Shown here: piece after piece, positions 1 through 64,000 of the stretch | Numbering within the stretch: the stretch's first letter is position 1 | Layout: the number at the start of each line of letters is the position of its first letter | Source of the DNA: Winogradskyella thalassocola | GTDB lineage: Bacteria; Bacteroidota; Bacteroidia; Flavobacteriales; Flavobacteriaceae | Assembly: GCF_900099995.1 (NCBI RefSeq) | Contig: NZ_FNCZ01000003.1 | Coordinates: forward strand, 334,355 to 398,354 | Direction of reading: 5' to 3' | DNA length: 64,000 nucleotides | Notes under the pieces: model-generated | Told to the model about the DNA's origin: nothing | Seen by the model: only the letters and a program-made list of their open reading frames with translations | Database searches by the model: none | Position numbers and translations under genes: made by a program

Positions 1-96
1 TCTTAATTCTTCGTTGCACTTCGAATTAATAAACACTCGAACTGACATTGGTTCTCGATACATCCCGACTAAAGGGTCGGGACACTCGAACTGACG
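1..96. repeat. Dispersed inverted-repeat element, two units
   Basis: The block starting GGTTCTCGATACATCCCGAC (50-69) carries a central hairpin TCCCGAC (63-69) / GTCGGGA (76-82) and ends ACTCGAACTGACG (84-96). A second, hairpin-less unit with the same ACTCGAACTGAC end lies at 1-46. The same words recur at about 12.45, 14.43, 45.93, 46.68, 47.64 and 48.02 kb, so this is a member of a dispersed intergenic family. No ORF is associated with it. Confidence 0.75.
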
Positions 97-141
97 TAGA
101 GGTTTTTTGATTTGCTATTGTAATCGGTAGTTGTTTATATA

Positions 142-177
142 AAAGCGTTCTGTATAATTGCTTATACAGAACGCTTT
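142..177 (-). terminator. Strong hairpin ending the PUL operon
   Basis: There is a perfect 16-bp stem (142-157 with 162-177) around a 4-nt loop. On the minus strand it is followed by TTTTATATAAAC. It sits 26 bp past the stop codon of the last gene of the polysaccharide locus, as expected for an intrinsic terminator. Confidence 0.8.
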
Positions 178-202
178 AGGCTACGTTACTTGTGTTTTGA
201 CT

Positions 203-1198
203 TTAGTATACTATAATTTTCTTTACCCATTGTTTGGCTCCAGATTCTATTCTTATAAAATAGATACCGTTAGTTTGGTTTTGAAAATCAACAGTGATCT
301 CATTCAATGTATTTAAGTTATTATTAGTTTGTACCGATTTGCCATTAAGGTCGTAAACGCTTAGCGTTGCTACCTCAGCTTGTGATGCTATGCTAGACAT
401 CTTCACTTGTCGTGTTGCTTTGTTATACGTCGTTGTGAAGGTATTCGCCATAACGTCTTCTGTGCTTAAGGCATAGGTGCAGGCATTGAATACATCGTAT
501 ATGTTTTCGCCAGATGTATTAACTGTAATTAATCTGTTGGCACCTGTTACTGAAGGGCATGAAGCCTCTGGTCCTGGTGTTTCCTCATTACCCCAACCTG
601 CAGCACTTAAGTATTTATATTCAAATTCTATGGGATAGTTTGCTGGTGTTGGAAAACGTAAGGTGCCGCTATGGATATCTCCGTTAGCATTTGGGAAGTT
701 TAAGACTTCTGGATTCCAATCCGTAAACCAACCCGCCATATGGACATTGCCTGTAGGAATGGTGCCTTCGCTTGCCATATCGACATTAAAGGTGACTTCG
801 AACCCTGTACCAGAAGGGTTACATCCATTAAACGGTACTGTTTCTAAAATAAGCGGCATACCCGAATTATTGATATATAAAAAGCGATCTCCGTTTGAAG
901 GAGCACAAGGGTAACTTGCCGCTTCTTCGGTGCCCCAAGCATTTCCATTTAAGAACTTATACCGATGCCAACCTTCGTTTAATTGTATGGTTGCCGAATA
1001 AATACCTGTAGCTCCTTCTTGCGTTAACATTGTGGCATCTGTAGACCACCCATTAATAGTACCCACCACATGAACGCCATCTGCACCGACGGTCTCTGCG
1101 GACATGTCTACTTTAAGCGTGACATCTACTTGAGCATTTGCTTGAAACGCTACTAGCATAAGTAGCATCATTAGTTTCTTAATGTCATTTTTCTTCAT
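203..1198 (-). CDS. Secreted protein with two beta-sandwich glycan-binding-like repeats and a T9SS sorting tail
   Basis: The 331-residue protein starts with a Sec signal peptide ending near AFQANAQ. It then has two related modules (about 24-125 and 133-240), each with the pattern VxFxVDM...G.VHxxGxxxxW and a GIYSATIQL/HSGTLRF strand followed by an EYKYL/RYKFLN strand. This resembles CBM20/E-set starch-binding-like folds. The last ~75 residues form a Por-type type IX secretion tail (LSVYDLNGK ... GIYFIRI ... WVKKIIVY). It is the last gene of a SusCD operon, 18 bp after a GH30 gene. I infer a surface-exposed or released carbohydrate-binding protein. No catalytic motif is visible, so an enzymatic role is not supported; the ligand is unknown. 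Confidence 0.75.
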   Translation of the reverse strand: MKKNDIKKLMMLLMLVAFQANAQVDVTLKVDMSAETVGADGVHVVGTINGWSTDATMLTQEGATGIYSATIQLNEGWHRYKFLNGNAWGTEEAASYPCAPSNGDRFLYINNSGMPLILETVPFNGCNPSGTGFEVTFNVDMASEGTIPTGNVHMAGWFTDWNPEVLNFPNANGDIHSGTLRFPTPANYPIEFEYKYLSAAGWGNEETPGPEASCPSVTGANRLITVNTSGENIYDVFNACTYALSTEDVMANTFTTTYNKATRQVKMSSIASQAEVATLSVYDLNGKSVQTNNNLNTLNEITVDFQNQTNGIYFIRIESGAKQWVKKIIVY

Positions 1199-1216
1199 AA
1201 TAAAAACGTGTTTTAA

Positions 1217-2704
1217 TTAATAAATTAGTGTTTGCATTGCATGGGGCAAGATGTTGTTTCTGATTTCAGAATCCCCAACCATTACTTTATAATCAATAGG
1301 CTCGTCGGTTGTATTCATTACGACTGTAACAATTTGTCCGTCTGGATTTTGAAAGGTTGTACTTTCTATAGTACTTCTGCTGGTCGTTGTACTTATACGC
1401 TTTGCTTTTGGCTTGATGAATTTTGAAAAGTGACCGATATAATAATAGGTTGGTGTATAAATTAGTTCATTGTTTTGCGTGTCTGCATGAATCGGAGCAA
1501 AGCAAAAGTTTTGCACATGGTTAGGTCCACCTTTTTCATTTAATAGGATGTTCCAGTCGGTCCAACCCACTGTGCCACTATTAAAATCATTAATCATAGA
1601 ATTGCCGTAACGCTCTGCGTTAGACCAACGTTGGTATTGCGTAGGATCGAATTTTTCTTGACAGCCTTCTGTGAATAATAAATTCATGTCTGGAAACGAT
1701 TCTTTAATATTTTTTAAGTTATCGTATTTAGGCTCTCCACCTGCCCAGGTTTCATACCAATGGAATCCAATTCCCCATGCGTATTTCATAGCCTCTTCGT
1801 CTTCGAAAATGGTATTGGCTCTATGTGATATAAGATCTCTGTTATGATCCCAAACCACAATGTTCTTATCTGCCATTCCATTCTTTTCGAATGTTGGGCC
1901 TAAGTTATTCTTTAGAAAATCGCGTTCTTCTTCGGCAGTGTAAATGCACGATTCCCAGCGCTGTACGGCCATTGGTTCGTTTTGGATAGTGACACCCCAA
2001 ACCGGTATGCCTTCCGCTTCATAAGCCTCAATAAATTTTACAAAATAGTCCGCCCAAGTTTGGTAATATTCTGGTAATAATTTACCACCTTGTAGCATGT
2101 GATTATTGGTTTTCATGAAAGCTGGTGGGCTCCAAGGGCTCGCGTAGAATACCAAATCGTCTTTAATAAGTGCTTGCGCACGTTTAATTAAAGGGATGCG
2201 CTTTTCTCTATCCTTTTCAATTGTAAAGGTTTTTAGTTCCTTATCCCCTTCTTCGATATAGGTATGACTACCTAAGCCAAAATCACTACTGTGAATGCTG
2301 GTTCTAATGATGTTATAGTTAATTCCTTCCTCTGAGAAATACGCCTTTAAAAATTCCTCTTGCTTATCATTGCTCAGTTGAGAAAACACCTCTGCAGAAG
2401 CATCTGTAATAGCGCCACCGATGCCTAAAAACTCTTGAAATTGTTTTTCAGGATTCACAAAAATAGCGACTTCCGTTTCTAAAGGTTGCTGTGCCTCAGT
2501 AAAGGTTTTTGGGGCTTCCGACGAGAGTCTTTTGTCTGTTCCTTCTGCTGTGGTGTATACTTCAACAGTTTTACCTAAGACCTTTGTTTTTGCTTTGGTC
2601 TTAGTCTCAACAGCATCCATTTTAATTTCGGTATTCTTTTCTTTCTGTTTACACGCTGTGAACGTTGCGACGAGGACTAGGGTATATAAACACTTTTTAA
2701 TCAT
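1217..2704 (-). CDS. GH30-family glycosidase, lipoprotein (beta-1,6-glucanase/glucosidase type)
   Basis: The 495-residue protein has a lipoprotein signal (lipobox TFTAC, Cys18). From about residue 80 it matches GH30: FLGIGGAITDASA near 92-104, NIIRTSIHSSDF at 131-142, ASPWSPPAFMKTN at 188-200, the acid/base motif TIQNEP (E243) and the nucleophile in LLFTEGC (E346). A C-terminal beta domain ends the protein. Residues 20-80 are a charged linker. GH30 retaining enzymes cleave beta-glucosidic bonds; subfamilies 1 and 3 act on beta-1,6-linked glucose or glucosylceramide. Context with SusC/SusD and a second GH30 favours a glucan with beta-1,6 links, such as laminarin branches or pustulan. The exact subfamily is not determined here. 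It is probably surface or periplasm anchored. Confidence 0.88.
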   Translation of the reverse strand: MIKKCLYTLVLVATFTACKQKEKNTEIKMDAVETKTKAKTKVLGKTVEVYTTAEGTDKRLSSEAPKTFTEAQQPLETEVAIFVNPEKQFQEFLGIGGAITDASAEVFSQLSNDKQEEFLKAYFSEEGINYNIIRTSIHSSDFGLGSHTYIEEGDKELKTFTIEKDREKRIPLIKRAQALIKDDLVFYASPWSPPAFMKTNNHMLQGGKLLPEYYQTWADYFVKFIEAYEAEGIPVWGVTIQNEPMAVQRWESCIYTAEEERDFLKNNLGPTFEKNGMADKNIVVWDHNRDLISHRANTIFEDEEAMKYAWGIGFHWYETWAGGEPKYDNLKNIKESFPDMNLLFTEGCQEKFDPTQYQRWSNAERYGNSMINDFNSGTVGWTDWNILLNEKGGPNHVQNFCFAPIHADTQNNELIYTPTYYYIGHFSKFIKPKAKRISTTTSRSTIESTTFQNPDGQIVTVVMNTTDEPIDYKVMVGDSEIRNNILPHAMQTLIY

Positions 2705-2719
2705 TTCTTAATTTTTTAA

Positions 2720-4159
2720 TTACCAAACAAAAGTGGCTACGGCACCTGCTGGCATGGTTACGGTTATAGGGTTATCTGCGGCGTTAATATTTAGAGCATT
2801 TTGTACATCGGAGTTGTTTAAAACGATGACAACGATTTTACCATCTGGTGTTTTATAGGCTACATTAGGGAACTCAGAGGCGGTATTAGATTCAATTCTT
2901 ACAGCGCCTGCAGGTACAAATTTTGAGGCATGGCCCATAATGTAGTAGCCTACGTTTCTTTGTACTGAATTGCCATCAATTGTTATAGCACCTAAACATT
3001 CTGTACAGCCACCATCGGTGTGTGGATTGTTGTTTGGATCTGCGGCTAAATTCCATTGCAATACGTTTTTGCTCCAATTTCTTGGTGCTCCGACCAATAG
3101 TTCTCTAACATGCCATTTTAGATCTGCTTCATAATTTCCTGGTGCTTGAATCCATTGTTCTGTGAAATACACATTTTTGTCTGGATGTGCATTATGCACT
3201 AGCGACATATTATCAATTTGCCCTGCATACAAGTGAAAAGCAGAACCATCTATATAATTTTTTGCTGTGGCATCATTTAATATTGAAATAGGGTATTCTG
3301 GATGATCTAAATTATGATCGAAAAGAATAATCTTTGTTGCTATATTCTCTGTTTGAAAAGTAGGCCCTAAATGGTCGCGGATAAATGTTTTTTGTTGCTC
3401 TGCACTCATTACCATACTTGGGTTGTTATATGGATTTTCTGGCTCATTTTGTATGGTGATGGCATCGATAATGATGCCTTGTGCTGCCATTGCTTCGATA
3501 TACTTTACAAAATAATTGGCATAGGTATCGTAATACTGTGGTAATAACTCTCCTCCGATAGTAGAGTTATTCGACTTCATCCAAGTTGGTGCTGACCAAG
3601 GAGAACCCAGTATTTTGATGTTAGGGTTAATCTCTAGGATTTCTTGTAATACAGGAATCAGATTCGCCATATCAGGATTTATGGAGAAGTTATCTAGATT
3701 GACATCGGTTTGTCCGTTTGGTAAATCATTATAGCTAAAGGTTGTCGCATCTAAATCGGATGCCCCAATACTGATTCTTAAATAACTGAGTCCAATACTT
3801 GTGTCACTTGATCCGAAAAGCTCTTGTAATAGGTCTGCTCTTGAAGATGATGACATGTTATTCATTAACGTGGCACTACCACCGGTTAATGTATATCCAA
3901 AACCATCCATTTCTTGATAGCTTGTATTTTCTGAAACATTAATTGTAAAATTAGTGTTTGTCGCTAATGGGAATATACCGCTAGTTGTTGGAGTTAAAAG
4001 ATTAGCTTCATCTGGTGTGGTGAGGTAAAAGTCAACATTAACTTCACCCACTACAGGTGGTGCATATGTTTTTGTGTCTTCTTTGTCACAGGCTTGAAGC
4101 GCTATTATTACCGCAAGTGTTAAATAAAATTTCAATGTATGTCTATTTTTAAAATTCAT
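2720..4159 (-). CDS. Second GH30-family glycosidase, lipoprotein
   Basis: The 479-residue protein has a lipoprotein signal (LQAC, Cys24) followed by a ~40-residue linker. The GH30 barrel shows MDGFGYTLTGGSA, LSYLRISIGASD, LGSPWSAPTWMKSN, the acid/base motif TIQNEP (E239) and the nucleophile in VYFTEQW (E334). It has the same architecture as the neighbouring GH30 but is clearly divergent in sequence, so the pair is an old duplication or two subfamilies rather than a recent copy. It lies 15 bp downstream of the next gene up the operon. Two GH30s in one locus suggest an endo/exo division of labour on the same beta-1,6-linked substrate; which is which cannot be told from sequence alone. Confidence 0.88.
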   Translation of the reverse strand: MNFKNRHTLKFYLTLAVIIALQACDKEDTKTYAPPVVGEVNVDFYLTTPDEANLLTPTTSGIFPLATNTNFTINVSENTSYQEMDGFGYTLTGGSATLMNNMSSSSRADLLQELFGSSDTSIGLSYLRISIGASDLDATTFSYNDLPNGQTDVNLDNFSINPDMANLIPVLQEILEINPNIKILGSPWSAPTWMKSNNSTIGGELLPQYYDTYANYFVKYIEAMAAQGIIIDAITIQNEPENPYNNPSMVMSAEQQKTFIRDHLGPTFQTENIATKIILFDHNLDHPEYPISILNDATAKNYIDGSAFHLYAGQIDNMSLVHNAHPDKNVYFTEQWIQAPGNYEADLKWHVRELLVGAPRNWSKNVLQWNLAADPNNNPHTDGGCTECLGAITIDGNSVQRNVGYYIMGHASKFVPAGAVRIESNTASEFPNVAYKTPDGKIVVIVLNNSDVQNALNINAADNPITVTMPAGAVATFVW

Positions 4160-4173
4160 GAGTTCGATGTGTT

Positions 4174-5901
4174 TTATTGTTGCGCAAATTCGTAAGTCCC
4201 AGATTGGTAATCGTCCTCTAGAATTATGGTTACGGTATAAGATCCATCGCTATTGATGTTTACTAAGTTTGATCCTCCTCCGTTGATTAGGTTACCTGTT
4301 GACTCTGTAGGACTGTCGCTTCCCATATCAAAATCCCAAGGACTGATAAATTTACTTTCTGAGCCCGCTATAAGATCTGCGGTTATGGTAAAGGTGTTTG
4401 GATGACTGTATGTCATTGGTAATTCTACTCTATCATCCCAATTCTGCCAATGGAATAATTTAAAGTTATAATAGCTCCAGTTGAGTTCTGGCGTGCTAAA
4501 GTTTATACTAAAACGTATGGCTCTATCGGATACCAATGTAAAGGTATTGTTGTTTTCAACTAAGGTTAGAGCATCTGATACCAAATCACCATCAGGTATA
4601 AGGCTATCACCCAATAGGCCGTTAACTGAATAAGCGACTCCACTCCCATCAGATGCGCTATTTAACGTATAACTATTACTGGCTTGCATAGGAATAAATC
4701 TATCGGTACTAAATACATCGCCGTTTAATGCTAACTCTTGGATCATTGTCCCATTCTCGAACAGGAATAATTGAGCTGGAGTTTCAATCGGTGCTACGAC
4801 GGTATCATCCATTTCAAAAGCGTAATTGTAATTTTCAGCCGATAAATCTAAGGTTACGATATATAGTCCGGTTTGATTATTTGGAATGTCTTCAACAGTT
4901 ACTCCTTGATTGCCCGCATCGCTTTCCAAAACCAAAGAATTTGGTGTGCCTACAACGCGCTTTAATAAATACCCCCAATCCCCATTCGCTCTAAAGACAA
5001 ATCCGCCTGTTTCTATGAGATTGATAGACGCTTGCCAAATTCCATTCCCTTTGTAATCTAGAGGTTCGTCTCCGCCCCAACCCCCATTGATTGGGGTGCC
5101 TACCATACTCCAAAAGTCAATTTGAAGTAACTGGTATGTGTTGTTATCTAAATTCACAGCTATTCTGTATACGCCAGAGTTCTCTGCAACAATGGCGTCT
5201 CCAAAAGGCTCTATGCTACCGTCGCTACCACCAAACTGCAACGCAGGCAGAGAGCGCTCACTATAAAACATATAGGTTTCACCAGCCACTAAACTGGTAT
5301 AGACCTCATAATTATTAGATAAAGCACCATTACTATCTGTTAGTCTTTTTAAGGCTATGGCTTGAGATAAATCGTTACTGTTTTCTGTTGCAGTACCTGA
5401 GATGTATAATGTTTGTGGCAAGGCTTCTGTTTCAAAACGCGTCACCTTTAATTCTGAGGTTGCCATACTCGTTTTACTTAAACTTATTGCTTTAATTGCA
5501 AATGTGATCTCTGCTTCTTGGTTCGCAGGGAAGCCTGCAAAGGCCAATGCCTCATCCATATCTGCATAACTTACAGATAATGCTGTTGCTGTACCGTTAT
5601 TATAAGATTCTGAAGCAAATATCGGTGCTGAAAAATCAGTTGCATTAGAAGGTTTTATGAGTACTTCATAAGTTACGGCATAGCCTGCAGAGGACTCTGC
5701 TGGGTCCCAATTAAAGGTTATGGTTTCATTGGGTGTATCTTCATCTAAGATAATCGTTTGGTCTGCTGTAGGAGCTAATATGATTGCTTCACTTAGGTCC
5801 CACTGTCCTTCTGGTTGTAAGTTATCTTCCTTTTCGCACGCTGTAAACGCAAGCGCGAATATGAGGATGCCTGTTTTTAACAATAGTCTTTTCATTTTCA
5901 T
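4174..5901 (-). CDS. SusE/SusF-like surface glycan-binding lipoprotein
   Basis: The 575-residue protein has a lipoprotein signal with lipobox AFTAC (Cys22) followed by an acidic EKED stretch, typical of outer-membrane exported lipoproteins in Bacteroidota. Residues ~30-155 resemble the SusE N-terminal Ig-like domain (LxAPTADQTIxL ... ITFNWDPA ... YEVLI). Then come several repeats of about 100 residues with the strands YxxLQIDFWSMVG, GIWQASINL and NTYQL/FTLVSDR, like SusE/SusF binding modules. It directly follows SusD (12-bp gap), the usual position of the surface glycan-binding protein. Its role is to hold the polysaccharide at the cell surface for the SusCD transporter. Ligand specificity is not visible, although the GH30 neighbours point to beta-glucan rather than starch. 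Confidence 0.82.
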   Translation of the reverse strand: MKMKRLLLKTGILIFALAFTACEKEDNLQPEGQWDLSEAIILAPTADQTIILDEDTPNETITFNWDPAESSAGYAVTYEVLIKPSNATDFSAPIFASESYNNGTATALSVSYADMDEALAFAGFPANQEAEITFAIKAISLSKTSMATSELKVTRFETEALPQTLYISGTATENSNDLSQAIALKRLTDSNGALSNNYEVYTSLVAGETYMFYSERSLPALQFGGSDGSIEPFGDAIVAENSGVYRIAVNLDNNTYQLLQIDFWSMVGTPINGGWGGDEPLDYKGNGIWQASINLIETGGFVFRANGDWGYLLKRVVGTPNSLVLESDAGNQGVTVEDIPNNQTGLYIVTLDLSAENYNYAFEMDDTVVAPIETPAQLFLFENGTMIQELALNGDVFSTDRFIPMQASNSYTLNSASDGSGVAYSVNGLLGDSLIPDGDLVSDALTLVENNNTFTLVSDRAIRFSINFSTPELNWSYYNFKLFHWQNWDDRVELPMTYSHPNTFTITADLIAGSESKFISPWDFDMGSDSPTESTGNLINGGGSNLVNINSDGSYTVTIILEDDYQSGTYEFAQQ

Positions 5902-5913
5902 AGTTTCTAAATG

Positions 5914-7389
5914 TTATAGTGGGTTTTGAACTAATGCTGGGTTTCTATCCAATTCTTGTTGTGGTATTGGCAGTAACTTTTTAGCCTCCGTCATATTATA
6001 ATCTACGGTGTTCCCTGTTCTTAAATCGACTTCTACGAGTGCGTTCATTGTTGCGACTAAAGCATTATTTCTAGCCAAATCGTCCCAACGTTGTCCTTCT
6101 TGAAATAACTCTAAGCGACGTTCTTTTAATATGGATTGACGTAATACTTGTTGCGAACTGCTTTGCGCATTGGTGAGGTCTGGCAATTGTACTCTAGTTC
6201 TTATTTTGTTGACTTCATTTATAGCAGCCTGTAGTTGGTTGGTCTCATTTAAGGCTTCGGCCTTAAGTAATACGATATCACCATATCTTATGAGGTACGT
6301 ATTGTCGGCACTAGCGAAACCACTTGCATTTTTCCATTTGTAACTAAAAGGAATTGTTGCCCCTTGGGTGTTTTCCCAAAACTCATCGACCCATTGCACC
6401 GACTCGAATAGGACACTAGCATTTTTTCTTACGGTATCTCCTTCAGCATCAAAGGCATTAATCAAGTCGACAGATGGTGTTACAAATTTCCTCCACGAGT
6501 CACCACTTACAGACGGTGGTAACAGTAGTTGTGGTCCGTAATTTCCTTCGTTACCTCCAAGGTACTGCACCTCAATTATCGACTCTGCATTGTTGTAATT
6601 ATTACCATTAAATAGTTGGTCGTAAGGAATCAGGGTATAATTGGCACTACTACTTTCAACAGCTTCGATATGTGCTAATACGGCGTCATAATCTGGAGAT
6701 GGTTGTTGTGCATAGGCTTTTGCTGCCAATGCATGCGCGGCACCAGCAGTTGCTCTTGCTTTGTTAACACTTGCATCATTACCATAAACGTCTGGTAATA
6801 ACGTTGCGGCTAACTCTAAATCTGTTGTGATTTGCGCATAAACTGCTTCTATAGATGCTCTTGGGATATTTACGCTTGCAGCTTCTGTAGATGTTATGGT
6901 GTTGGTAATTAATGGTACACCTCCCCAAAGTTTAACTAAAGTAAAATAGTGGTATGATCTTAAAAAGATGGCTTCCCCTTTAATTTGGTTTCTGCGTTCT
7001 TCTGTAAGTAAGGGGTCATTGATCCCATCGACACGTTCTATAACTAAGTTGGCTTTTGAAATGGCGTTGTAGAGGTTAGACCAGTGCGTAAATAATCTAG
7101 AATGTGTTGGTGCAATATCGATATAATCGTATTGGAATATTTCTGGGTTATCACCACCTGCATAACAGTTGTCTGAACGTACATCTTGTAATAATACATT
7201 ATCCCAAACATAATACTCTGACGATTGAAAGGACTCGTAAGCACCCACCAATGCCGCTTCTATTTGGCTTGCAGTGTCATAAGCATTACTACTCGTTTCC
7301 TCTGAAATTGGTTGCAGGTCTAAATAATCCTCACAACCCATAGTTGCAGATAGAAGTAATCCTATTATTGCTGTTTTAAATATTTTCAT
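5914..7389 (-). CDS. SusD/RagB-family outer-membrane lipoprotein
   Basis: The 491-residue protein has the lipobox SATMGC (Cys19) followed by the family signature EDYLDLQP. Typical SusD features follow: TPR-like helices (LRSYHYFTLVKLWGGVPLIT near 148-168), a YLIRYGDIVLLKAEALN segment and a C-terminal RRLELFQEGQRWDDLAR ... LPIPQQELDRNP. SusD binds glycan and caps the SusC barrel. It lies 32 bp downstream of the SusC gene in the same direction, so the pair is complete and apparently intact. Confidence 0.93.
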   Translation of the reverse strand: MKIFKTAIIGLLLSATMGCEDYLDLQPISEETSSNAYDTASQIEAALVGAYESFQSSEYYVWDNVLLQDVRSDNCYAGGDNPEIFQYDYIDIAPTHSRLFTHWSNLYNAISKANLVIERVDGINDPLLTEERRNQIKGEAIFLRSYHYFTLVKLWGGVPLITNTITSTEAASVNIPRASIEAVYAQITTDLELAATLLPDVYGNDASVNKARATAGAAHALAAKAYAQQPSPDYDAVLAHIEAVESSSANYTLIPYDQLFNGNNYNNAESIIEVQYLGGNEGNYGPQLLLPPSVSGDSWRKFVTPSVDLINAFDAEGDTVRKNASVLFESVQWVDEFWENTQGATIPFSYKWKNASGFASADNTYLIRYGDIVLLKAEALNETNQLQAAINEVNKIRTRVQLPDLTNAQSSSQQVLRQSILKERRLELFQEGQRWDDLARNNALVATMNALVEVDLRTGNTVDYNMTEAKKLLPIPQQELDRNPALVQNPL

Positions 7390-7421
7390 GGTTTATGTTT
7401 ATTTAATTATTTTATGATCCC

Positions 7422-10370
7422 TTAAAAAGTTGCGTTGATTCCGAAAATCACATTCCTTGTTTGCGGATAGGTTCCGAAATCAATACCCTGAACCGTGTTA
7501 CTTCCACCGAAGGCATTTACTTCAGGATCAAAGCCTGAATAGTCTGTTATGGTAAACATATTTTCGCCAGTGCCATAAATCTTTAATGCTGTTATTCCTA
7601 GCTTATCAACTATAGTTTGAGGTAAATCATAGCTTAAGGTTATCGTTTTGAATCTTAAATAGGATGCGTCTTCGATAAAGCGTGTTGAAACTCTAGAGTT
7701 ATCACTATTTCCGAAACTTGCTCTAGGTATATCTGTTATATCTCCCGGTTGTCTCCAGCGATTTAATACTGCTATAGATTGATTTTTAGGATCTATCATT
7801 CCTTCCGTGTCAATACGTGTTACGTTTAACATATCATTACCCTGAGACCCTTGAAGGAATACAAATAGTCCAAAGCCTTTATAATTTAAATTACTAGTAA
7901 TTCCATAAAAGAAATCTGGATTAGCATCTCCGATAATCGTACGGTCATCAGCACTTGGTGTAAAGGTTGAATTCCCGTCTTTATCTATATAATAGGCATC
8001 TCCTGTTGTAGGATCTACACCTCCAAAAATATAGCCATATAAGGACCCTAGAGGCTCCCCTTCTCTAACTAAGCTGGCTTCACCTCTACCACCTGTTATA
8101 CCACCTTGCAAGAGTTCTTGACCCACCAAACTAATTACTTCGTTGCGGTTGAATGAGATATTAAATCCTGTTTTCCATGATAAACTTTCAGTTTGGATGT
8201 TCACTGTATTTAAAGCGAATTCAATTCCTTTATTTTGGATTTCACCAATATTTCTAATGGCATTATCGAAACCTGTTGCGGTTGGTAAAGGAGCATTTAG
8301 CAGTAAATCGTTAGTCTTTTTGATGTAAGCATCCGCCGTAAGATTCACTCTGTTATCGAACATGGTAAGGTCGAAACCAATATTAGTTTGTTCAGACTCT
8401 TCCCATTTTAATTCAAGATTTTCAATCGATGCTGGGTATGTACCAGGTTGCGCAGCTCCACCAAAAGGATAATTAGCACCAGATCCTACACGTCCTAAAT
8501 AACTGTAAGCATTAATATTGTCGTTACCTACAATTCCCCAGCCTGCCCTAATTTTAAGATCATTTATAAAGCTACCTTCTTTCATGAAATTTTCGTTAGA
8601 CACTCTCCAACCCACAGAGAAGGATGGAAAATAACCCCATCTTTGATTTGGACCGAATACACTAGAACCATCTGCTCTAAAGTTGGCAGTTAGTAAGTAT
8701 TTGTCATCAAAACTATAATTCACTCTACTTAAAAAAGAGGCATTGGCTCTTTCTGATTTCCATGCTGAGGCATCAAATAGTTCCGATCCACCATTTGGTG
8801 TTGTTACCGATGCACTAGCAAAATTTCTTGTTTGTATAGAACTGTTTTCATAACTGAATTTTTGCGCCACAGAACCAACTAAAGCCTCAACAGCGTGCTT
8901 GTTAAATCGTTTATTAAAACTTAAGGTGTTTTCTACAATATAGTAGGACTTTTTATCTGTATTGTTGATGCCTTGCCCTCCTATTGCGACACCATAACCC
9001 GTTCTAAATGGGTCTAGAAAAGAATCAAAAACACCATGGCTGTTGTCGATACCATAATTGAATCTGTATTTGAAATTTTCTAGAAACTTGGCTTCTAAAT
9101 AGATGTTTCCTAAAAAGCGTTCGTTATTATACTCTCTATCTAAGCCATCTGTACTTGCTAATGGGTTTTCCCAGTTTTGAAACGGGTTACTTGTAAACAT
9201 GCCATTATCATTGTATACTCCAATTATGGATGGTGTGGTTAATGCACCTAAAAGCACACCACCTTGATTGACGCTATTATTATCATTGACATCTACATCT
9301 TTGTATGAGGTATAAGCTATTCTAGTTCCGATTTTTAACCAATCATTGATGTCTTGATCAAAATTGATTTTAAAATTACTTCGGGCTATTTCTGAACTTC
9401 TTACAGCACCTTCTTGTGACAAATGCCCTGCAGATACAAAATAGTTAGTCCCTTCCGTTTTACCAGACACTGAGGCTTGGTAGTTTTGTGAGAATCCATT
9501 TTGGAAAATTTCATCTTGCCAGTCGGTACGTTCTGTATAGCTGTCCCAATCGGTAGTTAGGCCCATTTCGGTCATTAAATCTCTATACTGATCACCATTT
9601 AAAACTGGTAGGGTATTCCAAACTTGAGAGACACCAGTATAGACGTCTAAGCTTACTTTTGGTTTTGCTGTGGTCCCTCTTTTAGTGGTGATTAAAACAA
9701 CACCATTAGCACCTTGTGCACCATAAATTGCAGCAGACGAGGCATCTTTAAGGACTGTTATGGTATCGATATCGCTTGGATTAATAGCTCTGGTATCTGT
9801 TGTTGGAACACCATCAACCACATATAATGGTTCGCTACTGGCATTAATTGAATTGGTTCCTCTAATACGTACACTAAATCCGCCCGACGGTTTTCCGGAA
9901 CCTGATATGACTTGTACACCTGCCGTTTGCCCTTGTAATAAGGAACCGACTTGCGTATTTGGTCGTGATTCAAAAGCCTCACTATTTATAGTGGATACAG
10001 ATCCTGTGATATCTTTTTTTAGTTGTGATCCGTAACCGACAAGTACGACTTCGTCTAAAAGACTTGCATCTTCTTGTAATTGTACATCGATTACTGATTG
10101 ACCGTTGACTAGAATCTCTTGGGTTTTAAATCCGAGATAACTAAACACCAATATGGAGTTGTCGTTAATACCTTCCGAAAAGGCATACTTACCGTCAAAG
10201 TCTGTACTGACTCCTATTGTGGTTCCTTTAATAATAACAGAAACACCTGGTAAAGGCATGATTCCGTTTTCGGTTACGGTTCCAATAACTTTAGATTGTG
10301 CCATACTTTTATTAGCACACCATAAAGACATTAAAATTGCTGTGATGAAAACTATTTTTTTATAGATCAT
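7422..10370 (-). CDS. SusC/RagA-family TonB-linked outer-membrane transporter
   Basis: The 982-residue protein has a signal peptide (ending near NKSMAQ), then the carboxypeptidase-like domain (KVIGTVTENGIMPLPGVSV ... DFDGKYAF, about 27-110), the plug domain with LDEVVLVGYG and SVRIRGTNSINASSEPLYVVDGVP, and a 22-strand barrel ending in an aromatic strand (RNVIFGINATF). Length is normal for the family. It imports glycan oligosaccharides using TonB energy and forms a pedal-bin complex with SusD. It is the first gene of a six-gene operon; the 253-bp upstream region carries the candidate regulatory repeats listed at 10463-10552. Confidence 0.95.
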   Translation of the reverse strand: MIYKKIVFITAILMSLWCANKSMAQSKVIGTVTENGIMPLPGVSVIIKGTTIGVSTDFDGKYAFSEGINDNSILVFSYLGFKTQEILVNGQSVIDVQLQEDASLLDEVVLVGYGSQLKKDITGSVSTINSEAFESRPNTQVGSLLQGQTAGVQVISGSGKPSGGFSVRIRGTNSINASSEPLYVVDGVPTTDTRAINPSDIDTITVLKDASSAAIYGAQGANGVVLITTKRGTTAKPKVSLDVYTGVSQVWNTLPVLNGDQYRDLMTEMGLTTDWDSYTERTDWQDEIFQNGFSQNYQASVSGKTEGTNYFVSAGHLSQEGAVRSSEIARSNFKINFDQDINDWLKIGTRIAYTSYKDVDVNDNNSVNQGGVLLGALTTPSIIGVYNDNGMFTSNPFQNWENPLASTDGLDREYNNERFLGNIYLEAKFLENFKYRFNYGIDNSHGVFDSFLDPFRTGYGVAIGGQGINNTDKKSYYIVENTLSFNKRFNKHAVEALVGSVAQKFSYENSSIQTRNFASASVTTPNGGSELFDASAWKSERANASFLSRVNYSFDDKYLLTANFRADGSSVFGPNQRWGYFPSFSVGWRVSNENFMKEGSFINDLKIRAGWGIVGNDNINAYSYLGRVGSGANYPFGGAAQPGTYPASIENLELKWEESEQTNIGFDLTMFDNRVNLTADAYIKKTNDLLLNAPLPTATGFDNAIRNIGEIQNKGIEFALNTVNIQTESLSWKTGFNISFNRNEVISLVGQELLQGGITGGRGEASLVREGEPLGSLYGYIFGGVDPTTGDAYYIDKDGNSTFTPSADDRTIIGDANPDFFYGITSNLNYKGFGLFVFLQGSQGNDMLNVTRIDTEGMIDPKNQSIAVLNRWRQPGDITDIPRASFGNSDNSRVSTRFIEDASYLRFKTITLSYDLPQTIVDKLGITALKIYGTGENMFTITDYSGFDPEVNAFGGSNTVQGIDFGTYPQTRNVIFGINATF

Positions 10371-10462
10371 TTGAATGTAGAGATATTAGTTGATATACAT
10401 AATTAATAAGCGATAGCAAATTACTACGATATGTCTGTACGACCAATAGCTAAATTCTAAAT

Positions 10463-10552
10463 AGTGGATTTTTGAAACGCGTAATTATTTACAAACATCT
10501 GTTTAATAGGTGTTTGTGAATGTTTTTGAATGCGGAATAAGTGGATTTTTAA
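10463..10552. promoter_or_regulatory. Candidate PUL control region upstream of susC-like gene
   Basis: Two near-identical 13-mers, AGTGGATTTTTGA (10463-10475) and AGTGGATTTTTAA (10540-10552), lie 77 bp apart. Between them is an inverted repeat ACAAACATC (10491-10499) / GGTGTTTGT (10509-10517), 8 of 9 bases paired. The core GTGGATTTT also appears at 12341-12349, 80 bp upstream of the adjacent regulator gene. This position and sharing suggest binding sites for the locus regulator, but no function is shown. Confidence 0.4.
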
Positions 10553-10623
10553 GGCGGATATTCTAGCTTGTACTGCTAAATCAACAATAAAGGGGTTAGG
10601 TTTTTATTAAAAAGCGCTATTTA

Positions 10624-12261
10624 TTAGACTGATTTTATCATCTCTTCAAAATTTTCTTTATCAATTGCTGATTTATTAATCGCTGCTCGATAATTATAAA
10701 TGGTATTTACAGAGTATCGTAAGATTTTTGCAATTCTAGAACTGTTGTTAATACCTAATTTTATTAAGGCCAGAATTCTTAACTCTGTATTGAGTTCACT
10801 TTGGTTTTTGAGGTCTATTTGATGTTCTGGTTTAAGCAGTTGATTAATGTCGTTTAAGAAATTAGGATAGATATGTAAAAATGAACTATCAAAGTTGCGG
10901 TTAAAAATCTCGAGTTCTTCGTCTATAAACTGTTTTGACTTTGACAGTTTTAAAAGCGCCGTCATTTGATTGGCGTTTACATATTTGCGAACCAGCTTTC
11001 TGTATACATCTAGTTTGTCTATATATTCGGAATACAGATTTAAAAAACTGCCAATGTAATGTTCTTTTACTTTGTCGACTTCGGACAGTTCAGAATATAA
11101 ACGCTTTAAATCTTCGTTAGAGGTGTTTAGTTTTTCATTGAATACTTTCAGTTGTTCGTTTGCTGTTTTTAAATTATTTCTTGCAATAGATACTTTTTTT
11201 ACCTGTTTAAAAATAAGGTAGACAGCCACTAATAAAAAAGTCGCTAAGATGCTTATAAAGATTAATGACTTCTGAAGTTTGTTTTTCTGTTTGGTACTTT
11301 TTTGCTCATAGGCCTTCGTTATTAAAGGCATGTTATTAGCGATATCTACAAAGCGTAATTGCGAATTGTAAAACTCGGCATCATCGTATGAAAAATTGAT
11401 GTATTGATGGGCTCTATCGATATCACCCTCTATAAATAAGAGTTTGGCTAAGGTTCCCATAGAGGCATTATCCTTTACAGCAGCCTGAATATCTGAAATA
11501 GCAGAAAGCATGAGATATTCTTTTTGCTTTGTGATTTGGTTATTTAATTGGTACAACAAAGAGCGTTCAAAAGTAACAAGTGAAAAGCCTCTCGATCCCA
11601 TCTCTACCATTTTTAAGCGCTGTGAATTCACAGTAAAAGCGCTATCTAAGTTACGGCTGTCTCTATGTTCTTTTTCTTTTATTCGTAAGGCTTCTTCTGT
11701 ATTTGGTTGTATTCTGGCATATAATGAATCTTTGTAAGACGTGTATAATTGGGAATAATTAGATTGGCTTCGTTTTACAGCGGTATTGTATGCTAACCCA
11801 GAGTAGCCTTCTTCATAGGCAATAAAGTAATCATTAATTAAGGATTCTGGGAGGGCGTTTCTGTCTATTTCGCTTAGAGCGTCAATAGATTCTTTAAATC
11901 GACCAGTATTTACTAAAAGTAATCCCATTTTTAAGATGGCTTCATTGACTAATAGATCATCATTTAGTGTTTCTGCTAACTCTATGTTTTTTTCAATATG
12001 TTGTAGGGCGTCGTTAAAGCTGTAAAATTGATACTCTTGAAAAATGGTGTTTGTTATATCGTATTGCTGTTTAAGATCTTTAGTATTATGTCTTTGGGCA
12101 AGGTAGTTTTTGATGCGTTCTTCTTTTTCAAGCTCATAGACATTATGATTGCTCATCTTCGTTTCGAGTACTTTAGTCAGCGAATCTAAATTTTGAGACC
12201 ACAGGCTATGTTGCAAAAGCAAGACTGCTATGAAGCCAAAAATGAACTTTAAGGTATGCAT
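10624..12261 (-). CDS. Membrane-spanning TPR/HTH regulator (DUF6377-like), likely PUL regulator
   Basis: The 545-residue protein has an N-terminal signal peptide (LLQHSLWSQ) and helical TPR-like repeats to about residue 325. One transmembrane segment follows (ISILATFLLVAVYLIF, about 333-350), then a coiled coil (NNLKTANEQLKVFNEKLNTS, about 360-395) and a cytoplasmic part. It ends in a helix-turn-helix of the type ALIKLGINNSSRIAKILRYS-VNTIYNYR. This layout, with a periplasmic sensor joined directly to a DNA-binding tail and no kinase, matches DUF6377 proteins and is similar in concept to SusR. It lies just upstream of the SusC gene on the same strand, so I infer that it senses the glycan product and activates this locus. 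Confidence 0.72.
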   Translation of the reverse strand: MHTLKFIFGFIAVLLLQHSLWSQNLDSLTKVLETKMSNHNVYELEKEERIKNYLAQRHNTKDLKQQYDITNTIFQEYQFYSFNDALQHIEKNIELAETLNDDLLVNEAILKMGLLLVNTGRFKESIDALSEIDRNALPESLINDYFIAYEEGYSGLAYNTAVKRSQSNYSQLYTSYKDSLYARIQPNTEEALRIKEKEHRDSRNLDSAFTVNSQRLKMVEMGSRGFSLVTFERSLLYQLNNQITKQKEYLMLSAISDIQAAVKDNASMGTLAKLLFIEGDIDRAHQYINFSYDDAEFYNSQLRFVDIANNMPLITKAYEQKSTKQKNKLQKSLIFISILATFLLVAVYLIFKQVKKVSIARNNLKTANEQLKVFNEKLNTSNEDLKRLYSELSEVDKVKEHYIGSFLNLYSEYIDKLDVYRKLVRKYVNANQMTALLKLSKSKQFIDEELEIFNRNFDSSFLHIYPNFLNDINQLLKPEHQIDLKNQSELNTELRILALIKLGINNSSRIAKILRYSVNTIYNYRAAINKSAIDKENFEEMIKSV

Positions 12262-12451
12262 TTTGGAAGATTAATTTTTATAGTAGGGTTAATTGTGCCT
12301 CTAAAATTAGAATAAAAAAAGTACCTAACGAGAAATTTTGGTGGATTTTGGTTGTTCATGAATTTATTAAATCAATTCTAAAAATAAAAAGCAGTCTTAC
12401 CTTTTATTATTTCTCCTTGACCAAAAGTCATACAATAGTCATATTTTAGAA

Positions 12452-12550
12452 GGTTCTCAATACATCCCGACGAAAAGGTTGGGACATTCGAACTGACGTT
12501 AGGGGTTTTGACGTGTTGTTGTGGGAATGGTTGGAACACGCGAACTGACG
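12452..12550. repeat. Dispersed inverted-repeat element plus truncated unit
   Basis: The 306-bp gap 12262-12567 contains one element starting GGTTCTCAATACATCCCGAC with the arm GGTTGGGACATTCGAACTGACG (separate words GGTTGGGACA and TTCGAACTGACG), and a fragment ACACGCGAACTGACG at 12536-12550. The stem is CCCGAC/GTTGGG, so one pair is G-T. Otherwise the gap holds only AT-rich sequence and the GTGGATTTT motif at 12341. Confidence 0.65.
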
Positions 12551-12567
12551 GTTGGTGTTCCGTTTGA

Positions 12568-13875
12568 TTACGTCTTCAACAAAGTAAAATAAAACGTCGT
12601 GCCACTACCCTCTTGGCTTTCTAACCAGATATTACCTTTGTAGTAAGTAATAATTTTTTTTACGATAGAGAGTCCGATACCAGATGAGGAACTGGTGCTT
12701 TCTAATTTGGTAAAGACTTTGAATATTCTCTCGAAATACTCCGGTTTAATGCCCACTCCGTTGTCTTTGACGAAAAACTCGTAATGGTCGCTGTTTTCTG
12801 TAAAACCGACTTCAATAAGGCTGTTGTCTTTATCGCTATAATTAATAGCGTTTTGAATAAGGTTTTGAAACACCTGCTTAAAGCGCCAAGGATTCCCCAA
12901 AATGCTTGGTAGGTTGTCTTGTATGGTTATACTGATGTGATTTGGTACGAGAAGGGTTTGTATAACCTCATGGACGAGTGTATTAAAATTGACCTGTTTG
13001 TCTTCTGATTCTAATTTATCGATGGTGGAATAATCTAAAATACCTTTGATGAGAAAATCCATTTTCTCGACGTTAAACAACACTTGATGCAGTGGTATAA
13101 GATCGGTTTCGCTTAAGGTGTCTTTATGATCATCCATAAACCAGCCCACTAAGGTGTGAATATTAATGAGTGGTGCTTTTAAATCGTGCGACACCACATG
13201 GGCATACTCGTTGAGTTCTTCATTTTGAAGTGATAAACTTTGCAGCAGCTCTTCTTTTTTCTTTTTCTGGGCTTTGATGCGTTCTTCGTTTTCTTTTCTC
13301 TGAATGACGTTAACCAGCATATTAGCAAAAACAAAGAGGATGTCTTTCTCGTTTTCGGTGTACTTGTTTATTTTTTTAACGGCATCGAAACCTATAAAGC
13401 CAATTAATTCGTTGTTTTTAATTTTTGGAATGGTGATTAAACTCTTAATGCCTTGTGGTTCTAAAACGGCACGAAGGCCCATTTCACCATCTTCTGGTAG
13501 TTGACTAACATCTTCTACGTAAAAGGCTTCACCGTTTTTATGGGCGTTTATCCATTGTGTAATATAATCTACAGGAATGTTTTGCAGGTTTTGTATTTCG
13601 GGTTCTATGCCTTTAGCGCACCATTCGTAGGTATTGGAAGTGGTATTGTTTACAAAATCGTAATTAAAAATATAACTGCGATCGCACTCTACAAACTCCC
13701 CTATTTGTTGTAATGATTCTCGGATGAGTTTATCGATATCAGATAAGTCTGAATTGATATAGGTTGTAGACACACTAATTAATAAGTCTTGAAACCGCAG
13801 CTGTCTTTCTATGATTTTATCTTTTTCTAATTGTTTAAAATCGTGTTCTGAATTCTGCTGGCTTTCTTTTTTCAT
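12568..13875 (-). CDS. GAF-domain sensor histidine kinase
   Basis: The 435-residue protein has no membrane segment. Residues ~25-200 form a GAF domain (LRFQDLLISVSTTYINSD ... LITIPKIKNNELIGFIGFDAV). A coiled coil (EERIKAQKKKKEELLQSLS) leads into the HisKA domain with the phospho-acceptor in EYAHVVSHDLKAPL. The HATPase domain shows the N box NLIQNAINYSDKD, G1 DNGVGI and G2 SSGIGLSIVKKI. No response regulator gene is adjacent, so it is an orphan kinase. The GAF ligand is unknown. It is monocistronic: repeats lie downstream and a gap upstream. Confidence 0.9.
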   Translation of the reverse strand: MKKESQQNSEHDFKQLEKDKIIERQLRFQDLLISVSTTYINSDLSDIDKLIRESLQQIGEFVECDRSYIFNYDFVNNTTSNTYEWCAKGIEPEIQNLQNIPVDYITQWINAHKNGEAFYVEDVSQLPEDGEMGLRAVLEPQGIKSLITIPKIKNNELIGFIGFDAVKKINKYTENEKDILFVFANMLVNVIQRKENEERIKAQKKKKEELLQSLSLQNEELNEYAHVVSHDLKAPLINIHTLVGWFMDDHKDTLSETDLIPLHQVLFNVEKMDFLIKGILDYSTIDKLESEDKQVNFNTLVHEVIQTLLVPNHISITIQDNLPSILGNPWRFKQVFQNLIQNAINYSDKDNSLIEVGFTENSDHYEFFVKDNGVGIKPEYFERIFKVFTKLESTSSSSGIGLSIVKKIITYYKGNIWLESQEGSGTTFYFTLLKT

Positions 13876-14024
13876 GGGACAAGGCGTAATTTAAGGTGGT
13901 GTATCATTCCTTTTTCGAATATACTATTTCCATGCTTATTACAAAAATAAGATTTGCAAAACGGCTTATTTTATTATAATCGTTTGCATTGATTGGTTTC
14001 ACCAAAAATAAAACATCTTAAAAT

Positions 14025-14402
14025 TTAATACATCCTATTTTCATTCGCTGCTGTTTTAGGAATCTGTTGAATAGCGTCCCAATGCTTAACTATTTTTCCG
14101 TTCTTATCAAATCTGAAATAATCCATGGTGATATATTGGTCATCATCGGGCCAAATTTGATGCGTGTGTAAGGATACTAAATCGCCTTCAGCAACACTGC
14201 GTACAAAGTTTATGGACTTATTAGGGAATTCTGATAGCATACGTTCAAAATAATCAATGAATCCTTGTGTCCCATTAGCAACTGCTGGGTTATGTTGAAT
14301 ATAGGTATCACCGACATAAAGTGCTATGGCTTTTTTAGGATTCCCTTCGTAAGCCATTTTATAAAAGGCAATGGCATTTTGCTTGTTTTGTTCTAAATTC
14401 AT
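14025..14402 (-). CDS. SnoaL-like / NTF2-fold protein
   Basis: The 125-residue protein has the SnoaL-like polyketide-cyclase pattern NAIAFYKMAYEGNPKKAIALYVGDTYIQHNP ... GFIDYFERM ... VRSVAEGDLVSLHTHQIW ... DYFRFDKNGKIVKHWDAIQ. This alpha+beta cone fold is common in small hydrolases, isomerases and binding proteins; no specific reaction can be assigned. It lies downstream of the quinone-reductase gene with a 168-bp gap filled by a repeat element, so cotranscription with the oxidoreductase pair is possible but not certain. Related SnoaL proteins often sit beside nitroreductases and HxlR regulators. Confidence 0.75.
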   Translation of the reverse strand: MNLEQNKQNAIAFYKMAYEGNPKKAIALYVGDTYIQHNPAVANGTQGFIDYFERMLSEFPNKSINFVRSVAEGDLVSLHTHQIWPDDDQYITMDYFRFDKNGKIVKHWDAIQQIPKTAANENRMY

Positions 14403-14430
14403 AAGGTTTGATTTTTTTATGAGTTGCTTT

Positions 14431-14538
14431 CGTTAGTTCGAGTGTCCCGACTTTTTTGTCGGGATGTATCGAGAACCATAAGAATTAATAAGCTTCTCGA
14501 TACTAATTTCTCGTACCTCGAAATGCACTCGAAGTGAC
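14431..14538. repeat. Dispersed inverted-repeat element, two forms side by side
   Basis: One full unit (14431-14477) reads CGTTAGTTCGAGTGTCCCGA, then an arm GTCGGGATGTATCGAGAACC. A second form without the GC hairpin (14493-14538) reads CTTCTCGATACTAATTTC ... GCACTCGAAGTGAC. The orientation is opposite to the copies at 50 and 12452. The element occupies most of the gap between the SnoaL-like and quinone-reductase genes. Confidence 0.7.
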
Positions 14539-14570
14539 ACTTATTTTTTATAGGATACTTTCTAAAAAGA

Positions 14571-15578
14571 TTAAAATCCTTCTAAAACAATTTTACCTTT
14601 TGCTTTTCCTGTTTCTAGGAATGCATGTGCTTTACGAAGGTTTTCTGCATTGATAATTCCGAAATTTTCACCTAAGGTGGTTTTGATGGTTCCGTTATCA
14701 ATTAATTCAGCCACTTTGTTTAAAATATTGTGCTGCTCTATCATATCTTCGGTTTGAAACATAGATCGCGTGAACATAAATTCCCAATGTGTTGAAACCG
14801 ATTTTAATTTAAACGGCATAATATTAAACGTTTTTGGATCGTCAATAAATCCGAATTTACCTTGAGGTTTAATTAGTTTAACGATCTCATCTGCGTGTTG
14901 CTCCGTTCCGTTTAAACTCACTACATAATCTGGAGCAGGAAGGTTGTGTTTCTCTAATTCTTCACTTAATTTAAGTCTATGGTTAATAACTGAATCTGCA
15001 CCTAAGTCTTTTAACCAGGCTGTAGTTTCTTCTCGAGAAGCCGTACCAATAATATTTAGTTTTGTTAGCTTTTTAGCCAATTGCACTAAAATAGAACCCA
15101 CACCTCCAGCAGCACCAATGACTAAAATCGACTTGCTAGCATCCTCTTTTGCAACTTGTAATCTATCAAATAACATTTCGTACGCTGTAAGTGTTGTTAA
15201 TGGCAAAGCAGCAGCTTCAGGAAAAGTTAAACTTGTAGGCTTTTTACCCACAATACGTTCATCTACTATTTGGTATTCTGCATAACTGCCTTGACGTGTA
15301 AAATCGCCAGCATACCACACTTCGTCACCAACTTTAAATAAAGAAACGTCCTCTCCTACTTCTTTTACTATTCCGGTTGCATCCCAACCAATTACTTTCC
15401 AATCGTCACCTTCTATCGGCATACCTGCACGGACTTTGTAATCTGCTGGGTTTACTGAAATTGCTTTTATGTCTACTAAAATATCTCTACCAGTTGATTT
15501 TGGTGTGTTTAATTCTATGTCTTGTAGTGAGTTAATATCTTCTATTGGAAGATTCTCTTTATATCCTATGGCTTTCAT
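14571..15578 (-). CDS. Zinc-type alcohol dehydrogenase family / NADPH:quinone reductase-like protein
   Basis: The 335-residue MDR-superfamily protein has a GroES-like N-terminal domain (DIKAISVNPADYKVRAGMP ... DATGIVKEVGEDV ... GDEVWYAGDFTRQGSYAEY) and a Rossmann domain with IGAAGGVGSILVQLAKK near 153-169. The zinc-binding cysteines and histidine of classical ADH are not evident, so NADPH-dependent reduction of quinones or enones is the likeliest reaction. It follows the nitroreductase gene by 26 bp and shares its promoter, under an HxlR-type repressor. The pairing suggests defence against quinones and other electrophiles. Confidence 0.85.
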   Translation of the reverse strand: MKAIGYKENLPIEDINSLQDIELNTPKSTGRDILVDIKAISVNPADYKVRAGMPIEGDDWKVIGWDATGIVKEVGEDVSLFKVGDEVWYAGDFTRQGSYAEYQIVDERIVGKKPTSLTFPEAAALPLTTLTAYEMLFDRLQVAKEDASKSILVIGAAGGVGSILVQLAKKLTKLNIIGTASREETTAWLKDLGADSVINHRLKLSEELEKHNLPAPDYVVSLNGTEQHADEIVKLIKPQGKFGFIDDPKTFNIMPFKLKSVSTHWEFMFTRSMFQTEDMIEQHNILNKVAELIDNGTIKTTLGENFGIINAENLRKAHAFLETGKAKGKIVLEGF

Positions 15579-15604
15579 GTTTTGTGTGTTTTAGGTGGAA
15601 TTGC

Positions 15605-16282
15605 TTACTTGAATGTTACGATATCTTCAAAGTTTCGTCTTGATTTTCCGAACTCTGGATCTGCTTTTCGATAGCCAAAAGCCGTCATAAATGATAAACC
15701 GTATTTATCTGTGTCGACTCCAAATTTCTCTTTTAATAGCGCTTCTGCTTTTTCTTGATGAAAACCTTCAATCGGACACGAATCAATTCCTGTTAATGCT
15801 GCAGCGGTCATCATGTTTCCTAAAGCGATGTAAGTTTGTTTAGACGACCAATCGAATAACTTTTTGTCGGTATCTAAATCGAAATCACGCTCTTGAAACT
15901 CTCTGTAAAATGTAGAATATATATCAATAACCTCTTGTGGTAATTGTTTGACGTCTTTCATCATGTGCATAATATAGTCGGCATCATGTTTAACCATAGG
16001 TGCTTTCATACTTAAACCTAATACAAAATGACTTGCTGTATCTAATTTTAAAGGTGCTCCCCAAGCTACAGGTTTTAATAACTCACGTAATTCTTTGTCT
16101 TGAACTACAATAAAATGCCAAGGTTCAAAACCAAATGAACTCGGTGATAAATGTGCTGTTTCTAGGATAAATTTCATGTCTTCATCTGAAATTGTTTTAG
16201 TAGGGTCAAATTCCTTAGTGGCATGTCTAAAATTAAAGGCGTTTAAGATGTCTGTTTTGGCAATGTTTGGTGTATTCATCAT
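15605..16282 (-). CDS. NAD(P)H-dependent nitroreductase-family flavoprotein (NfsB-like)
   Basis: The 225-residue protein has the nitroreductase FMN motif RHATKEFD near 19-26, then ISDEDMKFILETAHLSPSSFGFEPW and the C-terminal IDSCPIEGFHQEKAEALL ... KYGLSFMTAFGYRKADPE. Enzymes of this group reduce nitroaromatics, quinones or flavins with NAD(P)H. Two adjacent ATGs allow the start at 16282 or 16279. It is the first gene of the unit divergent from the HxlR regulator, with a 17-bp operator just upstream. A similar gene lies at 38874-39506 in a second stress operon. Confidence 0.9.
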   Translation of the reverse strand: MMNTPNIAKTDILNAFNFRHATKEFDPTKTISDEDMKFILETAHLSPSSFGFEPWHFIVVQDKELRELLKPVAWGAPLKLDTASHFVLGLSMKAPMVKHDADYIMHMMKDVKQLPQEVIDIYSTFYREFQERDFDLDTDKKLFDWSSKQTYIALGNMMTAAALTGIDSCPIEGFHQEKAEALLKEKFGVDTDKYGLSFMTAFGYRKADPEFGKSRRNFEDIVTFK

Positions 16283-16319
16283 TATATATTATTATCTGAT
16301 TAATTGATTTACAACTTAT

Positions 16320-16369
16320 ACTATCAAAAGTATAGTGACAAAAGTATATATAGTTTTAGTTTCTCACAA
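16320..16369 (-). promoter_or_regulatory. Promoter and HxlR operator for the nitroreductase unit
   Basis: Operator ACTATCAAAAGTATAGT (16320-16336) contains the inverted arms ACTAT/ATAGT and is 16/17 identical to the site at 16445-16461. On the minus strand a -7 element TACTTTTG (16339-16346) is preceded, after a 20-bp spacer, by TTG (16367-16369), fitting the Bacteroidota TTTG-N19/20-TAnnTTTG promoter. The operator would cover the transcription start. A second TACTTTTG overlaps the operator itself (16325-16332). Confidence 0.65.
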
Positions 16370-16444
16370 TAACGGTCAAAAAGGATAGTATAAAATTAAT
16401 TTTCTAAATAATTGCAAATCAGCATTATAGATGCTGAATAAATT

Positions 16445-16491
16445 ACTATAAAAAGTATAGTTGTGTAATTTAATATAGTAGTATATCTTTG
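16445..16491 (+). promoter_or_regulatory. Promoter and HxlR operator for the hxlR-type gene
   Basis: Operator ACTATAAAAAGTATAGT (16445-16461) is a perfect inverted repeat ACTATA/TATAGT with a 5-bp centre. The promoter is GTTG (16460-16463), a 20-bp spacer, then TATCTTTG (16484-16491), a full match to TAnnTTTG. The operator overlaps the -33 element, so binding would repress the regulator gene itself. A further short palindrome AGTATGAATACT lies at 16503-16514 near the start codon. Confidence 0.7.
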
Positions 16492-16530
16492 CACTCACAT
16501 AAAGTATGAATACTATAATTTTTTAATTGT

Positions 16531-16878
16531 ATGATGTATCAATATAAAGGAAAAGACTACCCCTGTTGCGCAAGTTTAACTATGGGCATTATTGGTGGTA
16601 AATGGAAGACGGTTATTTTATATCATTTAATAGGTGGCACACTTCGCTACAATGAATTACGAAAAGAAATGCCTTCTGTTACAGAGCGCACCTTAAGTTT
16701 ACAATTAAAGACTTTAGAGGAAGATGGCATTGTAAAACGAAAGGTATATACTTCTAAGCCGCCTTTAAAAGTAGAATATTCGTTAACCAATTTGGGAAAA
16801 ACACTCATTCCGGTTATTCAGTCTATTGCAGATTGGGGTGTATCTGTTGTAGAAGATAAAGGTGCCGTTGTAGCATAA
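16531..16878 (+). CDS. HxlR-family winged-helix transcriptional regulator
   Basis: The 115-residue protein has the HxlR signature: YPCCASLTMGIIGGKWKTVI near 10-30 (standard pattern C.....L.xIGGKWxxxILxxL), then RYNELRKEMPSVTERTLSLQL recognition helix and wing residues EEDGIVKRKVY. A Cys12-Cys13 pair sits where redox-sensing cysteines occur in YodB/HypR-type members of this family. It is divergent from a nitroreductase/quinone-reductase unit, and both promoters carry the same 17-bp palindrome. I infer a repressor that senses quinone, disulfide or other electrophile stress through cysteine modification and controls itself and the divergent enzymes. Confidence 0.9.
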   Translation: MMYQYKGKDYPCCASLTMGIIGGKWKTVILYHLIGGTLRYNELRKEMPSVTERTLSLQLKTLEEDGIVKRKVYTSKPPLKVEYSLTNLGKTLIPVIQSIADWGVSVVEDKGAVVA

Positions 16879-17145
16879 GAATTCATTTTTGTTTTTTGAC
16901 TATAGCATTGAGCATCCCCAATTATGGGGTGTTACTGATGACATTTGTATACCCAGAAATTTACTATTTTGACGTTAACGGATGCGATACATGAGGTTAA
17001 TTTGAGCTTACCTATGATTAGCGCTATCTCCTAACTCATATTATATATAAACAGTTGTATTCATTCCGTCTAGAAATACAATACAGTTATCCATTTTTCT
17101 TCAGGAATTAAGTAAAACTTAACAGCCTAAAAATTTTTAAACAAG

Positions 17146-17153
17146 TACCTTTG
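17146..17153 (+). promoter_or_regulatory. -7 element for the outer-membrane barrel gene
   Basis: TACCTTTG matches TAnnTTTG and lies 56 bp before the chosen ATG at 17209. No convincing TTTG is found 19-20 bp further upstream. The rest of the 330-bp gap 16879-17208 is AT-rich with no ORF, and only a weak 4-bp GC hairpin (CCCC/GGGG) near 16920 after the HxlR gene. Confidence 0.45.
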
Positions 17154-17208
17154 TAATCATTGTCATTTGAAGTCCAAATCTTCAATTTATACTAAAAAAT
17201 CTTCAATT

Positions 17209-18078
17209 ATGAAACGTACAATCACAGTCGCTATAGCAGTATTGCTAAGCACAACAACTTATGCACAATTTCAAGTTTCGGCCAGTGGTGGTTATGCCAT
17301 AGGTAGTGCTGGAATGAAACTTGGTGAGACACAAACTTCTAGCGGTATTGAAAACTCTTATGGAAGTTATGGAGAGGGTTTAAATGCTCAATTACGAGGG
17401 ACCTATTTTTTTAATAACCGTATTGGTGTTGATTTGAGCTTGGGGTATCTTCATGGATCTGACCAAACGGTATCTAAAGTGAATTTTACAGGTTTTGAGG
17501 TTGATGCAATTGCCAGAGCACGTGCTTTTGGTGCCGCTGCCTCTATCGTTTATAAATTTGATTCAAATGTTTATGCGCGTCTTGGTGCGCTTGTTAAATT
17601 AGGAGGTAAGACCGAAGCTGTTGTGTATCAGAAAGCGACATTTTCGCAGGCTGAAGCCGATGCTATCGGTGTGCCATTAGGATCGTATTCTGAAACTAAC
17701 TATGTAGAAGATTATCACGGACAATTTCCTTTAGGTTTTGTTGCTGCTTTGGGTTATGAATATCCTCTGAATACGCACTTTAGTGTGTTTGCCGAAGCTG
17801 AGTATTACGGGATTAGTTTAAAACGAAAAGATTCTGAAATCACTGAATTTAACACTAACGTTGTTTTACCAGATGGTACGGTTGCTGTACGTGGTCTCTA
17901 TTCTTTAGATAACTTACCTGCAGGGACCAATAAAACAACCACTTATGTGGATGAATTACCTAGTGATAATACCGATTCGTCAAAAGAATTAGCCGTTAAA
18001 GTGCCGTATTCTTCCTTCGGAATTAATTTTGGAGTGATTTATAAATTTAAAGGAGCTAGTTCAGACTCTAAAAAATAA
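17209..18078 (+). CDS. Outer-membrane beta-barrel protein
   Basis: The start at ATG 17209 (289 residues) is preferred over an upstream TTG at 17167 because it begins directly with a signal peptide, MKRTITVAIAVLLSTTTYAQ. The mature protein alternates hydrophobic and polar residues in strands: QFQVSASGGYAIGSAGMKL, NRIGVDLSLGYLHG, NVYARLGALVKLGG, HFSVFAEAEYYGISLKRK, and ends in a strand SFGINFGVIYKFKG. This is typical of OmpA-like or OprF-type eight- to ten-stranded barrels (outer membrane beta-barrel domain). No periplasmic OmpA domain is present. Role unknown; it is monocistronic, with its own promoter element and terminator. Confidence 0.8.
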   Translation: MKRTITVAIAVLLSTTTYAQFQVSASGGYAIGSAGMKLGETQTSSGIENSYGSYGEGLNAQLRGTYFFNNRIGVDLSLGYLHGSDQTVSKVNFTGFEVDAIARARAFGAAASIVYKFDSNVYARLGALVKLGGKTEAVVYQKATFSQAEADAIGVPLGSYSETNYVEDYHGQFPLGFVAALGYEYPLNTHFSVFAEAEYYGISLKRKDSEITEFNTNVVLPDGTVAVRGLYSLDNLPAGTNKTTTYVDELPSDNTDSSKELAVKVPYSSFGINFGVIYKFKGASSDSKK

Positions 18079-18100
18079 TTCTATAGACTATGGTCATGCT

Positions 18101-18130
18101 AAACTCCTATTATAAAAAATAGGAGTTTTT
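18101..18130 (+). terminator. Intrinsic terminator after the barrel gene
   Basis: The perfect 11-bp stem AAACTCCTATT (18101-18111) / AATAGGAGTTT (18118-18128) with a 6-nt loop is followed by TTTT on the plus strand. It lies 22 bp after the stop codon and just before the convergent monooxygenase gene ends. Confidence 0.85.
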
Positions 18131-18141
18131 TTATGCTTTTT

Positions 18142-19146
18142 TTAAAGTAACTCATCCATAATTTCCGCAAACATTTTATACGATTTAATTCTGTCGTTAA
18201 TATCGTATAGATGCGTTACTGCAATAAGTTCATCTGCATTAGTTTGATCTAAAAATTCTTTCACCTGAGCCTTCACCTTAGCTTTACTTCCAATAAAAGA
18301 ATACTTAAGCATTTGGTGTACTTGTGGATTTCGCATGATATCTCTAAGCTCTTCCGTCATGTCTGTTGGAGGCTGAACTTTAGCACGTCTTCCTGTAAAT
18401 ATGCCAACAATCATTCGTATTAATGAGGTTGATAAGCGTTCGGCTTCTTCATCTGTATCCGCTATAATGATATTAACACCGGCCATAACATAGGGCTGTT
18501 CTAATCCTTTTGATGGTTGAAATTCTTTACGATAAATAGCGATAGCATCCCATAAATGCGTGGTTGCAAAATGACTGGCAAACGCATAAGGCAATCCTTT
18601 TTTAGCCGCCAAATGTGCACTATCTGTACTAGACCCTAAAATATAAATAGGGACATGTACTCCTTCTGCTACCGTAGCACGAACATTAGCATCTTCATTT
18701 TCTATAGAAAAATAAGATTGTATTTTTTCTACTTCCTTTGGAAAGGCCTGTGCTGCTTGCATAAAATCAGAACGAATGGCTTCGGCTGTTTCTTTATCGG
18801 TTCCTGGTGCGCGTCCTAGCCCTAAATCAATTCGGTTTGGGTATAAGGTTCCTAGCGTACCAAATTGTTCGGCAATAATTAAAGGAGAATGGTTGGGTAA
18901 CATTATGCCGCCAGAACCTACATTAATGGTTTTTGTGCCTTGAGCCACATAGCCAACTAAAACAGAAGTGGCGCTACTTCCAATATTTTCTGCATTATGA
19001 TGTTCTGCTAACCAAAACCGTTTATAACCATAGGTTTCAGCGTGCTGTGCTAATTTTAAGGCATCGTTAAAGGTTTGTTTTAGGGTCTGACCTTCAGAAA
19101 CTAAAGCCAGGTCTAATATGGAATATGCTGTATGTTTAGGATTCAT
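18142..19146 (-). CDS. LLM-class flavin-dependent oxidoreductase (luciferase-like monooxygenase)
   Basis: The 334-residue TIM-barrel protein has the bacterial luciferase-like signatures ILDLALVSEGQTLKQTF, YGYKRFWLAEHHN (about 39-51), TSVLVGYVA, VGSGGIMLPNHSPLIIAEQFGTL, YPNRIDLGLGRAPGTD and, later, ILGSSTDSAHLAAKKGLPYAFASHF. These match the MsnO8 subgroup, FMN-dependent enzymes of unknown substrate. It would use reduced flavin supplied by a separate reductase; none is adjacent. The gene appears to be a single transcription unit. Confidence 0.85.
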   Translation of the reverse strand: MNPKHTAYSILDLALVSEGQTLKQTFNDALKLAQHAETYGYKRFWLAEHHNAENIGSSATSVLVGYVAQGTKTINVGSGGIMLPNHSPLIIAEQFGTLGTLYPNRIDLGLGRAPGTDKETAEAIRSDFMQAAQAFPKEVEKIQSYFSIENEDANVRATVAEGVHVPIYILGSSTDSAHLAAKKGLPYAFASHFATTHLWDAIAIYRKEFQPSKGLEQPYVMAGVNIIIADTDEEAERLSTSLIRMIVGIFTGRRAKVQPPTDMTEELRDIMRNPQVHQMLKYSFIGSKAKVKAQVKEFLDQTNADELIAVTHLYDINDRIKSYKMFAEIMDELL

Positions 19147-19235
19147 AAATATATTCAGTTATAAAATCGGGGTATATATCGCAAATTTATAACATGTAGT
19201 CGTTTTTATCTCTTGATATTTACAAAGATTTATAG

Positions 19236-21113
19236 CTATTTTTTTATGTTATTTTCAGAAGGTTCAGTCTTTGATAGGTTCTCATTAATAACTCCTCTTT
19301 TAAAATCCTCATTTAGAAGCTTTTCCTGTTGTTCTAACTCTTGTCGTGCTTTAAAAATATAGTTGTCATCTCGGTTAGGTTCACCAGCTAAACGTCTTAA
19401 GCTTTCTTCATCGTATTTAATAAAGTTTTGGACTTGAGTTTTTAAAGTTTCCTTTTGAAAACCAACTTTAGCCAGTACATCACTAGCCATTGTTAATGAT
19501 GTTTCCAAAGTTTCGCGATAAATGTTTTCCATGCCTAAGTTGACTAAATCATAAGCGTCATATCTGTTTCTGGCTCGGATCATTAATTCTACATGTGGAT
19601 ATTTTTCTTTAACGAGTCTCGTAATCTGTTTGGTCGCATCAGGATTATCAATAGCACAAATTAAAATTTTAGCATCAGCAATACCCGCAGATTCTAATAA
19701 ATCGATACGCGTTGCATCTCCATAATACACTTCGAATCCTATTTTTCTTAGAAAATCCACACGATTTGAATCGTGATCTAGAATAGTTGCCTCGACATCG
19801 TGCGATCTTAAAAATCGCCCAATTGTACTTCCAAAACTTCCAAAACCGACTAATATGATTTTTTGAGATTTTTTATGATGTGTATCCATTGGTCTGTCAA
19901 TGCATTCTTTAGTGCCAATTTTGGGTAAAATTAAACGTTCGTTAATCATGCCAATAATAGGTGTAATAGCCATGGTTAAGGCTGTTACAACAAGCATAAT
20001 ATCCAATTGCTCTTGTTCTAAAATACGAGACTGAAACGCAAACGATAATAGTACAAATGCAAATTCCCCAATCTGTGATAAATTGAACGTTAGCAATAAG
20101 TTTTGGTCAATCTTAAGTTTAAAAATGAGTCCTGTTATAAATAGAACAATGGCTTTTATAAGTATTACAGCAACTAAAATACCACCAATGGTTAACGGGC
20201 TATTAGAAATTACTATAAAATTAATGGAAGCACCTACTGCAATAAAAAATAAGCCTAACATTAAATTTTTGAAAGGTTCTAAGGTACTTTCCAACTCGTG
20301 CTTAAATTCACTATTTGATAGTACTACTCCACCTAAAAACGCTCCTAAAGCAGGACTTAATCCTACATATTCCATTAGAAATGAAATGCCTAAAACAATT
20401 AAAAATGCGGCGGCAATTAAGAGTTCTCTAACTCCCGATTTCACGACTTTACGTAGCATAGGAACAATTAAATAGCGACCTGCTACGATTATTAAAACCA
20501 CTGATAGAATAATAGTAAGGGTATGTAATCCCATTGGTAAACCATCTAACAAATTGACTTGCTCGCCATGAGGATCATTGGTAGATACCGTGTCTGATGC
20601 AGATAGCAACGGAATAGCACCTATCATAAATATGACTATAATATCCTGAAATAATAATATAGAAAAGGCTGAGGTCCCAGACGTCGTAGCCATTAAGCCT
20701 TTTTCTTTTATGGTTTGTAGTACAATTGCCGTCGATGATAAGGCTACAGCCATAGAAATGACGAATGCCACTGTAGATTCATAACCAAATGCTGTAAAGA
20801 GCAGATAGGATAAGAACATGGTTGCAGCAACTTGTATGCCTCCCATTCCTAAAATGGTTTTGCGCATGTTCCAAAAATTCCTAGGCTCAATTTCTAGTCC
20901 TATTAAAAACAGCATTATCACCACTCCAAACTCTGCAAAATGCATGATGTCTTGGCCTTCTTCCCCGATAAAACCTAATACATAAGGACCAATTAGTACA
21001 CCAGCCAATAAATAGCCTAACACAGAACTTAAGCCCAATCGTTTGGCTATGGAAACACAAATAATGGCTCCTGCTAATAACACAATGGCAACAAAAAGTA
21101 AGCTTCCGGTCAT
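19236..21113 (-). CDS. Kef-type monovalent cation:proton antiporter (CPA2) with RCK/TrkA-N domain
   Basis: The 625-residue protein has about 12-13 hydrophobic segments in residues 1-395 (for example LLFVAIVLLAGAIICVSIA, VIMLFLIGLEIEPRNFW, LGAFLGGVVLSNSEFKHEL, SQIGEFAFVLLSFAF). A cytosolic TrkA-N domain from about 408 has the nucleotide motif ILVGFGSFGSTIGRFL and an acid-ended second strand (ATILDHDS). A charged C-terminal tail follows. Its role is K+(or Na+)/H+ exchange across the inner membrane, gated by NAD(H) or glutathione adducts in the Kef prototype. No KefG/KefF partner is adjacent, so glutathione gating is not supported. Neighbours are unrelated and it appears monocistronic. Confidence 0.88.
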   Translation of the reverse strand: MTGSLLFVAIVLLAGAIICVSIAKRLGLSSVLGYLLAGVLIGPYVLGFIGEEGQDIMHFAEFGVVIMLFLIGLEIEPRNFWNMRKTILGMGGIQVAATMFLSYLLFTAFGYESTVAFVISMAVALSSTAIVLQTIKEKGLMATTSGTSAFSILLFQDIIVIFMIGAIPLLSASDTVSTNDPHGEQVNLLDGLPMGLHTLTIILSVVLIIVAGRYLIVPMLRKVVKSGVRELLIAAAFLIVLGISFLMEYVGLSPALGAFLGGVVLSNSEFKHELESTLEPFKNLMLGLFFIAVGASINFIVISNSPLTIGGILVAVILIKAIVLFITGLIFKLKIDQNLLLTFNLSQIGEFAFVLLSFAFQSRILEQEQLDIMLVVTALTMAITPIIGMINERLILPKIGTKECIDRPMDTHHKKSQKIILVGFGSFGSTIGRFLRSHDVEATILDHDSNRVDFLRKIGFEVYYGDATRIDLLESAGIADAKILICAIDNPDATKQITRLVKEKYPHVELMIRARNRYDAYDLVNLGMENIYRETLETSLTMASDVLAKVGFQKETLKTQVQNFIKYDEESLRRLAGEPNRDDNYIFKARQELEQQEKLLNEDFKRGVINENLSKTEPSENNIKK

Positions 21114-21401
21114 ATATTATCGATTTTCTTTGTTGATTTTCCTCGTGTAAATGTAAAATAATTGATAGAATTACTTGAGTTTTAGTAGAATTAATGATTG
21201 ACTATGTCTTGCATTGATGCCTTTTGAGTCTATGGTATAAGCAGCGCCATTGAGTTCAATTTTAAATCAGAAACATCACCCATTCGTACGGTATTATACA
21301 TTAATATTTTTGAATATTAGAAGTCATATTTCGAGGTGTTTTAAATTAGAAAAAACCGTAGAAAAACTTAGGTTATGCTATGCTGTGTTTTGCATTATCA
21401 G

Positions 21402-21409
21402 TATCTTTG
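21402..21409 (+). promoter_or_regulatory. -7 element for the meaB gene
   Basis: TATCTTTG matches TAnnTTTG and lies 49 bp before the meaB start codon. No clear -33 TTTG at the right spacing. The remaining 344-bp gap (21114-21457) shows no ORF or repeat. Confidence 0.4.
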
Positions 21410-21457
21410 TAGTAGCCGATAACTGCTGAGAAATAGACTCATTTTTATATCATTACC

Positions 21458-22462
21458 ATGAAAAATTACAAACCCAAAAACAGATTAGTTGCACAGGCTT
21501 ATATTGATGGTGTTTTAGATGGTGATCGCGTTTTATTATCTAGAGCAATTACCATTATTGAAAGTAATTTAGATAGTGATAAAATCTTAGCAAAAGAAAT
21601 TGTTCAGTCGATATTACCAAGTTCCGGAAAATCAATTCGGATTGGTATCACCGGAGTTCCTGGTGTTGGAAAAAGTACGTTTATTGAAGCCTTTGGTTTG
21701 TATCTTGTAAAACAAGGTCATAAAGTTGCTATTTTGTCGATAGACCCAAGTAGTCAGCGTACTAAAGGTAGTATTCTTGGTGATAAAACTAGGATGGAAG
21801 AATTGGCCAATTTAGAAGAAGCTTATATTAGACCTTCCTCTTCTGGTGATACTTTAGGAGGTGTTGCCAACAAAACAGGAGAAACCATGTTACTTTGTGA
21901 AGCCGCTGGTTATGACGTAATTTTAATTGAAACCGTTGGTGTTGGACAATCTGAAACTGCAGTGCATGGCATGACGGATTTCTTTTTACTCTTAATGCTG
22001 TCTGGTGCTGGTGATGAGTTACAAGGGATTAAAAAAGGGATTATGGAAATGGCAGATATGCTCGTAATTAATAAAGCAGATGGCGACAATATTACCAATA
22101 GTAAAATAGCCAAAAGACAATATCAGAATGCGTTGCATATATTCCCTTTATCAGAATCTGGCTGGAGTCCGGTAGTCAGTACCGCATCCTCCACTAATAA
22201 TATTGGAATTTCTAATGTTTGGGATGAAGTTTCAAAATACAAAACCTTGGTTGAGGCTAATGGTTATTTCGTTAAGAATAGAAACCATCAACAAATAAAA
22301 TGGATGTATAATAATATTAATGAAGAATTAAAACAGATGTTTTATGGTTCTAAACGTATTACCAGTGAACTCGCTCAATTAGAGAAAGACATTGTGTCTT
22401 CTGAAATCTCACCAGTAAAAGCAGCACTTCAGATTATTGAAAAATTTAAAAATTCATTTTAA
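21458..22462 (+). CDS. meaB: Methylmalonyl-CoA mutase-associated GTPase MeaB
   Basis: The 334-residue G3E-type GTPase has Walker A GVPGVGKS (66-73), then SIDPSSQRTKGSILGDKTRM, a switch region ETVGVGQSE (Walker B-type) and the guanine-specificity segment VINKADGDN. These are the normal MeaB/ArgK motifs at normal length. MeaB protects methylmalonyl-CoA mutase and helps load and release adenosylcobalamin. The mutase subunits lie just downstream in the convergent operon, which supports the assignment. Start at 21458 with no Shine-Dalgarno, usual in this phylum. Probably cotranscribed with the thioesterase 33 bp downstream. Confidence 0.95.
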   Translation: MKNYKPKNRLVAQAYIDGVLDGDRVLLSRAITIIESNLDSDKILAKEIVQSILPSSGKSIRIGITGVPGVGKSTFIEAFGLYLVKQGHKVAILSIDPSSQRTKGSILGDKTRMEELANLEEAYIRPSSSGDTLGGVANKTGETMLLCEAAGYDVILIETVGVGQSETAVHGMTDFFLLLMLSGAGDELQGIKKGIMEMADMLVINKADGDNITNSKIAKRQYQNALHIFPLSESGWSPVVSTASSTNNIGISNVWDEVSKYKTLVEANGYFVKNRNHQQIKWMYNNINEELKQMFYGSKRITSELAQLEKDIVSSEISPVKAALQIIEKFKNSF

Positions 22463-22495
22463 AACACATCGTAATTTAACTTTCAAAACATACAG

Positions 22496-23251
22496 ATGAT
22501 GCCATTTAATAATTATTTCGATAAGCAGTTTGAATTACGCTATTTTGAAATGAATGAATTAGGGCTAGCCACGCCAGCCATAATGTTAGCTTTGTTAGAA
22601 GAAACTGCCGCAGATCATTGTTATTCTATAGACCATAGTTTGTTTGATTTGTTTAAAAAGAATATAGGTTGGGTCTTGTTTTCTGGTGTCTTGCAAATGG
22701 ATCGATACCCAAATTATAAAGAAAAAATTACGATTAGAACATGGCTATCGAGCTACTCCACAATTAAAGGGTATAGAGAGAACCTCATTTTTGATGAAGA
22801 TCGAAATATAATTGGTCGTGCCAAAGGTTTATGGGTATTCTTTGATATTGAAAAAAGAAGGCCTACCCCTATTTTTCATGAGATTAAAGAAAAGTGGTCT
22901 TCGTTTAATGAAAGTTCAATAGATATCAATATTAAGTCAAAAATAAATGCTGTAGAAGATACCGATTATAAAGGGCACTTTCAAGTTAATCGGTTTGATA
23001 CGGATATGAATAAGCACGTTAATAATATTCGGTATTTACAATGGGTTATTGAATCTATTCCTGAAGCGATTGTAAATACCCATTTTCTTCATCGTATTGA
23101 TGGCCGTTTTATTGCGGAAGCACAGTTTGGAGATACTGTAACATCTTTAACAAAGGAACTAGAAACTAAAAATGCATTTCAGCATACTATAAAGGTTAAA
23201 GGCAGTGATAAAGTTTGCGCAACTGCTACTACCATTTGGAAAGCGTATTGA
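22496..23251 (+). CDS. Acyl-ACP thioesterase-like hot-dog protein
   Basis: The 251-residue protein has two hot-dog folds. The first (about 5-135) shows FELRYFEMNELGLATPAIMLALLEETAADH and the segment RTWLSSYSTIKGYREN ... GRAKGLWVFFDIEKRRP. The second (about 150-251) includes HFQVNRFDTDMNKHVNNIRYLQWVIESIP, with the asparagine-histidine region seen in plant FatA/FatB-type acyl-ACP thioesterases. It would release free fatty acids from acyl-ACP, or act on acyl-CoA. It follows meaB by 33 bp in the same direction; the functional link to propionyl/methylmalonyl-CoA is not obvious. Two adjacent ATGs (22496, 22499) are possible starts. Confidence 0.82.
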   Translation: MMPFNNYFDKQFELRYFEMNELGLATPAIMLALLEETAADHCYSIDHSLFDLFKKNIGWVLFSGVLQMDRYPNYKEKITIRTWLSSYSTIKGYRENLIFDEDRNIIGRAKGLWVFFDIEKRRPTPIFHEIKEKWSSFNESSIDINIKSKINAVEDTDYKGHFQVNRFDTDMNKHVNNIRYLQWVIESIPEAIVNTHFLHRIDGRFIAEAQFGDTVTSLTKELETKNAFQHTIKVKGSDKVCATATTIWKAY

Positions 23252-23266
23252 TAATTTGCTGTTTTT

Positions 23267-23490
23267 GTTTTCCCGAATGTGGTGAGGATATTCGCGGAAT
23301 TAAATCATTTGTATGAAAATGGTAAATTAGTAAGTGTATTATTTATTGTTTTGGTTTTCCCGCGGATGACGCAGATGACGCGGATATTCGTAGAATTGTA
23401 TGAAATTGGTAAATCAGTAAGATGTTATTTGTTGTTTTCGTTTTTCCGGGGAATGACGTGGATATTCACGGACTGTTTTAACGAATTGTT
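23267..23490. repeat. Three tandem imperfect ~87-bp repeats
   Basis: Unit starts are GTTTTCCCG at 23267, GTTTTCCCG at 23354 and GTTTTTCCG at 23440, a period of 86-87 bp. Each unit contains a GGATATTCG/C...GGA-type word, and units 1 and 2 share the tail GTATGAAAATGGTAAAT / GTATGAAATTGGTAAAT and a TTATTTGTTG-like end. The third unit is shorter. A 125-codon ORF crossing it (23279-23656) is not convincing as a gene. Confidence 0.75.
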
Positions 23491-23528
23491 AAAAAAAAGC
23501 CCAAACACATTTATGCTTGGGCCTTTTC
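23491..23528 (-). terminator. Bidirectional terminator between thioesterase and mutase large subunit
   Basis: Stem AAGCCCAA (23497-23504) / TTGGGC (23517-23522) has a T8 run following on the minus strand (A8 at 23491-23498) and CTTTTCTT on the plus strand. It ends the eight-gene methylmalonyl-CoA operon 22 bp past the last stop codon and may also stop the convergent meaB/thioesterase transcript. Confidence 0.8.
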
Positions 23529-23550
23529 TTCAATATACTAACCAAGTTTT

Positions 23551-25683
23551 CTATTCCTGTTCTAAATATTTTTCCATAATTGTAATCGCTGCTTCTGAGA
23601 TCACCGTACCAGGACCAAAAATAGCAACCACTTTCCGTTCTAATAAAAAGTCATAATCTTGAGCAGGAATTACACCTCCGGCAAACACCATTATATCTGG
23701 TCGACCTAATTTTTCTAATTCGCCAATTAACTGCGGAATCAGCGTTTTGTGACCAGCAGCTAAACTCGATGCTCCCACAAAATGCACATCATTTTCAATC
23801 GCTTGTTTTGCGACTTCTTCGGGTGTTTGGAATAAAGATCCCATATCGACATCAAACCCTAAATCAGCAAAACTAGACGCTACAACTTTTGCCCCTCTAT
23901 CGTGACCATCTTGCCCCATTTTTGCGATCATTACTCTTGGTCTTCGACCTTCAATTTCCGCGAATTTATCTGCTAACTTTTGAGCGCTTGCGTAAATGGA
24001 ATCGTTATTAACTTCTTTTCCATAAACACCACTTATTAGTTTAGTAGCCGCTTTATGTCTTCCGAAGTGTACTTCTAAAGCATCTGAAATCTCACCTAAA
24101 GTGGCAAAGTTTTCTGCCGCTTCAACGGCGAGTTCTAATAAGTTGCCTTTTTCACCTCCGGCACAATTCTCTAAGGCTTTTAAATTAGCAGCAACAAGAT
24201 CTGAATTACGATCCGCTTTCATCTTATTCAATCGTGCAATTTGAGATTCTCTAACCGCAGTGTTGTCTATATCTAAAATTTCAATATTTGATTTTTCTGT
24301 GGTTTTAAATTTATTAACACCCACTAAAATATCTTGAGCAGAATCTAATCGTGCTTGTTTACGTGCAGACGCTTCTTCAATTCTCAGTTTAGGAACTCCG
24401 GTTTCAATAGCTTTGGCCATACCGCCAAGTTCTTCTACTTCTTCGATGAGTGTCCACGCTTTTTTAGCGATTTCTTGAGTTAAATATTCTACATAATAAG
24501 AACCAGCCCAAGGATCCACAGATTTGGTCATCTGCGTTTCATCTTGAATAAAAATTTGGGTGTTACGTGCAATCCTTGCTGAGAAATCGGTAGGTAACGC
24601 AATCGCTTCATCTAAAGCATTGGTGTGTAACGATTGTGTACCTCCTAAAGTTGCGGCCATCGCTTCAATACAGGTACGAGCCACATTATTAAAAGGATCT
24701 TGCTCACTTAAACTCCAACCAGAGGTCTGACTATGCGTACGCAAAGCCATTGATTTTGGATTTGTTGGATTAAATGATTTTATAATTTTTGCCCATAGCA
24801 TACGTGCTGCACGCATTTTTGCAATTTCCATAAAGTGATTCATACCAACAGCCCAAAAGAATGATAATCGCGGTGCGAATTCATCAATTTTTAAACCTGA
24901 TTTTAAACCGGTTCTAATGTATTCCATGCCATCGGCTAAGGTGTACGCCAATTCAATATCTGCTGTAGCTCCAGCTTCTTGCATGTGGTAACCACTGATA
25001 GAAATAGAATTAAACTTAGGCATGTTTTTAGTGGTGTAATCGAAAATATCTCCAATAATCTTCATAGAAGGTAACGGCGGATAGATGTACGTATTACGCA
25101 CCATAAACTCTTTTAAGATGTCATTTTGAATCGTTCCTGAAAGTTGATCTAATGGCACTCCTTGTTTTTTTGCAGCCGCAATATAAAAGGCCATAATGGG
25201 CAATACAGCACCATTCATTGTCATAGATACCGACATTTTATCTAATGGAATTTGATCGAACAAAATTTCCATATCTAAAATAGAATCTATGGCAACACCA
25301 GCTTTTCCAACATCACCAGTAACACGAGGGTGATCGGAATCGTAACCTCTGTGTGTTGCTAAATCAAAAGCCACAGACAATCCTTTTTGACCAGCAGCTA
25401 AGTTTCTTCTGTAAAATGCATTAGATTCTTCTGCGGTTGAAAAACCTGCGTATTGACGAATGGTCCATGGACGCATGGCATACATCGCACTGTAAGGGCC
25501 TCTTAAAAAAGGAGGTACACCAGCACAAAAACTTAAATGCTCTGCTGCGGCAATATCCTTTTTTGTAAACTGTTTTTTTACAGGAATACCTTCAGGTGTA
25601 TTCCAAATGTCTTTGCTTTCTGAAGCTTCAACTGTTTGCTTAACAGTTGAATTTAATGTTATATCTGAAAAATCGGGTCTCAT
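23551..25683 (-). CDS. scpA: Methylmalonyl-CoA mutase, large (catalytic) subunit
   Basis: The 710-residue protein has the mutase barrel ([51 protein letters not shown] near 90-140, a substrate-binding [24 protein letters not shown] segment). The C-terminal B12 domain has the cobalt-ligand motif DGHDRGAKV near 590 and [15 protein letters not shown]. It interconverts (R)-methylmalonyl-CoA and succinyl-CoA with adenosylcobalamin. It is the last gene of the operon, 50 bp after the small subunit. Length is usual for the large subunit. The B12-binding histidine is present only here, not in the small subunit, as expected for the heterodimer. The alternative symbol mutB is in use. Confidence 0.96.
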
Positions 25684-25715
25684 GTGTTTTTATTTAATGG
25701 TTTCAATGGTCAGAT

Positions 25716-25735
25716 GGAATCGCCAAAGCGATTTC
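25716..25735 (-). other. Intercistronic hairpin at the end of the small-subunit gene
   Basis: Arms GGAATCGC (25716-25723) and GCGATTTC (25728-25735) form an 8-bp stem (one G-T) around a 4-nt loop. It overlaps the small-subunit stop codon by two bases and has no T-run after it on the minus strand, so it is not a classic terminator. It may stabilise the upstream mRNA or adjust the subunit ratio. Confidence 0.4.
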
Positions 25736-27533
25736 ATACTTCTAAAGATTTTAAGGTTTTTTGAACTTTATTCTGAATCGCAGAAAGTGACACAAGAACA
25801 TCAGTTCTCATATTAACTACACCATCTAAACCAGCTTCAGTTAATTCGTCCATATTTTTTGGAGCACCAGCCAACAATAATACTTTGTCTTTATTCAGCG
25901 CTCTAAATGTGTTTATAAAGTCTAGTGCTGTGGCATCGTAATCGTCATCCGAACTACAAATCACCACGACGTGTGAGTTTGATTTTGCACTTTCATAGGC
26001 TGCTACAGTTGCATTTTCAAAACTCTCTTCTTGGTGGACGTCAAAACCACTAACCCCAATAAAGTCGTAAGCAAATGCTGCTCTTGCTTTTCGCATGGTT
26101 AGATTACCGTAACTCGCTAATTGTACAATTGGTCGTACATTGGTTTCTGCCACTAATTCTTCGGTGACACGTCTCATCGCTTCAATTTCTAAAGATGCTC
26201 TTCTCGGAGTTAACACTTTAGGATTTGCAGCATCTGCTTTAGAAAGCAGTATTGCATCAACGGTTTCCATGAGGTTAGGATATTTATTAATACCAACCAT
26301 AGCTGTACGACGTTGGCTTAATAATTTTAGTTTTTGAAGTCGAATTTCAGCAATTTGTTGTTGAATGGTTTCGTTTTCAAAACTCTTATAAAACCCACCT
26401 TCCGCTTCAATAGCTTTAAATAACTCTAAAGCTTTTTCTGCAATTTTAGTACTTACCTCTTCAATATAATAAGAGCCATCAACCGGATTAGAGACTTTAC
26501 CAAAGTAGGATTCTTCTCGTAATATGGTTGTAATGTTACCTGCAATACGAGTTGAAAAATCTGAAGTACTATTAAATTCTTTATCGTAAGGATCAATTAG
26601 CACTCCATCAACATTACCTAAGATGGCAGACATGGCTTCTGTGGTACAACGCAATAAATTCGTTTCTGCATCTGTTATGGATTTACTCCAAATCGATGTT
26701 TTAGCGGTTATGGTATTAGAGAAATCTATTACACTATATTTAGCTGCAACTTCAGCTAATAGATTGTTGAAGGCTCTAAACTTTCCTATTTCAACAAAAT
26801 ACTCTAAACCTATGGCGAGTAGAACATTTAAGTTGTTAAAAATGTCTTGAGCGGCAACACCTTTTGCTTTTAGTTTTTCAGTTAAAAAGACTAGGGCATT
26901 TAAGGTATAAGCAATCTCTTGGACTTGGTTCGCCCCTGAATCTAAAAATTCAGTTCCAGATATGGTGAGTGCTTTAAAGTTAGGGAAGTCCGCTGTTAGT
27001 TTTATTAATTCTGTGGCAACCTCAACGTTTTTATCATCAAACGAACCTGTTGTCACATAGTTAGATATCATCCTTGTGTTAATGTATCCTTTTAAGTCTT
27101 TGTTTTTTGCAGACGCGACTAAATCTTTGGTGAATGCAATCGCATTATTATACAGTTCAAAGGAAACGGTAATGGTATTTAGGTCAATATCTTTTAAAAG
27201 TTCTGCAACTTTGACCTCACTAATAATTTGAAAAATGATACCATTTATGCCTTCTTCAATGGCTTTTTTTGCTAAATCATTTCCTGTTTCTGAACAGCAA
27301 ACCGCAACGGTTCGATAATTGATTAATGTCTGCGAATTCTCTCCTGTGTTTTTAAGCAGTGTGATTTTGTCTTCACTATTATAGCAAGGTTGAATATTGA
27401 TACCGCTGAGGTTTTTCCAGACTAGCTTTTTATCAAAATCCGCACCTTTTAAATCTGCTGTCACTCTTTCCATCCACTGTTCTGTTGAAACAGGTTGAAA
27501 TTCTGAAAAAAGCCGTTTATTTTTAGTTTTCAT
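25734..27533 (-). CDS. mutA: Methylmalonyl-CoA mutase, small subunit
   Basis: The 599-residue partner subunit of the mutase has a barrel-like N-terminal part (FQPVSTEQWMERVTADLKGADFDKKLVWKNLSGINIQP ... LIDPYDKEFNSTSDFSTRIAGNITTILREES). The C-terminal flavodoxin-like domain has the B12 histidine motif replaced by GVSGFDVHQEES. It lacks the DxHxxG cobalamin ligand, as usual for the non-catalytic subunit. It lies 20 bp downstream of the CoA-transferase gene and 50 bp upstream of the large subunit. Confidence 0.93.
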   Translation of the reverse strand: MKTKNKRLFSEFQPVSTEQWMERVTADLKGADFDKKLVWKNLSGINIQPCYNSEDKITLLKNTGENSQTLINYRTVAVCCSETGNDLAKKAIEEGINGIIFQIISEVKVAELLKDIDLNTITVSFELYNNAIAFTKDLVASAKNKDLKGYINTRMISNYVTTGSFDDKNVEVATELIKLTADFPNFKALTISGTEFLDSGANQVQEIAYTLNALVFLTEKLKAKGVAAQDIFNNLNVLLAIGLEYFVEIGKFRAFNNLLAEVAAKYSVIDFSNTITAKTSIWSKSITDAETNLLRCTTEAMSAILGNVDGVLIDPYDKEFNSTSDFSTRIAGNITTILREESYFGKVSNPVDGSYYIEEVSTKIAEKALELFKAIEAEGGFYKSFENETIQQQIAEIRLQKLKLLSQRRTAMVGINKYPNLMETVDAILLSKADAANPKVLTPRRASLEIEAMRRVTEELVAETNVRPIVQLASYGNLTMRKARAAFAYDFIGVSGFDVHQEESFENATVAAYESAKSNSHVVVICSSDDDYDATALDFINTFRALNKDKVLLLAGAPKNMDELTEAGLDGVVNMRTDVLVSLSAIQNKVQKTLKSLEV

Positions 27534-27553
27534 AATGTGTTTGATTAGTCAAA

Positions 27554-28843
27554 TTATTTTACCATTAAACTACTTCCAAATCTTTCGAAAATAGCTTTAT
27601 CTAATTCTTCTCTACTGTTAGGATGTGCAATATCTCTTAATGATTGCGCACGTTCTTTTAAGCTTTTGCCAAATAATTCCGCAATACCATATTCTGTAGC
27701 AACATACCTTGCATGTGCTCTCGTTGTTACTACTCCAGCTCCTGGTTTTAAAGATGGTACAATTTTAGAAACACCTTTTAGCGTTGTTGAGGTAATCGCT
27801 ATAATAGGTTTTCCTCCTTTAGATAGCGCTGCTCCGCGCATAAAGTCCATCTGACCACCAACACCAGAGAACATTCTTGTGCCAATTGAATCTGCACAAA
27901 CTTGGCCTGTAAAATCAATTTCAATTGCAGAGTTAATAGCTGTTACTTTAGGGTTTTGACGAATTATAGACGTGTCATTAACATAAGCAATATCATTCAT
28001 TTCAATTTCTGGATTGTCATCCATAAAATCGTATAAACGACGTGTTCCCATAGCAAAACCAGAAATTATTTTATAAGGGTTTACTTTTTTCTGAGAACCA
28101 TTCACGATACCTTTTTCTACTAAGTCTACAATGCCTTCTGAGAACATTTCAGTATGAATACCTAAGTTTTTATGATTGGTGAGATAGGTTAAAACGGCAT
28201 TTGGAATACCACCAATTCCCATTTGAAGTGTGGCTCCATCCTCTATAATTTCCGCGATATTTTTACCAATGGCTTGTTCTTCCTTATTCGGTGGCACAAA
28301 TTTCATTTCGTAAATGTCTTCATCGACTAAAACACAAGCGTCAAATCTGTTTAAATGCACCAAAGCATCTCCAAACGTTCGTGGCATTTTAGGGTTAATT
28401 TGAGCTATTATTTTTTTTCCTTTTTCGATGCCAGAACTAACAATGTCTATAGACACTCCTAAGGAACAAAACCCATGCTTGTCTGGTGGAGATACATTGA
28501 CCAATACCACATCTAAATCCATATAGCCTTCACGAAACAAACTTGGAATATCGCTCAGAAAAATAGGAATATAATCGACTGTATTGCCTACCATTTTTCT
28601 AACATTTCCACCAATGAAAAATGCTTTTGTGTGAAAGCTTTCTCTTAAATCTGGATGGGTATATCCACATTCTCCTTCGGTGTGTAAATGAACAATTTCA
28701 ACATTTTTTAATTCTGAAGCCCGCTCTACCATAGCTTTTACTAGGGCTTGTGGAGTGGCAGAACCTCCTTGTATTAATACACGATTGTTAGATTTTATAA
28801 GCTTAACAGCTTCATTGGCTGTCATTATGTTAGGTATTTTCAT
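27554..28843 (-). CDS. Acetyl-CoA hydrolase/transferase-family CoA transferase
   Basis: The 429-residue class I CoA transferase of the Cat1/4-hydroxybutyrate type has MGIGGIPNAVLTYL, the segment GIHTEMFSEGIVDLVEKG which carries the likely catalytic glutamate, and FSGVGGQMDFMRGA in the C-terminal half. It moves CoA between acyl-CoA and a free acid. Placed between the Na+-pump decarboxylase genes and the mutase genes, the most sensible reaction is propionyl-CoA + succinate to propionate + succinyl-CoA, or the acetate equivalent. That specificity is inferred from context, since related enzymes act on acetate, butyrate and 4-hydroxybutyrate. Confidence 0.82.
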   Translation of the reverse strand: MKIPNIMTANEAVKLIKSNNRVLIQGGSATPQALVKAMVERASELKNVEIVHLHTEGECGYTHPDLRESFHTKAFFIGGNVRKMVGNTVDYIPIFLSDIPSLFREGYMDLDVVLVNVSPPDKHGFCSLGVSIDIVSSGIEKGKKIIAQINPKMPRTFGDALVHLNRFDACVLVDEDIYEMKFVPPNKEEQAIGKNIAEIIEDGATLQMGIGGIPNAVLTYLTNHKNLGIHTEMFSEGIVDLVEKGIVNGSQKKVNPYKIISGFAMGTRRLYDFMDDNPEIEMNDIAYVNDTSIIRQNPKVTAINSAIEIDFTGQVCADSIGTRMFSGVGGQMDFMRGAALSKGGKPIIAITSTTLKGVSKIVPSLKPGAGVVTTRAHARYVATEYGIAELFGKSLKERAQSLRDIAHPNSREELDKAIFERFGSSLMVK

Positions 28844-28881
28844 GCTATTAAGATTTAAAAATTAAGGTTGGTTTATGATAC

Positions 28882-30204
28882 TTATGACAAGAAGCTTAAA
28901 ATAATACCTGCTGCGATGGCAGATCCAATAACACCAGAAACATTAGGTGCCATGGCATGCATGAGTAAAAAATTAGTTGGGTCTGATTTGAGACCTTCAT
29001 GATGTACGACTCTCGCACTATCTGGAACTGCAGAAACACCAGCCGCACCAATTAATGGGTTGATTTTATTATCTCCTTTTAAGAATAGATTCATGAATCT
29101 AGCAAATAATAAACCACCCATTGTCGCGATGACAAATGATATGGCTCCGAGTCCAAAAATTAACATAGAATCTTTAGTGATAAAAATATCGGCTTGTGTT
29201 GAAGCTCCAACTGTTACACCTAGTAATATGGTAACAATGTCAATTAATTTTGTTCTTGCGGTGTCTGCTAAACGTTCAGTTCTTCCAGATTCTTTTAATA
29301 AGTTTCCAAAGAATAACATTCCTAATAACGGTAACGCACTAGGCGAAATGAACAAGGTTAGAATCATAGCGACTACCGGAAAAATCATTTTCTCCTTTTG
29401 CGTCACCGCTCTTGGTGGTTTCATTTTGATTTTTCTATCTTTTTTTGAAATCAACAAGCGCATTAAAGGTGGCTGAATTACAGGCACTAATGCCATATAA
29501 GAATACGCAGCAATGGCGATTGGGCCAATTAAGTTTTTAACTGTTGTACCATCTGGAAGTAGGTTGACTCCGTTTGCTAATTTAGACGAAAGGAAAATCG
29601 CTGTGGGTCCATCTGCACCTCCAATGATTCCAATAGCACCAGCTTCTGGAAGAGCAAAACCGAGGTACAAAGCTCCCATAAACGTAGCGAATACACCAAT
29701 TTGTGCTGCACCTCCTAAAAGCATTAATTTAGGATTGGCGATGAGTGATGAAAAGTCTGTCATGGCACCAATTCCTAAGAAAATTAGTGGTGGATAAATC
29801 CCTTTTACAACACCAAAATAGAGGTAGTTTAAAACAGATCCGGTTTCATAAATACCTGTCTGGTTTCCGGCAACAAAAGGAATATTTCCTAAAATAACAC
29901 CTGCTCCAATAGGGATTAATAATAAGGGTTCGTAATTGTATTTAATACCTAAGTAGATAAAAACAATTCCGATAATAATCATAATGACATTTCCGGAAGA
30001 CGAATTTGCGAATCCTGTATAACTGTAAAATGATTTTATACCATCAACGGCTTCGTTGATAATACTTTCTTCTTCAGTAGTATCAACTTGTGTTGTTGAT
30101 ACTGAAGAATTAGTGGCTGTATTTATATTTGCGCCTAAGCCAAGTACTGGTCTAATAAAAACGAGTAAAGCTATAGTGCTAAATATTATTATTAATTTCT
30201 TCAT
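28882..30204 (-). CDS. Na+-translocating decarboxylase, beta (membrane) subunit
   Basis: The 440-residue OadB/MmdB/GcdB-type carboxybiotin decarboxylase has about ten hydrophobic segments. It has IGGADGPTAIFLSSKLANG with the family aspartate, the block PLLGMLFFGNLLKESGRTERL, and the C-terminal NPLIGAAGVSAVPDSARVVHHEG ... MHAMAPNVSGVIGSAIAAG. An N-terminal extension of ~60 residues includes a signal-like helix. It decarboxylates carboxybiotin and moves Na+ out across the inner membrane. The gene lies 52 bp after the biotin carrier gene. The associated alpha and gamma subunits are all present in this operon. Confidence 0.93.
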   Translation of the reverse strand: MKKLIIIFSTIALLVFIRPVLGLGANINTATNSSVSTTQVDTTEEESIINEAVDGIKSFYSYTGFANSSSGNVIMIIIGIVFIYLGIKYNYEPLLLIPIGAGVILGNIPFVAGNQTGIYETGSVLNYLYFGVVKGIYPPLIFLGIGAMTDFSSLIANPKLMLLGGAAQIGVFATFMGALYLGFALPEAGAIGIIGGADGPTAIFLSSKLANGVNLLPDGTTVKNLIGPIAIAAYSYMALVPVIQPPLMRLLISKKDRKIKMKPPRAVTQKEKMIFPVVAMILTLFISPSALPLLGMLFFGNLLKESGRTERLADTARTKLIDIVTILLGVTVGASTQADIFITKDSMLIFGLGAISFVIATMGGLLFARFMNLFLKGDNKINPLIGAAGVSAVPDSARVVHHEGLKSDPTNFLLMHAMAPNVSGVIGSAIAAGIILSFLS

Positions 30205-30256
30205 TTTTTAATTTTAAATACTGATTAGTTTTCTTTGTTGAATAGCATTCACAACG

Positions 30257-30676
30257 TTATTCAAGCTCTATCAATAAAGCATCTTGCAACACTTGTTGTC
30301 CCACTACAACTTTTATAGAGGCTACGACTCCAGATTTTTCGGCTACGATGTTGTTTTCCATCTTCATAGCTTCTAGAACTAATAATAAATCGTTTTCTTT
30401 AATCGTATCACCAACTTTTACATTTAGAGAAAGGATGACTCCTGGAATAGGTGCTACAATGTTGGTTTTTGTAGATTTTGGTGTGACTTGTAAAGGTGCT
30501 GCTGGTTGTTTTGAAGCTGAACGCACCAAAGTAGGAGTTTTGGTTTTTTTAATTTCAGTACTCATAATGACTTCGTAAGATGTGCCATTGACCTCTAAGT
30601 TGATAATATTATCTTCGTGTGATTTTATATTAACCGAGTAACCGTTTTCGTTGACTTTGAATTTATAATTTTTCAT
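30257..30676 (-). CDS. Biotin carboxyl carrier subunit of the decarboxylase
   Basis: The 139-residue protein has an N-terminal anchoring part, a Pro/Thr-rich linker (SASKQPAAPLQVTPKSTK) and a C-terminal biotinyl domain with APIPGVILSLNVKVGD and the biotinylation motif EAMKME (Lys105). It carries the CO2 from the transcarboxylase (alpha) to the membrane decarboxylase (beta). No biotin carboxylase gene is present in the cluster, which argues for decarboxylation rather than ATP-driven carboxylation. Confidence 0.92.
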   Translation of the reverse strand: MKNYKFKVNENGYSVNIKSHEDNIINLEVNGTSYEVIMSTEIKKTKTPTLVRSASKQPAAPLQVTPKSTKTNIVAPIPGVILSLNVKVGDTIKENDLLLVLEAMKMENNIVAEKSGVVASIKVVVGQQVLQDALLIELE

Positions 30677-30767
30677 GGGTTTATGTTTAATGTTTTTCTA
30701 TGGCCACATGCTGTTCGCTATTAACCATTTCTTTTAGTGAAAAAACTGAACAAGCTTGTTTTGTGTG

Positions 30768-31127
30768 TTATAATCTATTTTGAATGCCATATATTTTTGA
30801 ACTCCAAGGCGAATATGCTTTTTTGACTTGCTTTATGGTTAAGATGCCACTTTCGTTGTCGTGTTGTTCGCTTAAATACATATGAACAGCCGCTCCGATA
30901 ACTGCTGAAATCTCTCCTGTAAAACCACTATCTCCTTTTACTTTAATTTCACTAATCTTCTTGTCTTTTCCTTTGGTGATTATCTTGTAGACATATAGCA
31001 TTAATGGTAATCCGTAATTAAAGAACAATGCTAGTGTTACTAAGGCTCCAAAAACAATTAATAAACCAGTAATTAGAATAACATAGCCTTCACTGATGGT
31101 ATCTGTGTATAATAGTATCTGTGTCAT
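30768..31127 (-). CDS. OadG-like small membrane subunit of the Na+-pump decarboxylase
   Basis: The 119-residue protein has one N-terminal transmembrane helix (GYVILITGLLIVFGALVTLALFF), a short positive linker and a soluble tail with IGAAVHMYLSE and WSSKIYGIQNRL. This matches the gamma/delta assembly subunit (OadG/MmdD). Its start codon overlaps the mmdA-like stop by one base (TAATG), so the two are translationally coupled. It stabilises the membrane complex. Confidence 0.85.
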   Translation of the reverse strand: MTQILLYTDTISEGYVILITGLLIVFGALVTLALFFNYGLPLMLYVYKIITKGKDKKISEIKVKGDSGFTGEISAVIGAAVHMYLSEQHDNESGILTIKQVKKAYSPWSSKIYGIQNRL

Positions 31128-32686
31128 TATAGTGGGATATTTGAGTGTTTTTTAGGTGGATTTACATCCTTTTTATTTTGAAGTAATTCTAAAGCTCTAA
31201 TGATTCTGAATCTTGTATTTCTAGGTTCAATAACATCATCTATAAATCCATATTTAGCAGCTTGGTATGGGTTGGCAAATCGCTCTGTGTACTCATCTTC
31301 TTTTTTGTCAATGTAATCTTGTTTTTCGTCGGCATCTTCTATTTTTCTAATATTAGATCCTTCTAAAACTTCTACAGCACCCTTCGCTCCCATTACGGCT
31401 ATCTCTGCCGTTGGCCATGCATAGTTGACATCACCTCTTAGTTGTTTACAGCTCATAACATCGTGTGCTCCACCATAAGATTTTCGTAACGTAATAGTCA
31501 CTTTAGGTACAGTAGCTTCACCATAAGCAAATAATAATTTAGCTCCATGTAGTATAATGCCGCCATACTCTTGGCCTGTTCCCGGTAAAAATCCTGGTAC
31601 GTCAACTAATGTTACGATAGGAATATTGAAGGCATCACAAAAACGCACAAATCGGGCTGCTTTTCTAGAAGCATCAATATCCAAAACACCTGCATAAAAT
31701 TTAGGCTGATTCGCTACGATACCTACAGGTCGCCCATTGAATCTTGCAAAGCCGACACAAATGTTTCTTGCATAATTTCGATGCACTTCAGTAAACTCTC
31801 CATTATCAGTAAGGATTGAAATTACATCAACGATATCATAAGGTTGGTTAGGGTTTTCTGGAATAATTTCATTTAAAGCATCTTCCAATCTATCTATAGG
31901 ATCATTACATGAAATAATTGGTGCTTCTTCTAAATTATTAGAAGGCATATAACTCAATATTTTACGAATGAGCATTAAATTCTCTTCGTCATTTGCCGCT
32001 AAGAAATGAGACACACCAGATCGTGTTGAATGAATCTTAGCACCACCTAATTGTTCTGCAGTAACGACCTCGCCTGTGACCGATTTCACAACTTTTGGCC
32101 CTGTAACAAACATATAGCTCGTTTCTTCGGTCATAATAGTAAAGTCCGTCAATGCTGGAGAATATACCGCGCCACCTGCACAAGGTCCTAAAATGGAAGA
32201 AATTTGAGGAATAACACCAGACGCCATTATGTTTCGCTGGAAAATCTCAGCATAACCCGCTAAAGATCTTACACCTTCTTGAATACGAGCGCCACCAGAA
32301 TCATTCAATCCTATTACAGGAACACCAATCTTCATCGCCATATCCATTACCTTACATATTTTTAAGGCGTAAGTTTCAGATAATGATCCACCGAAAACGG
32401 TAAAGTCTTGCGCAAAAAGGTATACTATTCTTCCGTCAATTGTACCGTGACCAGTCACTACACCATCCGAGAGGTATATTTGTTTATCTAATCCAAATGA
32501 TTTTGTTCTGTGCGTCACAAACATGTCGAATTCTTCGAAACTATCGTCGTCTAAAAGAATGTCTATGCGTTCACGAGCTGTTAATTTTCCTTTAGCATGT
32601 TGTGAGTCTATACGTTTTTCACCGCCTCCCAACTTCGCTTTTGCTCTTTTTTCTATGAGCTCGTTAATTTTATCTTGATTTGCCAT
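31127..32686 (-). CDS. Methylmalonyl-CoA decarboxylase, carboxyltransferase (alpha) subunit
   Basis: The 519-residue carboxyltransferase is of the PccB/MmdA type: [92 protein letters not shown] and a C-terminal [35 protein letters not shown]. It transfers the carboxyl group between methylmalonyl-CoA and biotin. By sequence alone a propionyl-CoA carboxylase beta subunit is possible. The three following genes (small membrane, biotin carrier, membrane decarboxylase) and the lack of a biotin carboxylase favour the Na+-pumping decarboxylase. Confidence 0.9.
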
Positions 32687-32719
32687 AATTTTCTTTACTT
32701 ATCTAAATATTATATCAAA

Positions 32720-33127
32720 TTATTTTGGTTGTGAACACAGTTCTGTGAGTACACCTAAGGTTGACTTTGGATGTAAGAATCCAATCTCTAGCCCTTCTGC
32801 GCCTTTTCGGGATGTTTTATCAATTAAAGTGACACCTCTTTCTTCCACGGTTTTTAGAGCTTCTGTCGTATTGTCTACAGCGAATGCGATATGATGAATG
32901 CCTTGTCCTTTTTTTGCAATAAACTTTCCTATTGGGCCATCTGGAGATGTGCTCTCTAGTAATTCAATTTTTGTATGACCTACCAAAAAAAAGGCTGTCT
33001 TCACTTTTTGATCGACAACCTCTTCTATAGAATAGCATTTCATACCTAATACCTGTTCATAATATGCTATAGCTTCTTCTAAGTTTTCGACAGCAATTCC
33101 TAAATGCTCTATGTGTGATATATTCAT
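32720..33127 (-). CDS. mce: Methylmalonyl-CoA epimerase
   Basis: The 135-residue VOC-fold protein has HIEHLGIAVENLEEAIAYYEQVLG, the metal-binding His in IEHLG and HHIAFAVDN, and the glutamate pair KIELLEST / TLGVLTELCS. It converts (S)- to (R)-methylmalonyl-CoA, joining the decarboxylase product to the mutase substrate. It is the first gene of the eight-gene operon, 33 bp before the mmdA-like gene. Confidence 0.95.
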   Translation of the reverse strand: MNISHIEHLGIAVENLEEAIAYYEQVLGMKCYSIEEVVDQKVKTAFFLVGHTKIELLESTSPDGPIGKFIAKKGQGIHHIAFAVDNTTEALKTVEERGVTLIDKTSRKGAEGLEIGFLHPKSTLGVLTELCSQPK

Positions 33128-33149
33128 GATGTTTGTTTTATTTCTTGTA

Positions 33150-33157
33150 CAAATTTA
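33150..33157 (-). promoter_or_regulatory. -7 element for the mce operon
   Basis: CAAATTTA on the plus strand reads TAAATTTG on the minus strand, a match to TAnnTTTG, 22 bp before the mce start codon. No good -33 box is seen. The rest of the 457-bp gap (33128-33584) is AT-rich with no ORF; nothing else stands out. Confidence 0.45.
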
Positions 33158-33584
33158 CTTTAGGACGGTTTTCTATTTTATGACAGAAATCATATTATAA
33201 GAGACGATAATTATTCGTTTTCTTTGTGTTGGGAAGCACTAAAGCGCGAAGAGTTGCGTAGTTGTTGACTTACAAGAAATAATCGTATGGGAAGTTGGTC
33301 TTTATTTATAAAAATAAGAACCGACGATTTATGAAATCTCTATTTTAAGGGTGTTATATTTAGTAATAGCGCAAAAAAAGAAGCTTATTTTACTAAAACT
33401 GAAGTGTTTTTGCTTATTGTTTAGAATAAATGATGTTATTAATATCAAAATCTTAATATTTTGATGAAATAAACTGCAAAGCAGGTAGTTACGAAAACGT
33501 TATCGTGATTATTTATTATAAATTACTATCCATTTAGAGTTAAAAACGGATCATAATGTCATCGAAATGGAGACGACTTGAGAA

Positions 33585-34208
33585 TTAACTTGTGATTAAA
33601 TTAAAAGAAATTTTAATCCCTTGAATAATCATACCAGTACCTATAATGGCAATGATTAAACCCATTATTTTTCCAATAACAGAAATAACATTATTGCCAA
33701 CGACTTTTACAATAAGGTCACTCATTTTAAATGTATAATAGGTTATTAGACTCATGGAACCAAATATGGCAATGACTAAGATGATATGTAAAACTTCAAC
33801 TTTAGATACAAAATTCATTGCTGTAACAATGGTTCCGGGACCTGCTAAAATTGGAATAGCTAATGGTGAAACAGCGATATTTTCATCAATATTAACATGT
33901 TTAATATTTTTGACGTCAGACTTTTTGGATTGTAACATTTCAAAACCAATATAGAAGATTAAGATACCACCTGTAATCTTAAATGCTGGAATACTAATAT
34001 TAAACAATTCAAAAATATACTTTCCTAAAAGCACAAAAACGGTGACGATAATAAAGGCTATAATATTGGCTCTTTTATTTATGTCATCTTTTGTTTTTTT
34101 ATCTGCACCTTGAGTAAGTGACAAAAAAACCGTCATATTAGAAATAGGATTGGTTATCGCAAAAAACCCGGTAAATACGGTAATACAAAACGTTATTAAG
34201 TTTTCCAT
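33585..34208 (-). CDS. MarC-family integral membrane protein
   Basis: The 207-residue protein has six hydrophobic segments and the MarC signature FAITNPISNMTVFLSLTQG near 17-35, a second half repeat LAIPILAGPGTIVTAMNF and an inner helix pair at the end. The substrate is unknown: older annotation as a multiple-antibiotic-resistance protein was not confirmed in E. coli. It appears to be a single gene, with a -7-like element TAGTTTTG (34241-34248, minus) 33 bp upstream. Confidence 0.88.
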   Translation of the reverse strand: MENLITFCITVFTGFFAITNPISNMTVFLSLTQGADKKTKDDINKRANIIAFIIVTVFVLLGKYIFELFNISIPAFKITGGILIFYIGFEMLQSKKSDVKNIKHVNIDENIAVSPLAIPILAGPGTIVTAMNFVSKVEVLHIILVIAIFGSMSLITYYTFKMSDLIVKVVGNNVISVIGKIMGLIIAIIGTGMIIQGIKISFNLITS

Positions 34209-34240
34209 TTAAGGGAATATTTTGATTTCAAAAAAAAACG

Positions 34241-34248
34241 CAAAACTA
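34241..34248 (-). promoter_or_regulatory. -7 element for the marC-like gene
   Basis: CAAAACTA on the plus strand reads TAGTTTTG on the minus strand (TAnnTTTG). It sits 33 bp before the start codon. There is no clear upstream TTTG partner. Confidence 0.35.
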
Positions 34249-34464
34249 ATTCTTTATCTCTAAACTAATTTTATTTTTTTAATATTTAATCGCTGTTATT
34301 TTATTGTGTTTGAAAAGATACAAAATTGAAACTTTATATAGAAAACGGCTAATTATATAAGGCTTCTTTTTGGCATAGTATCGGTTGTTTTTAATCAAAA
34401 AAGAAAGCTTTATGATTACATCACAAAGCTTTTCTGAAATTGCTACTAGTTAGGGGTCTAGAGT

Positions 34465-35298
34465 TTAGCAATCTATATGTTTAGTTAATAAGACCTCAAT
34501 GTCATTCGGGTTCAGTTTAGGATTAGCTCCTTCGCTACTCGCTACAACAGCTCCAACGACGCAAGCAAAATCAATAGCGGTTTGTGGTGCTTCTCCTTTG
34601 AGTAATTTATCCGTTAAAGCAGCTAAAAATGAATCCCCAGCACCTACGGTATCTACGACATTGATTTTATGACCCTTATTGTAATAAAACGTGTCGTTAT
34701 AAAAGAGTATCGCTCCTTTTGAGCCCAATGTGACGCAAATTGATTTTGTGTTGGTCTGCTGCGCAATAAATTTTATACAGCCTTCTAAATTCTGAGTATC
34801 TGAGTTTCGTTTATCTATGATTTCTGAAATTTCATGATTGCTGAACTTTTTAAAATCTGCAGCTTTCATTATAAGATGTGTCACTATTTCAATAATTTCA
34901 TCATCATTAAACTTAATAAAATCTGCAGACTCCATTAAATGATTTAAAACCTCCTTGGTGTAATATGGAGCTCTAAGATTAACATCAAAAATTTTATAAG
35001 GAGCAATTTCTAAAAGGGAATAAAGCGTTTGTTTAGTATTATGATCTCTTGCACTCAGACTTCCATATATAAAAGCATCTGAAGCTAAAGTAATAGCCTT
35101 AGCGCTTTTTGTCAATTGAATATGATCCCAAGCACTTGGGTAATTTATAGTATAAGAAGCTGAACCTTCATCATTTAATGAAACGGCCACTTCACCTGTT
35201 TTTAATTCTGAATCTATTTGAATATCATCAACAGCAACTCCATTTTCTTTTATAAATTGAAAAATACCTTCTCCATCTGAATCGTTCGAAACGACTAA
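34465..35298 (-). pseudogene. 5'-truncated PfkB-family sugar kinase (fructokinase type)
   Basis: The reading frame carries the C-terminal four-fifths of a PfkB kinase: ELKTGEVAVSLNDEGSASY, IYGSLSARDHNTKQTL, FDVNLRAPYY and the catalytic VDTVGAGDSFLAAL. The apparent start is only a GTG (35190) inside the conserved KTGEVAVSLN stretch, and coding similarity continues upstream as VVSNDSDGEGIFQFIKENG to about 35298 without an ATG. The usual first ~45 residues (substrate-binding GGAPxNVA region) are missing. Also present is a 66-bp in-frame duplication: ESADFIKFNDDEIIEIV and KAADFKKFSNHEISEII. The N-terminus was evidently lost in the same event that cut the divergent Nudix gene. Probably non-functional. 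Confidence 0.75.
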
Positions 35299-35917
35299 GG
35301 ATGTCTTGGTCGATGATTATGTACTTACAGGATATCATGTGTATGACGATGAAACTTTAGATGAATCAGCAACTCGTGTATTGAAGGAGCTAACAGGTTT
35401 GACCAATCAGTATAAAAAACAGTTTAAGGCCTTTGGAAATCCAGATCGTTTATCAAATGAAAAAGATCTTATCTGGGTTCAAAATCAAGAATTTAATCTT
35501 AGAACGATTACTATAGCGTATTACTTCTTGTTAAAAACAGAAGATGTTGATGTTGATAATAATAAGTATGAGGCCAAGTGGTTTCCGCTTAGAGAATTAC
35601 CAGAATTAGGATTCGATCATCAACAGATTATTGAAGAAGCGCATGACGATTTAAAAACAAAATGTTTAGCTGAACCTATTATATTCGAATTACTTCCGGA
35701 TAAATTCACCATTAATGACGTGCAAGATCTTTACGAATCCATCTTAGGAATAGAGATTGACAATCGTAACTTCAGACGAAAACTGATTAATAAAAAATAC
35801 ATCATTCCTTTAGATGAAAAACAAGTTGGCGTGTCTAAAAAACCAGCACAGTTATACATGTTTAGTAAAGACATTTATAAAAAAATGTATCATAAAAATT
35901 ACTTGATTAATATTTAA
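35299..35917 (+). pseudogene. 5'-truncated Nudix-type sugar regulator (AraR/NrtR-like)
   Basis: The frame encodes the latter part of a Nudix-fold regulator: TGYHVYDDETLDESATRVL (a degenerate Nudix box lacking proper catalytic spacing), KQFKAFGNPDRL, FNLRTITIAYYFLL, EAKWFPLRELPELGFDH, and a C-terminal winged helix with GIEIDNRNFRRKLINKKYI and the KKPAQLYMF tail. Full-length relatives begin with ~50 residues carrying the VDCVIFGFD...LLI segment, absent here. There is no ATG; the only candidate is TTG 35306. It is divergent from, and abuts, the equally truncated kinase, the expected partner of this regulator type in sugar loci. Confidence 0.72.
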
Positions 35918-36155
35918 TTTTAAAAACACAGCTTAAAGTTTAGTTTAAAAAAATAACACAATTTTAAGTTTTAGTATTTAAAAACCTTTTAAGTTTGCCC
36001 ACTTAATTATCAAGAATCTCAAAAAGAGATAGCAACCTGCAGTAACGAGCAAGGTGCTAAATAAGATAAGCCAAATACTTTGGAAAAAACGTTACACTAA
36101 TTCCCACGTATTTACTTGTTGTCTACTTTTTGCGATTCTGACAAAAAACAGATTC

Positions 36156-37478
36156 ATGTCGTCAATTAAACCGATTACCCCAAGTTTTAAAGCCTTACTT
36201 CCATTTTTAGTATTCATCATTACGTTTTTAAGCGTTGGAATTATTCAAAATGACTTTTATGCCTTACCTGCTCCTATTGCTGTTATTGCAGGAATCCTAG
36301 TGGCATTTCTCATGTTTAAGCAGTCTATCAATTCTAAAATCAGCACACTTTTAGAAGGTTGTGGAGATCCTAAAATACTCACCATGTGCTTAATTTATTT
36401 ACTGGCTGGTGCATTTGCGGCCGTCACAAAAGCTACGGGAAGTGTAGATACGATTGTTCATTTAGGATTAGACCTCATTAATAGCCAATACATTTATTTT
36501 GGAGTTTTTATCATCGCTGCCTTTTTATCCGTTTCAACGGGAACCTCCGTTGGTGCTATTGTAGCTTTGGCACCTATAGTGATTGGATTTGCGGACACTG
36601 GTGATTTCTCTTTGGGTATTTTATGTGGCGCCTTATTAGGTGGTTCCATGTTTGGTGATAATTTATCGGTAATATCGGATACGACCATTGCAGCTACCCA
36701 ATCATTAGACTGTAAAATGAGTGATAAATTTAAAGCCAACATTAAGATTGCCTTACCTGCAGCGCTTGTAACTATTGGAATTCTTATTTATCAAGGCTTA
36801 AGTCTGCAAACGGATGGTACAGAAACCGTCGCCTATTCGTATTCCATATTAAAGATTGCTCCTTATGTTATTGTGATTGTTTTATCTATAATAGGTATTA
36901 ACGTTTTTACAACCTTGATGTTGGGGGTGATTTCAGCGGGAATTCTAGGAGTGTTTTATGGGGATTTTTCAATCATTGAATTTACAAGAATCAGCTATAC
37001 AGGTTTTACCAACATGACAGAAATTTTCCTGCTATCTTTATTAACAGGTGGTTTAGCAGCTTTGGTAGCTTTCAATGGAGGCATCGAATTTATTTTAGTC
37101 AAAATTAAAACATTGATTAGAAATCAGAAAACAGCGCAATTCGGCATTGCAGCTTTAGTTTCTACCATTAATACGGCTATTGCGAACAATACGGTTTCGA
37201 TTATTATTTCAGGATCTATAGCTAAATCTATTAATGATGAATATGGCCTGGACAATAAACAAACAGCGTCAATCTTAGATGTGTTTGCCTGTATTACACA
37301 AGGACTTTTACCATATGGCGCGCAAGTATTAATGATTTTAAGTTTCGCGAAGGGTAATATTACGTATATCGATTTGGTATCTAATACATGGTATTTAGTG
37401 TTGCTATTATTGTCTACTACTCTATTTATTGGATTCAGAAGCAATTCTAAAATTAACGTAAACTCTAAAACGGATTAG
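36156..37478 (+). CDS. nhaC: NhaC-family Na+/H+ antiporter
   Basis: I choose ATG 36156 (440 residues, MSSIKPITPSFKALLPFLVF); an ORF from 36054 would add 34 residues with poor membrane-protein character. About eleven hydrophobic segments, with the family blocks AGAFAAVTKATGSVDT, SVSTGTSVGAIVALAPI, GALLGGSMFGDNLSVISDTT and a C-terminal NNTVSIIISGSIAK ... LLPYGAQVLMILSFA. It exchanges Na+ for H+ at the inner membrane. It has no clear operon partner; the upstream gap 35918-36155 has no recognisable promoter. It follows the Nudix remnant, from which it may once have been read. Confidence 0.9.
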   Translation: MSSIKPITPSFKALLPFLVFIITFLSVGIIQNDFYALPAPIAVIAGILVAFLMFKQSINSKISTLLEGCGDPKILTMCLIYLLAGAFAAVTKATGSVDTIVHLGLDLINSQYIYFGVFIIAAFLSVSTGTSVGAIVALAPIVIGFADTGDFSLGILCGALLGGSMFGDNLSVISDTTIAATQSLDCKMSDKFKANIKIALPAALVTIGILIYQGLSLQTDGTETVAYSYSILKIAPYVIVIVLSIIGINVFTTLMLGVISAGILGVFYGDFSIIEFTRISYTGFTNMTEIFLLSLLTGGLAALVAFNGGIEFILVKIKTLIRNQKTAQFGIAALVSTINTAIANNTVSIIISGSIAKSINDEYGLDNKQTASILDVFACITQGLLPYGAQVLMILSFAKGNITYIDLVSNTWYLVLLLLSTTLFIGFRSNSKINVNSKTD

Positions 37479-37558
37479 GTTAAACAGATCTCACTCATCT
37501 TATTAGAATATTTTGGTGCTTGTTTAGTGGTTAAACATAAACCTTTGTTAAAAAAAAG

Positions 37559-37587
37559 AATGAACGTTCATTTTTGCCGTATATTTG
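37559..37587 (+). promoter_or_regulatory. TetR-type operator and promoter
   Basis: The 14-bp perfect palindrome AATGAACGTTCATT (37559-37572) is followed 7 bp later by TATATTTG (37580-37587), a full TAnnTTTG match. The start codon of the TetR gene is at 37606. The operator occupies the usual -33 position, so binding should block RNA polymerase. This is the type of site bound by many TetR-family repressors. Confidence 0.75.
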
Positions 37588-37605
37588 TATCAGAATTAAA
37601 ACACA

Positions 37606-38190
37606 ATGGCAAAACTTCAAAAAAGTATAGATAAACGTAATGCACTCGTTAAGGCAACCATAGAGTTGGTTAACAACAACGGGTTTCATGCGACTCCTAT
37701 GAGTAAGATTGCTAAAATGGCTAATGTGTCGCCGGCAACCATTTACTTATACTTTGAAAACAAACAAGACTTAGTTAATCAAACGTATATAGATGTTAAG
37801 GCGGAATACACCAATTATGCATTTGCCGATTTTGATCCTAACATGCCCATTGAAGAAGGCTTTGAAATGATATGGAAACGCATCGCCGATTTTAAACTGA
37901 ACGAATGCGAGCATGCTATGTTTTTAGCACAGTGTGATAATACTCCAATGATAGATGAGGAAAGTAGACAAGAAGGTATTAAGCACTTACAACCACTACT
38001 CGATCTTTGGGAACGTGGTAAAAAAGAAGGGGTTATAAAACCGCTTTCAGATTATATATTATATGCTTACGCTATCAACCCTTTATCTTTTTTAATGATG
38101 ACTCAAAAACGAGGATCATTTACCTTAGATAAAGCACATTTAGAAGAGGCCTATCAATCTGCTTGGAGCAGTATAAAAATGTGTAAATAG
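37606..38190 (+). CDS. TetR/AcrR-family transcriptional regulator
   Basis: The 194-residue protein has an N-terminal HTH: GFHATPMSKIAKMANVSPATIYLYFENKQDLVNQTY (separable as ATPMSKIAKMANVS and PATIYLYF). The C-terminal ligand domain is all-helical and diverged, as usual. It is first in a same-strand run of five or six genes, with only one base between its stop and the next start. With the palindrome at its own promoter, autorepression is likely. The operon enzymes suggest the inducer is an electrophile or aldehyde, as with NemR. Confidence 0.92.
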   Translation: MAKLQKSIDKRNALVKATIELVNNNGFHATPMSKIAKMANVSPATIYLYFENKQDLVNQTYIDVKAEYTNYAFADFDPNMPIEEGFEMIWKRIADFKLNECEHAMFLAQCDNTPMIDEESRQEGIKHLQPLLDLWERGKKEGVIKPLSDYILYAYAINPLSFLMMTQKRGSFTLDKAHLEEAYQSAWSSIKMCK

Positions 38191-38191
38191 T

Positions 38192-38857
38192 ATGAAAAAA
38201 ACAGCAATCATATTAGGCGCATCTGGTTTAACTGGTGGTTTAGTACTTCAAAAATTAATTGAAGACGACCGTTACGATACCATTAAATTGTTTTCACGCT
38301 CAAAAATTAAAGGTTTACCAAATAAAGTCAAACAATTTATTGGCGATCTATTAGAGCTTAACCAATTTAAAGAAGACTTTACAGCAGACGACGTGTATTG
38401 TTGTATTGGTACCACGGCGAAAAAGACACCAGACAAAACACTTTATAAGAAAATAGATTTCGGAATTCCGGTTGCCGCTGCAAAGCTTTCAAAAGAAAAT
38501 AACATCCCTACTTTTTTAGTCGTCTCAGCAATGGGAGCTAATAAAAATAGTACTGTGTTTTACAATAAGACGAAAGGAGAAATGGAACACAACGTCTTAA
38601 AGCAACAGCTTAAAAAGACATTTATTCTAAGACCATCTTTAATTGGTGGTGATAGACAAGAATCTAGACGATTAGAAAAAATAGGATTGGTGATTTTTAA
38701 AGTAATTCAGCCTTTATTCATCGGTAAATTAAAGAAATATAAAATAGTGAATGCCGAAACCATAGCGCAAGCTATGATACACTTAGCAAATACAAACCAT
38801 TATGCTGATGTGATTATAACGTCAGATGATATTAATAAATTAGGAAACAACGCTTAA
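38192..38857 (+). CDS. NAD(P)-binding Rossmann protein (atypical SDR)
   Basis: The 221-residue protein starts with the nucleotide motif MKKTAIILGASGLTGGLVL (GxxGxTG), then LFSRSKIKGLPNKVKQFIGDL, VYCCIGTTAKKTPDKTLYKKIDFG and FLVVSAMGANKNSTVFYNKTK. This is an NmrA/TIP30-like atypical SDR. No catalytic Tyr-Lys pair of classical SDRs is certain, so its substrate is unknown. It lies in the TetR operon of oxidoreductases. Confidence 0.82.
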   Translation: MKKTAIILGASGLTGGLVLQKLIEDDRYDTIKLFSRSKIKGLPNKVKQFIGDLLELNQFKEDFTADDVYCCIGTTAKKTPDKTLYKKIDFGIPVAAAKLSKENNIPTFLVVSAMGANKNSTVFYNKTKGEMEHNVLKQQLKKTFILRPSLIGGDRQESRRLEKIGLVIFKVIQPLFIGKLKKYKIVNAETIAQAMIHLANTNHYADVIITSDDINKLGNNA

Positions 38858-38873
38858 AAAAGAAATTATAAAT

Positions 38874-39506
38874 ATGGAATTATTAGATAAATTAAATTGG
38901 AGATATGCCGCTAAAGCAATGAATGGAAACGTGGTACCAGAAGAAAAAATACAACGCATTTTAGAAGCAGCACGTTTGGCGCCAACATCAAGTGGTTTAC
39001 AACCTTTTGAAATTATGGTGATTACAAATCAAGATATAAAAGAAAAGATTAAACCTGTAGCATGGAACCAGTCGGTAATTACAGACTGCTCTCACCTACT
39101 CGTTTTCGCTGCTTGGGATACTTACACTGAAGACAGAATTAATTATATGTTCGATTTAACTAATGAGATTCGTGGTTTTAAAAACGAAGGTTGGGAAAAC
39201 TATCGCCAAATGCTACTAAGCTCATATCCACAAAAAGATGCGGAAGAAAACTTTAACCATGCCGCTAAGCAAGCATATATCGCATTTTCACAAGCGATAA
39301 CTGCAGCGGCTTTTGAAGGTGTAGATACCACTCCACTCGAAGGTTTTGATCCGGCTGCAGTTGATGAAATTTTAGGACTTAGAGAAAAAGGATTACGTAG
39401 TGCCGTATTATTACCTGTTGGCTACAGAAAAGAAAATGAAGATTGGCTAGTAGATCTTGTTAAGGTGAGAAAACCTATGGAAGATTTAGTAACTGTAATT
39501 AACTAA
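38874..39506 (+). CDS. NAD(P)H-dependent nitroreductase-family flavoprotein
   Basis: The 210-residue protein has an RYAAKAMNGNVVPEEKIQRILEAARLAPTSSGLQPFE FMN region (separable as RYAAKAMN and ARLAPTSSGLQPF). It ends AAFEGVDTTPLEGFDPAAVDEIL ... SAVLLPVGYRKENEDW. It is paralogous to the gene at 15605-16282 but belongs to a different regulon (TetR here, HxlR there). It probably reduces quinones, nitro compounds or enals. It lies 16 bp after the SDR gene. Confidence 0.88.
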   Translation: MELLDKLNWRYAAKAMNGNVVPEEKIQRILEAARLAPTSSGLQPFEIMVITNQDIKEKIKPVAWNQSVITDCSHLLVFAAWDTYTEDRINYMFDLTNEIRGFKNEGWENYRQMLLSSYPQKDAEENFNHAAKQAYIAFSQAITAAAFEGVDTTPLEGFDPAAVDEILGLREKGLRSAVLLPVGYRKENEDWLVDLVKVRKPMEDLVTVIN

Positions 39507-39519
39507 AAAACAAAGAATC

Positions 39520-40518
39520 ATGACAAAGACAATTTTATTAAAAAATAGACCTGAAGGAAAACCTTCAATGTCAGATTTCGAATTTAAAACAGAGGAATCT
39601 GAAAACACAGTAAACCAAGGAGAATTACTATTAGAAACTAAATATGTTTCGGTAGATCCTTATTTACGAGGACGAATGAGTGATGCCAAATCATATGTGC
39701 CACCATTTCAACTTGATAAGCCAATTCAGTCTGGCGTAATTGCTGAAGTATTAGAATCTAAAAACGACAAGTTTGAGGCTGGCGATTTTGTCTCTGGCAT
39801 GCTCAACTGGCAAACAAAACAGGTCTCTAAAGCTGAAGGATTAACTAAAGTTGATTCGTCTAAAGCACCATTATCTGCTTATTTGGGTATTCTAGGTATG
39901 ACAGGTTTAACAGCTTACACAGGATTAACCGAAATTGGAAAACCGAAAGCAGGCGAAACATTAGTCGTTTCTGGTGCAGCTGGTGCCGTTGGATCTGTTG
40001 TAGGACAAATTGGAAAAATCCTAGGCCTGAAAGTGATTGGTATCGCCGGAACAGATGAAAAAATAGAGCTTCTAAAAAGCAAGTTTGGTTTTGATGCTGG
40101 TATCAATTATAAGACCACAAAAGACATGAAAGCTGCCATTGCAGAAGCAGCACCAAATGGTGTAGATATCTATTTTGATAATGTTGGAGGTCCAATTTCA
40201 GATGCGGTTTTAGTGAATATTAATAGATTGGCACGAATCATTGTTTGTGGAGCTATTTCAGTTTATAACAATACAGAGGCACCAAAAAGCTTGAGTGTTC
40301 AACCGTTCTTAGTAAAAAACAGTGCGTTAATGCAAGGGTTTATTGTCTCTAATTATACGGACAAATTCCCAGAAGCTATGAAGCAATTATCAACATGGTT
40401 GGCAGAAGACAAACTAACCTATTCAGAAACCATAGTTAAAGGTTTTGATAACATTCCGAGTGCTTTTATCGATTTATTTGAAGGTAAAAACAAAGGGAAA
40501 ATGGTAGTTGAATTATAA
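39520..40518 (+). CDS. NADP-dependent MDR reductase (2-alkenal/curcumin reductase type)
   Basis: The 332-residue leukotriene-B4/PTGR-like MDR protein has LLETKYVSVDPYLRGRMSD near 37-55, a Rossmann motif VSGAAGAVGSVVGQIGKILG near 149-168 and DIYFDNVGGPISDAVL, with FDNIPSAFIDLFEGKNKGKMVV at the end. There are no zinc ligands. This family reduces the C=C bond of enals and enones with NADPH, which fits a defence operon. It lies 13 bp after the nitroreductase gene. Confidence 0.9.
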   Translation: MTKTILLKNRPEGKPSMSDFEFKTEESENTVNQGELLLETKYVSVDPYLRGRMSDAKSYVPPFQLDKPIQSGVIAEVLESKNDKFEAGDFVSGMLNWQTKQVSKAEGLTKVDSSKAPLSAYLGILGMTGLTAYTGLTEIGKPKAGETLVVSGAAGAVGSVVGQIGKILGLKVIGIAGTDEKIELLKSKFGFDAGINYKTTKDMKAAIAEAAPNGVDIYFDNVGGPISDAVLVNINRLARIIVCGAISVYNNTEAPKSLSVQPFLVKNSALMQGFIVSNYTDKFPEAMKQLSTWLAEDKLTYSETIVKGFDNIPSAFIDLFEGKNKGKMVVEL

Positions 40519-40539
40519 ATAAGATAAAAAGAAAAAAAG

Positions 40540-41700
40540 ATGAATAACTTTGAATTTAAAAACCCTACCAAAATAATTTTTGGAAAGGACACGATAGAAA
40601 AACTAGAAAACGAAATTCCTAAAGACGCCAAAGTATTATTGCTTTATGGTGGAGGAAGTATCAAGAAAAACGGTATTTACGATCAGGTTAAAACAGCCTT
40701 ATCTAAAGTAGATGTTGTTGAGTTTGGAGGTATTCCTGCAAATCCGGAATACGCTAAGTTAATGGAAGCATTAAAAGTGATAAAAGATGAGAACATTACA
40801 TACTTATTAGCCGTTGGTGGTGGATCAGTAATTGATGGGACTAAGTTTTTATCAGCAGCTGCGGTTTATGATGGTGAGACTCCTTGGGATATTTTAACCC
40901 AAAATATTAGAACTGAAAAAGGAATGCCTTTCGGAACTGTTTTAACGCTTCCTGCTACAGGATCTGAAATGAATTCTGGTGCTGTAGTTACAAGAGCTGA
41001 GACACAAGAGAAGTTAGCGATGGGCGGACCTGGTTTATTTCCTGAGTTCTCTATATTAGATCCTCAAGTGATCACCTCTATTCCAGAACGTCAGTTAGCA
41101 AACGGTTTAACAGATGCGTTTACACATGTTTTAGAACAATACATGACGTACCCTGTTGGTGCCTTATTACAAGATCGTTTCGCAGAGAGCATTTTACAAA
41201 CCTTAATTGAAGTGGCGCCAATAGTGATGAAAGATCCAACAGATTATAAAGCCGCTTCTAACTTTATGTGGAGTTGTACTATGGCTTTAAACGGCTTAAT
41301 CCAAAAAGGAGTGCCTTCAGACTGGGCTGTTCATGCGATGGGACACGAATTAACGGCATTGTTTGGTATTGACCACGCACGTACTTTAGCGGTAATTGCA
41401 CCAAGTCATTACAAGTTTAATTTTGAAGCGAAGAAAGAAAAACTAGCACAATACGCAGAGCGTGTTTGGAATGTTACCGAAGGTAGCACAGACGATAAGG
41501 CTTATGCTGGGATTGAAAAAACAACAGCTTTCTTTCATCAATTAGGTATTGATACTAAGTTATCAGATTACACTAAAGATTATGAAGGTACTGCTGAAAA
41601 AATAGCAAAACGTTTTACTGATCGTGGATGGTTGGGATTAGGTGAACACCAATCGCTTTCACCAGATAAGGTAGAGAAAATTGTGAAAATGGCGTATTAA
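40540..41700 (+). CDS. Iron-containing alcohol dehydrogenase (YqhD/butanol dehydrogenase type)
   Basis: The 386-residue protein has the coenzyme site LLAVGGGSVIDGTKFLSAA near 88-105 and LTLPATGSEMNSGAVVTRAE. The metal site is spread over TDAFTHVLEQYM, HAMGHELTALFGIDHARTLA. Length and motifs match NADPH-dependent YqhD-type enzymes, which reduce a wide range of aldehydes, including lipid-peroxidation products. It lies 21 bp after the MDR gene. Confidence 0.92.
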   Translation: MNNFEFKNPTKIIFGKDTIEKLENEIPKDAKVLLLYGGGSIKKNGIYDQVKTALSKVDVVEFGGIPANPEYAKLMEALKVIKDENITYLLAVGGGSVIDGTKFLSAAAVYDGETPWDILTQNIRTEKGMPFGTVLTLPATGSEMNSGAVVTRAETQEKLAMGGPGLFPEFSILDPQVITSIPERQLANGLTDAFTHVLEQYMTYPVGALLQDRFAESILQTLIEVAPIVMKDPTDYKAASNFMWSCTMALNGLIQKGVPSDWAVHAMGHELTALFGIDHARTLAVIAPSHYKFNFEAKKEKLAQYAERVWNVTEGSTDDKAYAGIEKTTAFFHQLGIDTKLSDYTKDYEGTAEKIAKRFTDRGWLGLGEHQSLSPDKVEKIVKMAY

Positions 41701-41710
41701 TTTTAACTAA

Positions 41711-41783
41711 ATGTCCGTTTGAGTGTCCCGACGTTGACGTCGGAATGTATAAAGATCAATTTTTTCAACACTCAAACAGACAT
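41711..41783. repeat. Inverted-repeat element inside the TetR operon
   Basis: Outer arms ATGTCCGTTTGAGTGT (41711-41726) and ACACTCAAACAGACAT (41768-41783) are inverted with 15 of 16 bases paired; an inner CCCGAC/GTCGG stem lies next to the left arm. It is a diverged, double-armed relative of the dispersed family. It fills the gap between the alcohol dehydrogenase and the DJ-1 gene, so it could act as an attenuator or terminator in between. Confidence 0.6.
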
Positions 41784-41797
41784 TAGATTTTATAAAA

Positions 41798-42595
41798 ATG
41801 AAAACACTACAAACTATAGTAGTTATTCTAACTTTAATTACAGCCTCAAGTTGTAAAGAGAATACAACTTCTGAAACCGTTTCAGAAGGACAAAAAGAAT
41901 TAAAAACAGAAAAGAACATGAAGGTATTATTCGTATTAACATCTCACGATAAATTAGGAGATACAGGAAAGAAAACAGGATTTTGGGTTGAAGAATTCGC
42001 AAGTCCATATTACACGTTATTAGATAAAGGAGCAACCATTACAATCGCGACACCAAAAGGTGGAGCTGCACCAGTAGATCCAAGTAGTGATTCGCCAGAT
42101 GCGGCAACCGAAGCTACTGACCGTTATAACAAGGATGCTGATGCAAAAGATAAAATAGCAAACACCAAAGTATTAGCAGATATGAATCCAGATGATTTTG
42201 ATGCTGTATTTTATCCAGGTGGTCACGGTCCTTTATGGGATTTAACTAATGATGCCAATTCAGTAGCCTTGATTGAAAAATTCGATCGCCAAAATAAACC
42301 TATCGCTTTTGTTTGTCATGCACCAGCTGTATTGAAGGACGTTAAAAATGAAGATGGAACAGCCTTAGTAAAAGGAAAAAAAGTGACTGGATTTTCTAAT
42401 TTAGAAGAAGCAGCAGTTGGTTTAACCGAAGTTGTACCATTGTTACTTGAAGATATGTTGATTGAAAATGGAGCGTTCTACTCTAATGGAGATAAATGGG
42501 CACCTTATGCTGTACAAGATGGCAATCTTATTACAGGTCAAAATCCGGCATCATCAGAATTAGTAGCTGAAAAGTTATTGGAAACATTGAAATAA
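41798..42595 (+). CDS. DJ-1/PfpI-family lipoprotein (Hsp31/glyoxalase III-like)
   Basis: The 265-residue protein has a lipoprotein-type N-terminus (lipobox TASSC, Cys19) and a ~20-residue linker. From Met41 it is a type 1 glutamine amidotransferase-like domain: FVLTSHDKLGDTGKKTGFWVEEFASPYY, VFYPGGHGPLWDLT, nucleophile Cys173 in IAFVCHAPAVLKD, and LITGQNPASSELVAEKLL. HchA-type members are deglycases or glutathione-independent glyoxalases. Its position at the end of the reductase operon supports detoxification of methylglyoxal-like aldehydes. The lipoprotein signal would place it outside the inner membrane, which is unusual for this enzyme; an internal start at Met41 would give a cytosolic form. 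Confidence 0.85.
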   Translation: MKTLQTIVVILTLITASSCKENTTSETVSEGQKELKTEKNMKVLFVLTSHDKLGDTGKKTGFWVEEFASPYYTLLDKGATITIATPKGGAAPVDPSSDSPDAATEATDRYNKDADAKDKIANTKVLADMNPDDFDAVFYPGGHGPLWDLTNDANSVALIEKFDRQNKPIAFVCHAPAVLKDVKNEDGTALVKGKKVTGFSNLEEAAVGLTEVVPLLLEDMLIENGAFYSNGDKWAPYAVQDGNLITGQNPASSELVAEKLLETLK

Positions 42596-42618
42596 TTACC
42601 CTAGTTGATTAATAGCGG

Positions 42619-42653
42619 AAAGCCTGTATAACGTAATGTTTGCAGGCTTTTTT
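42619..42653 (+). terminator. Terminator after the TetR operon
   Basis: Stem AAAGCCTG (42619-42626) / CAGGCTTT (42643-42650) has a 16-nt loop and T6 ending at 42653. It lies 24 bp past the DJ-1 stop codon. Confidence 0.75.
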
Positions 42654-42763
42654 AATTGTTTGCATAAGTCTGTTTGTATGTTGAATTAAGATTCAGAGTT
42701 TTAAGCATCTCAGAAGCTTTCTATTTCTATGCGATATTAATGACCTACACCACCAAACATTTG

Positions 42764-42771
42764 TATTTTTG
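42764..42771 (+). promoter_or_regulatory. -7 element for the thiE-like gene
   Basis: TATTTTTG fits TAnnTTTG and lies 43 bp before the start codon. No clear -33 box. Confidence 0.4.
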
Positions 42772-42813
42772 CGCCGCATTTAAAGAGAAGGCCTAATATT
42801 AAGACACCACTAC

Positions 42814-43455
42814 ATGATTATATCTAAACTTCATTACATATCTCAAGGAAATACTCCTGAAGCACATTTAGAAAACATTCAAAAGGCATGTACATCTGGT
42901 GCGGAATTAGTGCAATTACATCTTACGGATGTTTCGGATGCTAAATATTTGGAAATAGCTAAAGCTGCTCGAGAAATTACCTTTCATTTTCAAACACGAT
43001 TAATCATTAATTCTAATTATAAAATAGCAAAAGACGTAAAAGCAGAAGGTGTGCATTTAGAAAAATCAGACATCTGCCCTACTGTAGTTAGACCAGATTT
43101 ATACAGCTGGCAAATTATTGGTGGTACGGCAAATACTTTGGAAGATTGCGAATCGTTAATCGCCAAAAATAGCGATTATATTATTTTAGAACCTTTTAAA
43201 TCATCGACTAAAAATAGTTCAACTAAAGCTTTAGGTTTGGACGGCTATACGGCTATCAGTAATGCTTTAATAACAGAAAAACCAATTATAGGTTTTGGCG
43301 ATATCACTACAGATGACGTGACCGCTATTTTAGAAACTGGTATTTCGGGCGTTGCGGTATCTGATGCTATCACTGAAAATTTTGACAGCATAAAACAGTT
43401 CAATCTTTTATTAAAAGCATCAGCAACGGGTGAGATTCGTCACACGTTTGAATAA
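42814..43455 (+). CDS. Thiamine-phosphate synthase-like protein (ThiE/TenI family)
   Basis: The 213-residue TIM-barrel protein has GAELVQLHLTD, RLIINSNYKIAKDVKAEGVHLEKSD and SWQIIGGTANTLEDCESLIAKNSDYIILEPFKSSTKN. These match the ThiE fold, but several ThiE signatures are softened: QLR is QLHL, G(V)HLGQ is GVHLEKSD. ThiE couples HMP-pyrophosphate and thiazole phosphate; TenI paralogues do a different step. There is no thi cluster around. I call it ThiE/TenI-like without choosing. It lies 50 bp before the EamA gene. Confidence 0.8.
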   Translation: MIISKLHYISQGNTPEAHLENIQKACTSGAELVQLHLTDVSDAKYLEIAKAAREITFHFQTRLIINSNYKIAKDVKAEGVHLEKSDICPTVVRPDLYSWQIIGGTANTLEDCESLIAKNSDYIILEPFKSSTKNSSTKALGLDGYTAISNALITEKPIIGFGDITTDDVTAILETGISGVAVSDAITENFDSIKQFNLLLKASATGEIRHTFE

Positions 43456-43505
43456 ATAAACCTTACTTCTTTCCTTCAATTAACTACTTAAATATATAGT
43501 CCAGT

Positions 43506-44408
43506 ATGTGGATGTATTTAGGCTTATTAGCCGCTCTTTTTTTAGGATTACACAACTTATGTAAAAAACATGCTGTACAAGGCAACGAAGTGTTTCCTGT
43601 CCTTTTAGGTACGGTATCTAGTGGCTTTTTATTTGTCGCTGCGTTTTATGGGTTGTCTATCTTTTATCCAGATTACGCGCTTGAGCACGGTTATAACTTT
43701 CAAAAGATTTCGTGGCAAATCCATGGTTTTATCGTTATAAAATCAGCGATTATGGCGAGTTCTTGGATATTAGCTTACCAAGCGTTAAAGCACTTGCCGA
43801 TTACGATTGTCACACCTATTCGTTCTGCAGGACCGTTTTTTACCTTTATTGGTGCGATTTTAATTTACCAAGAACAACCTAGTCCTTTGCAGTGGATTGG
43901 CTTTTTCCTCATCATTTTCTCAGTAATGCTTTACTCTAAAATCGGTAAAAGAGAAGGTATAAATTTTAAACGCAACAAATGGATTTTCGCCATTATCGGA
44001 GCGACGTTTTTAGGCGCGTCCAGTGGTTTATACGATAAATTCTTAATTCAAAATCTAAGTCTCAACCCGCAAACCTTACAATTCTGGTTTTGCCTTTACA
44101 CCATATTGATTCTACTTATTATCCTATCGATTACATGGTTTCCTCATGCCGAAAAACGAAAAGCCTTCAAATTCCGTTGGTCCATTATCGCCGTCGGTAT
44201 TTTATTGCAAGCCGCAGATTACTTCTATTTTAAAGCCTTGCAAGATCCTGATGCCTTAATTATGTTGTTATCTGCCATTAAACGAAGTCAGATATTAATT
44301 GCCGTAGTCGTTGGTGGTTTAGTCTTTAAAGAACAGAATAAGCGTAAAAAATTAGTCCCCTTAGCAGGAATTATGGTTGGAGTTTTTCTAATTTTATATT
44401 CTAATTAA
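43506..44408 (+). CDS. EamA-family (DMT) transporter
   Basis: The 300-residue membrane protein has ten predicted helices in two five-helix repeats: MWMYLGLLAALFLGLHNLC first, an internal repeat near KWIFAIIGATFLGASSGLYDK and conserved ITIVTPIRSAGPFFTFIGAI / ALIMLLSAIKRSQILIAVVVGG. DMT proteins export metabolites or take up small molecules; the substrate is unknown. The adjacent thiE-like gene (50 bp) may be cotranscribed. Confidence 0.88.
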   Translation: MWMYLGLLAALFLGLHNLCKKHAVQGNEVFPVLLGTVSSGFLFVAAFYGLSIFYPDYALEHGYNFQKISWQIHGFIVIKSAIMASSWILAYQALKHLPITIVTPIRSAGPFFTFIGAILIYQEQPSPLQWIGFFLIIFSVMLYSKIGKREGINFKRNKWIFAIIGATFLGASSGLYDKFLIQNLSLNPQTLQFWFCLYTILILLIILSITWFPHAEKRKAFKFRWSIIAVGILLQAADYFYFKALQDPDALIMLLSAIKRSQILIAVVVGGLVFKEQNKRKKLVPLAGIMVGVFLILYSN

Positions 44409-44559
44409 AAAGGAGTATTTAACATTAAGACAACTGAATCAGACTCTTGGTTGTTATGCTTCATTAAATTGTGAAAACTATAAAGTAGTGATAAAAAACG
44501 GGTTTAGTAATACCAATTTAAAACTTAACTTGCTATAATTTTTTAAACGATTAAACCGA

Positions 44560-45480
44560 ATGAATTCAGATTACACTCAAATTATAGAAAACGCATACAA
44601 GTTCGTTAAGCCAATTAAAGACCACGGAAAACTAGCGACTTACATACCCGAATTAGCAAATGTAAATCCAGATAAGTTTGGAGTGCACATCACTAAAATA
44701 GATGGTAATAACTTCGGAATTGGAGACCACTTAGAGAAATTTTCAATTCAGAGTATTGCTAAAGTCTTGTCACTTTCGTTAGCTGTTAAGTTTCTAGGAG
44801 AGCGTATTTGGACGCGTATTGACGTTGAGCCTTCTGGTACAAAATTCGATTCGCTTCTTTTGCTAGAAACTTATAAAGGCATTCCTCGTAATCCATTCAT
44901 TAATTCTGGAGCTATTGTTATTTGCGACATTTTAATCACACATTTAGAAAATGCACGTGAGGAGTTTCTTGAGTTTGTTAGAGATTTAAGTGATATTCCA
45001 GATCTAAACTATTCTGATGACATCGCTGATTCTGAAAAAGCTACGGGTTACCGAAATGTAGCCTTATGTAACTTTATAAAATCGTTAGATAATATTAAAA
45101 ACGATCCAGCCGAAGTGTTAGATTTTTATTTCGATATGTGCTCTTTAGAAATGAATTGTGAACAAGTGTCTCGTAGCTTTTCGTTTTTAGCCAATGGAGG
45201 TAGAAAATTAAGCGATGGTAAGCGGATCATAACGAGCAGTCAGGCAAAACGAATCAATGCTTTAATGCTCACTTGTGGATTCTATGACGAGTCAGGTGAA
45301 TTTGCATTTAAAGTGGGACTGCCAGGAAAAAGTGGTGTTGGTGGTGGTATTGTAGCCTTATACCCTAATAACTTTACGATTGCCGTTTGGAGTCCAAAAT
45401 TAAATCCTAACGGAAACTCTTTTAAAGGCATGAAATTACTAGAAACGGTTACGACACATTCTGAAATGAGTATTTTTTAA
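44560..45480 (+). CDS. glsA: Glutaminase A
   Basis: The 306-residue serine-dependent glutaminase has the catalytic S-x-x-K in FSIQSIAKVLSLSLAV (Ser65, Lys68; the common form is SISK), RNPFINSGAIVICDIL, YRNVALCNFIKSLDNI and a C-terminal GLPGKSGVGGGIVALYPNNFTIAVWSPKL. It hydrolyses glutamine to glutamate and ammonia. Length is normal. It has its own transcription unit; upstream gap 44409-44559 has no recognised promoter. Confidence 0.95.
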   Translation: MNSDYTQIIENAYKFVKPIKDHGKLATYIPELANVNPDKFGVHITKIDGNNFGIGDHLEKFSIQSIAKVLSLSLAVKFLGERIWTRIDVEPSGTKFDSLLLLETYKGIPRNPFINSGAIVICDILITHLENAREEFLEFVRDLSDIPDLNYSDDIADSEKATGYRNVALCNFIKSLDNIKNDPAEVLDFYFDMCSLEMNCEQVSRSFSFLANGGRKLSDGKRIITSSQAKRINALMLTCGFYDESGEFAFKVGLPGKSGVGGGIVALYPNNFTIAVWSPKLNPNGNSFKGMKLLETVTTHSEMSIF

Positions 45481-45558
45481 TGATTTAGATTATCAATCAT
45501 GTTTTTAAACTAATACCTGTGACTAAACTCTTTGTATTCAAAACCAAAAGAGCATACC

Positions 45559-45640
<82 letters not shown>

Positions 45641-45979
45641 ATAGTTAGTAAGCAATCAACACCCAAATTCCGACACGGTCGGAATCAACGATTTTCAGAA
45701 ATAATGAGCTAAAAATAAAGTTTATTTACACAATCAAGTATTGGAAACTTAGATTTGATAAAAACCTTAAATTATTAATCTATTAGCGAATGGAGCTTTA
45801 GCAAATGCGCAGCATTCACGAAAACCTATTTAAACAATAAGAATGGATGAGTAACTCCTAACAAATCGTTTTGATTTTTTGGTTCGTTTTGCATCAAGGC
45901 AAAATGAATGTTCAAAACAGACATTAAAAATACGTTAGTTCGAATGTCCCGAGGTTTTCTTCGGGATGTATCAAGAATC
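45641..45979 (+). repeat. Composite repeat copy A
   Basis: Shared words, in order: CAACACCCAAA; hairpin TTCCGAC/GTCGGAA (45668-45684); CGATTTTCAGAAATAATGAG; TTAGCGAATGG; AATGC/GCATT hairpin with CATTCACGAA; AACAAATCGTTTTGA; then hairpin GTTCGTTTTG (45882-45891) / CAAAATGAAT (45900-45909). It is followed by a dispersed inverted-repeat unit (45933-45979). The same series occurs at 47277-47547. Rest of the 597-bp gap 45481-46077 has no ORF. Confidence 0.8.
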
Positions 45980-46077
45980 TATAGAAAAACGACCAAAATC
46001 AAAATTTCACACTTTTTTCACAATCTGCACGCCGTTTTAAAAAGCATTTCCAATAACTTTAGAAAAAATAAAACATC

Positions 46078-46662
46078 ATGAAACAAACGCTTTTATTTCT
46101 CCTGCTATTAACACTTCACACCGTACACAGTCAAGAACAACAAGAAGCATATATCATACAAGCCGATAGTACTTGGGGAAAGGAAATCATAAAATTCCCA
46201 ATAGAATGGGCACCAAAACTCACTTTAGAAGGTTACGAAGAATTAACTTTTGCACCAGAATGGTCTAAAGAAAATCACGACGACTTTTGGTCTATAATTA
46301 TGACATGGAGGGTGAAAACAAACCAAGAGATTCCATTATACGAGTTAGAATACAACCTACTCCACTACTTCGATCATCTGATGAAACCAAATTATTGGGC
46401 ACAAGAGTTTCCTTTGCCTGAAGCGGAATTTAAAGCACCAATGACAACCGAAAAAGGAACTGAATATGAAGCACAACTCACGTTCTTTGATGGTTTTCAT
46501 ACTGGTAAAGTCATAACCACTTACATTTTAGGACAGCAAATATTTAACCAAGCAACAGAAGAAACTATTATAATTTTTAAAATATCCCCAAAACCATATA
46601 CCGAAGCTATTTGGAAAAAATTAAACGTCCAGACAATAATTACTGGATTTAAAAAGGATTAA
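46078..46662 (+). CDS. Secreted protein of unknown function
   Basis: The 194-residue protein has a Sec signal peptide (MKQTLLFLLLLTLHTVHSQ). The mature part is rich in aromatic residues and charged: DSTWGKEIIKFPIEWAPKLTLEGYEEL, WSIIMTWRVKTNQEIPLYELEYNLLHYFDHLM, TYILGQQIFNQATEETIIIFKISPKPYTEAIWKKL. I do not recognise a domain. It is flanked on both sides by repeats, so it is an isolated gene. Intact frame and a good signal peptide support that it is real. Confidence 0.75.
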   Translation: MKQTLLFLLLLTLHTVHSQEQQEAYIIQADSTWGKEIIKFPIEWAPKLTLEGYEELTFAPEWSKENHDDFWSIIMTWRVKTNQEIPLYELEYNLLHYFDHLMKPNYWAQEFPLPEAEFKAPMTTEKGTEYEAQLTFFDGFHTGKVITTYILGQQIFNQATEETIIIFKISPKPYTEAIWKKLNVQTIITGFKKD

Positions 46663-46683
46663 GCCTAATAAACAATCGTAAAA

Positions 46684-46730
46684 CGTCAGTTCGAGTATTC
46701 CGACTTTTCCGTCGGAATGTATCGAGAACC
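46684..46730 (+). repeat. Dispersed inverted-repeat element
   Basis: It reads CGTCAGTTCGAGTATTCCGA (46684-46703), loop, then GTCGGAATGTATCGAGAACC (46711-46730). The stem is TTCCGAC/GTCGGAA; in other copies it is TCCCGAC/GTCGGGA, a paired change. Confidence 0.75.
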
Positions 46731-46794
46731 TCTAAAGCTAGCAAAAACATTAAGATTTTATTCTTCTCAGTTAATACCCACTGTTTGAAATTTC

Positions 46795-46802
46795 TAAATT
46801 TG
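46795..46802 (+). promoter_or_regulatory. -7 element for the small charged-protein gene
   Basis: TAAATTTG fits TAnnTTTG, 25 bp before the start codon at 46827. No -33 box at the right spacing. Confidence 0.4.
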
Positions 46803-46826
46803 AGTACATCTTAAAAATTAAAAGTT

Positions 46827-47114
46827 ATGAAAAGCGAAGACAAAAAAGAACAATACAATTCAGATATTACAAAAGAAGACGAAAAGATTCTAGGAGACAA
46901 ATCTGGAAACCTAAGGCAAGACAATGGTGATGACAAACTTTTAAGAAACCGTGAAACCGAACCCGATTTCGCCGCAAAAGATTTAGATATTCCTGGTAGT
47001 AAAAATTCAAAACCATTATCTAATAATAGAAAGCCTGATGAAGAAAATCAGCACTATAGCTTAGGAAGTGATCATAATGAAAACCTTGAGCTAGATATTG
47101 AAAACAGCAAATAG
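46827..47114 (+). CDS. Small highly charged, disordered protein of unknown function
   Basis: The 95-residue protein is very hydrophilic, rich in Asp, Glu, Lys and Asn, with no hydrophobic helix: KKEQYNSDITKEDEKILGDK, RETEPDFAAKDLDIPGSKNS, HYSLGSDHNENLELDIENSK. The pattern of an ALD/LDIPG centre and a YSLGSDHNE tail resembles small hypothetical proteins common in Flavobacteriaceae. It has a good -7 element and a hairpin terminator downstream. Function unknown. Confidence 0.7.
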   Translation: MKSEDKKEQYNSDITKEDEKILGDKSGNLRQDNGDDKLLRNRETEPDFAAKDLDIPGSKNSKPLSNNRKPDEENQHYSLGSDHNENLELDIENSK

Positions 47115-47168
47115 TTTAAAAGCCTGACCAAAATCTAAACAAGGTTAAGCTATTATAAAAACATAAAC

Positions 47169-47226
47169 AATCAAAATCCATTACAATAGCAGACATCATA
47201 ATAGCTATTCAGGATTTTGATTTTTT
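47169..47226 (+). terminator. Long hairpin terminator after the small-protein gene
   Basis: Outer stem AATCAAAATCC (47169-47179) / GGATTTTGATT (47212-47222) is perfect over 11 bp, with an inner AATAGC/GCTATT stem and a T6 tail (47221-47226). A diverged relative lies at 47791-47847. Confidence 0.7.
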
Positions 47227-47276
47227 ACATTATAGCTATTTGGTTCGTTAGATTGAAAAGAGACAAGAAGAAAACA

Positions 47277-47690
47277 AACCATAAGTAAACCATCAACACC
47301 CAAATTCCGACAGCGTCGGAACCAACGATTTTCAGAAATAATGAGCTAAGAATAAAGTTAATCTATAATATCAAGTATTGAAAATACAGGTCTATAAAAA
47401 CCTCAAATTATTAATGTATTAGCGAATGGCGCGCAGACAAATGCGATAGCATTCACGAATTCAAACCTAAACAATAAAAACCCATGAGTAATTTCCTAAC
47501 AAATCGTTTTGACTTTTTGGTTCGTTTTGTGTCAAGACAAAATGAACACAGAAAAACAACAGATTAAATATCCCGATATTCTCATCGAATTATTACAAGA
47601 ACCACGATCAACATTAAAACACAAATAAAAACACAGGTTCTCGATACTAATTTCACTCATTGCAATCGCAAAATTCACTCGAACTGACGA
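47277..47690 (+). repeat. Composite repeat copy B
   Basis: Core words as in copy A: hairpin TTCCGAC/GTCGGAA (47305-47321), CGATTTTCAGAAATAATGAG, TTAGCGAATGG, AATGC/GCATT hairpin, and hairpin GTTCGTTTTG/CAAAATGAAC (47520-47547). A tail (47559-47690) follows that is repeated in copy C with no gaps; by my count about 9 differences in 132 bp. The tail ends in a hairpin-less unit of the dispersed family (47636-47689). No ORF. Confidence 0.8.
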
Positions 47691-47724
47691 TCTTCAACAA
47701 AAGAACATATCAAAAAAGAAAAAA

Positions 47725-48076
47725 CAAACCACAAGCAAACAAGCAACACCCAAATTCCGACAGCGTCGGAATCGCTGTCGGCAGTATATATAATCAAAAT
47801 CCGTTAAAAATAGCTGAAGCCTTGGAAGCTATTTAGGATTTTTATTATGGTTTTAAGAGCACCAAAGTGCTATTAAAAATACCTTCGACAGTAAAGGACA
47901 TTTTGGTTCGTTTTTGGTCCTTCAAAAATGAACGTATTAAATCAACAGATCAAATATCCCAATCTTCTAATCGAATTATTATAAGAACCACGATCAACAC
48001 TAAAACACAAATAAGAATACAGGTTCTCGATACTAATTTCACTCATTGCAATCGTAAAATTCACTCGAACTGACGA
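47725..48076 (+). repeat. Composite repeat copy C (partial)
   Basis: Head: hairpin TTCCGAC/GTCGGAA (47755-47771). Middle: large hairpin 47791-47847 with inner stem AAATAGCT/AGCTATTT, related to that at 47169. Then hairpin GTTCGTTTTTG (47906-47916) / CAAAAATGAAC (47923-47933) and the tail copy (47945-48076). The central CGATTTTCAG..CATTCACG part is missing. The remaining 100 bp to the next gene (48077-48176) show nothing further. Confidence 0.75.
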
Positions 48077-48176
48077 AGCTCTTTAAAACAAACATTAGCT
48101 TAAAAGAACAAATAAAAAAGCATCGCAAAACAAAAGCTCTACAATGCCAATCCTAATATCAATAAAATAACCAAAA

Positions 48177-49271
48177 TTACTCAGAAGCAAACGGATAATC
48201 CGTATACCCCTTTTTCCCAGGAGTATAAAACGTATCCTTATCCCATTCCGCTAATTCTAAATCCTGTTCAAAACGCTCTACTAAATCCGGATTAGAAACA
48301 AAAGGCTTACCATAAGCCACTAAATCCGCATCACCATCAGCAAGCACTTTATTCCCTTTATCCTGATCAAAATTAGTATTAATCATCAATGTTCCATTGT
48401 ACAACGGACGAAAATGCTTAGCAATATCAGTTACAGCAAAGGGCACCTTAGAAACATCGGTAAACGGTTCTGATAAATGCACATAAGCCAAATTATAATC
48501 ATTCAGTTTTTTAATAATATATTCAAACGTCGGAATGGTCTCTTCATCTACCGTAATGCCAAATAAGCCATGTAACGATGGATTAAAACGCACTCCAATT
48601 TTTTCTTGTGGAATCACGGTTTTCATAGCGTCTAAAACTTCAAAAAAGAAACGTGTTCTATTTTCAATATTGCCGCCATAGTCATCAGTTCTGGTGTTAG
48701 AACAGCCATTAAAAAACTGCTGAAACAAATACCCATTAGACGAATGCAGTTCAATGCCATCAAAACCCGCTTCCACAGCGTTCGCAGCCGCATTTTTAAA
48801 ATCGTTAACGGTACGTTTAATATCTCCAGCCGTCATCGCTTTTGGAGTTACGGTTTCCTTAAATCCGTTTGGAGTATAAGACTGAGCTTTAGGATTAATC
48901 GCTGATGCAGAAACAGGCAATTCACCATCATGAAAATCGGGATGCGAAATACGGCCAACATGCCATAACTGTATAAAAATAGTACCACCTTTGGAGTGTA
49001 CACGTTCGGTAACCTTTTTCCAACCGTCCACTTGCGCTTTAGAGTGAATACCAGGAGTATTGATATAGCCCACAGCTTCCTTAGAAACCTGAGAACCTTC
49101 TGTTATAATTAAACCTGCCGAAGCACGCTGTTCGTAATATAAACCTTGTAAATCGTCTGTAGCGACTTTTTCTTTGTTATCCGCACGACTACGCGTCATA
49201 GGTGCCATAACAACACGGTTTTTTAAAGTGATATTTTTATGATAGGGAGTTAATAAATGTTGCGTATTCAT
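48177..49271 (-). CDS. Alkene reductase of the Old Yellow Enzyme family (NemA-like)
   Basis: I choose Met 49271 (364 residues, MNTQHLLTPYHKNITLKNRV) over an upstream Met at 49325 because OYE proteins begin there. Motifs: RVVMAPMTRSRADN, the FMN region QLWHVGRISHPDF, the substrate His/Asn region IELHSSNGYLFQQF, and a C-terminal DADLVAYGKPFVSNPDL. These FMN enzymes reduce activated C=C bonds (enals, enones, N-ethylmaleimide) with NADPH. Functionally it belongs with the stress reductases at 38-42 kb, but it is separate. No promoter element was found in the 350-bp gap to the next gene. Confidence 0.92.
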   Translation of the reverse strand: MNTQHLLTPYHKNITLKNRVVMAPMTRSRADNKEKVATDDLQGLYYEQRASAGLIITEGSQVSKEAVGYINTPGIHSKAQVDGWKKVTERVHSKGGTIFIQLWHVGRISHPDFHDGELPVSASAINPKAQSYTPNGFKETVTPKAMTAGDIKRTVNDFKNAAANAVEAGFDGIELHSSNGYLFQQFFNGCSNTRTDDYGGNIENRTRFFFEVLDAMKTVIPQEKIGVRFNPSLHGLFGITVDEETIPTFEYIIKKLNDYNLAYVHLSEPFTDVSKVPFAVTDIAKHFRPLYNGTLMINTNFDQDKGNKVLADGDADLVAYGKPFVSNPDLVERFEQDLELAEWDKDTFYTPGKKGYTDYPFASE

Positions 49272-49621
49272 AGGTGTTTTACTTGTGTTAATTTGAAGTA
49301 TAAAGTTACGATTTTCAAACACCAATTTGGCGAATAGATAGCAATTAAGATAGATTTAACCTTTCTTAAACGCATCAATACTTTGTTGTTATAAGTCAAG
49401 AGCTATAGGTTTTAACCCTTAAGTTTGAATCAATTTTAATGTGAACTATCATAGAAAGATTGATTAGAAATAAGAAGGAAGTAGATGATATAATATGTGG
49501 TGATAAATTTGGATGATTAAGTAAAGGTTCTGGAAAAGACTAACTGTTAATCGTGCACGTAAAATAGCCTAGCATCTCTGCAACAAAAACTTAGATCATC
49601 ACAAAAATAGACCATATCATT

Positions 49622-50542
49622 ATGAAAATATTTAAATTTAGTTCCATCTTATTTAGTACGTTACTATTGGTTTCGGCCTGCAAGGATGACGTTAAAAGTA
49701 ATCTAAATAATACTCCAAATACGGAAGGTATTGGATACGTAGAAACCGATGCGTCTCCTTCTGGTATTTACGACAACATTGTTTCTCAGTTAAATAGTAA
49801 CGAGAACATTGGTATTATTGCAGAAGTTAACCATTCTGAAAATGCTCAGAACGTCGGTTTAGAATTAGATTTTACACGTACCGTATATTTTGGAAATCCG
49901 ACACTTGGAACTCCACTAATGCAAAATAATAGTTCTGCCGGATTAGATTTACCCCAACGCCTTACCGTGTTTACTGATGAAATTGGAGATGCTATTGTGG
50001 CATACAATTCAGTAGACTACTTAGTTAACAGACATAGTTTGAGCGATGTTTCAACAACAGATATGATAGCCAATGCACTTGTTACCATTGTAAATAGCGC
50101 AACAGAGAAAGATATTGTGTTAAATTCATCTAGTCCCATATTAAACGACGGAATTATTTCTGTGACGAGCACGAACGACTTCAATACAACCTATAATCTA
50201 ATTTTAGATACCTTAAACAGTTTAGACGCCGTGTCAGTTATCGCAGAGTTAGATCATCAAGCTAATGCTCAAAGTGTTGCCATGGAGTTATTGCCTACGA
50301 AATTAATCATTTTTGGAAATCCAGCATTAGGAACACCGTTAATGTCAGAATTAAGAACTATAGCTTTAGACTTACCCCAAAAAATGTTGATTTATGAAAA
50401 TAGTGATGGTGATGTCAATATTATATATAATAATCCATTTTATATAGGAGAAAGACATGGTATAACTGGAAATAACGACACTTTAGAAATGATTTCTCAA
50501 GCACTGCAAACCATATCTGCTTCTGGGACTTCAGCGAACTAA
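49622..50542 (+). CDS. Lipoprotein with two DUF302 domains
   Basis: The 306-residue protein has a lipoprotein signal (lipobox VSAC near residue 20). Two DUF302 repeats follow: IVSQLNSNENIGIIAEVNHSENAQNVGLELDFTRTVYFGNPTLGTPLMQNN (about 49-105) and LILDTLNSLDAVSVIAELDHQANAQSVAMELLPTKLIIFGNPALGTPLMSEL (about 198-250). Each copy has the FGNPxxGTPLM signature. Function of DUF302 is not known; there are reports of heavy-metal or redox links. The upstream gap has no obvious promoter; a hairpin terminator follows. Confidence 0.85.
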   Translation: MKIFKFSSILFSTLLLVSACKDDVKSNLNNTPNTEGIGYVETDASPSGIYDNIVSQLNSNENIGIIAEVNHSENAQNVGLELDFTRTVYFGNPTLGTPLMQNNSSAGLDLPQRLTVFTDEIGDAIVAYNSVDYLVNRHSLSDVSTTDMIANALVTIVNSATEKDIVLNSSSPILNDGIISVTSTNDFNTTYNLILDTLNSLDAVSVIAELDHQANAQSVAMELLPTKLIIFGNPALGTPLMSELRTIALDLPQKMLIYENSDGDVNIIYNNPFYIGERHGITGNNDTLEMISQALQTISASGTSAN

Positions 50543-50583
50543 AATGTATGTGAGCCAAAACCCTCATTTTGGTAAACATTGTG

Positions 50584-50622
50584 AAAAGCTTGTAAATACT
50601 TTATTTATGAGCTTTTTGCTTT
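50584..50622 (+). terminator. Terminator after the DUF302 gene
   Basis: Stem AAAAGCT (50584-50590) / AGCTTTT (50610-50616) with an inner GTAAATA/TATTTAT pairing is followed by TTGCTTTTA. It lies 41 bp past the stop codon. Confidence 0.55.
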
Positions 50623-50756
50623 TATAACATGAACAGTTTTGATAATTAGTTTTTAAGGAATACCGTAATTCACCAAAACATTAATTAACCATTAAATAAA
50701 ACATCTCTCCTTGCCATTTCCCACTATTATTTAGACCTTCGCAAAAAAACAACCCA

Positions 50757-51278
50757 ATGACAATATTTGTAGACATGGACGATGTGTTAGCCGACACTTA
50801 CGGCAAACACATAGAATTATATAACAAAGAACATCAGCAAGACTTACGCATGTCGCAAATTTCTTCTGGTGAAATATGGCATAATGTCCCAAAAGCACAC
50901 CAAGAAAGTATTAGGCAACACGCGTTACAACCTGGCTTTTTTAGAGATTTAAAACCTATTGAAGATAGTATATTGGTCATGGAAGCGCTGTATAATAGAC
51001 ATGAAGTTTATATTGCTACGGCAGCAACTCAGTTTCCAAATTCCTTATTAGAAAAGAGCGAGTGGTTAGATGAGCATATGCCATTCATTACGTGGCAACA
51101 CCGTATTATGTGTGGAGATAAGTTTATCTTAAATGGAGATGTTCTTATTGATGATAGATCGTATAATTTAGAGAAGTTTCAAGGAGATACATTATTGTTT
51201 AATTCTCCTCATAATGTGAATGATACAGGCTACAACAGAGTGGCTACTTGGGAAGATATCGCTAAGCTTTTACTTTAA
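50757..51278 (+). CDS. 5'(3')-deoxyribonucleotidase-like HAD phosphatase
   Basis: The 173-residue HAD protein has the nucleophile motif FVDMDDVLADTYGKH (Asp at 6 and 8), GFFRDLKPIEDSILVMEAL and a C-terminal DDRSYNLEKFQGDTLLFNSPHN (motif IV). It matches the NT5C family, which removes the phosphate from deoxyribonucleoside monophosphates and may moderate dNTP pools. It appears to be a single gene. Confidence 0.88.
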   Translation: MTIFVDMDDVLADTYGKHIELYNKEHQQDLRMSQISSGEIWHNVPKAHQESIRQHALQPGFFRDLKPIEDSILVMEALYNRHEVYIATAATQFPNSLLEKSEWLDEHMPFITWQHRIMCGDKFILNGDVLIDDRSYNLEKFQGDTLLFNSPHNVNDTGYNRVATWEDIAKLLL

Positions 51279-51411
51279 AACAAACCCAAAGCTTCACAAC
51301 GAATGTAATCGGAATTACTTTGAGTCGGCCAATGCAACGGTCTTTAAAGAGGTAATTGAAGATTCCTAGATGTACGGTTGATAGCACTAAAATTTACTAA
51401 TGGTTAGAGCA

Positions 51412-51810
51412 TTACATAGGCAAAAGGACTTGCGCAAGTTGCTTTCGGATTTTAATAACACGTTTATCATTTTGTAGCGCATCTTCTCCTACTTTGAGTC
51501 GTGCCATTAATAAAACTGTAAGTTTATCAATGGCATGTATTATCGCCAGTACAATATTGTCATTATCAGCTTCAAAATTAATGGGTTGTAGCTTTTTTCC
51601 TGTGATATTAGTACTTAATGAACAGTGATTGCCGTAACGTCCTTCTCTTTCATAATTTTCATTAGATAAATGAACGTTTATATCGGTAATATGTAATTTG
51701 TAGGTCTCTAATCGACATTCAAATAACGCCGTAAGATAAGCCGTGTCTCTTTCGGTAATATGTATGGTTTTATTAGAGTTAAGTTGCGTCGTATTAAATT
51801 GAATTCTCAT
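51412..51810 (-). CDS. HPF/RaiA-like ribosome-associated protein
   Basis: The 132-residue protein has a beta-alpha-beta-beta-beta-alpha pattern resembling the ribosome hibernation factor fold: MRIQFNTTQL strand, ITERDTAYLTALFECRLETY helix, DINVHLSNENYEREGRYGNHCSLSTNITGKKLQPINFEADNDNIVLAIIHAIDKLTVLLMARLK. It is somewhat diverged and slightly longer in the tail than HPF. It would bind the 30S subunit under stress. Confidence is moderate because no absolute signature exists. The 366-bp gap 51811-52176 upstream holds no clear promoter or repeat. Confidence 0.6.
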   Translation of the reverse strand: MRIQFNTTQLNSNKTIHITERDTAYLTALFECRLETYKLHITDINVHLSNENYEREGRYGNHCSLSTNITGKKLQPINFEADNDNIVLAIIHAIDKLTVLLMARLKVGEDALQNDKRVIKIRKQLAQVLLPM

Positions 51811-52176
51811 GATCCTATAGGTTTTAAAATGGTTAAATTTTAATTATTATGTTAATGGAGTCTGTATTTATGAATTCAGAAGTGCATTAAAATAATGATA
51901 GACCTTTCGTATTATTTAGACTATATGTTGTTTGGGGTATCATATGATTTGATAAAGTTTATTAGTTATGAGGGACTATTATTTGAGGTATTTATAATGT
52001 AGTGAATTACTTACAATTCCACGACTAAACGAGGTTAAGCTTGTGTTAAAGCTGACTGATTAGCGTTATAATTTTCTGAAATGAAATTAAATCTCCGGTA
52101 ATTCGATGCTAATTGCAACTTTAGAAACTTTAGATATAAATAGTTACCTTTCATACAGCAATTATGATACACTAGG

Positions 52177-53145
52177 ATGAGTAAGCCAATTAATACCTTT
52201 TCAAGACGCGATTTTGCCAAACTTTCAACATTAGGAATCGCAGCATTGCCTTTTTTGGGGTTTCAAAATGCTTTCGATCCAATAAATTCTGCAACAGAAA
52301 ATGACCTTAAGGTTCATTTGTTTTCTAAACACTTACAGTTTTTAAATTATAGAGATATGTCTGAAGCTGCTGCGAACATGGGTTTTGATGGACTCGATTT
52401 AACTGTTAGACGAAAAGGCCATGTACTTCCAGAACAGGTAAAAGACGATTTACCAAAAGCGGTTGAAGCCATGAAAGCATATGGATTACAACCACAACTA
52501 ATGTCCACAAACGTTTGGGATGTTAACGATGATAAAAACAAAGTGGTTTTAGAAACAGCAAGCCAATTAGGGTTTACGCATTATCGCACCGATTGGTTAA
52601 CATATCCAGAAAATCAATCCATACAAGAGAGTCAAGCACACTATGCCAAACAAGCCAAAGCTTTAGAACAACTTAACGAAGAATTAGGATTAATTGGTGG
52701 TTATCAAAACCATTCGGGTAAACATGTGGGTGCAGCCGTTTGGGATTTGCTCCCTATTTTAGAAGCTACAAAGGGTGAATTTCTAGGTTGTCAATATGAT
52801 ATTAGGCATGCGGTTGTTGAAGGCGCTGGTAGTTGGGAGTTAGGTTTGCAACGTATTAAACCATTTATTAATACTATAGTGATTAAAGATTTTAAATGGG
52901 GCCTTACAGACGGAAAATGGACGCTTATAAATGTACCACTTGGTGAAGGAATGGTAGATTTTAAGCGCTATTTCTCAATATTAAAAAAATATAAAATCAA
53001 TGTGCCTGTGTCTCTACATCTCGAATATGATTTAGGTGGTGCCGAAAAAGGGCATTCTACTTTAACCATCAGTAAAGAAGAGGTTTTTAAAAATATGACC
53101 AATGATTTACAGTTTCTTAAGGAAGTTTGGAAGCAAGCTGAATAA
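52177..53145 (+). CDS. Tat-exported sugar-phosphate isomerase/epimerase-like TIM-barrel protein
   Basis: The 322-residue protein has a twin-arginine signal: FSRRDFAKLSTLGIAALPFLGF (twin Arg at 10-11). The xylose isomerase-like TIM barrel follows: MSEAAANMGFDGLDLTVR, HYRTDWLTYPENQSIQ, GYQNHSGKHVGAAVW, QYDIRHAVVEGAGSW and VSLHLEYD with metal-binding residues. Similar proteins are often encoded in carbohydrate loci, but none is adjacent here. The substrate is unknown; periplasmic sugar metabolism is plausible. Confidence 0.85.
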   Translation: MSKPINTFSRRDFAKLSTLGIAALPFLGFQNAFDPINSATENDLKVHLFSKHLQFLNYRDMSEAAANMGFDGLDLTVRRKGHVLPEQVKDDLPKAVEAMKAYGLQPQLMSTNVWDVNDDKNKVVLETASQLGFTHYRTDWLTYPENQSIQESQAHYAKQAKALEQLNEELGLIGGYQNHSGKHVGAAVWDLLPILEATKGEFLGCQYDIRHAVVEGAGSWELGLQRIKPFINTIVIKDFKWGLTDGKWTLINVPLGEGMVDFKRYFSILKKYKINVPVSLHLEYDLGGAEKGHSTLTISKEEVFKNMTNDLQFLKEVWKQAE

Positions 53146-53161
53146 GGTGTGGCCCGGAGCG

Positions 53162-53198
53162 CAGAAAATCCTGCGTTAATCAGGATTTTCTGTTGTTT
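53162..53198 (+). terminator. Strong hairpin terminator after the isomerase-like gene
   Basis: Perfect 12-bp stem CAGAAAATCCTG (53162-53173) / CAGGATTTTCTG (53181-53192) with a 7-nt loop is followed by TTGTTTT. It separates this gene from the convergent CsbD gene. Confidence 0.85.
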
Positions 53199-53213
53199 TA
53201 AAACGAGGGAGTT

Positions 53214-53414
53214 TTAGAACTTTAAATCGTTTAAGAAACTATTGACGTTTTCTTTTGTTTCGCCTGTTTTCTTCTGAATTCGGCCAACAACTTCATCTTC
53301 TTTACCTTCTTGGTAATCTAGATCATCGTCAGTAAGTTCTCCCCATTTTTGTTTTAATTTTCCTTTAGCAATATTCCAATTGCCTTTTGCTTTATCTTGC
53401 CATGGTTTAGACAT
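53214..53414 (-). CDS. CsbD-family stress protein
   Basis: The 66-residue protein has the CsbD pattern WQDKAKGNWNIAKGKLKQKWGELTDDDLDYQEGKEDEVVGRIQKKTG with G.I.K..G.. W repeats. Members are small hydrophilic proteins induced by general stress. It is convergent with the isomerase gene and separated by 131 bp from the upstream exonuclease gene on the other strand. Confidence 0.9.
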   Translation of the reverse strand: MSKPWQDKAKGNWNIAKGKLKQKWGELTDDDLDYQEGKEDEVVGRIQKKTGETKENVNSFLNDLKF

Positions 53415-53545
53415 AATTTCTGTATTTTTAAGTTAATAAAGTAAATCACTTTGATCTACTACTGTAAATTTACAGCAAGTCTTAAACACCCATTAGCACA
53501 ATCCATTAATAAATTGATGCAAAAAATAAAAGAAGGTAAAAACGC

Positions 53546-54883
53546 ATGATTTACACCATTATTGATGTTGAAACCACAGGACAAAGCAATCGCATGACTG
53601 AGATTTCAATTTTTAAATTTAACGGAGATACCGTAATAGACGAGTTTACATCACTAATAAATCCGGAAACTTATATTCCACAGCATATTACAGCACTCAC
53701 AGGGATCGATGACCATATGGTTGCTGACGCTCCGCGGTTTGCAGAGGTTGCAGACGATATTATAAACATTACTGAAGGAGCCATATTTGTGGCGCATAAC
53801 GTGAATTTCGATTATAAAGTGATTAGTGGGGAATTCAGTAGAATTGGTTTAGAATTCAACAGAAAGAAACTCTGTACGGTTCGTTTATCGCGACGCTTAT
53901 TACCAGGACATCGGTCTTACAGTTTAGGGAAATTATGTAGTGCTTTAGAGATTAATTTGGTGGGCAGACACAGAGCCAGAGGCGATGCCGAAGCCACCAC
54001 TATTTTATTCGAATTACTATTACAACAACCTGAAGCTTCAGATGTTTTTAAGGAATTTTTAAACAAGAATTCTAAAGAAGCCACCTTACCTCCTAACCTA
54101 CCTAAAGAAACGTTTGAAGCCTTGCCAGATACCGCAGGCATCTATTATTTTAAGGATAAGAAAGGAATTGTCATTTATGTCGGTAAAGCCATAAACATTA
54201 AAAAAAGAGTGCTTAGCCATTTTTATAGTAAAACAAAAAAGGCGCAAGATATGGTGAGAGAAACGCGCGATATCGATTTTGAAAGTTCTGGTAGCGAATT
54301 AATAGCACTACTTATGGAAGATGCCGCCATTAAGCACCATTTTCCGAGGTACAATAAAGTCGCGAAACGCACTATACAATCCTTTGCCATATTCTCGTAT
54401 GAAGACCGAAAAGGAATTCTACATTTAGCTAGTAATAAAAGCCGTTTAGTGCCTAATCCTATCGTGACATTATTTAGCATAAGAGAAGTGCGTGCCTATT
54501 TAGAAAAGATGTGTGAGAAGCATAACTTATGTCCTAAATACTGCCATTTACAAGAGTCGGTTTCGGAATGTTCGCATTTCAACATCAAAAACTGTAAAGG
54601 GATTTGTAAAGATGAGGAAACTGTAGAAGATTACAATAACAGAGTTCTTGAGGCTATTCATGATATGTCAGATCAAAAGAGCGATATCATTGTAAGAGAA
54701 AAAGGCAGACACGATAATGAGGAAGCCTTCGTTATGGTGAAAAACGGCGACTATTTAGGTTATGGTTTTGTTGATAAAGAAGAGACTATTAACCACATTG
54801 ATGATTTAGATACCTTCCTGATTCCTCAGAAAAACAATATGGATATTCAGAAGATTTTGAGATCGCGTTTGTTGGATTTGTAG
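53546..54883 (+). CDS. Exonuclease/GIY-YIG fusion nuclease (DnaQ-like plus UvrC/Cho-like)
   Basis: The 445-residue protein starts with a DEDDh exonuclease: ExoI IIDVETTGQSNRMTEI (Asp7, Glu9), ExoII IFVAHNVNFDYKVI, ExoIII with HRARGDAEAT. From about 193 a GIY-YIG nuclease domain: DTAGIYYFKDKKGIVIYVGKAINIKKR and a downstream Glu in LIALLMEDAAIKHHFPRYN. A cysteine cluster CEKHNLCPKYCHLQ / CSHFNIKNCKGIC lies near 330-365, like the UvrC/Cho metal site. It probably acts in nucleotide excision repair or DNA processing. This domain union is known in Bacteroidota; all key residues are intact. Confidence 0.9.
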   Translation: MIYTIIDVETTGQSNRMTEISIFKFNGDTVIDEFTSLINPETYIPQHITALTGIDDHMVADAPRFAEVADDIINITEGAIFVAHNVNFDYKVISGEFSRIGLEFNRKKLCTVRLSRRLLPGHRSYSLGKLCSALEINLVGRHRARGDAEATTILFELLLQQPEASDVFKEFLNKNSKEATLPPNLPKETFEALPDTAGIYYFKDKKGIVIYVGKAINIKKRVLSHFYSKTKKAQDMVRETRDIDFESSGSELIALLMEDAAIKHHFPRYNKVAKRTIQSFAIFSYEDRKGILHLASNKSRLVPNPIVTLFSIREVRAYLEKMCEKHNLCPKYCHLQESVSECSHFNIKNCKGICKDEETVEDYNNRVLEAIHDMSDQKSDIIVREKGRHDNEEAFVMVKNGDYLGYGFVDKEETINHIDDLDTFLIPQKNNMDIQKILRSRLLDL

Positions 54884-54921
54884 TTGGTTAGTTTTTGGTT
54901 GATGGTTTTTGGTTGTTGGTG

Positions 54922-54986
54922 TTCTCGATATGTAACAATTGTCGCTTCGGGTGAAATTCCTTTTTCTTGGAATTTTGTATCGAGAA
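54922..54986. repeat. Variant of the dispersed inverted-repeat element
   Basis: Outer arms TTCTCGATA (54922-54930) and TATCGAGAA (54978-54986) are perfectly inverted, with an inner AAATTCC/GGAATTT stem. The GTTCTCGATA end is shared with the other copies, but the GC hairpin is replaced. Confidence 0.55.
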
Positions 54987-55036
54987 GCTCACTTATTTAA
55001 AAGACTCTAAAAGACATAAAAGTCTCTACCACAAAA

Positions 55037-55065
55037 GAAAACAGCACCATAAAAGGGCTGTTTTC
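55037..55065. terminator. Bidirectional hairpin between convergent genes
   Basis: Perfect 9-bp stem GAAAACAGC (55037-55045) / GCTGTTTTC (55057-55065). It lies between the exonuclease-GIY-YIG gene (ends 54883) and the convergent hypothetical gene (ends 55090). The T-run is short on both strands (TTTTC and TTTTCTTTTG). Confidence 0.55.
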
Positions 55066-55089
55066 AACTCAGAAAATAAGATATCTAAT

Positions 55090-55614
55090 CTATAGCGTTA
55101 GGGAAATAGATTTCGATTTATTTTCCTTCTTTAGGGTTATAATGTAAGTAATCTCCGCTCCATTAGTATGCTCATAATTAACAGTGCAGCTGCTATTAAG
55201 AAACGCCCATCCTGGATAATCTTTTGCTAGTTGACTGCTTATTGTTAATGGAATTCGTACATCTTCGTAGTATTCTTCAGAACTCAAAATAACACCTTTA
55301 GTATCATAAATGGCAGTGATAGAATTGTCGCTCGATTGAAAATTAACAGTGTACGTCATAGACTTGTTCTTACTATAAACAGGATCTTTTGAGACATCAA
55401 AATCGGCCGCTACTTTTTGTAATTTCTTAATAGAAACCGCTAAAGGTTGTGCTGCGGTAAGTTCTAAATTTAAATACTGTTCGTTGAGAACTGAAATGGA
55501 ACGCGGTGTATAATCCTTGTCGTTAAACTGAGACGTTTCCATTGCTAAATCATTTTGCGCTGAACTAAGGTTGGCAAGTCCTAAAAAAATTAAACCAAGA
55601 AGACATGTTTTCAT
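55090..55614 (-). CDS. Secreted protein with PepSY-like C-terminus
   Basis: The 174-residue protein has a signal peptide (MKTCLLGLIFLGLANLSSAQ). The C-terminal part VRIPLTISSQLAKDYPGWAFLNSSCTVNYEHTNGAEITYIITLKKENK resembles the PepSY-like (PF11396-type) pattern of a helix ending DYPGW followed by beta strands. Function unknown. It is separate from the downstream TPR-HTH regulator gene by 206 bp, and stands alone. Confidence 0.6.
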   Translation of the reverse strand: MKTCLLGLIFLGLANLSSAQNDLAMETSQFNDKDYTPRSISVLNEQYLNLELTAAQPLAVSIKKLQKVAADFDVSKDPVYSKNKSMTYTVNFQSSDNSITAIYDTKGVILSSEEYYEDVRIPLTISSQLAKDYPGWAFLNSSCTVNYEHTNGAEITYIITLKKENKSKSISLTL

Positions 55615-55820
55615 AAGTGATACGGTTTTAGAGTGGTACTTAATAATTAAAGTGGTAATAGCATTATTCTAAATAAACACGTTGTATAAATAGAACACTG
55701 CTAAAGTAAAAGTTAAGTAAGGCACAACCGCATAATCGATATAGACCACTGATGTACAGGCGATAGACATTTAATAGACAGTTCCGTAATTTGAATTATA
55801 ATTACCTAGTAATAAACAAT

Positions 55821-57578
55821 TTATAGATTTTGAATAAAGAAATCCAAATCCGTTTCTTCTGAGAGTTCAAGTTTTTTTCTTAGGCGATAGCGACTGGTGT
55901 TTAAGGACGCTAAGGTGATATTTTGAAGGGTCGCAATACTTCGACTTTCAATTTTTAATCGAATTAACGAGCACAGTCTAATCTCGTTTTTGCTTAAATT
56001 TGGATAGCGCTTTGTCAATTTACTGTAAAACGCATCGCTCAGTTTATCTAAGCGTTCAAAAAATTCTTGCGTATCGCTATCAACGCTTATTTTATTTGAA
56101 ATGGCTAAATCAAGGTCATTAATTAATTCCGGACGCGCTTCTGAATTCGCTTGTTTTATAACTTCTAATTGGTCGGCGAGCGATTTAGCCCAATCCTGAT
56201 CTTGCGTGAGTTTAATGGCAAAATCAGACAAATCACGTTCTTTAGATTTAATCTCAGAATTAAGCTGTTCTACCTTTAAGGCAGAGTTTTCAAGGAGTTG
56301 TTCTGCCAATAATTGTTTGTTCTTAGCATTTATAAGGTGCTGCCGTCTACTAATAATTAGTGAAACTAAGACAATTATAAAAATCGAAGACAAAAGTCCT
56401 ATAAACCAAAGTTTAGCACGTTGGTTTTTAATCATGTTTTCCTTTTGAATCCGGTCGATTTTAAAATTTAATTCAATTTTATCTATCGTAATATCATTCA
56501 ATTCCTCTTGCCATTTTTTATCAGCATGATTCAATATCGTTTGAAGACTGTCCGAAATATGTTCAATTTGCTTAACAGTTGTATATGCCGCTGGAATATT
56601 AGTTTTAGCACGTAAGAGTACTTCTTTAGCTCTTAAATATTCTAATTTAGAACTAGAGCTCAGATTATTATTGCTTTCTTGAAGCTTTATGATGCTGTCT
56701 AAGAAATTCAAAGTGCGCTGTGCTGCCTCTAGTTTGTTTAAATGCGTATTGGTCGTCACCAATTGCGATCCTGCACTAATTAACCTTGGAATGTCATTTT
56801 CTAACGTTTCTTCGTTAATGGCTGTTTTAAAAAAATCAAAATTTTGCTGATATAAGGCCTGGGCTTTTTCATAATCCTCTTGGTCGGTATAAATATCAGC
56901 AACATTATCGCGTATACTCCCATTTAAAGTGTGCTTAGGGAATTTAGACGTTGTAAGTGCATAAGCACGTTTAAAGAAATACATGGCAGAATCCAGATCC
57001 TTTTTGTGCCAATAAAAAAAGAGGCCATAATTATTTATGGACGATGGATGGTAAATATAATTCAGGTTCTTTGAAAACAATATATTCACTTTGTGCTGAA
57101 TTGCTGCACTATCTAATAAACCTAGCTTAGCATAATTTTCAGCAAGTATACTTCGGGCATAACTACGCATCTCCATAAATTTGTTGCGTTCTGTGAGGCT
57201 TAGTTCAGTTTCATGAGCTTCATAATACCTAAAAAAGTCAAGATATGATTTTATAGATTCCTTCGGGAAACCCACTTCTCTAAACCAATTGCCAGAATGC
57301 AAATAACTGTCTAAAACGAATTTGGCATGCCCTTCAATATGATTTAAGAGATCTAAACGTTTAAAATGAAGTGATAAATAGCGCTGCATTTCAGCATCAG
57401 AAAACGAGACGCGTCGATACGTTTTTATATCATTTTCAGGAAACACAGATGCCATGGAATCACTAATCTGTTCGTACTGTTTAAAATAGGTATCACTAGT
57501 AAGCGTGGTAGTTTGTGACCACAATGGAAAAATTACTACGGCGAAAAAAAACAAGAATGACGTATAATACTTAAGCAT
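55821..57578 (-). CDS. Membrane-spanning TPR/HTH regulator
   Basis: The 585-residue protein starts with a signal peptide (LFFFAVVIFPLWSQ), then TPR-like helices to about 380 (for example NSIRDNVADIYTDQEDYEKAQALYQQNF). A transmembrane segment (LWFIGLLSSIFIIVLVSLII, about 385-405), a coiled coil (LLAEQLLENSALKVEQLNSEIKSKERDLSDF) and a C-terminal HTH follow: LTKRYPNLSKNEIRLCSLIRLKIESRSIATLQNITLASLNTSRYRLRKKL. The last part is LuxR-type in character. It is the same architecture as the PUL regulator at 10624, but without a SusC/SusD partner beside it. An 11-bp tandem repeat lies 107 bp upstream. Confidence 0.75.
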   Translation of the reverse strand: MLKYYTSFLFFFAVVIFPLWSQTTTLTSDTYFKQYEQISDSMASVFPENDIKTYRRVSFSDAEMQRYLSLHFKRLDLLNHIEGHAKFVLDSYLHSGNWFREVGFPKESIKSYLDFFRYYEAHETELSLTERNKFMEMRSYARSILAENYAKLGLLDSAAIQHKVNILFSKNLNYIYHPSSINNYGLFFYWHKKDLDSAMYFFKRAYALTTSKFPKHTLNGSIRDNVADIYTDQEDYEKAQALYQQNFDFFKTAINEETLENDIPRLISAGSQLVTTNTHLNKLEAAQRTLNFLDSIIKLQESNNNLSSSSKLEYLRAKEVLLRAKTNIPAAYTTVKQIEHISDSLQTILNHADKKWQEELNDITIDKIELNFKIDRIQKENMIKNQRAKLWFIGLLSSIFIIVLVSLIISRRQHLINAKNKQLLAEQLLENSALKVEQLNSEIKSKERDLSDFAIKLTQDQDWAKSLADQLEVIKQANSEARPELINDLDLAISNKISVDSDTQEFFERLDKLSDAFYSKLTKRYPNLSKNEIRLCSLIRLKIESRSIATLQNITLASLNTSRYRLRKKLELSEETDLDFFIQNL

Positions 57579-57684
57579 TAATTATCAATAAGTTAGACAG
57601 GTCTAAATATACTTATTTTTTAAGGACCTATGACAGATACTTTTTCAGAGCAAATCCTTAAAATAAATTCCCATTGCGCACACT

Positions 57685-57735
57685 CGGGTCATAAGCGTAT
57701 CTTAAGCGGGTCATAAGCGGGTGATAAGCGGGTTC
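57685..57735. repeat. Tandem 11-bp repeat upstream of the TPR/HTH regulator
   Basis: Consensus CGGGTCATAAG. Unit 1 (57685-57695) CGGGTCATAAG, unit 2 (57696-57706) CGTATCTTAAG, unit 3 (57707-57717) CGGGTCATAAG, unit 4 (57718-57728) CGGGTGATAAG, then a partial CGGGTTC (57729-57735). The 11-bp spacing keeps all copies on about the same face of the helix, which suits a protein-binding array. Confidence 0.85.
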
Positions 57736-57803
57736 GCTATTGAAAATTCTTACATCATTATATAATGTATCGATTTAAGCTACGATTTAACGTTCAACAT
57801 ACA

Positions 57804-60326
57804 CTAGGCTTCTTTTCGTAATACAGCTAAAGGAGAACTACTTAATACCGATCGTATATTACTTAAACCAATAGCCATTACTAACACTGTTATACCTGGT
57901 AAAATCACTAAAAAAGGAATCATTGACGGAGCAAAAGGTTCATTAAATACTAATAATGCCAAACAAAGACTACTAATTAAGGCTAATAGAATACCGACTA
58001 AACTACCTAACAATCCTAAAAACAAGTATTCTAAAGCTGAAATTTTTAGAATCTGTGCATTTTTAGCACCAAGGGTTCGCAACAAAACGCTCTCTTTTAT
58101 ACGCTGGTACTTGCTCGTTCGAACAGAACCAATTAATACAATAATACCAGTGATAATACTGAAGAACGCCATAAAATTAATAACCCAAGACACTTTATCT
58201 AGAATATCTTCTACGATAGTATACACCTGACGTAAATCTATAATGGACACATTAGGGAATTCGGCCACTAAATCGCGTTGTAATGCCGCAGAACTAGCTT
58301 CATCAGCTGCATTTGTAGAAATAACACGAAATTGTGGCGCTTGCTCAAGTGCTCCAACAGGAAATACAAAATTAAAATTAGGTTGTAATTGTCTCCAATC
58401 TACTTTCCGTATACTACCAACCGTAGTTTCCATAAGGACACCTTGCACATTAAACGTAATGTTATCACCAATATCTATACCGTCTTCCACAAGATTATCT
58501 GCTATCGAAACTAGTATCGGAGCATTAGGAGTGGTGTGTGATGTCCACTCACCTTCCAAGAGTTCTTCAGAATCTATCATGGCATCACGATACGTGCTTC
58601 TAAATTCATGATTTAATATCCAATTCCGCATTTGTTTGGTAGAGTCTTGGCGTAAGTCATTTGCTAAGCGACCTTTTATTTTATGAATACGCATCGTCAC
58701 AATCGGAATACTATTCACAACAGGTAAACCTTTCGCTTTAATACGCGCTTCAACAGTGTCTTGCTGGTCTGATTGCACATCTAAAATGATAATATTAGCA
58801 TTACTAGAGCTCTGCCCTACTTCGGTTTTTGCTAATAGAATATCTTTAGTAAAATACAAAGTGCTAATTAAACAGGTTCCTAAACCAATAGCAACCACTA
58901 AAACAACGGTTTGGTTATTGGGCCTGAATAAATTGAGTAAACTTTGGCGTGCTGCAAAACCCCATCGTTTTGGGAAATAAGTTTTAATCCCCTTAATAAA
59001 TAGCAAGGCAACCCCTGTTAACACTGCAAAAGCAATTAAAGTCGCTAGCATAAACCCTAAAGCATACAGCGCATCGCCTAATAACCAAAATGAAAACAAG
59101 AATAGAAAAATTAAAACTGCGGCAATCACTGCCACACGAACTTTAAAGGGTTCTTGAGCTCCTTTTTCATCCACGCGCAATACTTCTAATGGCGAGACAT
59201 ACCACGTTCTAAGTAATGGTAATAGAGCAAATAAAACGGACATAAATAATCCTAGAAAAACACCAATAAGTATGGGTTGTGCAGAAATTGAAATTTCCAC
59301 CGAAAATGGTAAAAAGTCTTTTAATAAATAGGGAAACAATTCTTGGATACCAATACCAACTAGCGCTCCAATTAATCCACCAACGATACCAATACCAGCA
59401 ATTTGAATTAAGAAAATCAAGAAGCTTTGCATGCGTGAGGCTCCCATGCATTTTAAAACGGCGATAGCACTTAATTTCTCTTTAATATAAATATGAACAG
59501 AGCTCGCAATCCCAATACATCCTAATAATAAGGCAATAAAAGCGGCTAGATTTAGGAATTTACCAACGTTATCATAGCGTTTTCCTAAACGTTCACTAGT
59601 ACTTGTATGCGTGTCTAAATCTGCTTCCTCCTTTTTTAATTGTGGATCTATAATTTTTTCAAACGCTTCTAGGTCAAAAGTTTCAGCCGTTTTATAGAAA
59701 AACTGATATTCTTTACGACTCCCAAACTGTATGAGTCCTGTCGCTTCCATTAAAGCATAAGGCATAATAATCGGAGGAGCTACAGATGTTGAAATAGCCG
59801 TGCTGCCAGGAATCGCTTTTAGTGATCCCAAAATAGGTAATGTTATTGCCCCGACTTTAATAGAATCTCCCGGTTTTACATCAAATTGAAGCATTAAAGT
59901 GGCATCAACTAATGCTCCACCTAAGTCCTGATAAGCATCTGCTGCAGAGCTTGGTTCTGTGTCAATGGTTCCATAAAAAGGAAAGGCGCCATCTAAACCA
60001 CGCACCTTAACCAATTTAGTGCCTCCATTCTTAGGAAAAGCTATCATCGATACAAAGTTGATTTCTTTAGCATCGGGTTGTAGGGAATCTATAATTGTTT
60101 GTGCGCGTTCTGTTGGTTCTTGTCGAGTATCTATCGTATAATCCGCACCCATTAAGGCTTTAGATTGAAGCTTTATATTGTCTTTGAGATTATTACTAAA
60201 TAATTGAATAGATACCACTGCTGCAATACCTAAAATGATAGAAGCCATAAATAGGAACAAACGTACTCTGCTCGCTTTGGCATCTCTCCAAGCCATTTTA
60301 AAAAGCCAGGTTGTATTTTGATTCAT
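57804..60326 (-). CDS. FtsX-type ABC transporter permease (YbbP-like)
   Basis: The 840-residue permease has a first TM near residue 20-45 (VRLFLFMASIILGIAAVVSIQLF), a large periplasmic region, two FtsX domains with several TM helices (about 255-370 and 720-835) and a central pair near 400-450. This is the two-FtsX-core layout of YbbP. No usable substrate motif. It lies 14 bp after the ATPase gene. With the divergent TesA-like esterase the set is the ybbA-ybbP-tesA neighbourhood of many bacteria. It may move lipids or lipoproteins outward; evidence for the actual substrate is lacking. Confidence 0.9.
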   Translation of the reverse strand: MNQNTTWLFKMAWRDAKASRVRLFLFMASIILGIAAVVSIQLFSNNLKDNIKLQSKALMGADYTIDTRQEPTERAQTIIDSLQPDAKEINFVSMIAFPKNGGTKLVKVRGLDGAFPFYGTIDTEPSSAADAYQDLGGALVDATLMLQFDVKPGDSIKVGAITLPILGSLKAIPGSTAISTSVAPPIIMPYALMEATGLIQFGSRKEYQFFYKTAETFDLEAFEKIIDPQLKKEEADLDTHTSTSERLGKRYDNVGKFLNLAAFIALLLGCIGIASSVHIYIKEKLSAIAVLKCMGASRMQSFLIFLIQIAGIGIVGGLIGALVGIGIQELFPYLLKDFLPFSVEISISAQPILIGVFLGLFMSVLFALLPLLRTWYVSPLEVLRVDEKGAQEPFKVRVAVIAAVLIFLFLFSFWLLGDALYALGFMLATLIAFAVLTGVALLFIKGIKTYFPKRWGFAARQSLLNLFRPNNQTVVLVVAIGLGTCLISTLYFTKDILLAKTEVGQSSSNANIIILDVQSDQQDTVEARIKAKGLPVVNSIPIVTMRIHKIKGRLANDLRQDSTKQMRNWILNHEFRSTYRDAMIDSEELLEGEWTSHTTPNAPILVSIADNLVEDGIDIGDNITFNVQGVLMETTVGSIRKVDWRQLQPNFNFVFPVGALEQAPQFRVISTNAADEASSAALQRDLVAEFPNVSIIDLRQVYTIVEDILDKVSWVINFMAFFSIITGIIVLIGSVRTSKYQRIKESVLLRTLGAKNAQILKISALEYLFLGLLGSLVGILLALISSLCLALLVFNEPFAPSMIPFLVILPGITVLVMAIGLSNIRSVLSSSPLAVLRKEA

Positions 60327-60340
60327 ATTGTTTGAAATGT

Positions 60341-61030
60341 TTACAGTACAGCTGTACGTTCGTTGGTTAAAATCTGGCCACCTTTAAGTCTTAAGATTTG
60401 TTGCGTGCGGTTGGCTAAATCCAAATCGTGCGTAATAATCACCAAAGTGGTTCCGGCTTCTTTATTCAACTCAAATAATAATTGAATCACTTTTTCGCCA
60501 GTTTCCTCGTCTAAATTTCCTGTTGGTTCGTCAGCAAATAAAATGGAAGGTGCATTAGCAAAGGCTCTCGCTAAAGCCACACGTTGTTGCTCTCCACCAG
60601 ATAGTTGTGATGGATAATGATGTACACGATCTGCTAAACCTACCTTTTCTAATAAAGCCAGACTGTTCTTAACAGCATCCTTAGAACCTTGTAATTCTAA
60701 CGGGACGCTCACATTTTCAAGCGCTGTGAGGGTTGGTAGCAATTGAAAATTCTGAAATATAAAGCCCACATTCTTATTACGTAATTGTGCGCGTTGGTCT
60801 TCGTTTAAAGTATTCAAATCTTGTCCACAAAGTTCTATGGTACCAGAATTAGGCTGATCTAAACCAGCACATAAGCCTAATAAAGTCGTTTTCCCACTTC
60901 CTGATGGGCCAACAATAGAAAAAATTTGTCCTTTTTCTACGTCAAAAGAAATGTTTTGTAGGACTGTTAATTGTTTGTTACCGCTAGAATATGTCTTTTC
61001 TAGACCAGTTATGTTTAATATCTTTGGCAT
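60341..61030 (-). CDS. ABC transporter ATP-binding protein (YbbA/LolD-like)
   Basis: The 229-residue ATPase has Walker [11 protein letters not shown] (41-50), Q loop [18 protein letters not shown], signature [16 protein letters not shown], Walker [19 protein letters not shown] and H loop ITHDLDLA. It drives the FtsX-type permease next to it. The start codon is only 26 bp from that of the divergent esterase, so the promoters must overlap the other gene's leader or lie in a very tight region. Confidence 0.93.
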
Positions 61031-61056
61031 ACTAATTTTAATTTATAAGACCATTT

Positions 61057-61794
61057 ATGTCGAAGGCTCAAAATAATCATTTGCATTTAATTTCACCAAT
61101 CTCAACGGCTTCTAAACTCTTAAAGTTTTGTTATTTTATAACAGCCTTTTTATTGGTTGGTTGTGGTGGTGATAAAACAGAGAAAACAACAGAAACCCAA
61201 TCTGAGACACAAACAGAAGACGTGGTCACAACAGATACGAGTACAAAAACCATTCTGTGTTTTGGTGATAGTATCACTGCTGGCTATGGTTTAGATGATA
61301 CCAATGACGCTTTTCCTGGTGTTCTACAACAGAAAATTGATTCTTTAAACTTAAATTATACCATTGTTAATTCTGGAGTTAGCGGAGAAACTACAGCAGG
61401 AGGAAAAGGTAGAATCGACTGGATTTTAAACCAAGATATTGATATCTTTTTATTAGAATTAGGGGCTAACGATGGACTACGTGGTGTTAATCTTGTAGAA
61501 ACGGCCACAAACCTTCAATCTATAATAGATGCCGTAAAATCGAAAAGTCCTAAAACTAAAATTATATTAGCAGGTATGCAATTACCTCCAAATATGGGGC
61601 AAGAATACACAAGAGATTTTAAACAGATCTTTATGAATATTGCAGAAAAAAATGACTTAGCGTTTATTCCTTTTATATTGAAAGATGTTGGAGGTATCAA
61701 AGAACTCAACCAAAACGATGGAATTCATCCTACGGTTGAAGGTCATAAAATACTTGCCAACACCGTTTGGGAAGTTTTAAAGCCGTTACTTTAA
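61057..61794 (+). CDS. GDSL/SGNH-type lysophospholipase/arylesterase (TesA-like)
   Basis: The 245-residue protein has a rather long N-terminus, then a hydrophobic segment and lipobox LVGC (Cys36), so it is a lipoprotein. The SGNH catalytic set is complete: FGDSITAGYGL (Ser72), GVSGETTAGG (Gly), ELGANDGLRG (Asn) and NDGIHPTVEGH (Asp, His). It cleaves acyl-CoA, lysophospholipid or aryl esters. It is divergent from the YbbA/YbbP-like genes, the same pairing as in E. coli. It probably acts at the inner face of the outer membrane or in the periplasm. Confidence 0.9.
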   Translation: MSKAQNNHLHLISPISTASKLLKFCYFITAFLLVGCGGDKTEKTTETQSETQTEDVVTTDTSTKTILCFGDSITAGYGLDDTNDAFPGVLQQKIDSLNLNYTIVNSGVSGETTAGGKGRIDWILNQDIDIFLLELGANDGLRGVNLVETATNLQSIIDAVKSKSPKTKIILAGMQLPPNMGQEYTRDFKQIFMNIAEKNDLAFIPFILKDVGGIKELNQNDGIHPTVEGHKILANTVWEVLKPLL

Positions 61795-61796
61795 TC

Positions 61797-63110
61797 TTAA
61801 ATAATAGTAACCCTAACTTTCTTTTTCTTTAAACGTGTATTGTTTAATTGATCAACTAAACTATCAGCAATACTAACAGGCACGCCAACAAAAGCACAAT
61901 CTTGTTTCAATTCTATAACACCAAGCTGATCTTTAGAGATGTTCCCTTGTTTAAAGAATAGACCCGCAATATCACCTTTAGATATTTTGTCTTTACGACC
62001 ACCAGAAATAAATAAGGTGGTCCAAAACGGAGGCTTAATGTCTTTGGCAGTGTTAACTCTAATGATTTTCGACTTTTCAATAAACTCTGGAAAGACTTCT
62101 CTATCTCCTTTTATAAGATATGCTGTTCCTTTAGAATTGACTCTAGCCGTTCTACCATTTCTATGGGTATATTCTTGATACGCATCAGGAATTTCATAAT
62201 GAATAATATAGCTCATCTCAGGAATATCAATACCTCGTGACGCTAAATCACTAGCCACAAGTATAGATACACTTCCGTTTCTTAATTTTATTAAAGCACG
62301 TTCGCGATCGTGTTGTTCCATACCTCCATAAAAACACGTATGCGCAATGTTCTTTTTGTCTAAAAAACGACTTAAATCTTCGAGACGTTCTTTTTTATTA
62401 CAAAACACAATTCCAGGCTCATTACCTACATGATGTAATAAATCGACTAAGGTATTATGTTTATTTGCCGATGGTGACACCACCGTTTTTATTTCTAGCT
62501 TAGAACTTGGTTTCTCCGTTAAGAAATTTAAGGTCTTAGCTCCATCCATTTTTAAATACTTTGGAATAGAGGCTCCTTGTGTCGCAGAGGTCAGAATGCG
62601 TTTGTTTACATTGGCCAAGTAACTCATGATGTCTTTCATCTCACCTCCTGCTCCTACTTCAATTGAAATATCGAACTCATCAATCACTAAAGTTTTAATG
62701 AATTTGGTGGTAAAACGTGCTTGTTCAAAATGATCTGCTAAACGTCCTGGTGTCCCAATTAAAATGGCAGGTGTATGTTTTAATTCTATTTTATCTTTTG
62801 AAATCGCACGACCTCCATAAATGGCATTGGCCTTATAACCCGATCCCATATTACGAATCACCGTTTCAATTTGAATCGCCAATTCTCTAGAAGGTACAAT
62901 AATTAATGCTTGTACATCTTCACATTCAGGATCTAAGGTTTCTAAAAGCGGTAATAAAAACGCTAAGGTTTTTCCTGTTCCTGTTGGAGATAATAATATT
63001 GTTTTGTCGTTAGCCTCAATAGACGCCAAAGCAGACTCTTGCATTGGATTAAGCTGGTAGATATTTAATTTTTCGAGTATATCTTGCTGTGCTTTGATGT
63101 TATTTGCCAT
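61797..63110 (-). CDS. DEAD-box-type RNA helicase with DbpA RNA-binding domain
   Basis: The 437-residue protein has Q motif LNPMQESAL, motif I LSPTGTGKTLAF, Ia VPSRELAIQ, GTPGRLADH, motif II as VIDEFD (DEFD instead of DEAD), motif III SATQ, IV VFCNKKERL and VI HRNGRTARV. The C-terminal ~75 residues (ISKGDIAGLFFKQGNISKDQLGVIELKQDCAFVGVP) form a DbpA-type RNA-binding domain, so 23S rRNA is a likely substrate. It lies 2 bp downstream of the next helicase and is convergent with the esterase gene. The DEFD core is a mild variant; DECD and similar forms occur in the family. Confidence 0.9.
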   Translation of the reverse strand: MANNIKAQQDILEKLNIYQLNPMQESALASIEANDKTILLSPTGTGKTLAFLLPLLETLDPECEDVQALIIVPSRELAIQIETVIRNMGSGYKANAIYGGRAISKDKIELKHTPAILIGTPGRLADHFEQARFTTKFIKTLVIDEFDISIEVGAGGEMKDIMSYLANVNKRILTSATQGASIPKYLKMDGAKTLNFLTEKPSSKLEIKTVVSPSANKHNTLVDLLHHVGNEPGIVFCNKKERLEDLSRFLDKKNIAHTCFYGGMEQHDRERALIKLRNGSVSILVASDLASRGIDIPEMSYIIHYEIPDAYQEYTHRNGRTARVNSKGTAYLIKGDREVFPEFIEKSKIIRVNTAKDIKPPFWTTLFISGGRKDKISKGDIAGLFFKQGNISKDQLGVIELKQDCAFVGVPVSIADSLVDQLNNTRLKKKKVRVTII

Positions 63111-63112
63111 AA

Positions 63113-64000
63113 CTATTTTTTCTTTTTCTTAGGTTTAAAATCGTCAGATTTTTGAGATCCTAATGACGTTTGAGCTAACTGATCAGCCAATACTTTTTCG
63201 ATCAATTCTTCTTTAGTTAAATGATGAAATACGGTTCTAACGTCTTTTCTTAATTGTTCAGAAATGGTACGATTGGGTTTGGTCTTAAATATTTTTTTAG
63301 CCCATAATAAGGCTTTGTTTTCTTCTATGCTTTGAGTGTCTGCTTTCTTGTATTCTTTAAAAACAATACCCAATTCAGCTTCAAAATCCGCAATATCAAT
63401 AACTTCCTCTTGTTGCAGAATGGTTAATGCTAACCCCTTTGCTCCGGCTCTAGCCGTTCTACCACTTCTATGTACGTAAGCATCGTAAGTATCTGGTAAG
63501 TGATAATTAATCACAAATTCAACAGCTTTAATGTCTAATCCGCGAGATGCTAAATCTGTAGCAACTAAAATATCAATATGGCCTTCTCTGAACTGTCCCA
63601 TAATCCGATCGCGAATACCTTGCGTTAAACTACCGTGAATGGCACCAGATGAGAATTTATTAATCGCTAAGTTTTTAGCTAATTTATTGACGGCTGCTTT
63701 CGTTTTACAGAAAATAATGCCGCGTTGCCCTGCTTTCGAATTTAAGAAATGCAATAAAACATCTAACTTTTCTATAGGCTCAACCACCACATATTGATGA
63801 TCTATACCCTGATGTCCCACAGTTGCCATATCAGCTTCAATATGCACCACACGTTTTGACATGTAATTCTGAACCAATTGTTTAATGGTTCCTGGCATCG
63901 TCGCTGTAAACAATAATGTACGTCTTGTTTTCGGGATTTCTTTAATTATAGCATCGAGTCCGTCTTTTAGAGCACTAACCATTTCATCAGCTTCATCTAA
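63113..64000 (-). CDS. DEAD-box RNA helicase, N-terminal part beyond the window
   Basis: Partial, cut at the window edge. The visible 295 residues begin inside motif II (LDEADEM at 63977-63997), then motif III RRTLLFTATMPG, GIIFCKTKAAVNKLA, motif V VATDLASRGLD and motif VI YVHRSGRTARAG. It ends in a Lys-rich tail (DDFKPKKKKK). The N-terminal RecA-like half with Q and motif I must lie past position 64000. It is 2 bp upstream of the DbpA-like helicase, so both are likely read together. It may assist ribosome assembly or cold response. Confidence 0.92.
   Translation of the reverse strand, partial: LDEADEMVSALKDGLDAIIKEIPKTRRTLLFTATMPGTIKQLVQNYMSKRVVHIEADMATVGHQGIDHQYVVVEPIEKLDVLLHFLNSKAGQRGIIFCKTKAAVNKLAKNLAINKFSSGAIHGSLTQGIRDRIMGQFREGHIDILVATDLASRGLDIKAVEFVINYHLPDTYDAYVHRSGRTARAGAKGLALTILQQEEVIDIADFEAELGIVFKEYKKADTQSIEENKALLWAKKIFKTKPNRTISEQLRKDVRTVFHHLTKEELIEKVLADQLAQTSLGSQKSDDFKPKKKKK

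Follow-up and report, generated by a model that had tools for sequence, protein, structure and literature searches.

A Probable Recent Deletion Joins Two Truncated, Divergent Genes of a Putative Mannitol Locus in Winogradskyella thalassocola

Introduction

Zobellia galactanivorans reportedly possesses a mannitol utilization system that includes a mannitol 2-dehydrogenase and a fructokinase. Intact loci in several Winogradskyella species resemble the description of this system: a PfkB gene comes directly after a mannitol-dehydrogenase-family gene, and a gene for a Nudix-type regulator is divergent from them. In Zobellia barbeyronii (locus L092), the regulator, dehydrogenase and kinase genes are found in the same order as in the intact Winogradskyella relatives.

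Two of the encoded proteins can be compared with solved structures. The intact kinase of Winogradskyella pacifica aligns with the PfkB-family fructokinase 2qhp, which we take to be of Bacteroides origin, at residues 4-180 and 223-305 (E 2.6e-41). The intact W. pacifica regulator aligns across residues 4-235 (E 6.3e-37) with PDB 5bs6, presumably the AraR of Bacteroides thetaiotaomicron (BtAraR). AraR is described as an NrtR-family protein with an N-terminal Nudix-like ligand domain and a C-terminal winged helix, and the ligand-binding domain covers residues 1-148 (PMC4666351). Unlike AraR, the intact Winogradskyella regulator adjoins mannitol-type genes and not arabinose genes.

Here we describe a stretch of 64,000 nucleotides (the window; C17:334355-398354) from the draft genome of the marine bacterium W. 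thalassocola, an assembly of 29 contigs that is rated 100% complete (G000). Compared with the Zobellia system, the window keeps only the 3' parts of the kinase and regulator genes, and the dehydrogenase and transporter genes are gone. Very probably, kinase codon 48 and regulator codon 37 were brought together by an illegitimate deletion that occurred recently in this lineage of Winogradskyella. Deletion-derived pseudogene pairs are known in bacterial genomes and the present case is like them in having a single join, two truncated frames that point apart and a junction that was not found in sister species; it is unusual only in striking both divergent genes at once. In the open-access literature we found no paper joining Winogradskyella, mannitol and fructokinase.

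The Intact Locus and Its Likely Function

The nearest genome compared was that of W. pacifica R3187 (G013), in which the intact locus is designated L059. W. pacifica, W. eximia and W. costae share the gene order regulator, permease, dehydrogenase and kinase, and in W. psychrotolerans a ribose-type ABC transporter cassette and a 299-aa gene replace the permease. Between regulator and dehydrogenase, the relatives thus have either a 571-aa permease (L059 5457-7172) or the ribose-type ABC cassette (L060 7997-11448), and from these gene orders the transporter seems to have been swapped as a unit. Of 15 loci searched, 13 contained regulator, dehydrogenase and kinase and two (L065, L066) contained the kinase alone. 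The 571-aa permease was found beside dehydrogenase and kinase in six of the 15 (L082, L084, L062, L064, L067 and L088), with 87-97% identity. Outside the genus, the same divergent layout is present in Z. barbeyronii and in Lutibacter citreus (L088). W. arenosi (G021) has two dehydrogenase copies and a second regulator copy that is in pieces and contains stop codons (G021:C4:113058-113329; L027, L028); a mannitol-type locus may be decaying in this species also.

The W. pacifica dehydrogenase has both Pfam mannitol dehydrogenase domains, and its nearest solved structures are mannitol dehydrogenase 1lj8 (E 2.9e-136) and mannitol 2-dehydrogenase 7rk4 (E 5.5e-124). Its best matches in NCBIfam are fructuronate reductase (394.5 bits, cut-off 603) and D-arabinitol 4-dehydrogenase (367.1 bits, cut-off 600), and none of the dehydrogenase, kinase and regulator reaches any listed NCBIfam curated cut-off. 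For the kinase, the cut-off of the fructokinase equivalog PRK09434.1 (450 bits) is missed both by the intact W. pacifica protein (93.7 bits) and by the remnant in the window (72 bits). Searches with the permease gave no Pfam match at 1e-3, no match among solved structures at 0.1 and in NCBIfam only a weak match to CytX. Family and structure matches together make mannitol the likely substrate of the intact locus, which would encode mannitol uptake and conversion via fructose to fructose-6-phosphate under the Nudix regulator.

The Junction

The following features were assigned in and around the junction (window coordinates):

34389..34464, minus strand, 3' flank of the kinase gene, alignable to W. 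pacifica; the neighbourhood changes further left
34465..35283, minus strand, PfkB-family fructokinase-like remnant, corresponding to W. pacifica codons 48-319 (of 319) and the stop codon
35284..35288, no strand, deletion junction, with kinase-side homology to 35285, TC at 35286-35287 and regulator-side homology from 35288
35288..35917, plus strand, NrtR/AraR-type Nudix winged-helix regulator remnant, codons 37-245 of 245 plus stop

Window positions 34389-35285 match W. pacifica L059 9716-8820 (92.3%) and positions 35288-40286 match L059 4996-1 (96.2%). Between these two matched flanks lie 3.82 kb of W. pacifica sequence that are unmatched in the window, and this missing stretch comprises both 5' ends, a 352-bp divergent intergenic region, the 571-aa permease gene and a 500-aa mannitol-dehydrogenase-family gene. 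The two breakpoints are 3823 bp apart in W. pacifica, 3822 bp in W. eximia, 3800 bp in W. costae and 6531 bp in W. psychrotolerans. Since in all four relatives both remnants align collinearly with the two sides of this longer segment, the arrangement at the junction is not due to chance.

The join contains no N bases, and the TC at 35286-35287 matches neither side in register. An exact microhomology at the join, which an earlier note on this DNA had advised looking for, was not found; there is only the 2-bp filler and, nearby, the 7-bp word ATCTGAA, which W. pacifica and W. eximia have no more than 15 bp away from each of the two breakpoints. The shared word is 6 bp long in W. psychrotolerans, and W. 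costae has a different one of 5 bp. Microhomology was dropped as weak proof of a mechanism because a word of at least 7 bp was also common to 6.3% of 5000 random position pairs. A mobile-element origin was likewise rejected, as the words shared within 15 bp of the W. pacifica breakpoints do not exceed 7 bp and no transposase- or integrase-like genes were recognised by eye among the 12 ORFs listed for 31-39.5 kb. The join fits illegitimate end joining as a candidate mechanism.

Further to the left, window 15600-34390 differs from the neighbourhoods in W. pacifica, W. psychrotolerans and W. costae. We take the genes on this side to be nfsB-like, KefB-like and MarC-like genes in another order (MarC-like at 33585-34208) and a methylmalonyl-CoA pathway block. 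In W. eximia, the methylmalonyl block comes directly after the intact kinase, without the MarC-like gene. This changed neighbourhood was considered as part of the same event and rejected, because W. eximia has it, the MarC-like gene excepted, beside an intact locus. As W. pacifica also has other genes on this side of the kinase, the history of the region is more complex than one deletion.

The Two Truncated Genes

The kinase frame runs on the minus strand from its stop at 34465-34467 and is open to 35316, with an in-frame minus-strand TAA at 35317-35319. Homology to the intact W. pacifica copy ends at 35285; D48 of 319 is the first codon that is homologous in full, and residues 1-47 are missing. 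The earlier note had put this loss at about 45 residues and had placed the conserved N-terminal segment within it, which is correct for the segment and close for the length. The segment, GGAPLNVA in the W. pacifica protein, aligns with fructokinase 2qhp. The N-terminal substrate-binding segment of PfkB kinases and fructokinases contains the GGAPxN motif; it is kept in the kinases of W. pacifica, W. psychrotolerans, W. eximia and W. costae and missing in the window. What is left of the kinase matches PF00294 (PfkB) over profile positions 58-298 of 302 (E 3.9e-31). Apart from the missing N-terminus, the window kinase differs from 2qhp by an extra internal near-repeat, formed by codons 164-183 and 186-205 (W. 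pacifica numbering), which agree in 10 of 20 residues and 39 of 60 bases. With 297 aa against 319, the kinase of W. eximia is 22 residues shorter, and it is unaligned at window 34779-34882.

On the plus strand, the regulator has an open frame of 218 codons that runs from 35261 to its stop at 35915-35917, and homology to W. pacifica begins at 35288 with E37 of 245. Here residues 1-36 are missing, fewer than the 50 or so that the earlier note had proposed when it recognised that the N-terminus was gone. The winged-helix domain is intact (PF21906, profile 2-61 of 61, E 1.5e-24) and the start of the Nudix-like ligand domain is missing. The Pfam search at 1e-3 did not detect the Nudix domain (PF00293) in the remnant, and in the intact W. 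pacifica regulator it was detected weakly (E 9.2e-6). Relative to AraR, the part missing from the window regulator belongs to the ligand-binding domain as described for AraR (PMC4666351).

Neither remnant has an ATG at or near its 5' end. The earliest start-type codons are GTG at 35190-35188 for the kinase and TTG at 35306 for the regulator, and both frames indeed start mid-protein, as the earlier note had stated. It had also described the two remnants as meeting without a spacer; only 2 bp lie between them, and the boundary is at 35285/35288 and not at 35298/35300.

The Intergenic Control Region

The intergenic region beside the regulator contains the palindrome AAACGT-N7-ACGTTT in all four intact relatives examined (W. 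pacifica: L059 5105-5456). In the whole genomes, the pattern occurs at a single place in both W. pacifica and W. psychrotolerans, at two places in W. costae and at three in W. eximia, with one of these at this locus in each. In W. thalassocola the copy at this locus is gone and two matching places are found elsewhere. A reversed-pattern control matched at a single place in two of the genomes and nowhere in the other three, and the pattern alone is therefore not much above background. On sequence grounds, the palindrome is a candidate operator of the regulator. A palindrome in W. thalassocola (G000:C19:1144041-1144059) lies about 1.3 kb from a distant dehydrogenase paralogue and occurs at equal distance in G062; in both genomes it may simply be conserved flanking sequence.

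The pattern TAnnTTTG, which we take to be the Bacteroidetes -7 promoter pattern, is present in the intergenic regions of the four intact relatives and absent from window 35100-35500 on both strands. A search of the five sequences (window and four intact relatives) for the complete two-box promoter pattern found no match.

Search for the Missing DNA and Distribution in the Genus

A 4-kb W. pacifica query was compared with the whole W. thalassocola assembly and gave two edge matches at the junction; the other matches among the best 40 of 92 candidates were at most 50 bases long, with E of at least 0.0155. The permease had no match in the assembly at E<=1, in a search that was run without a separate positive control, and for the dehydrogenase the best match was only a 30% paralogue on contig C19. 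The idea that the missing piece had moved to another contig was rejected, as neither the DNA query (best 40 of 92 candidates) nor the permease or dehydrogenase search located it in the assembly.

A 301-bp junction probe was searched in 68 Winogradskyella genomes, with 11 candidates scored per genome. It gave some match in 21 of the 68 and an end-to-end match in W. thalassocola alone. The earlier note had named close relatives with the same compact arrangement as an observation that would speak against a deletion; the compact junction was present in 0 of the 67 other genomes. The regulator side of the probe matched (at least 74%) in 17 other genomes, and in five of these (G013, G031, G060, G062 and G052) the kinase side matched too, kilobases away. 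Eight probe matches of 29-66 bases (E 2.7e-4 to 5.7e-4; G021, G031, G012, two in G014, G063, G017 and G062) were taken as chance.

At 1e-20, the dehydrogenase was found in 28 of the 68 genomes. Seventeen of them have it at 63-100% identity and eleven, including W. thalassocola, matched solely through a distant 26-30% paralogue. The genomes with the close dehydrogenase (17 of the 67 others) are the same ones that carry the regulator orthologue, and W. thalassocola alone among the 68 has this orthologue without a close dehydrogenase. Distant regulator relatives (32-40%) were the only match in seven further genomes and kinases at 43-57% occurred in ten genomes without the regulator orthologue (60 genomes searched). 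Because these distant regulators and kinases also occur elsewhere unpaired, only the pairing of orthologues is informative.

Age of the Probable Loss and Selection on the Remnants

Neither remnant contains an internal stop or a frameshift. Synonymous divergence between W. thalassocola and W. pacifica is patchy from gene to gene (kinase 0.35, NhaC-like 0.23, regulator 0.10, NAD-binding-like 0.083 and TetR-like 0.056). This is a sign that the region has probably undergone recombination, which makes both the branch counts and the neutral-share figures rough. Changes were counted per single codon position, a procedure that produced one spurious stop. For the kinase, the W. thalassocola branch has 11 synonymous and 6 nonsynonymous changes, against 12 and 5 for the intact W. 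pacifica gene. For the regulator, these numbers are 5 and 0 against 0 and 0. The intact neighbours gave (synonymous/nonsynonymous, W. thalassocola vs W. pacifica) 13/2 vs 20/2 for the NhaC-like gene, 5/0 vs 0/1 for the TetR-like gene and 3/2 vs 4/5 for the NAD-binding-like gene, with W. psychrotolerans partly or wholly missing from the counts of these three genes. Under neutrality, about 79% of the kinase changes are expected to be nonsynonymous and the probability of at most 6 in 17 is about 0.00013; as a rough figure, the neutral share of the branch is at most about 0.3 for the kinase remnant.

The substitutions in the remnants look as constrained as those in the intact copy. The loss would be recent, because the remnants have no stop or frameshift and their substitutions are still constrained. 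That selection shows no relaxation agrees with a recent deletion, but also with an artefact or with truncated products that are still under selection. Of these, a recent deletion is by far the most likely.

Evaluation of the Possible Explanations

The proposed deletion would have removed both 5' ends, the divergent control region, the permease gene and the mannitol-dehydrogenase-family gene, about 3.8 kb in total if the ancestor resembled W. pacifica, W. eximia and W. costae. The ends would have been repaired by end-joining or through a microhomology-type pathway, leaving the 2-bp filler, and not through a mobile element or long repeats. One deletion through both N-termini and the shared control region had already been suggested in the earlier note and is supported by the collinear intact relatives. 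In the alignment with relatives that keep both genes these are intact, with breakpoints 3.8 kb apart (6.5 kb in W. psychrotolerans), and the loss reaches further than had been suggested, to the whole permease and dehydrogenase genes. The idea that the remnants are relics of a lost sugar locus is supported as well; this locus was probably of the mannitol type, at scores below every NCBIfam equivalog cut-off.

The locus could still be intact in the strain if the contig was mis-joined or if a minority or culture-derived deletion variant was reported. The division of the draft into 29 contigs and the lack of decay in the remnants would agree with such an assembly or sampling artefact, but the 3.8 kb are found in no contig of an assembly that is rated complete. 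A k-mer mis-join needs far more than 7 bp of shared sequence, and a 3.8-kb gap of this kind would be an unusual assembly error. The ends share a word of at most 7 bp near the join, which is far too short, and the join has no N bases and a filler that matches neither side. An artefact is therefore unlikely. The two frames might also form a functional compact divergent pair that is expressed from GTG 35190 and TTG 35306 and has kept a role. Both frames being stop-free, the exclusively synonymous changes of the regulator on the W. thalassocola branch and the complete winged-helix domain would all be in line with this. However, the kinase would have to act without its GGAPLNVA segment and the regulator without the first part of its ligand domain, searches for the partner dehydrogenase and permease did not find them and none of the 67 other genomes has the arrangement; the missing TAnnTTTG pattern also argues against a functional pair, weakly, given that no complete two-box pattern was found in any of the five sequences. 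We regard a functional pair as very unlikely. Lastly, the compact form could be ancestral and the intervening genes could have been inserted later in the relatives. The intervening transporter differs between relatives, which indicates that genes come and go at this locus. Still, the proteins of the relatives run across both breakpoints as complete and conserved N-termini, and the same divergent layout occurs beyond the genus in Z. barbeyronii and L. citreus. Since an insertion could not create two correct N-termini, an ancestral compact form is refuted in practice and has hardly any probability left.

Implications for Winogradskyella

With the recent deletion as the preferred explanation, the kinase and regulator remnants are presumably non-functional. 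As the remaining genes are gone too, the strain would therefore have lost its probable route from mannitol to fructose-6-phosphate. It is predicted to lack growth on mannitol via this route, whereas W. pacifica may grow. The case is a further example of ordinary gene loss. Its value is that sister species of Winogradskyella differ here by the clean, recent loss of a probable mannitol-use locus, apparently in a single event. It is also a warning for annotation, as the 'PfkB kinase' and the 'Nudix regulator' called here are both truncated.

Winogradskyella has many alga-associated members. One could speculate that the mannitol route was given up recently and selectively, that the truncated winged-helix protein still acts on DNA and that the sister species keep the route, but we consider this combination quite unlikely. 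If the loss was selective, W. thalassocola would represent a natural knock-out of the mannitol route.
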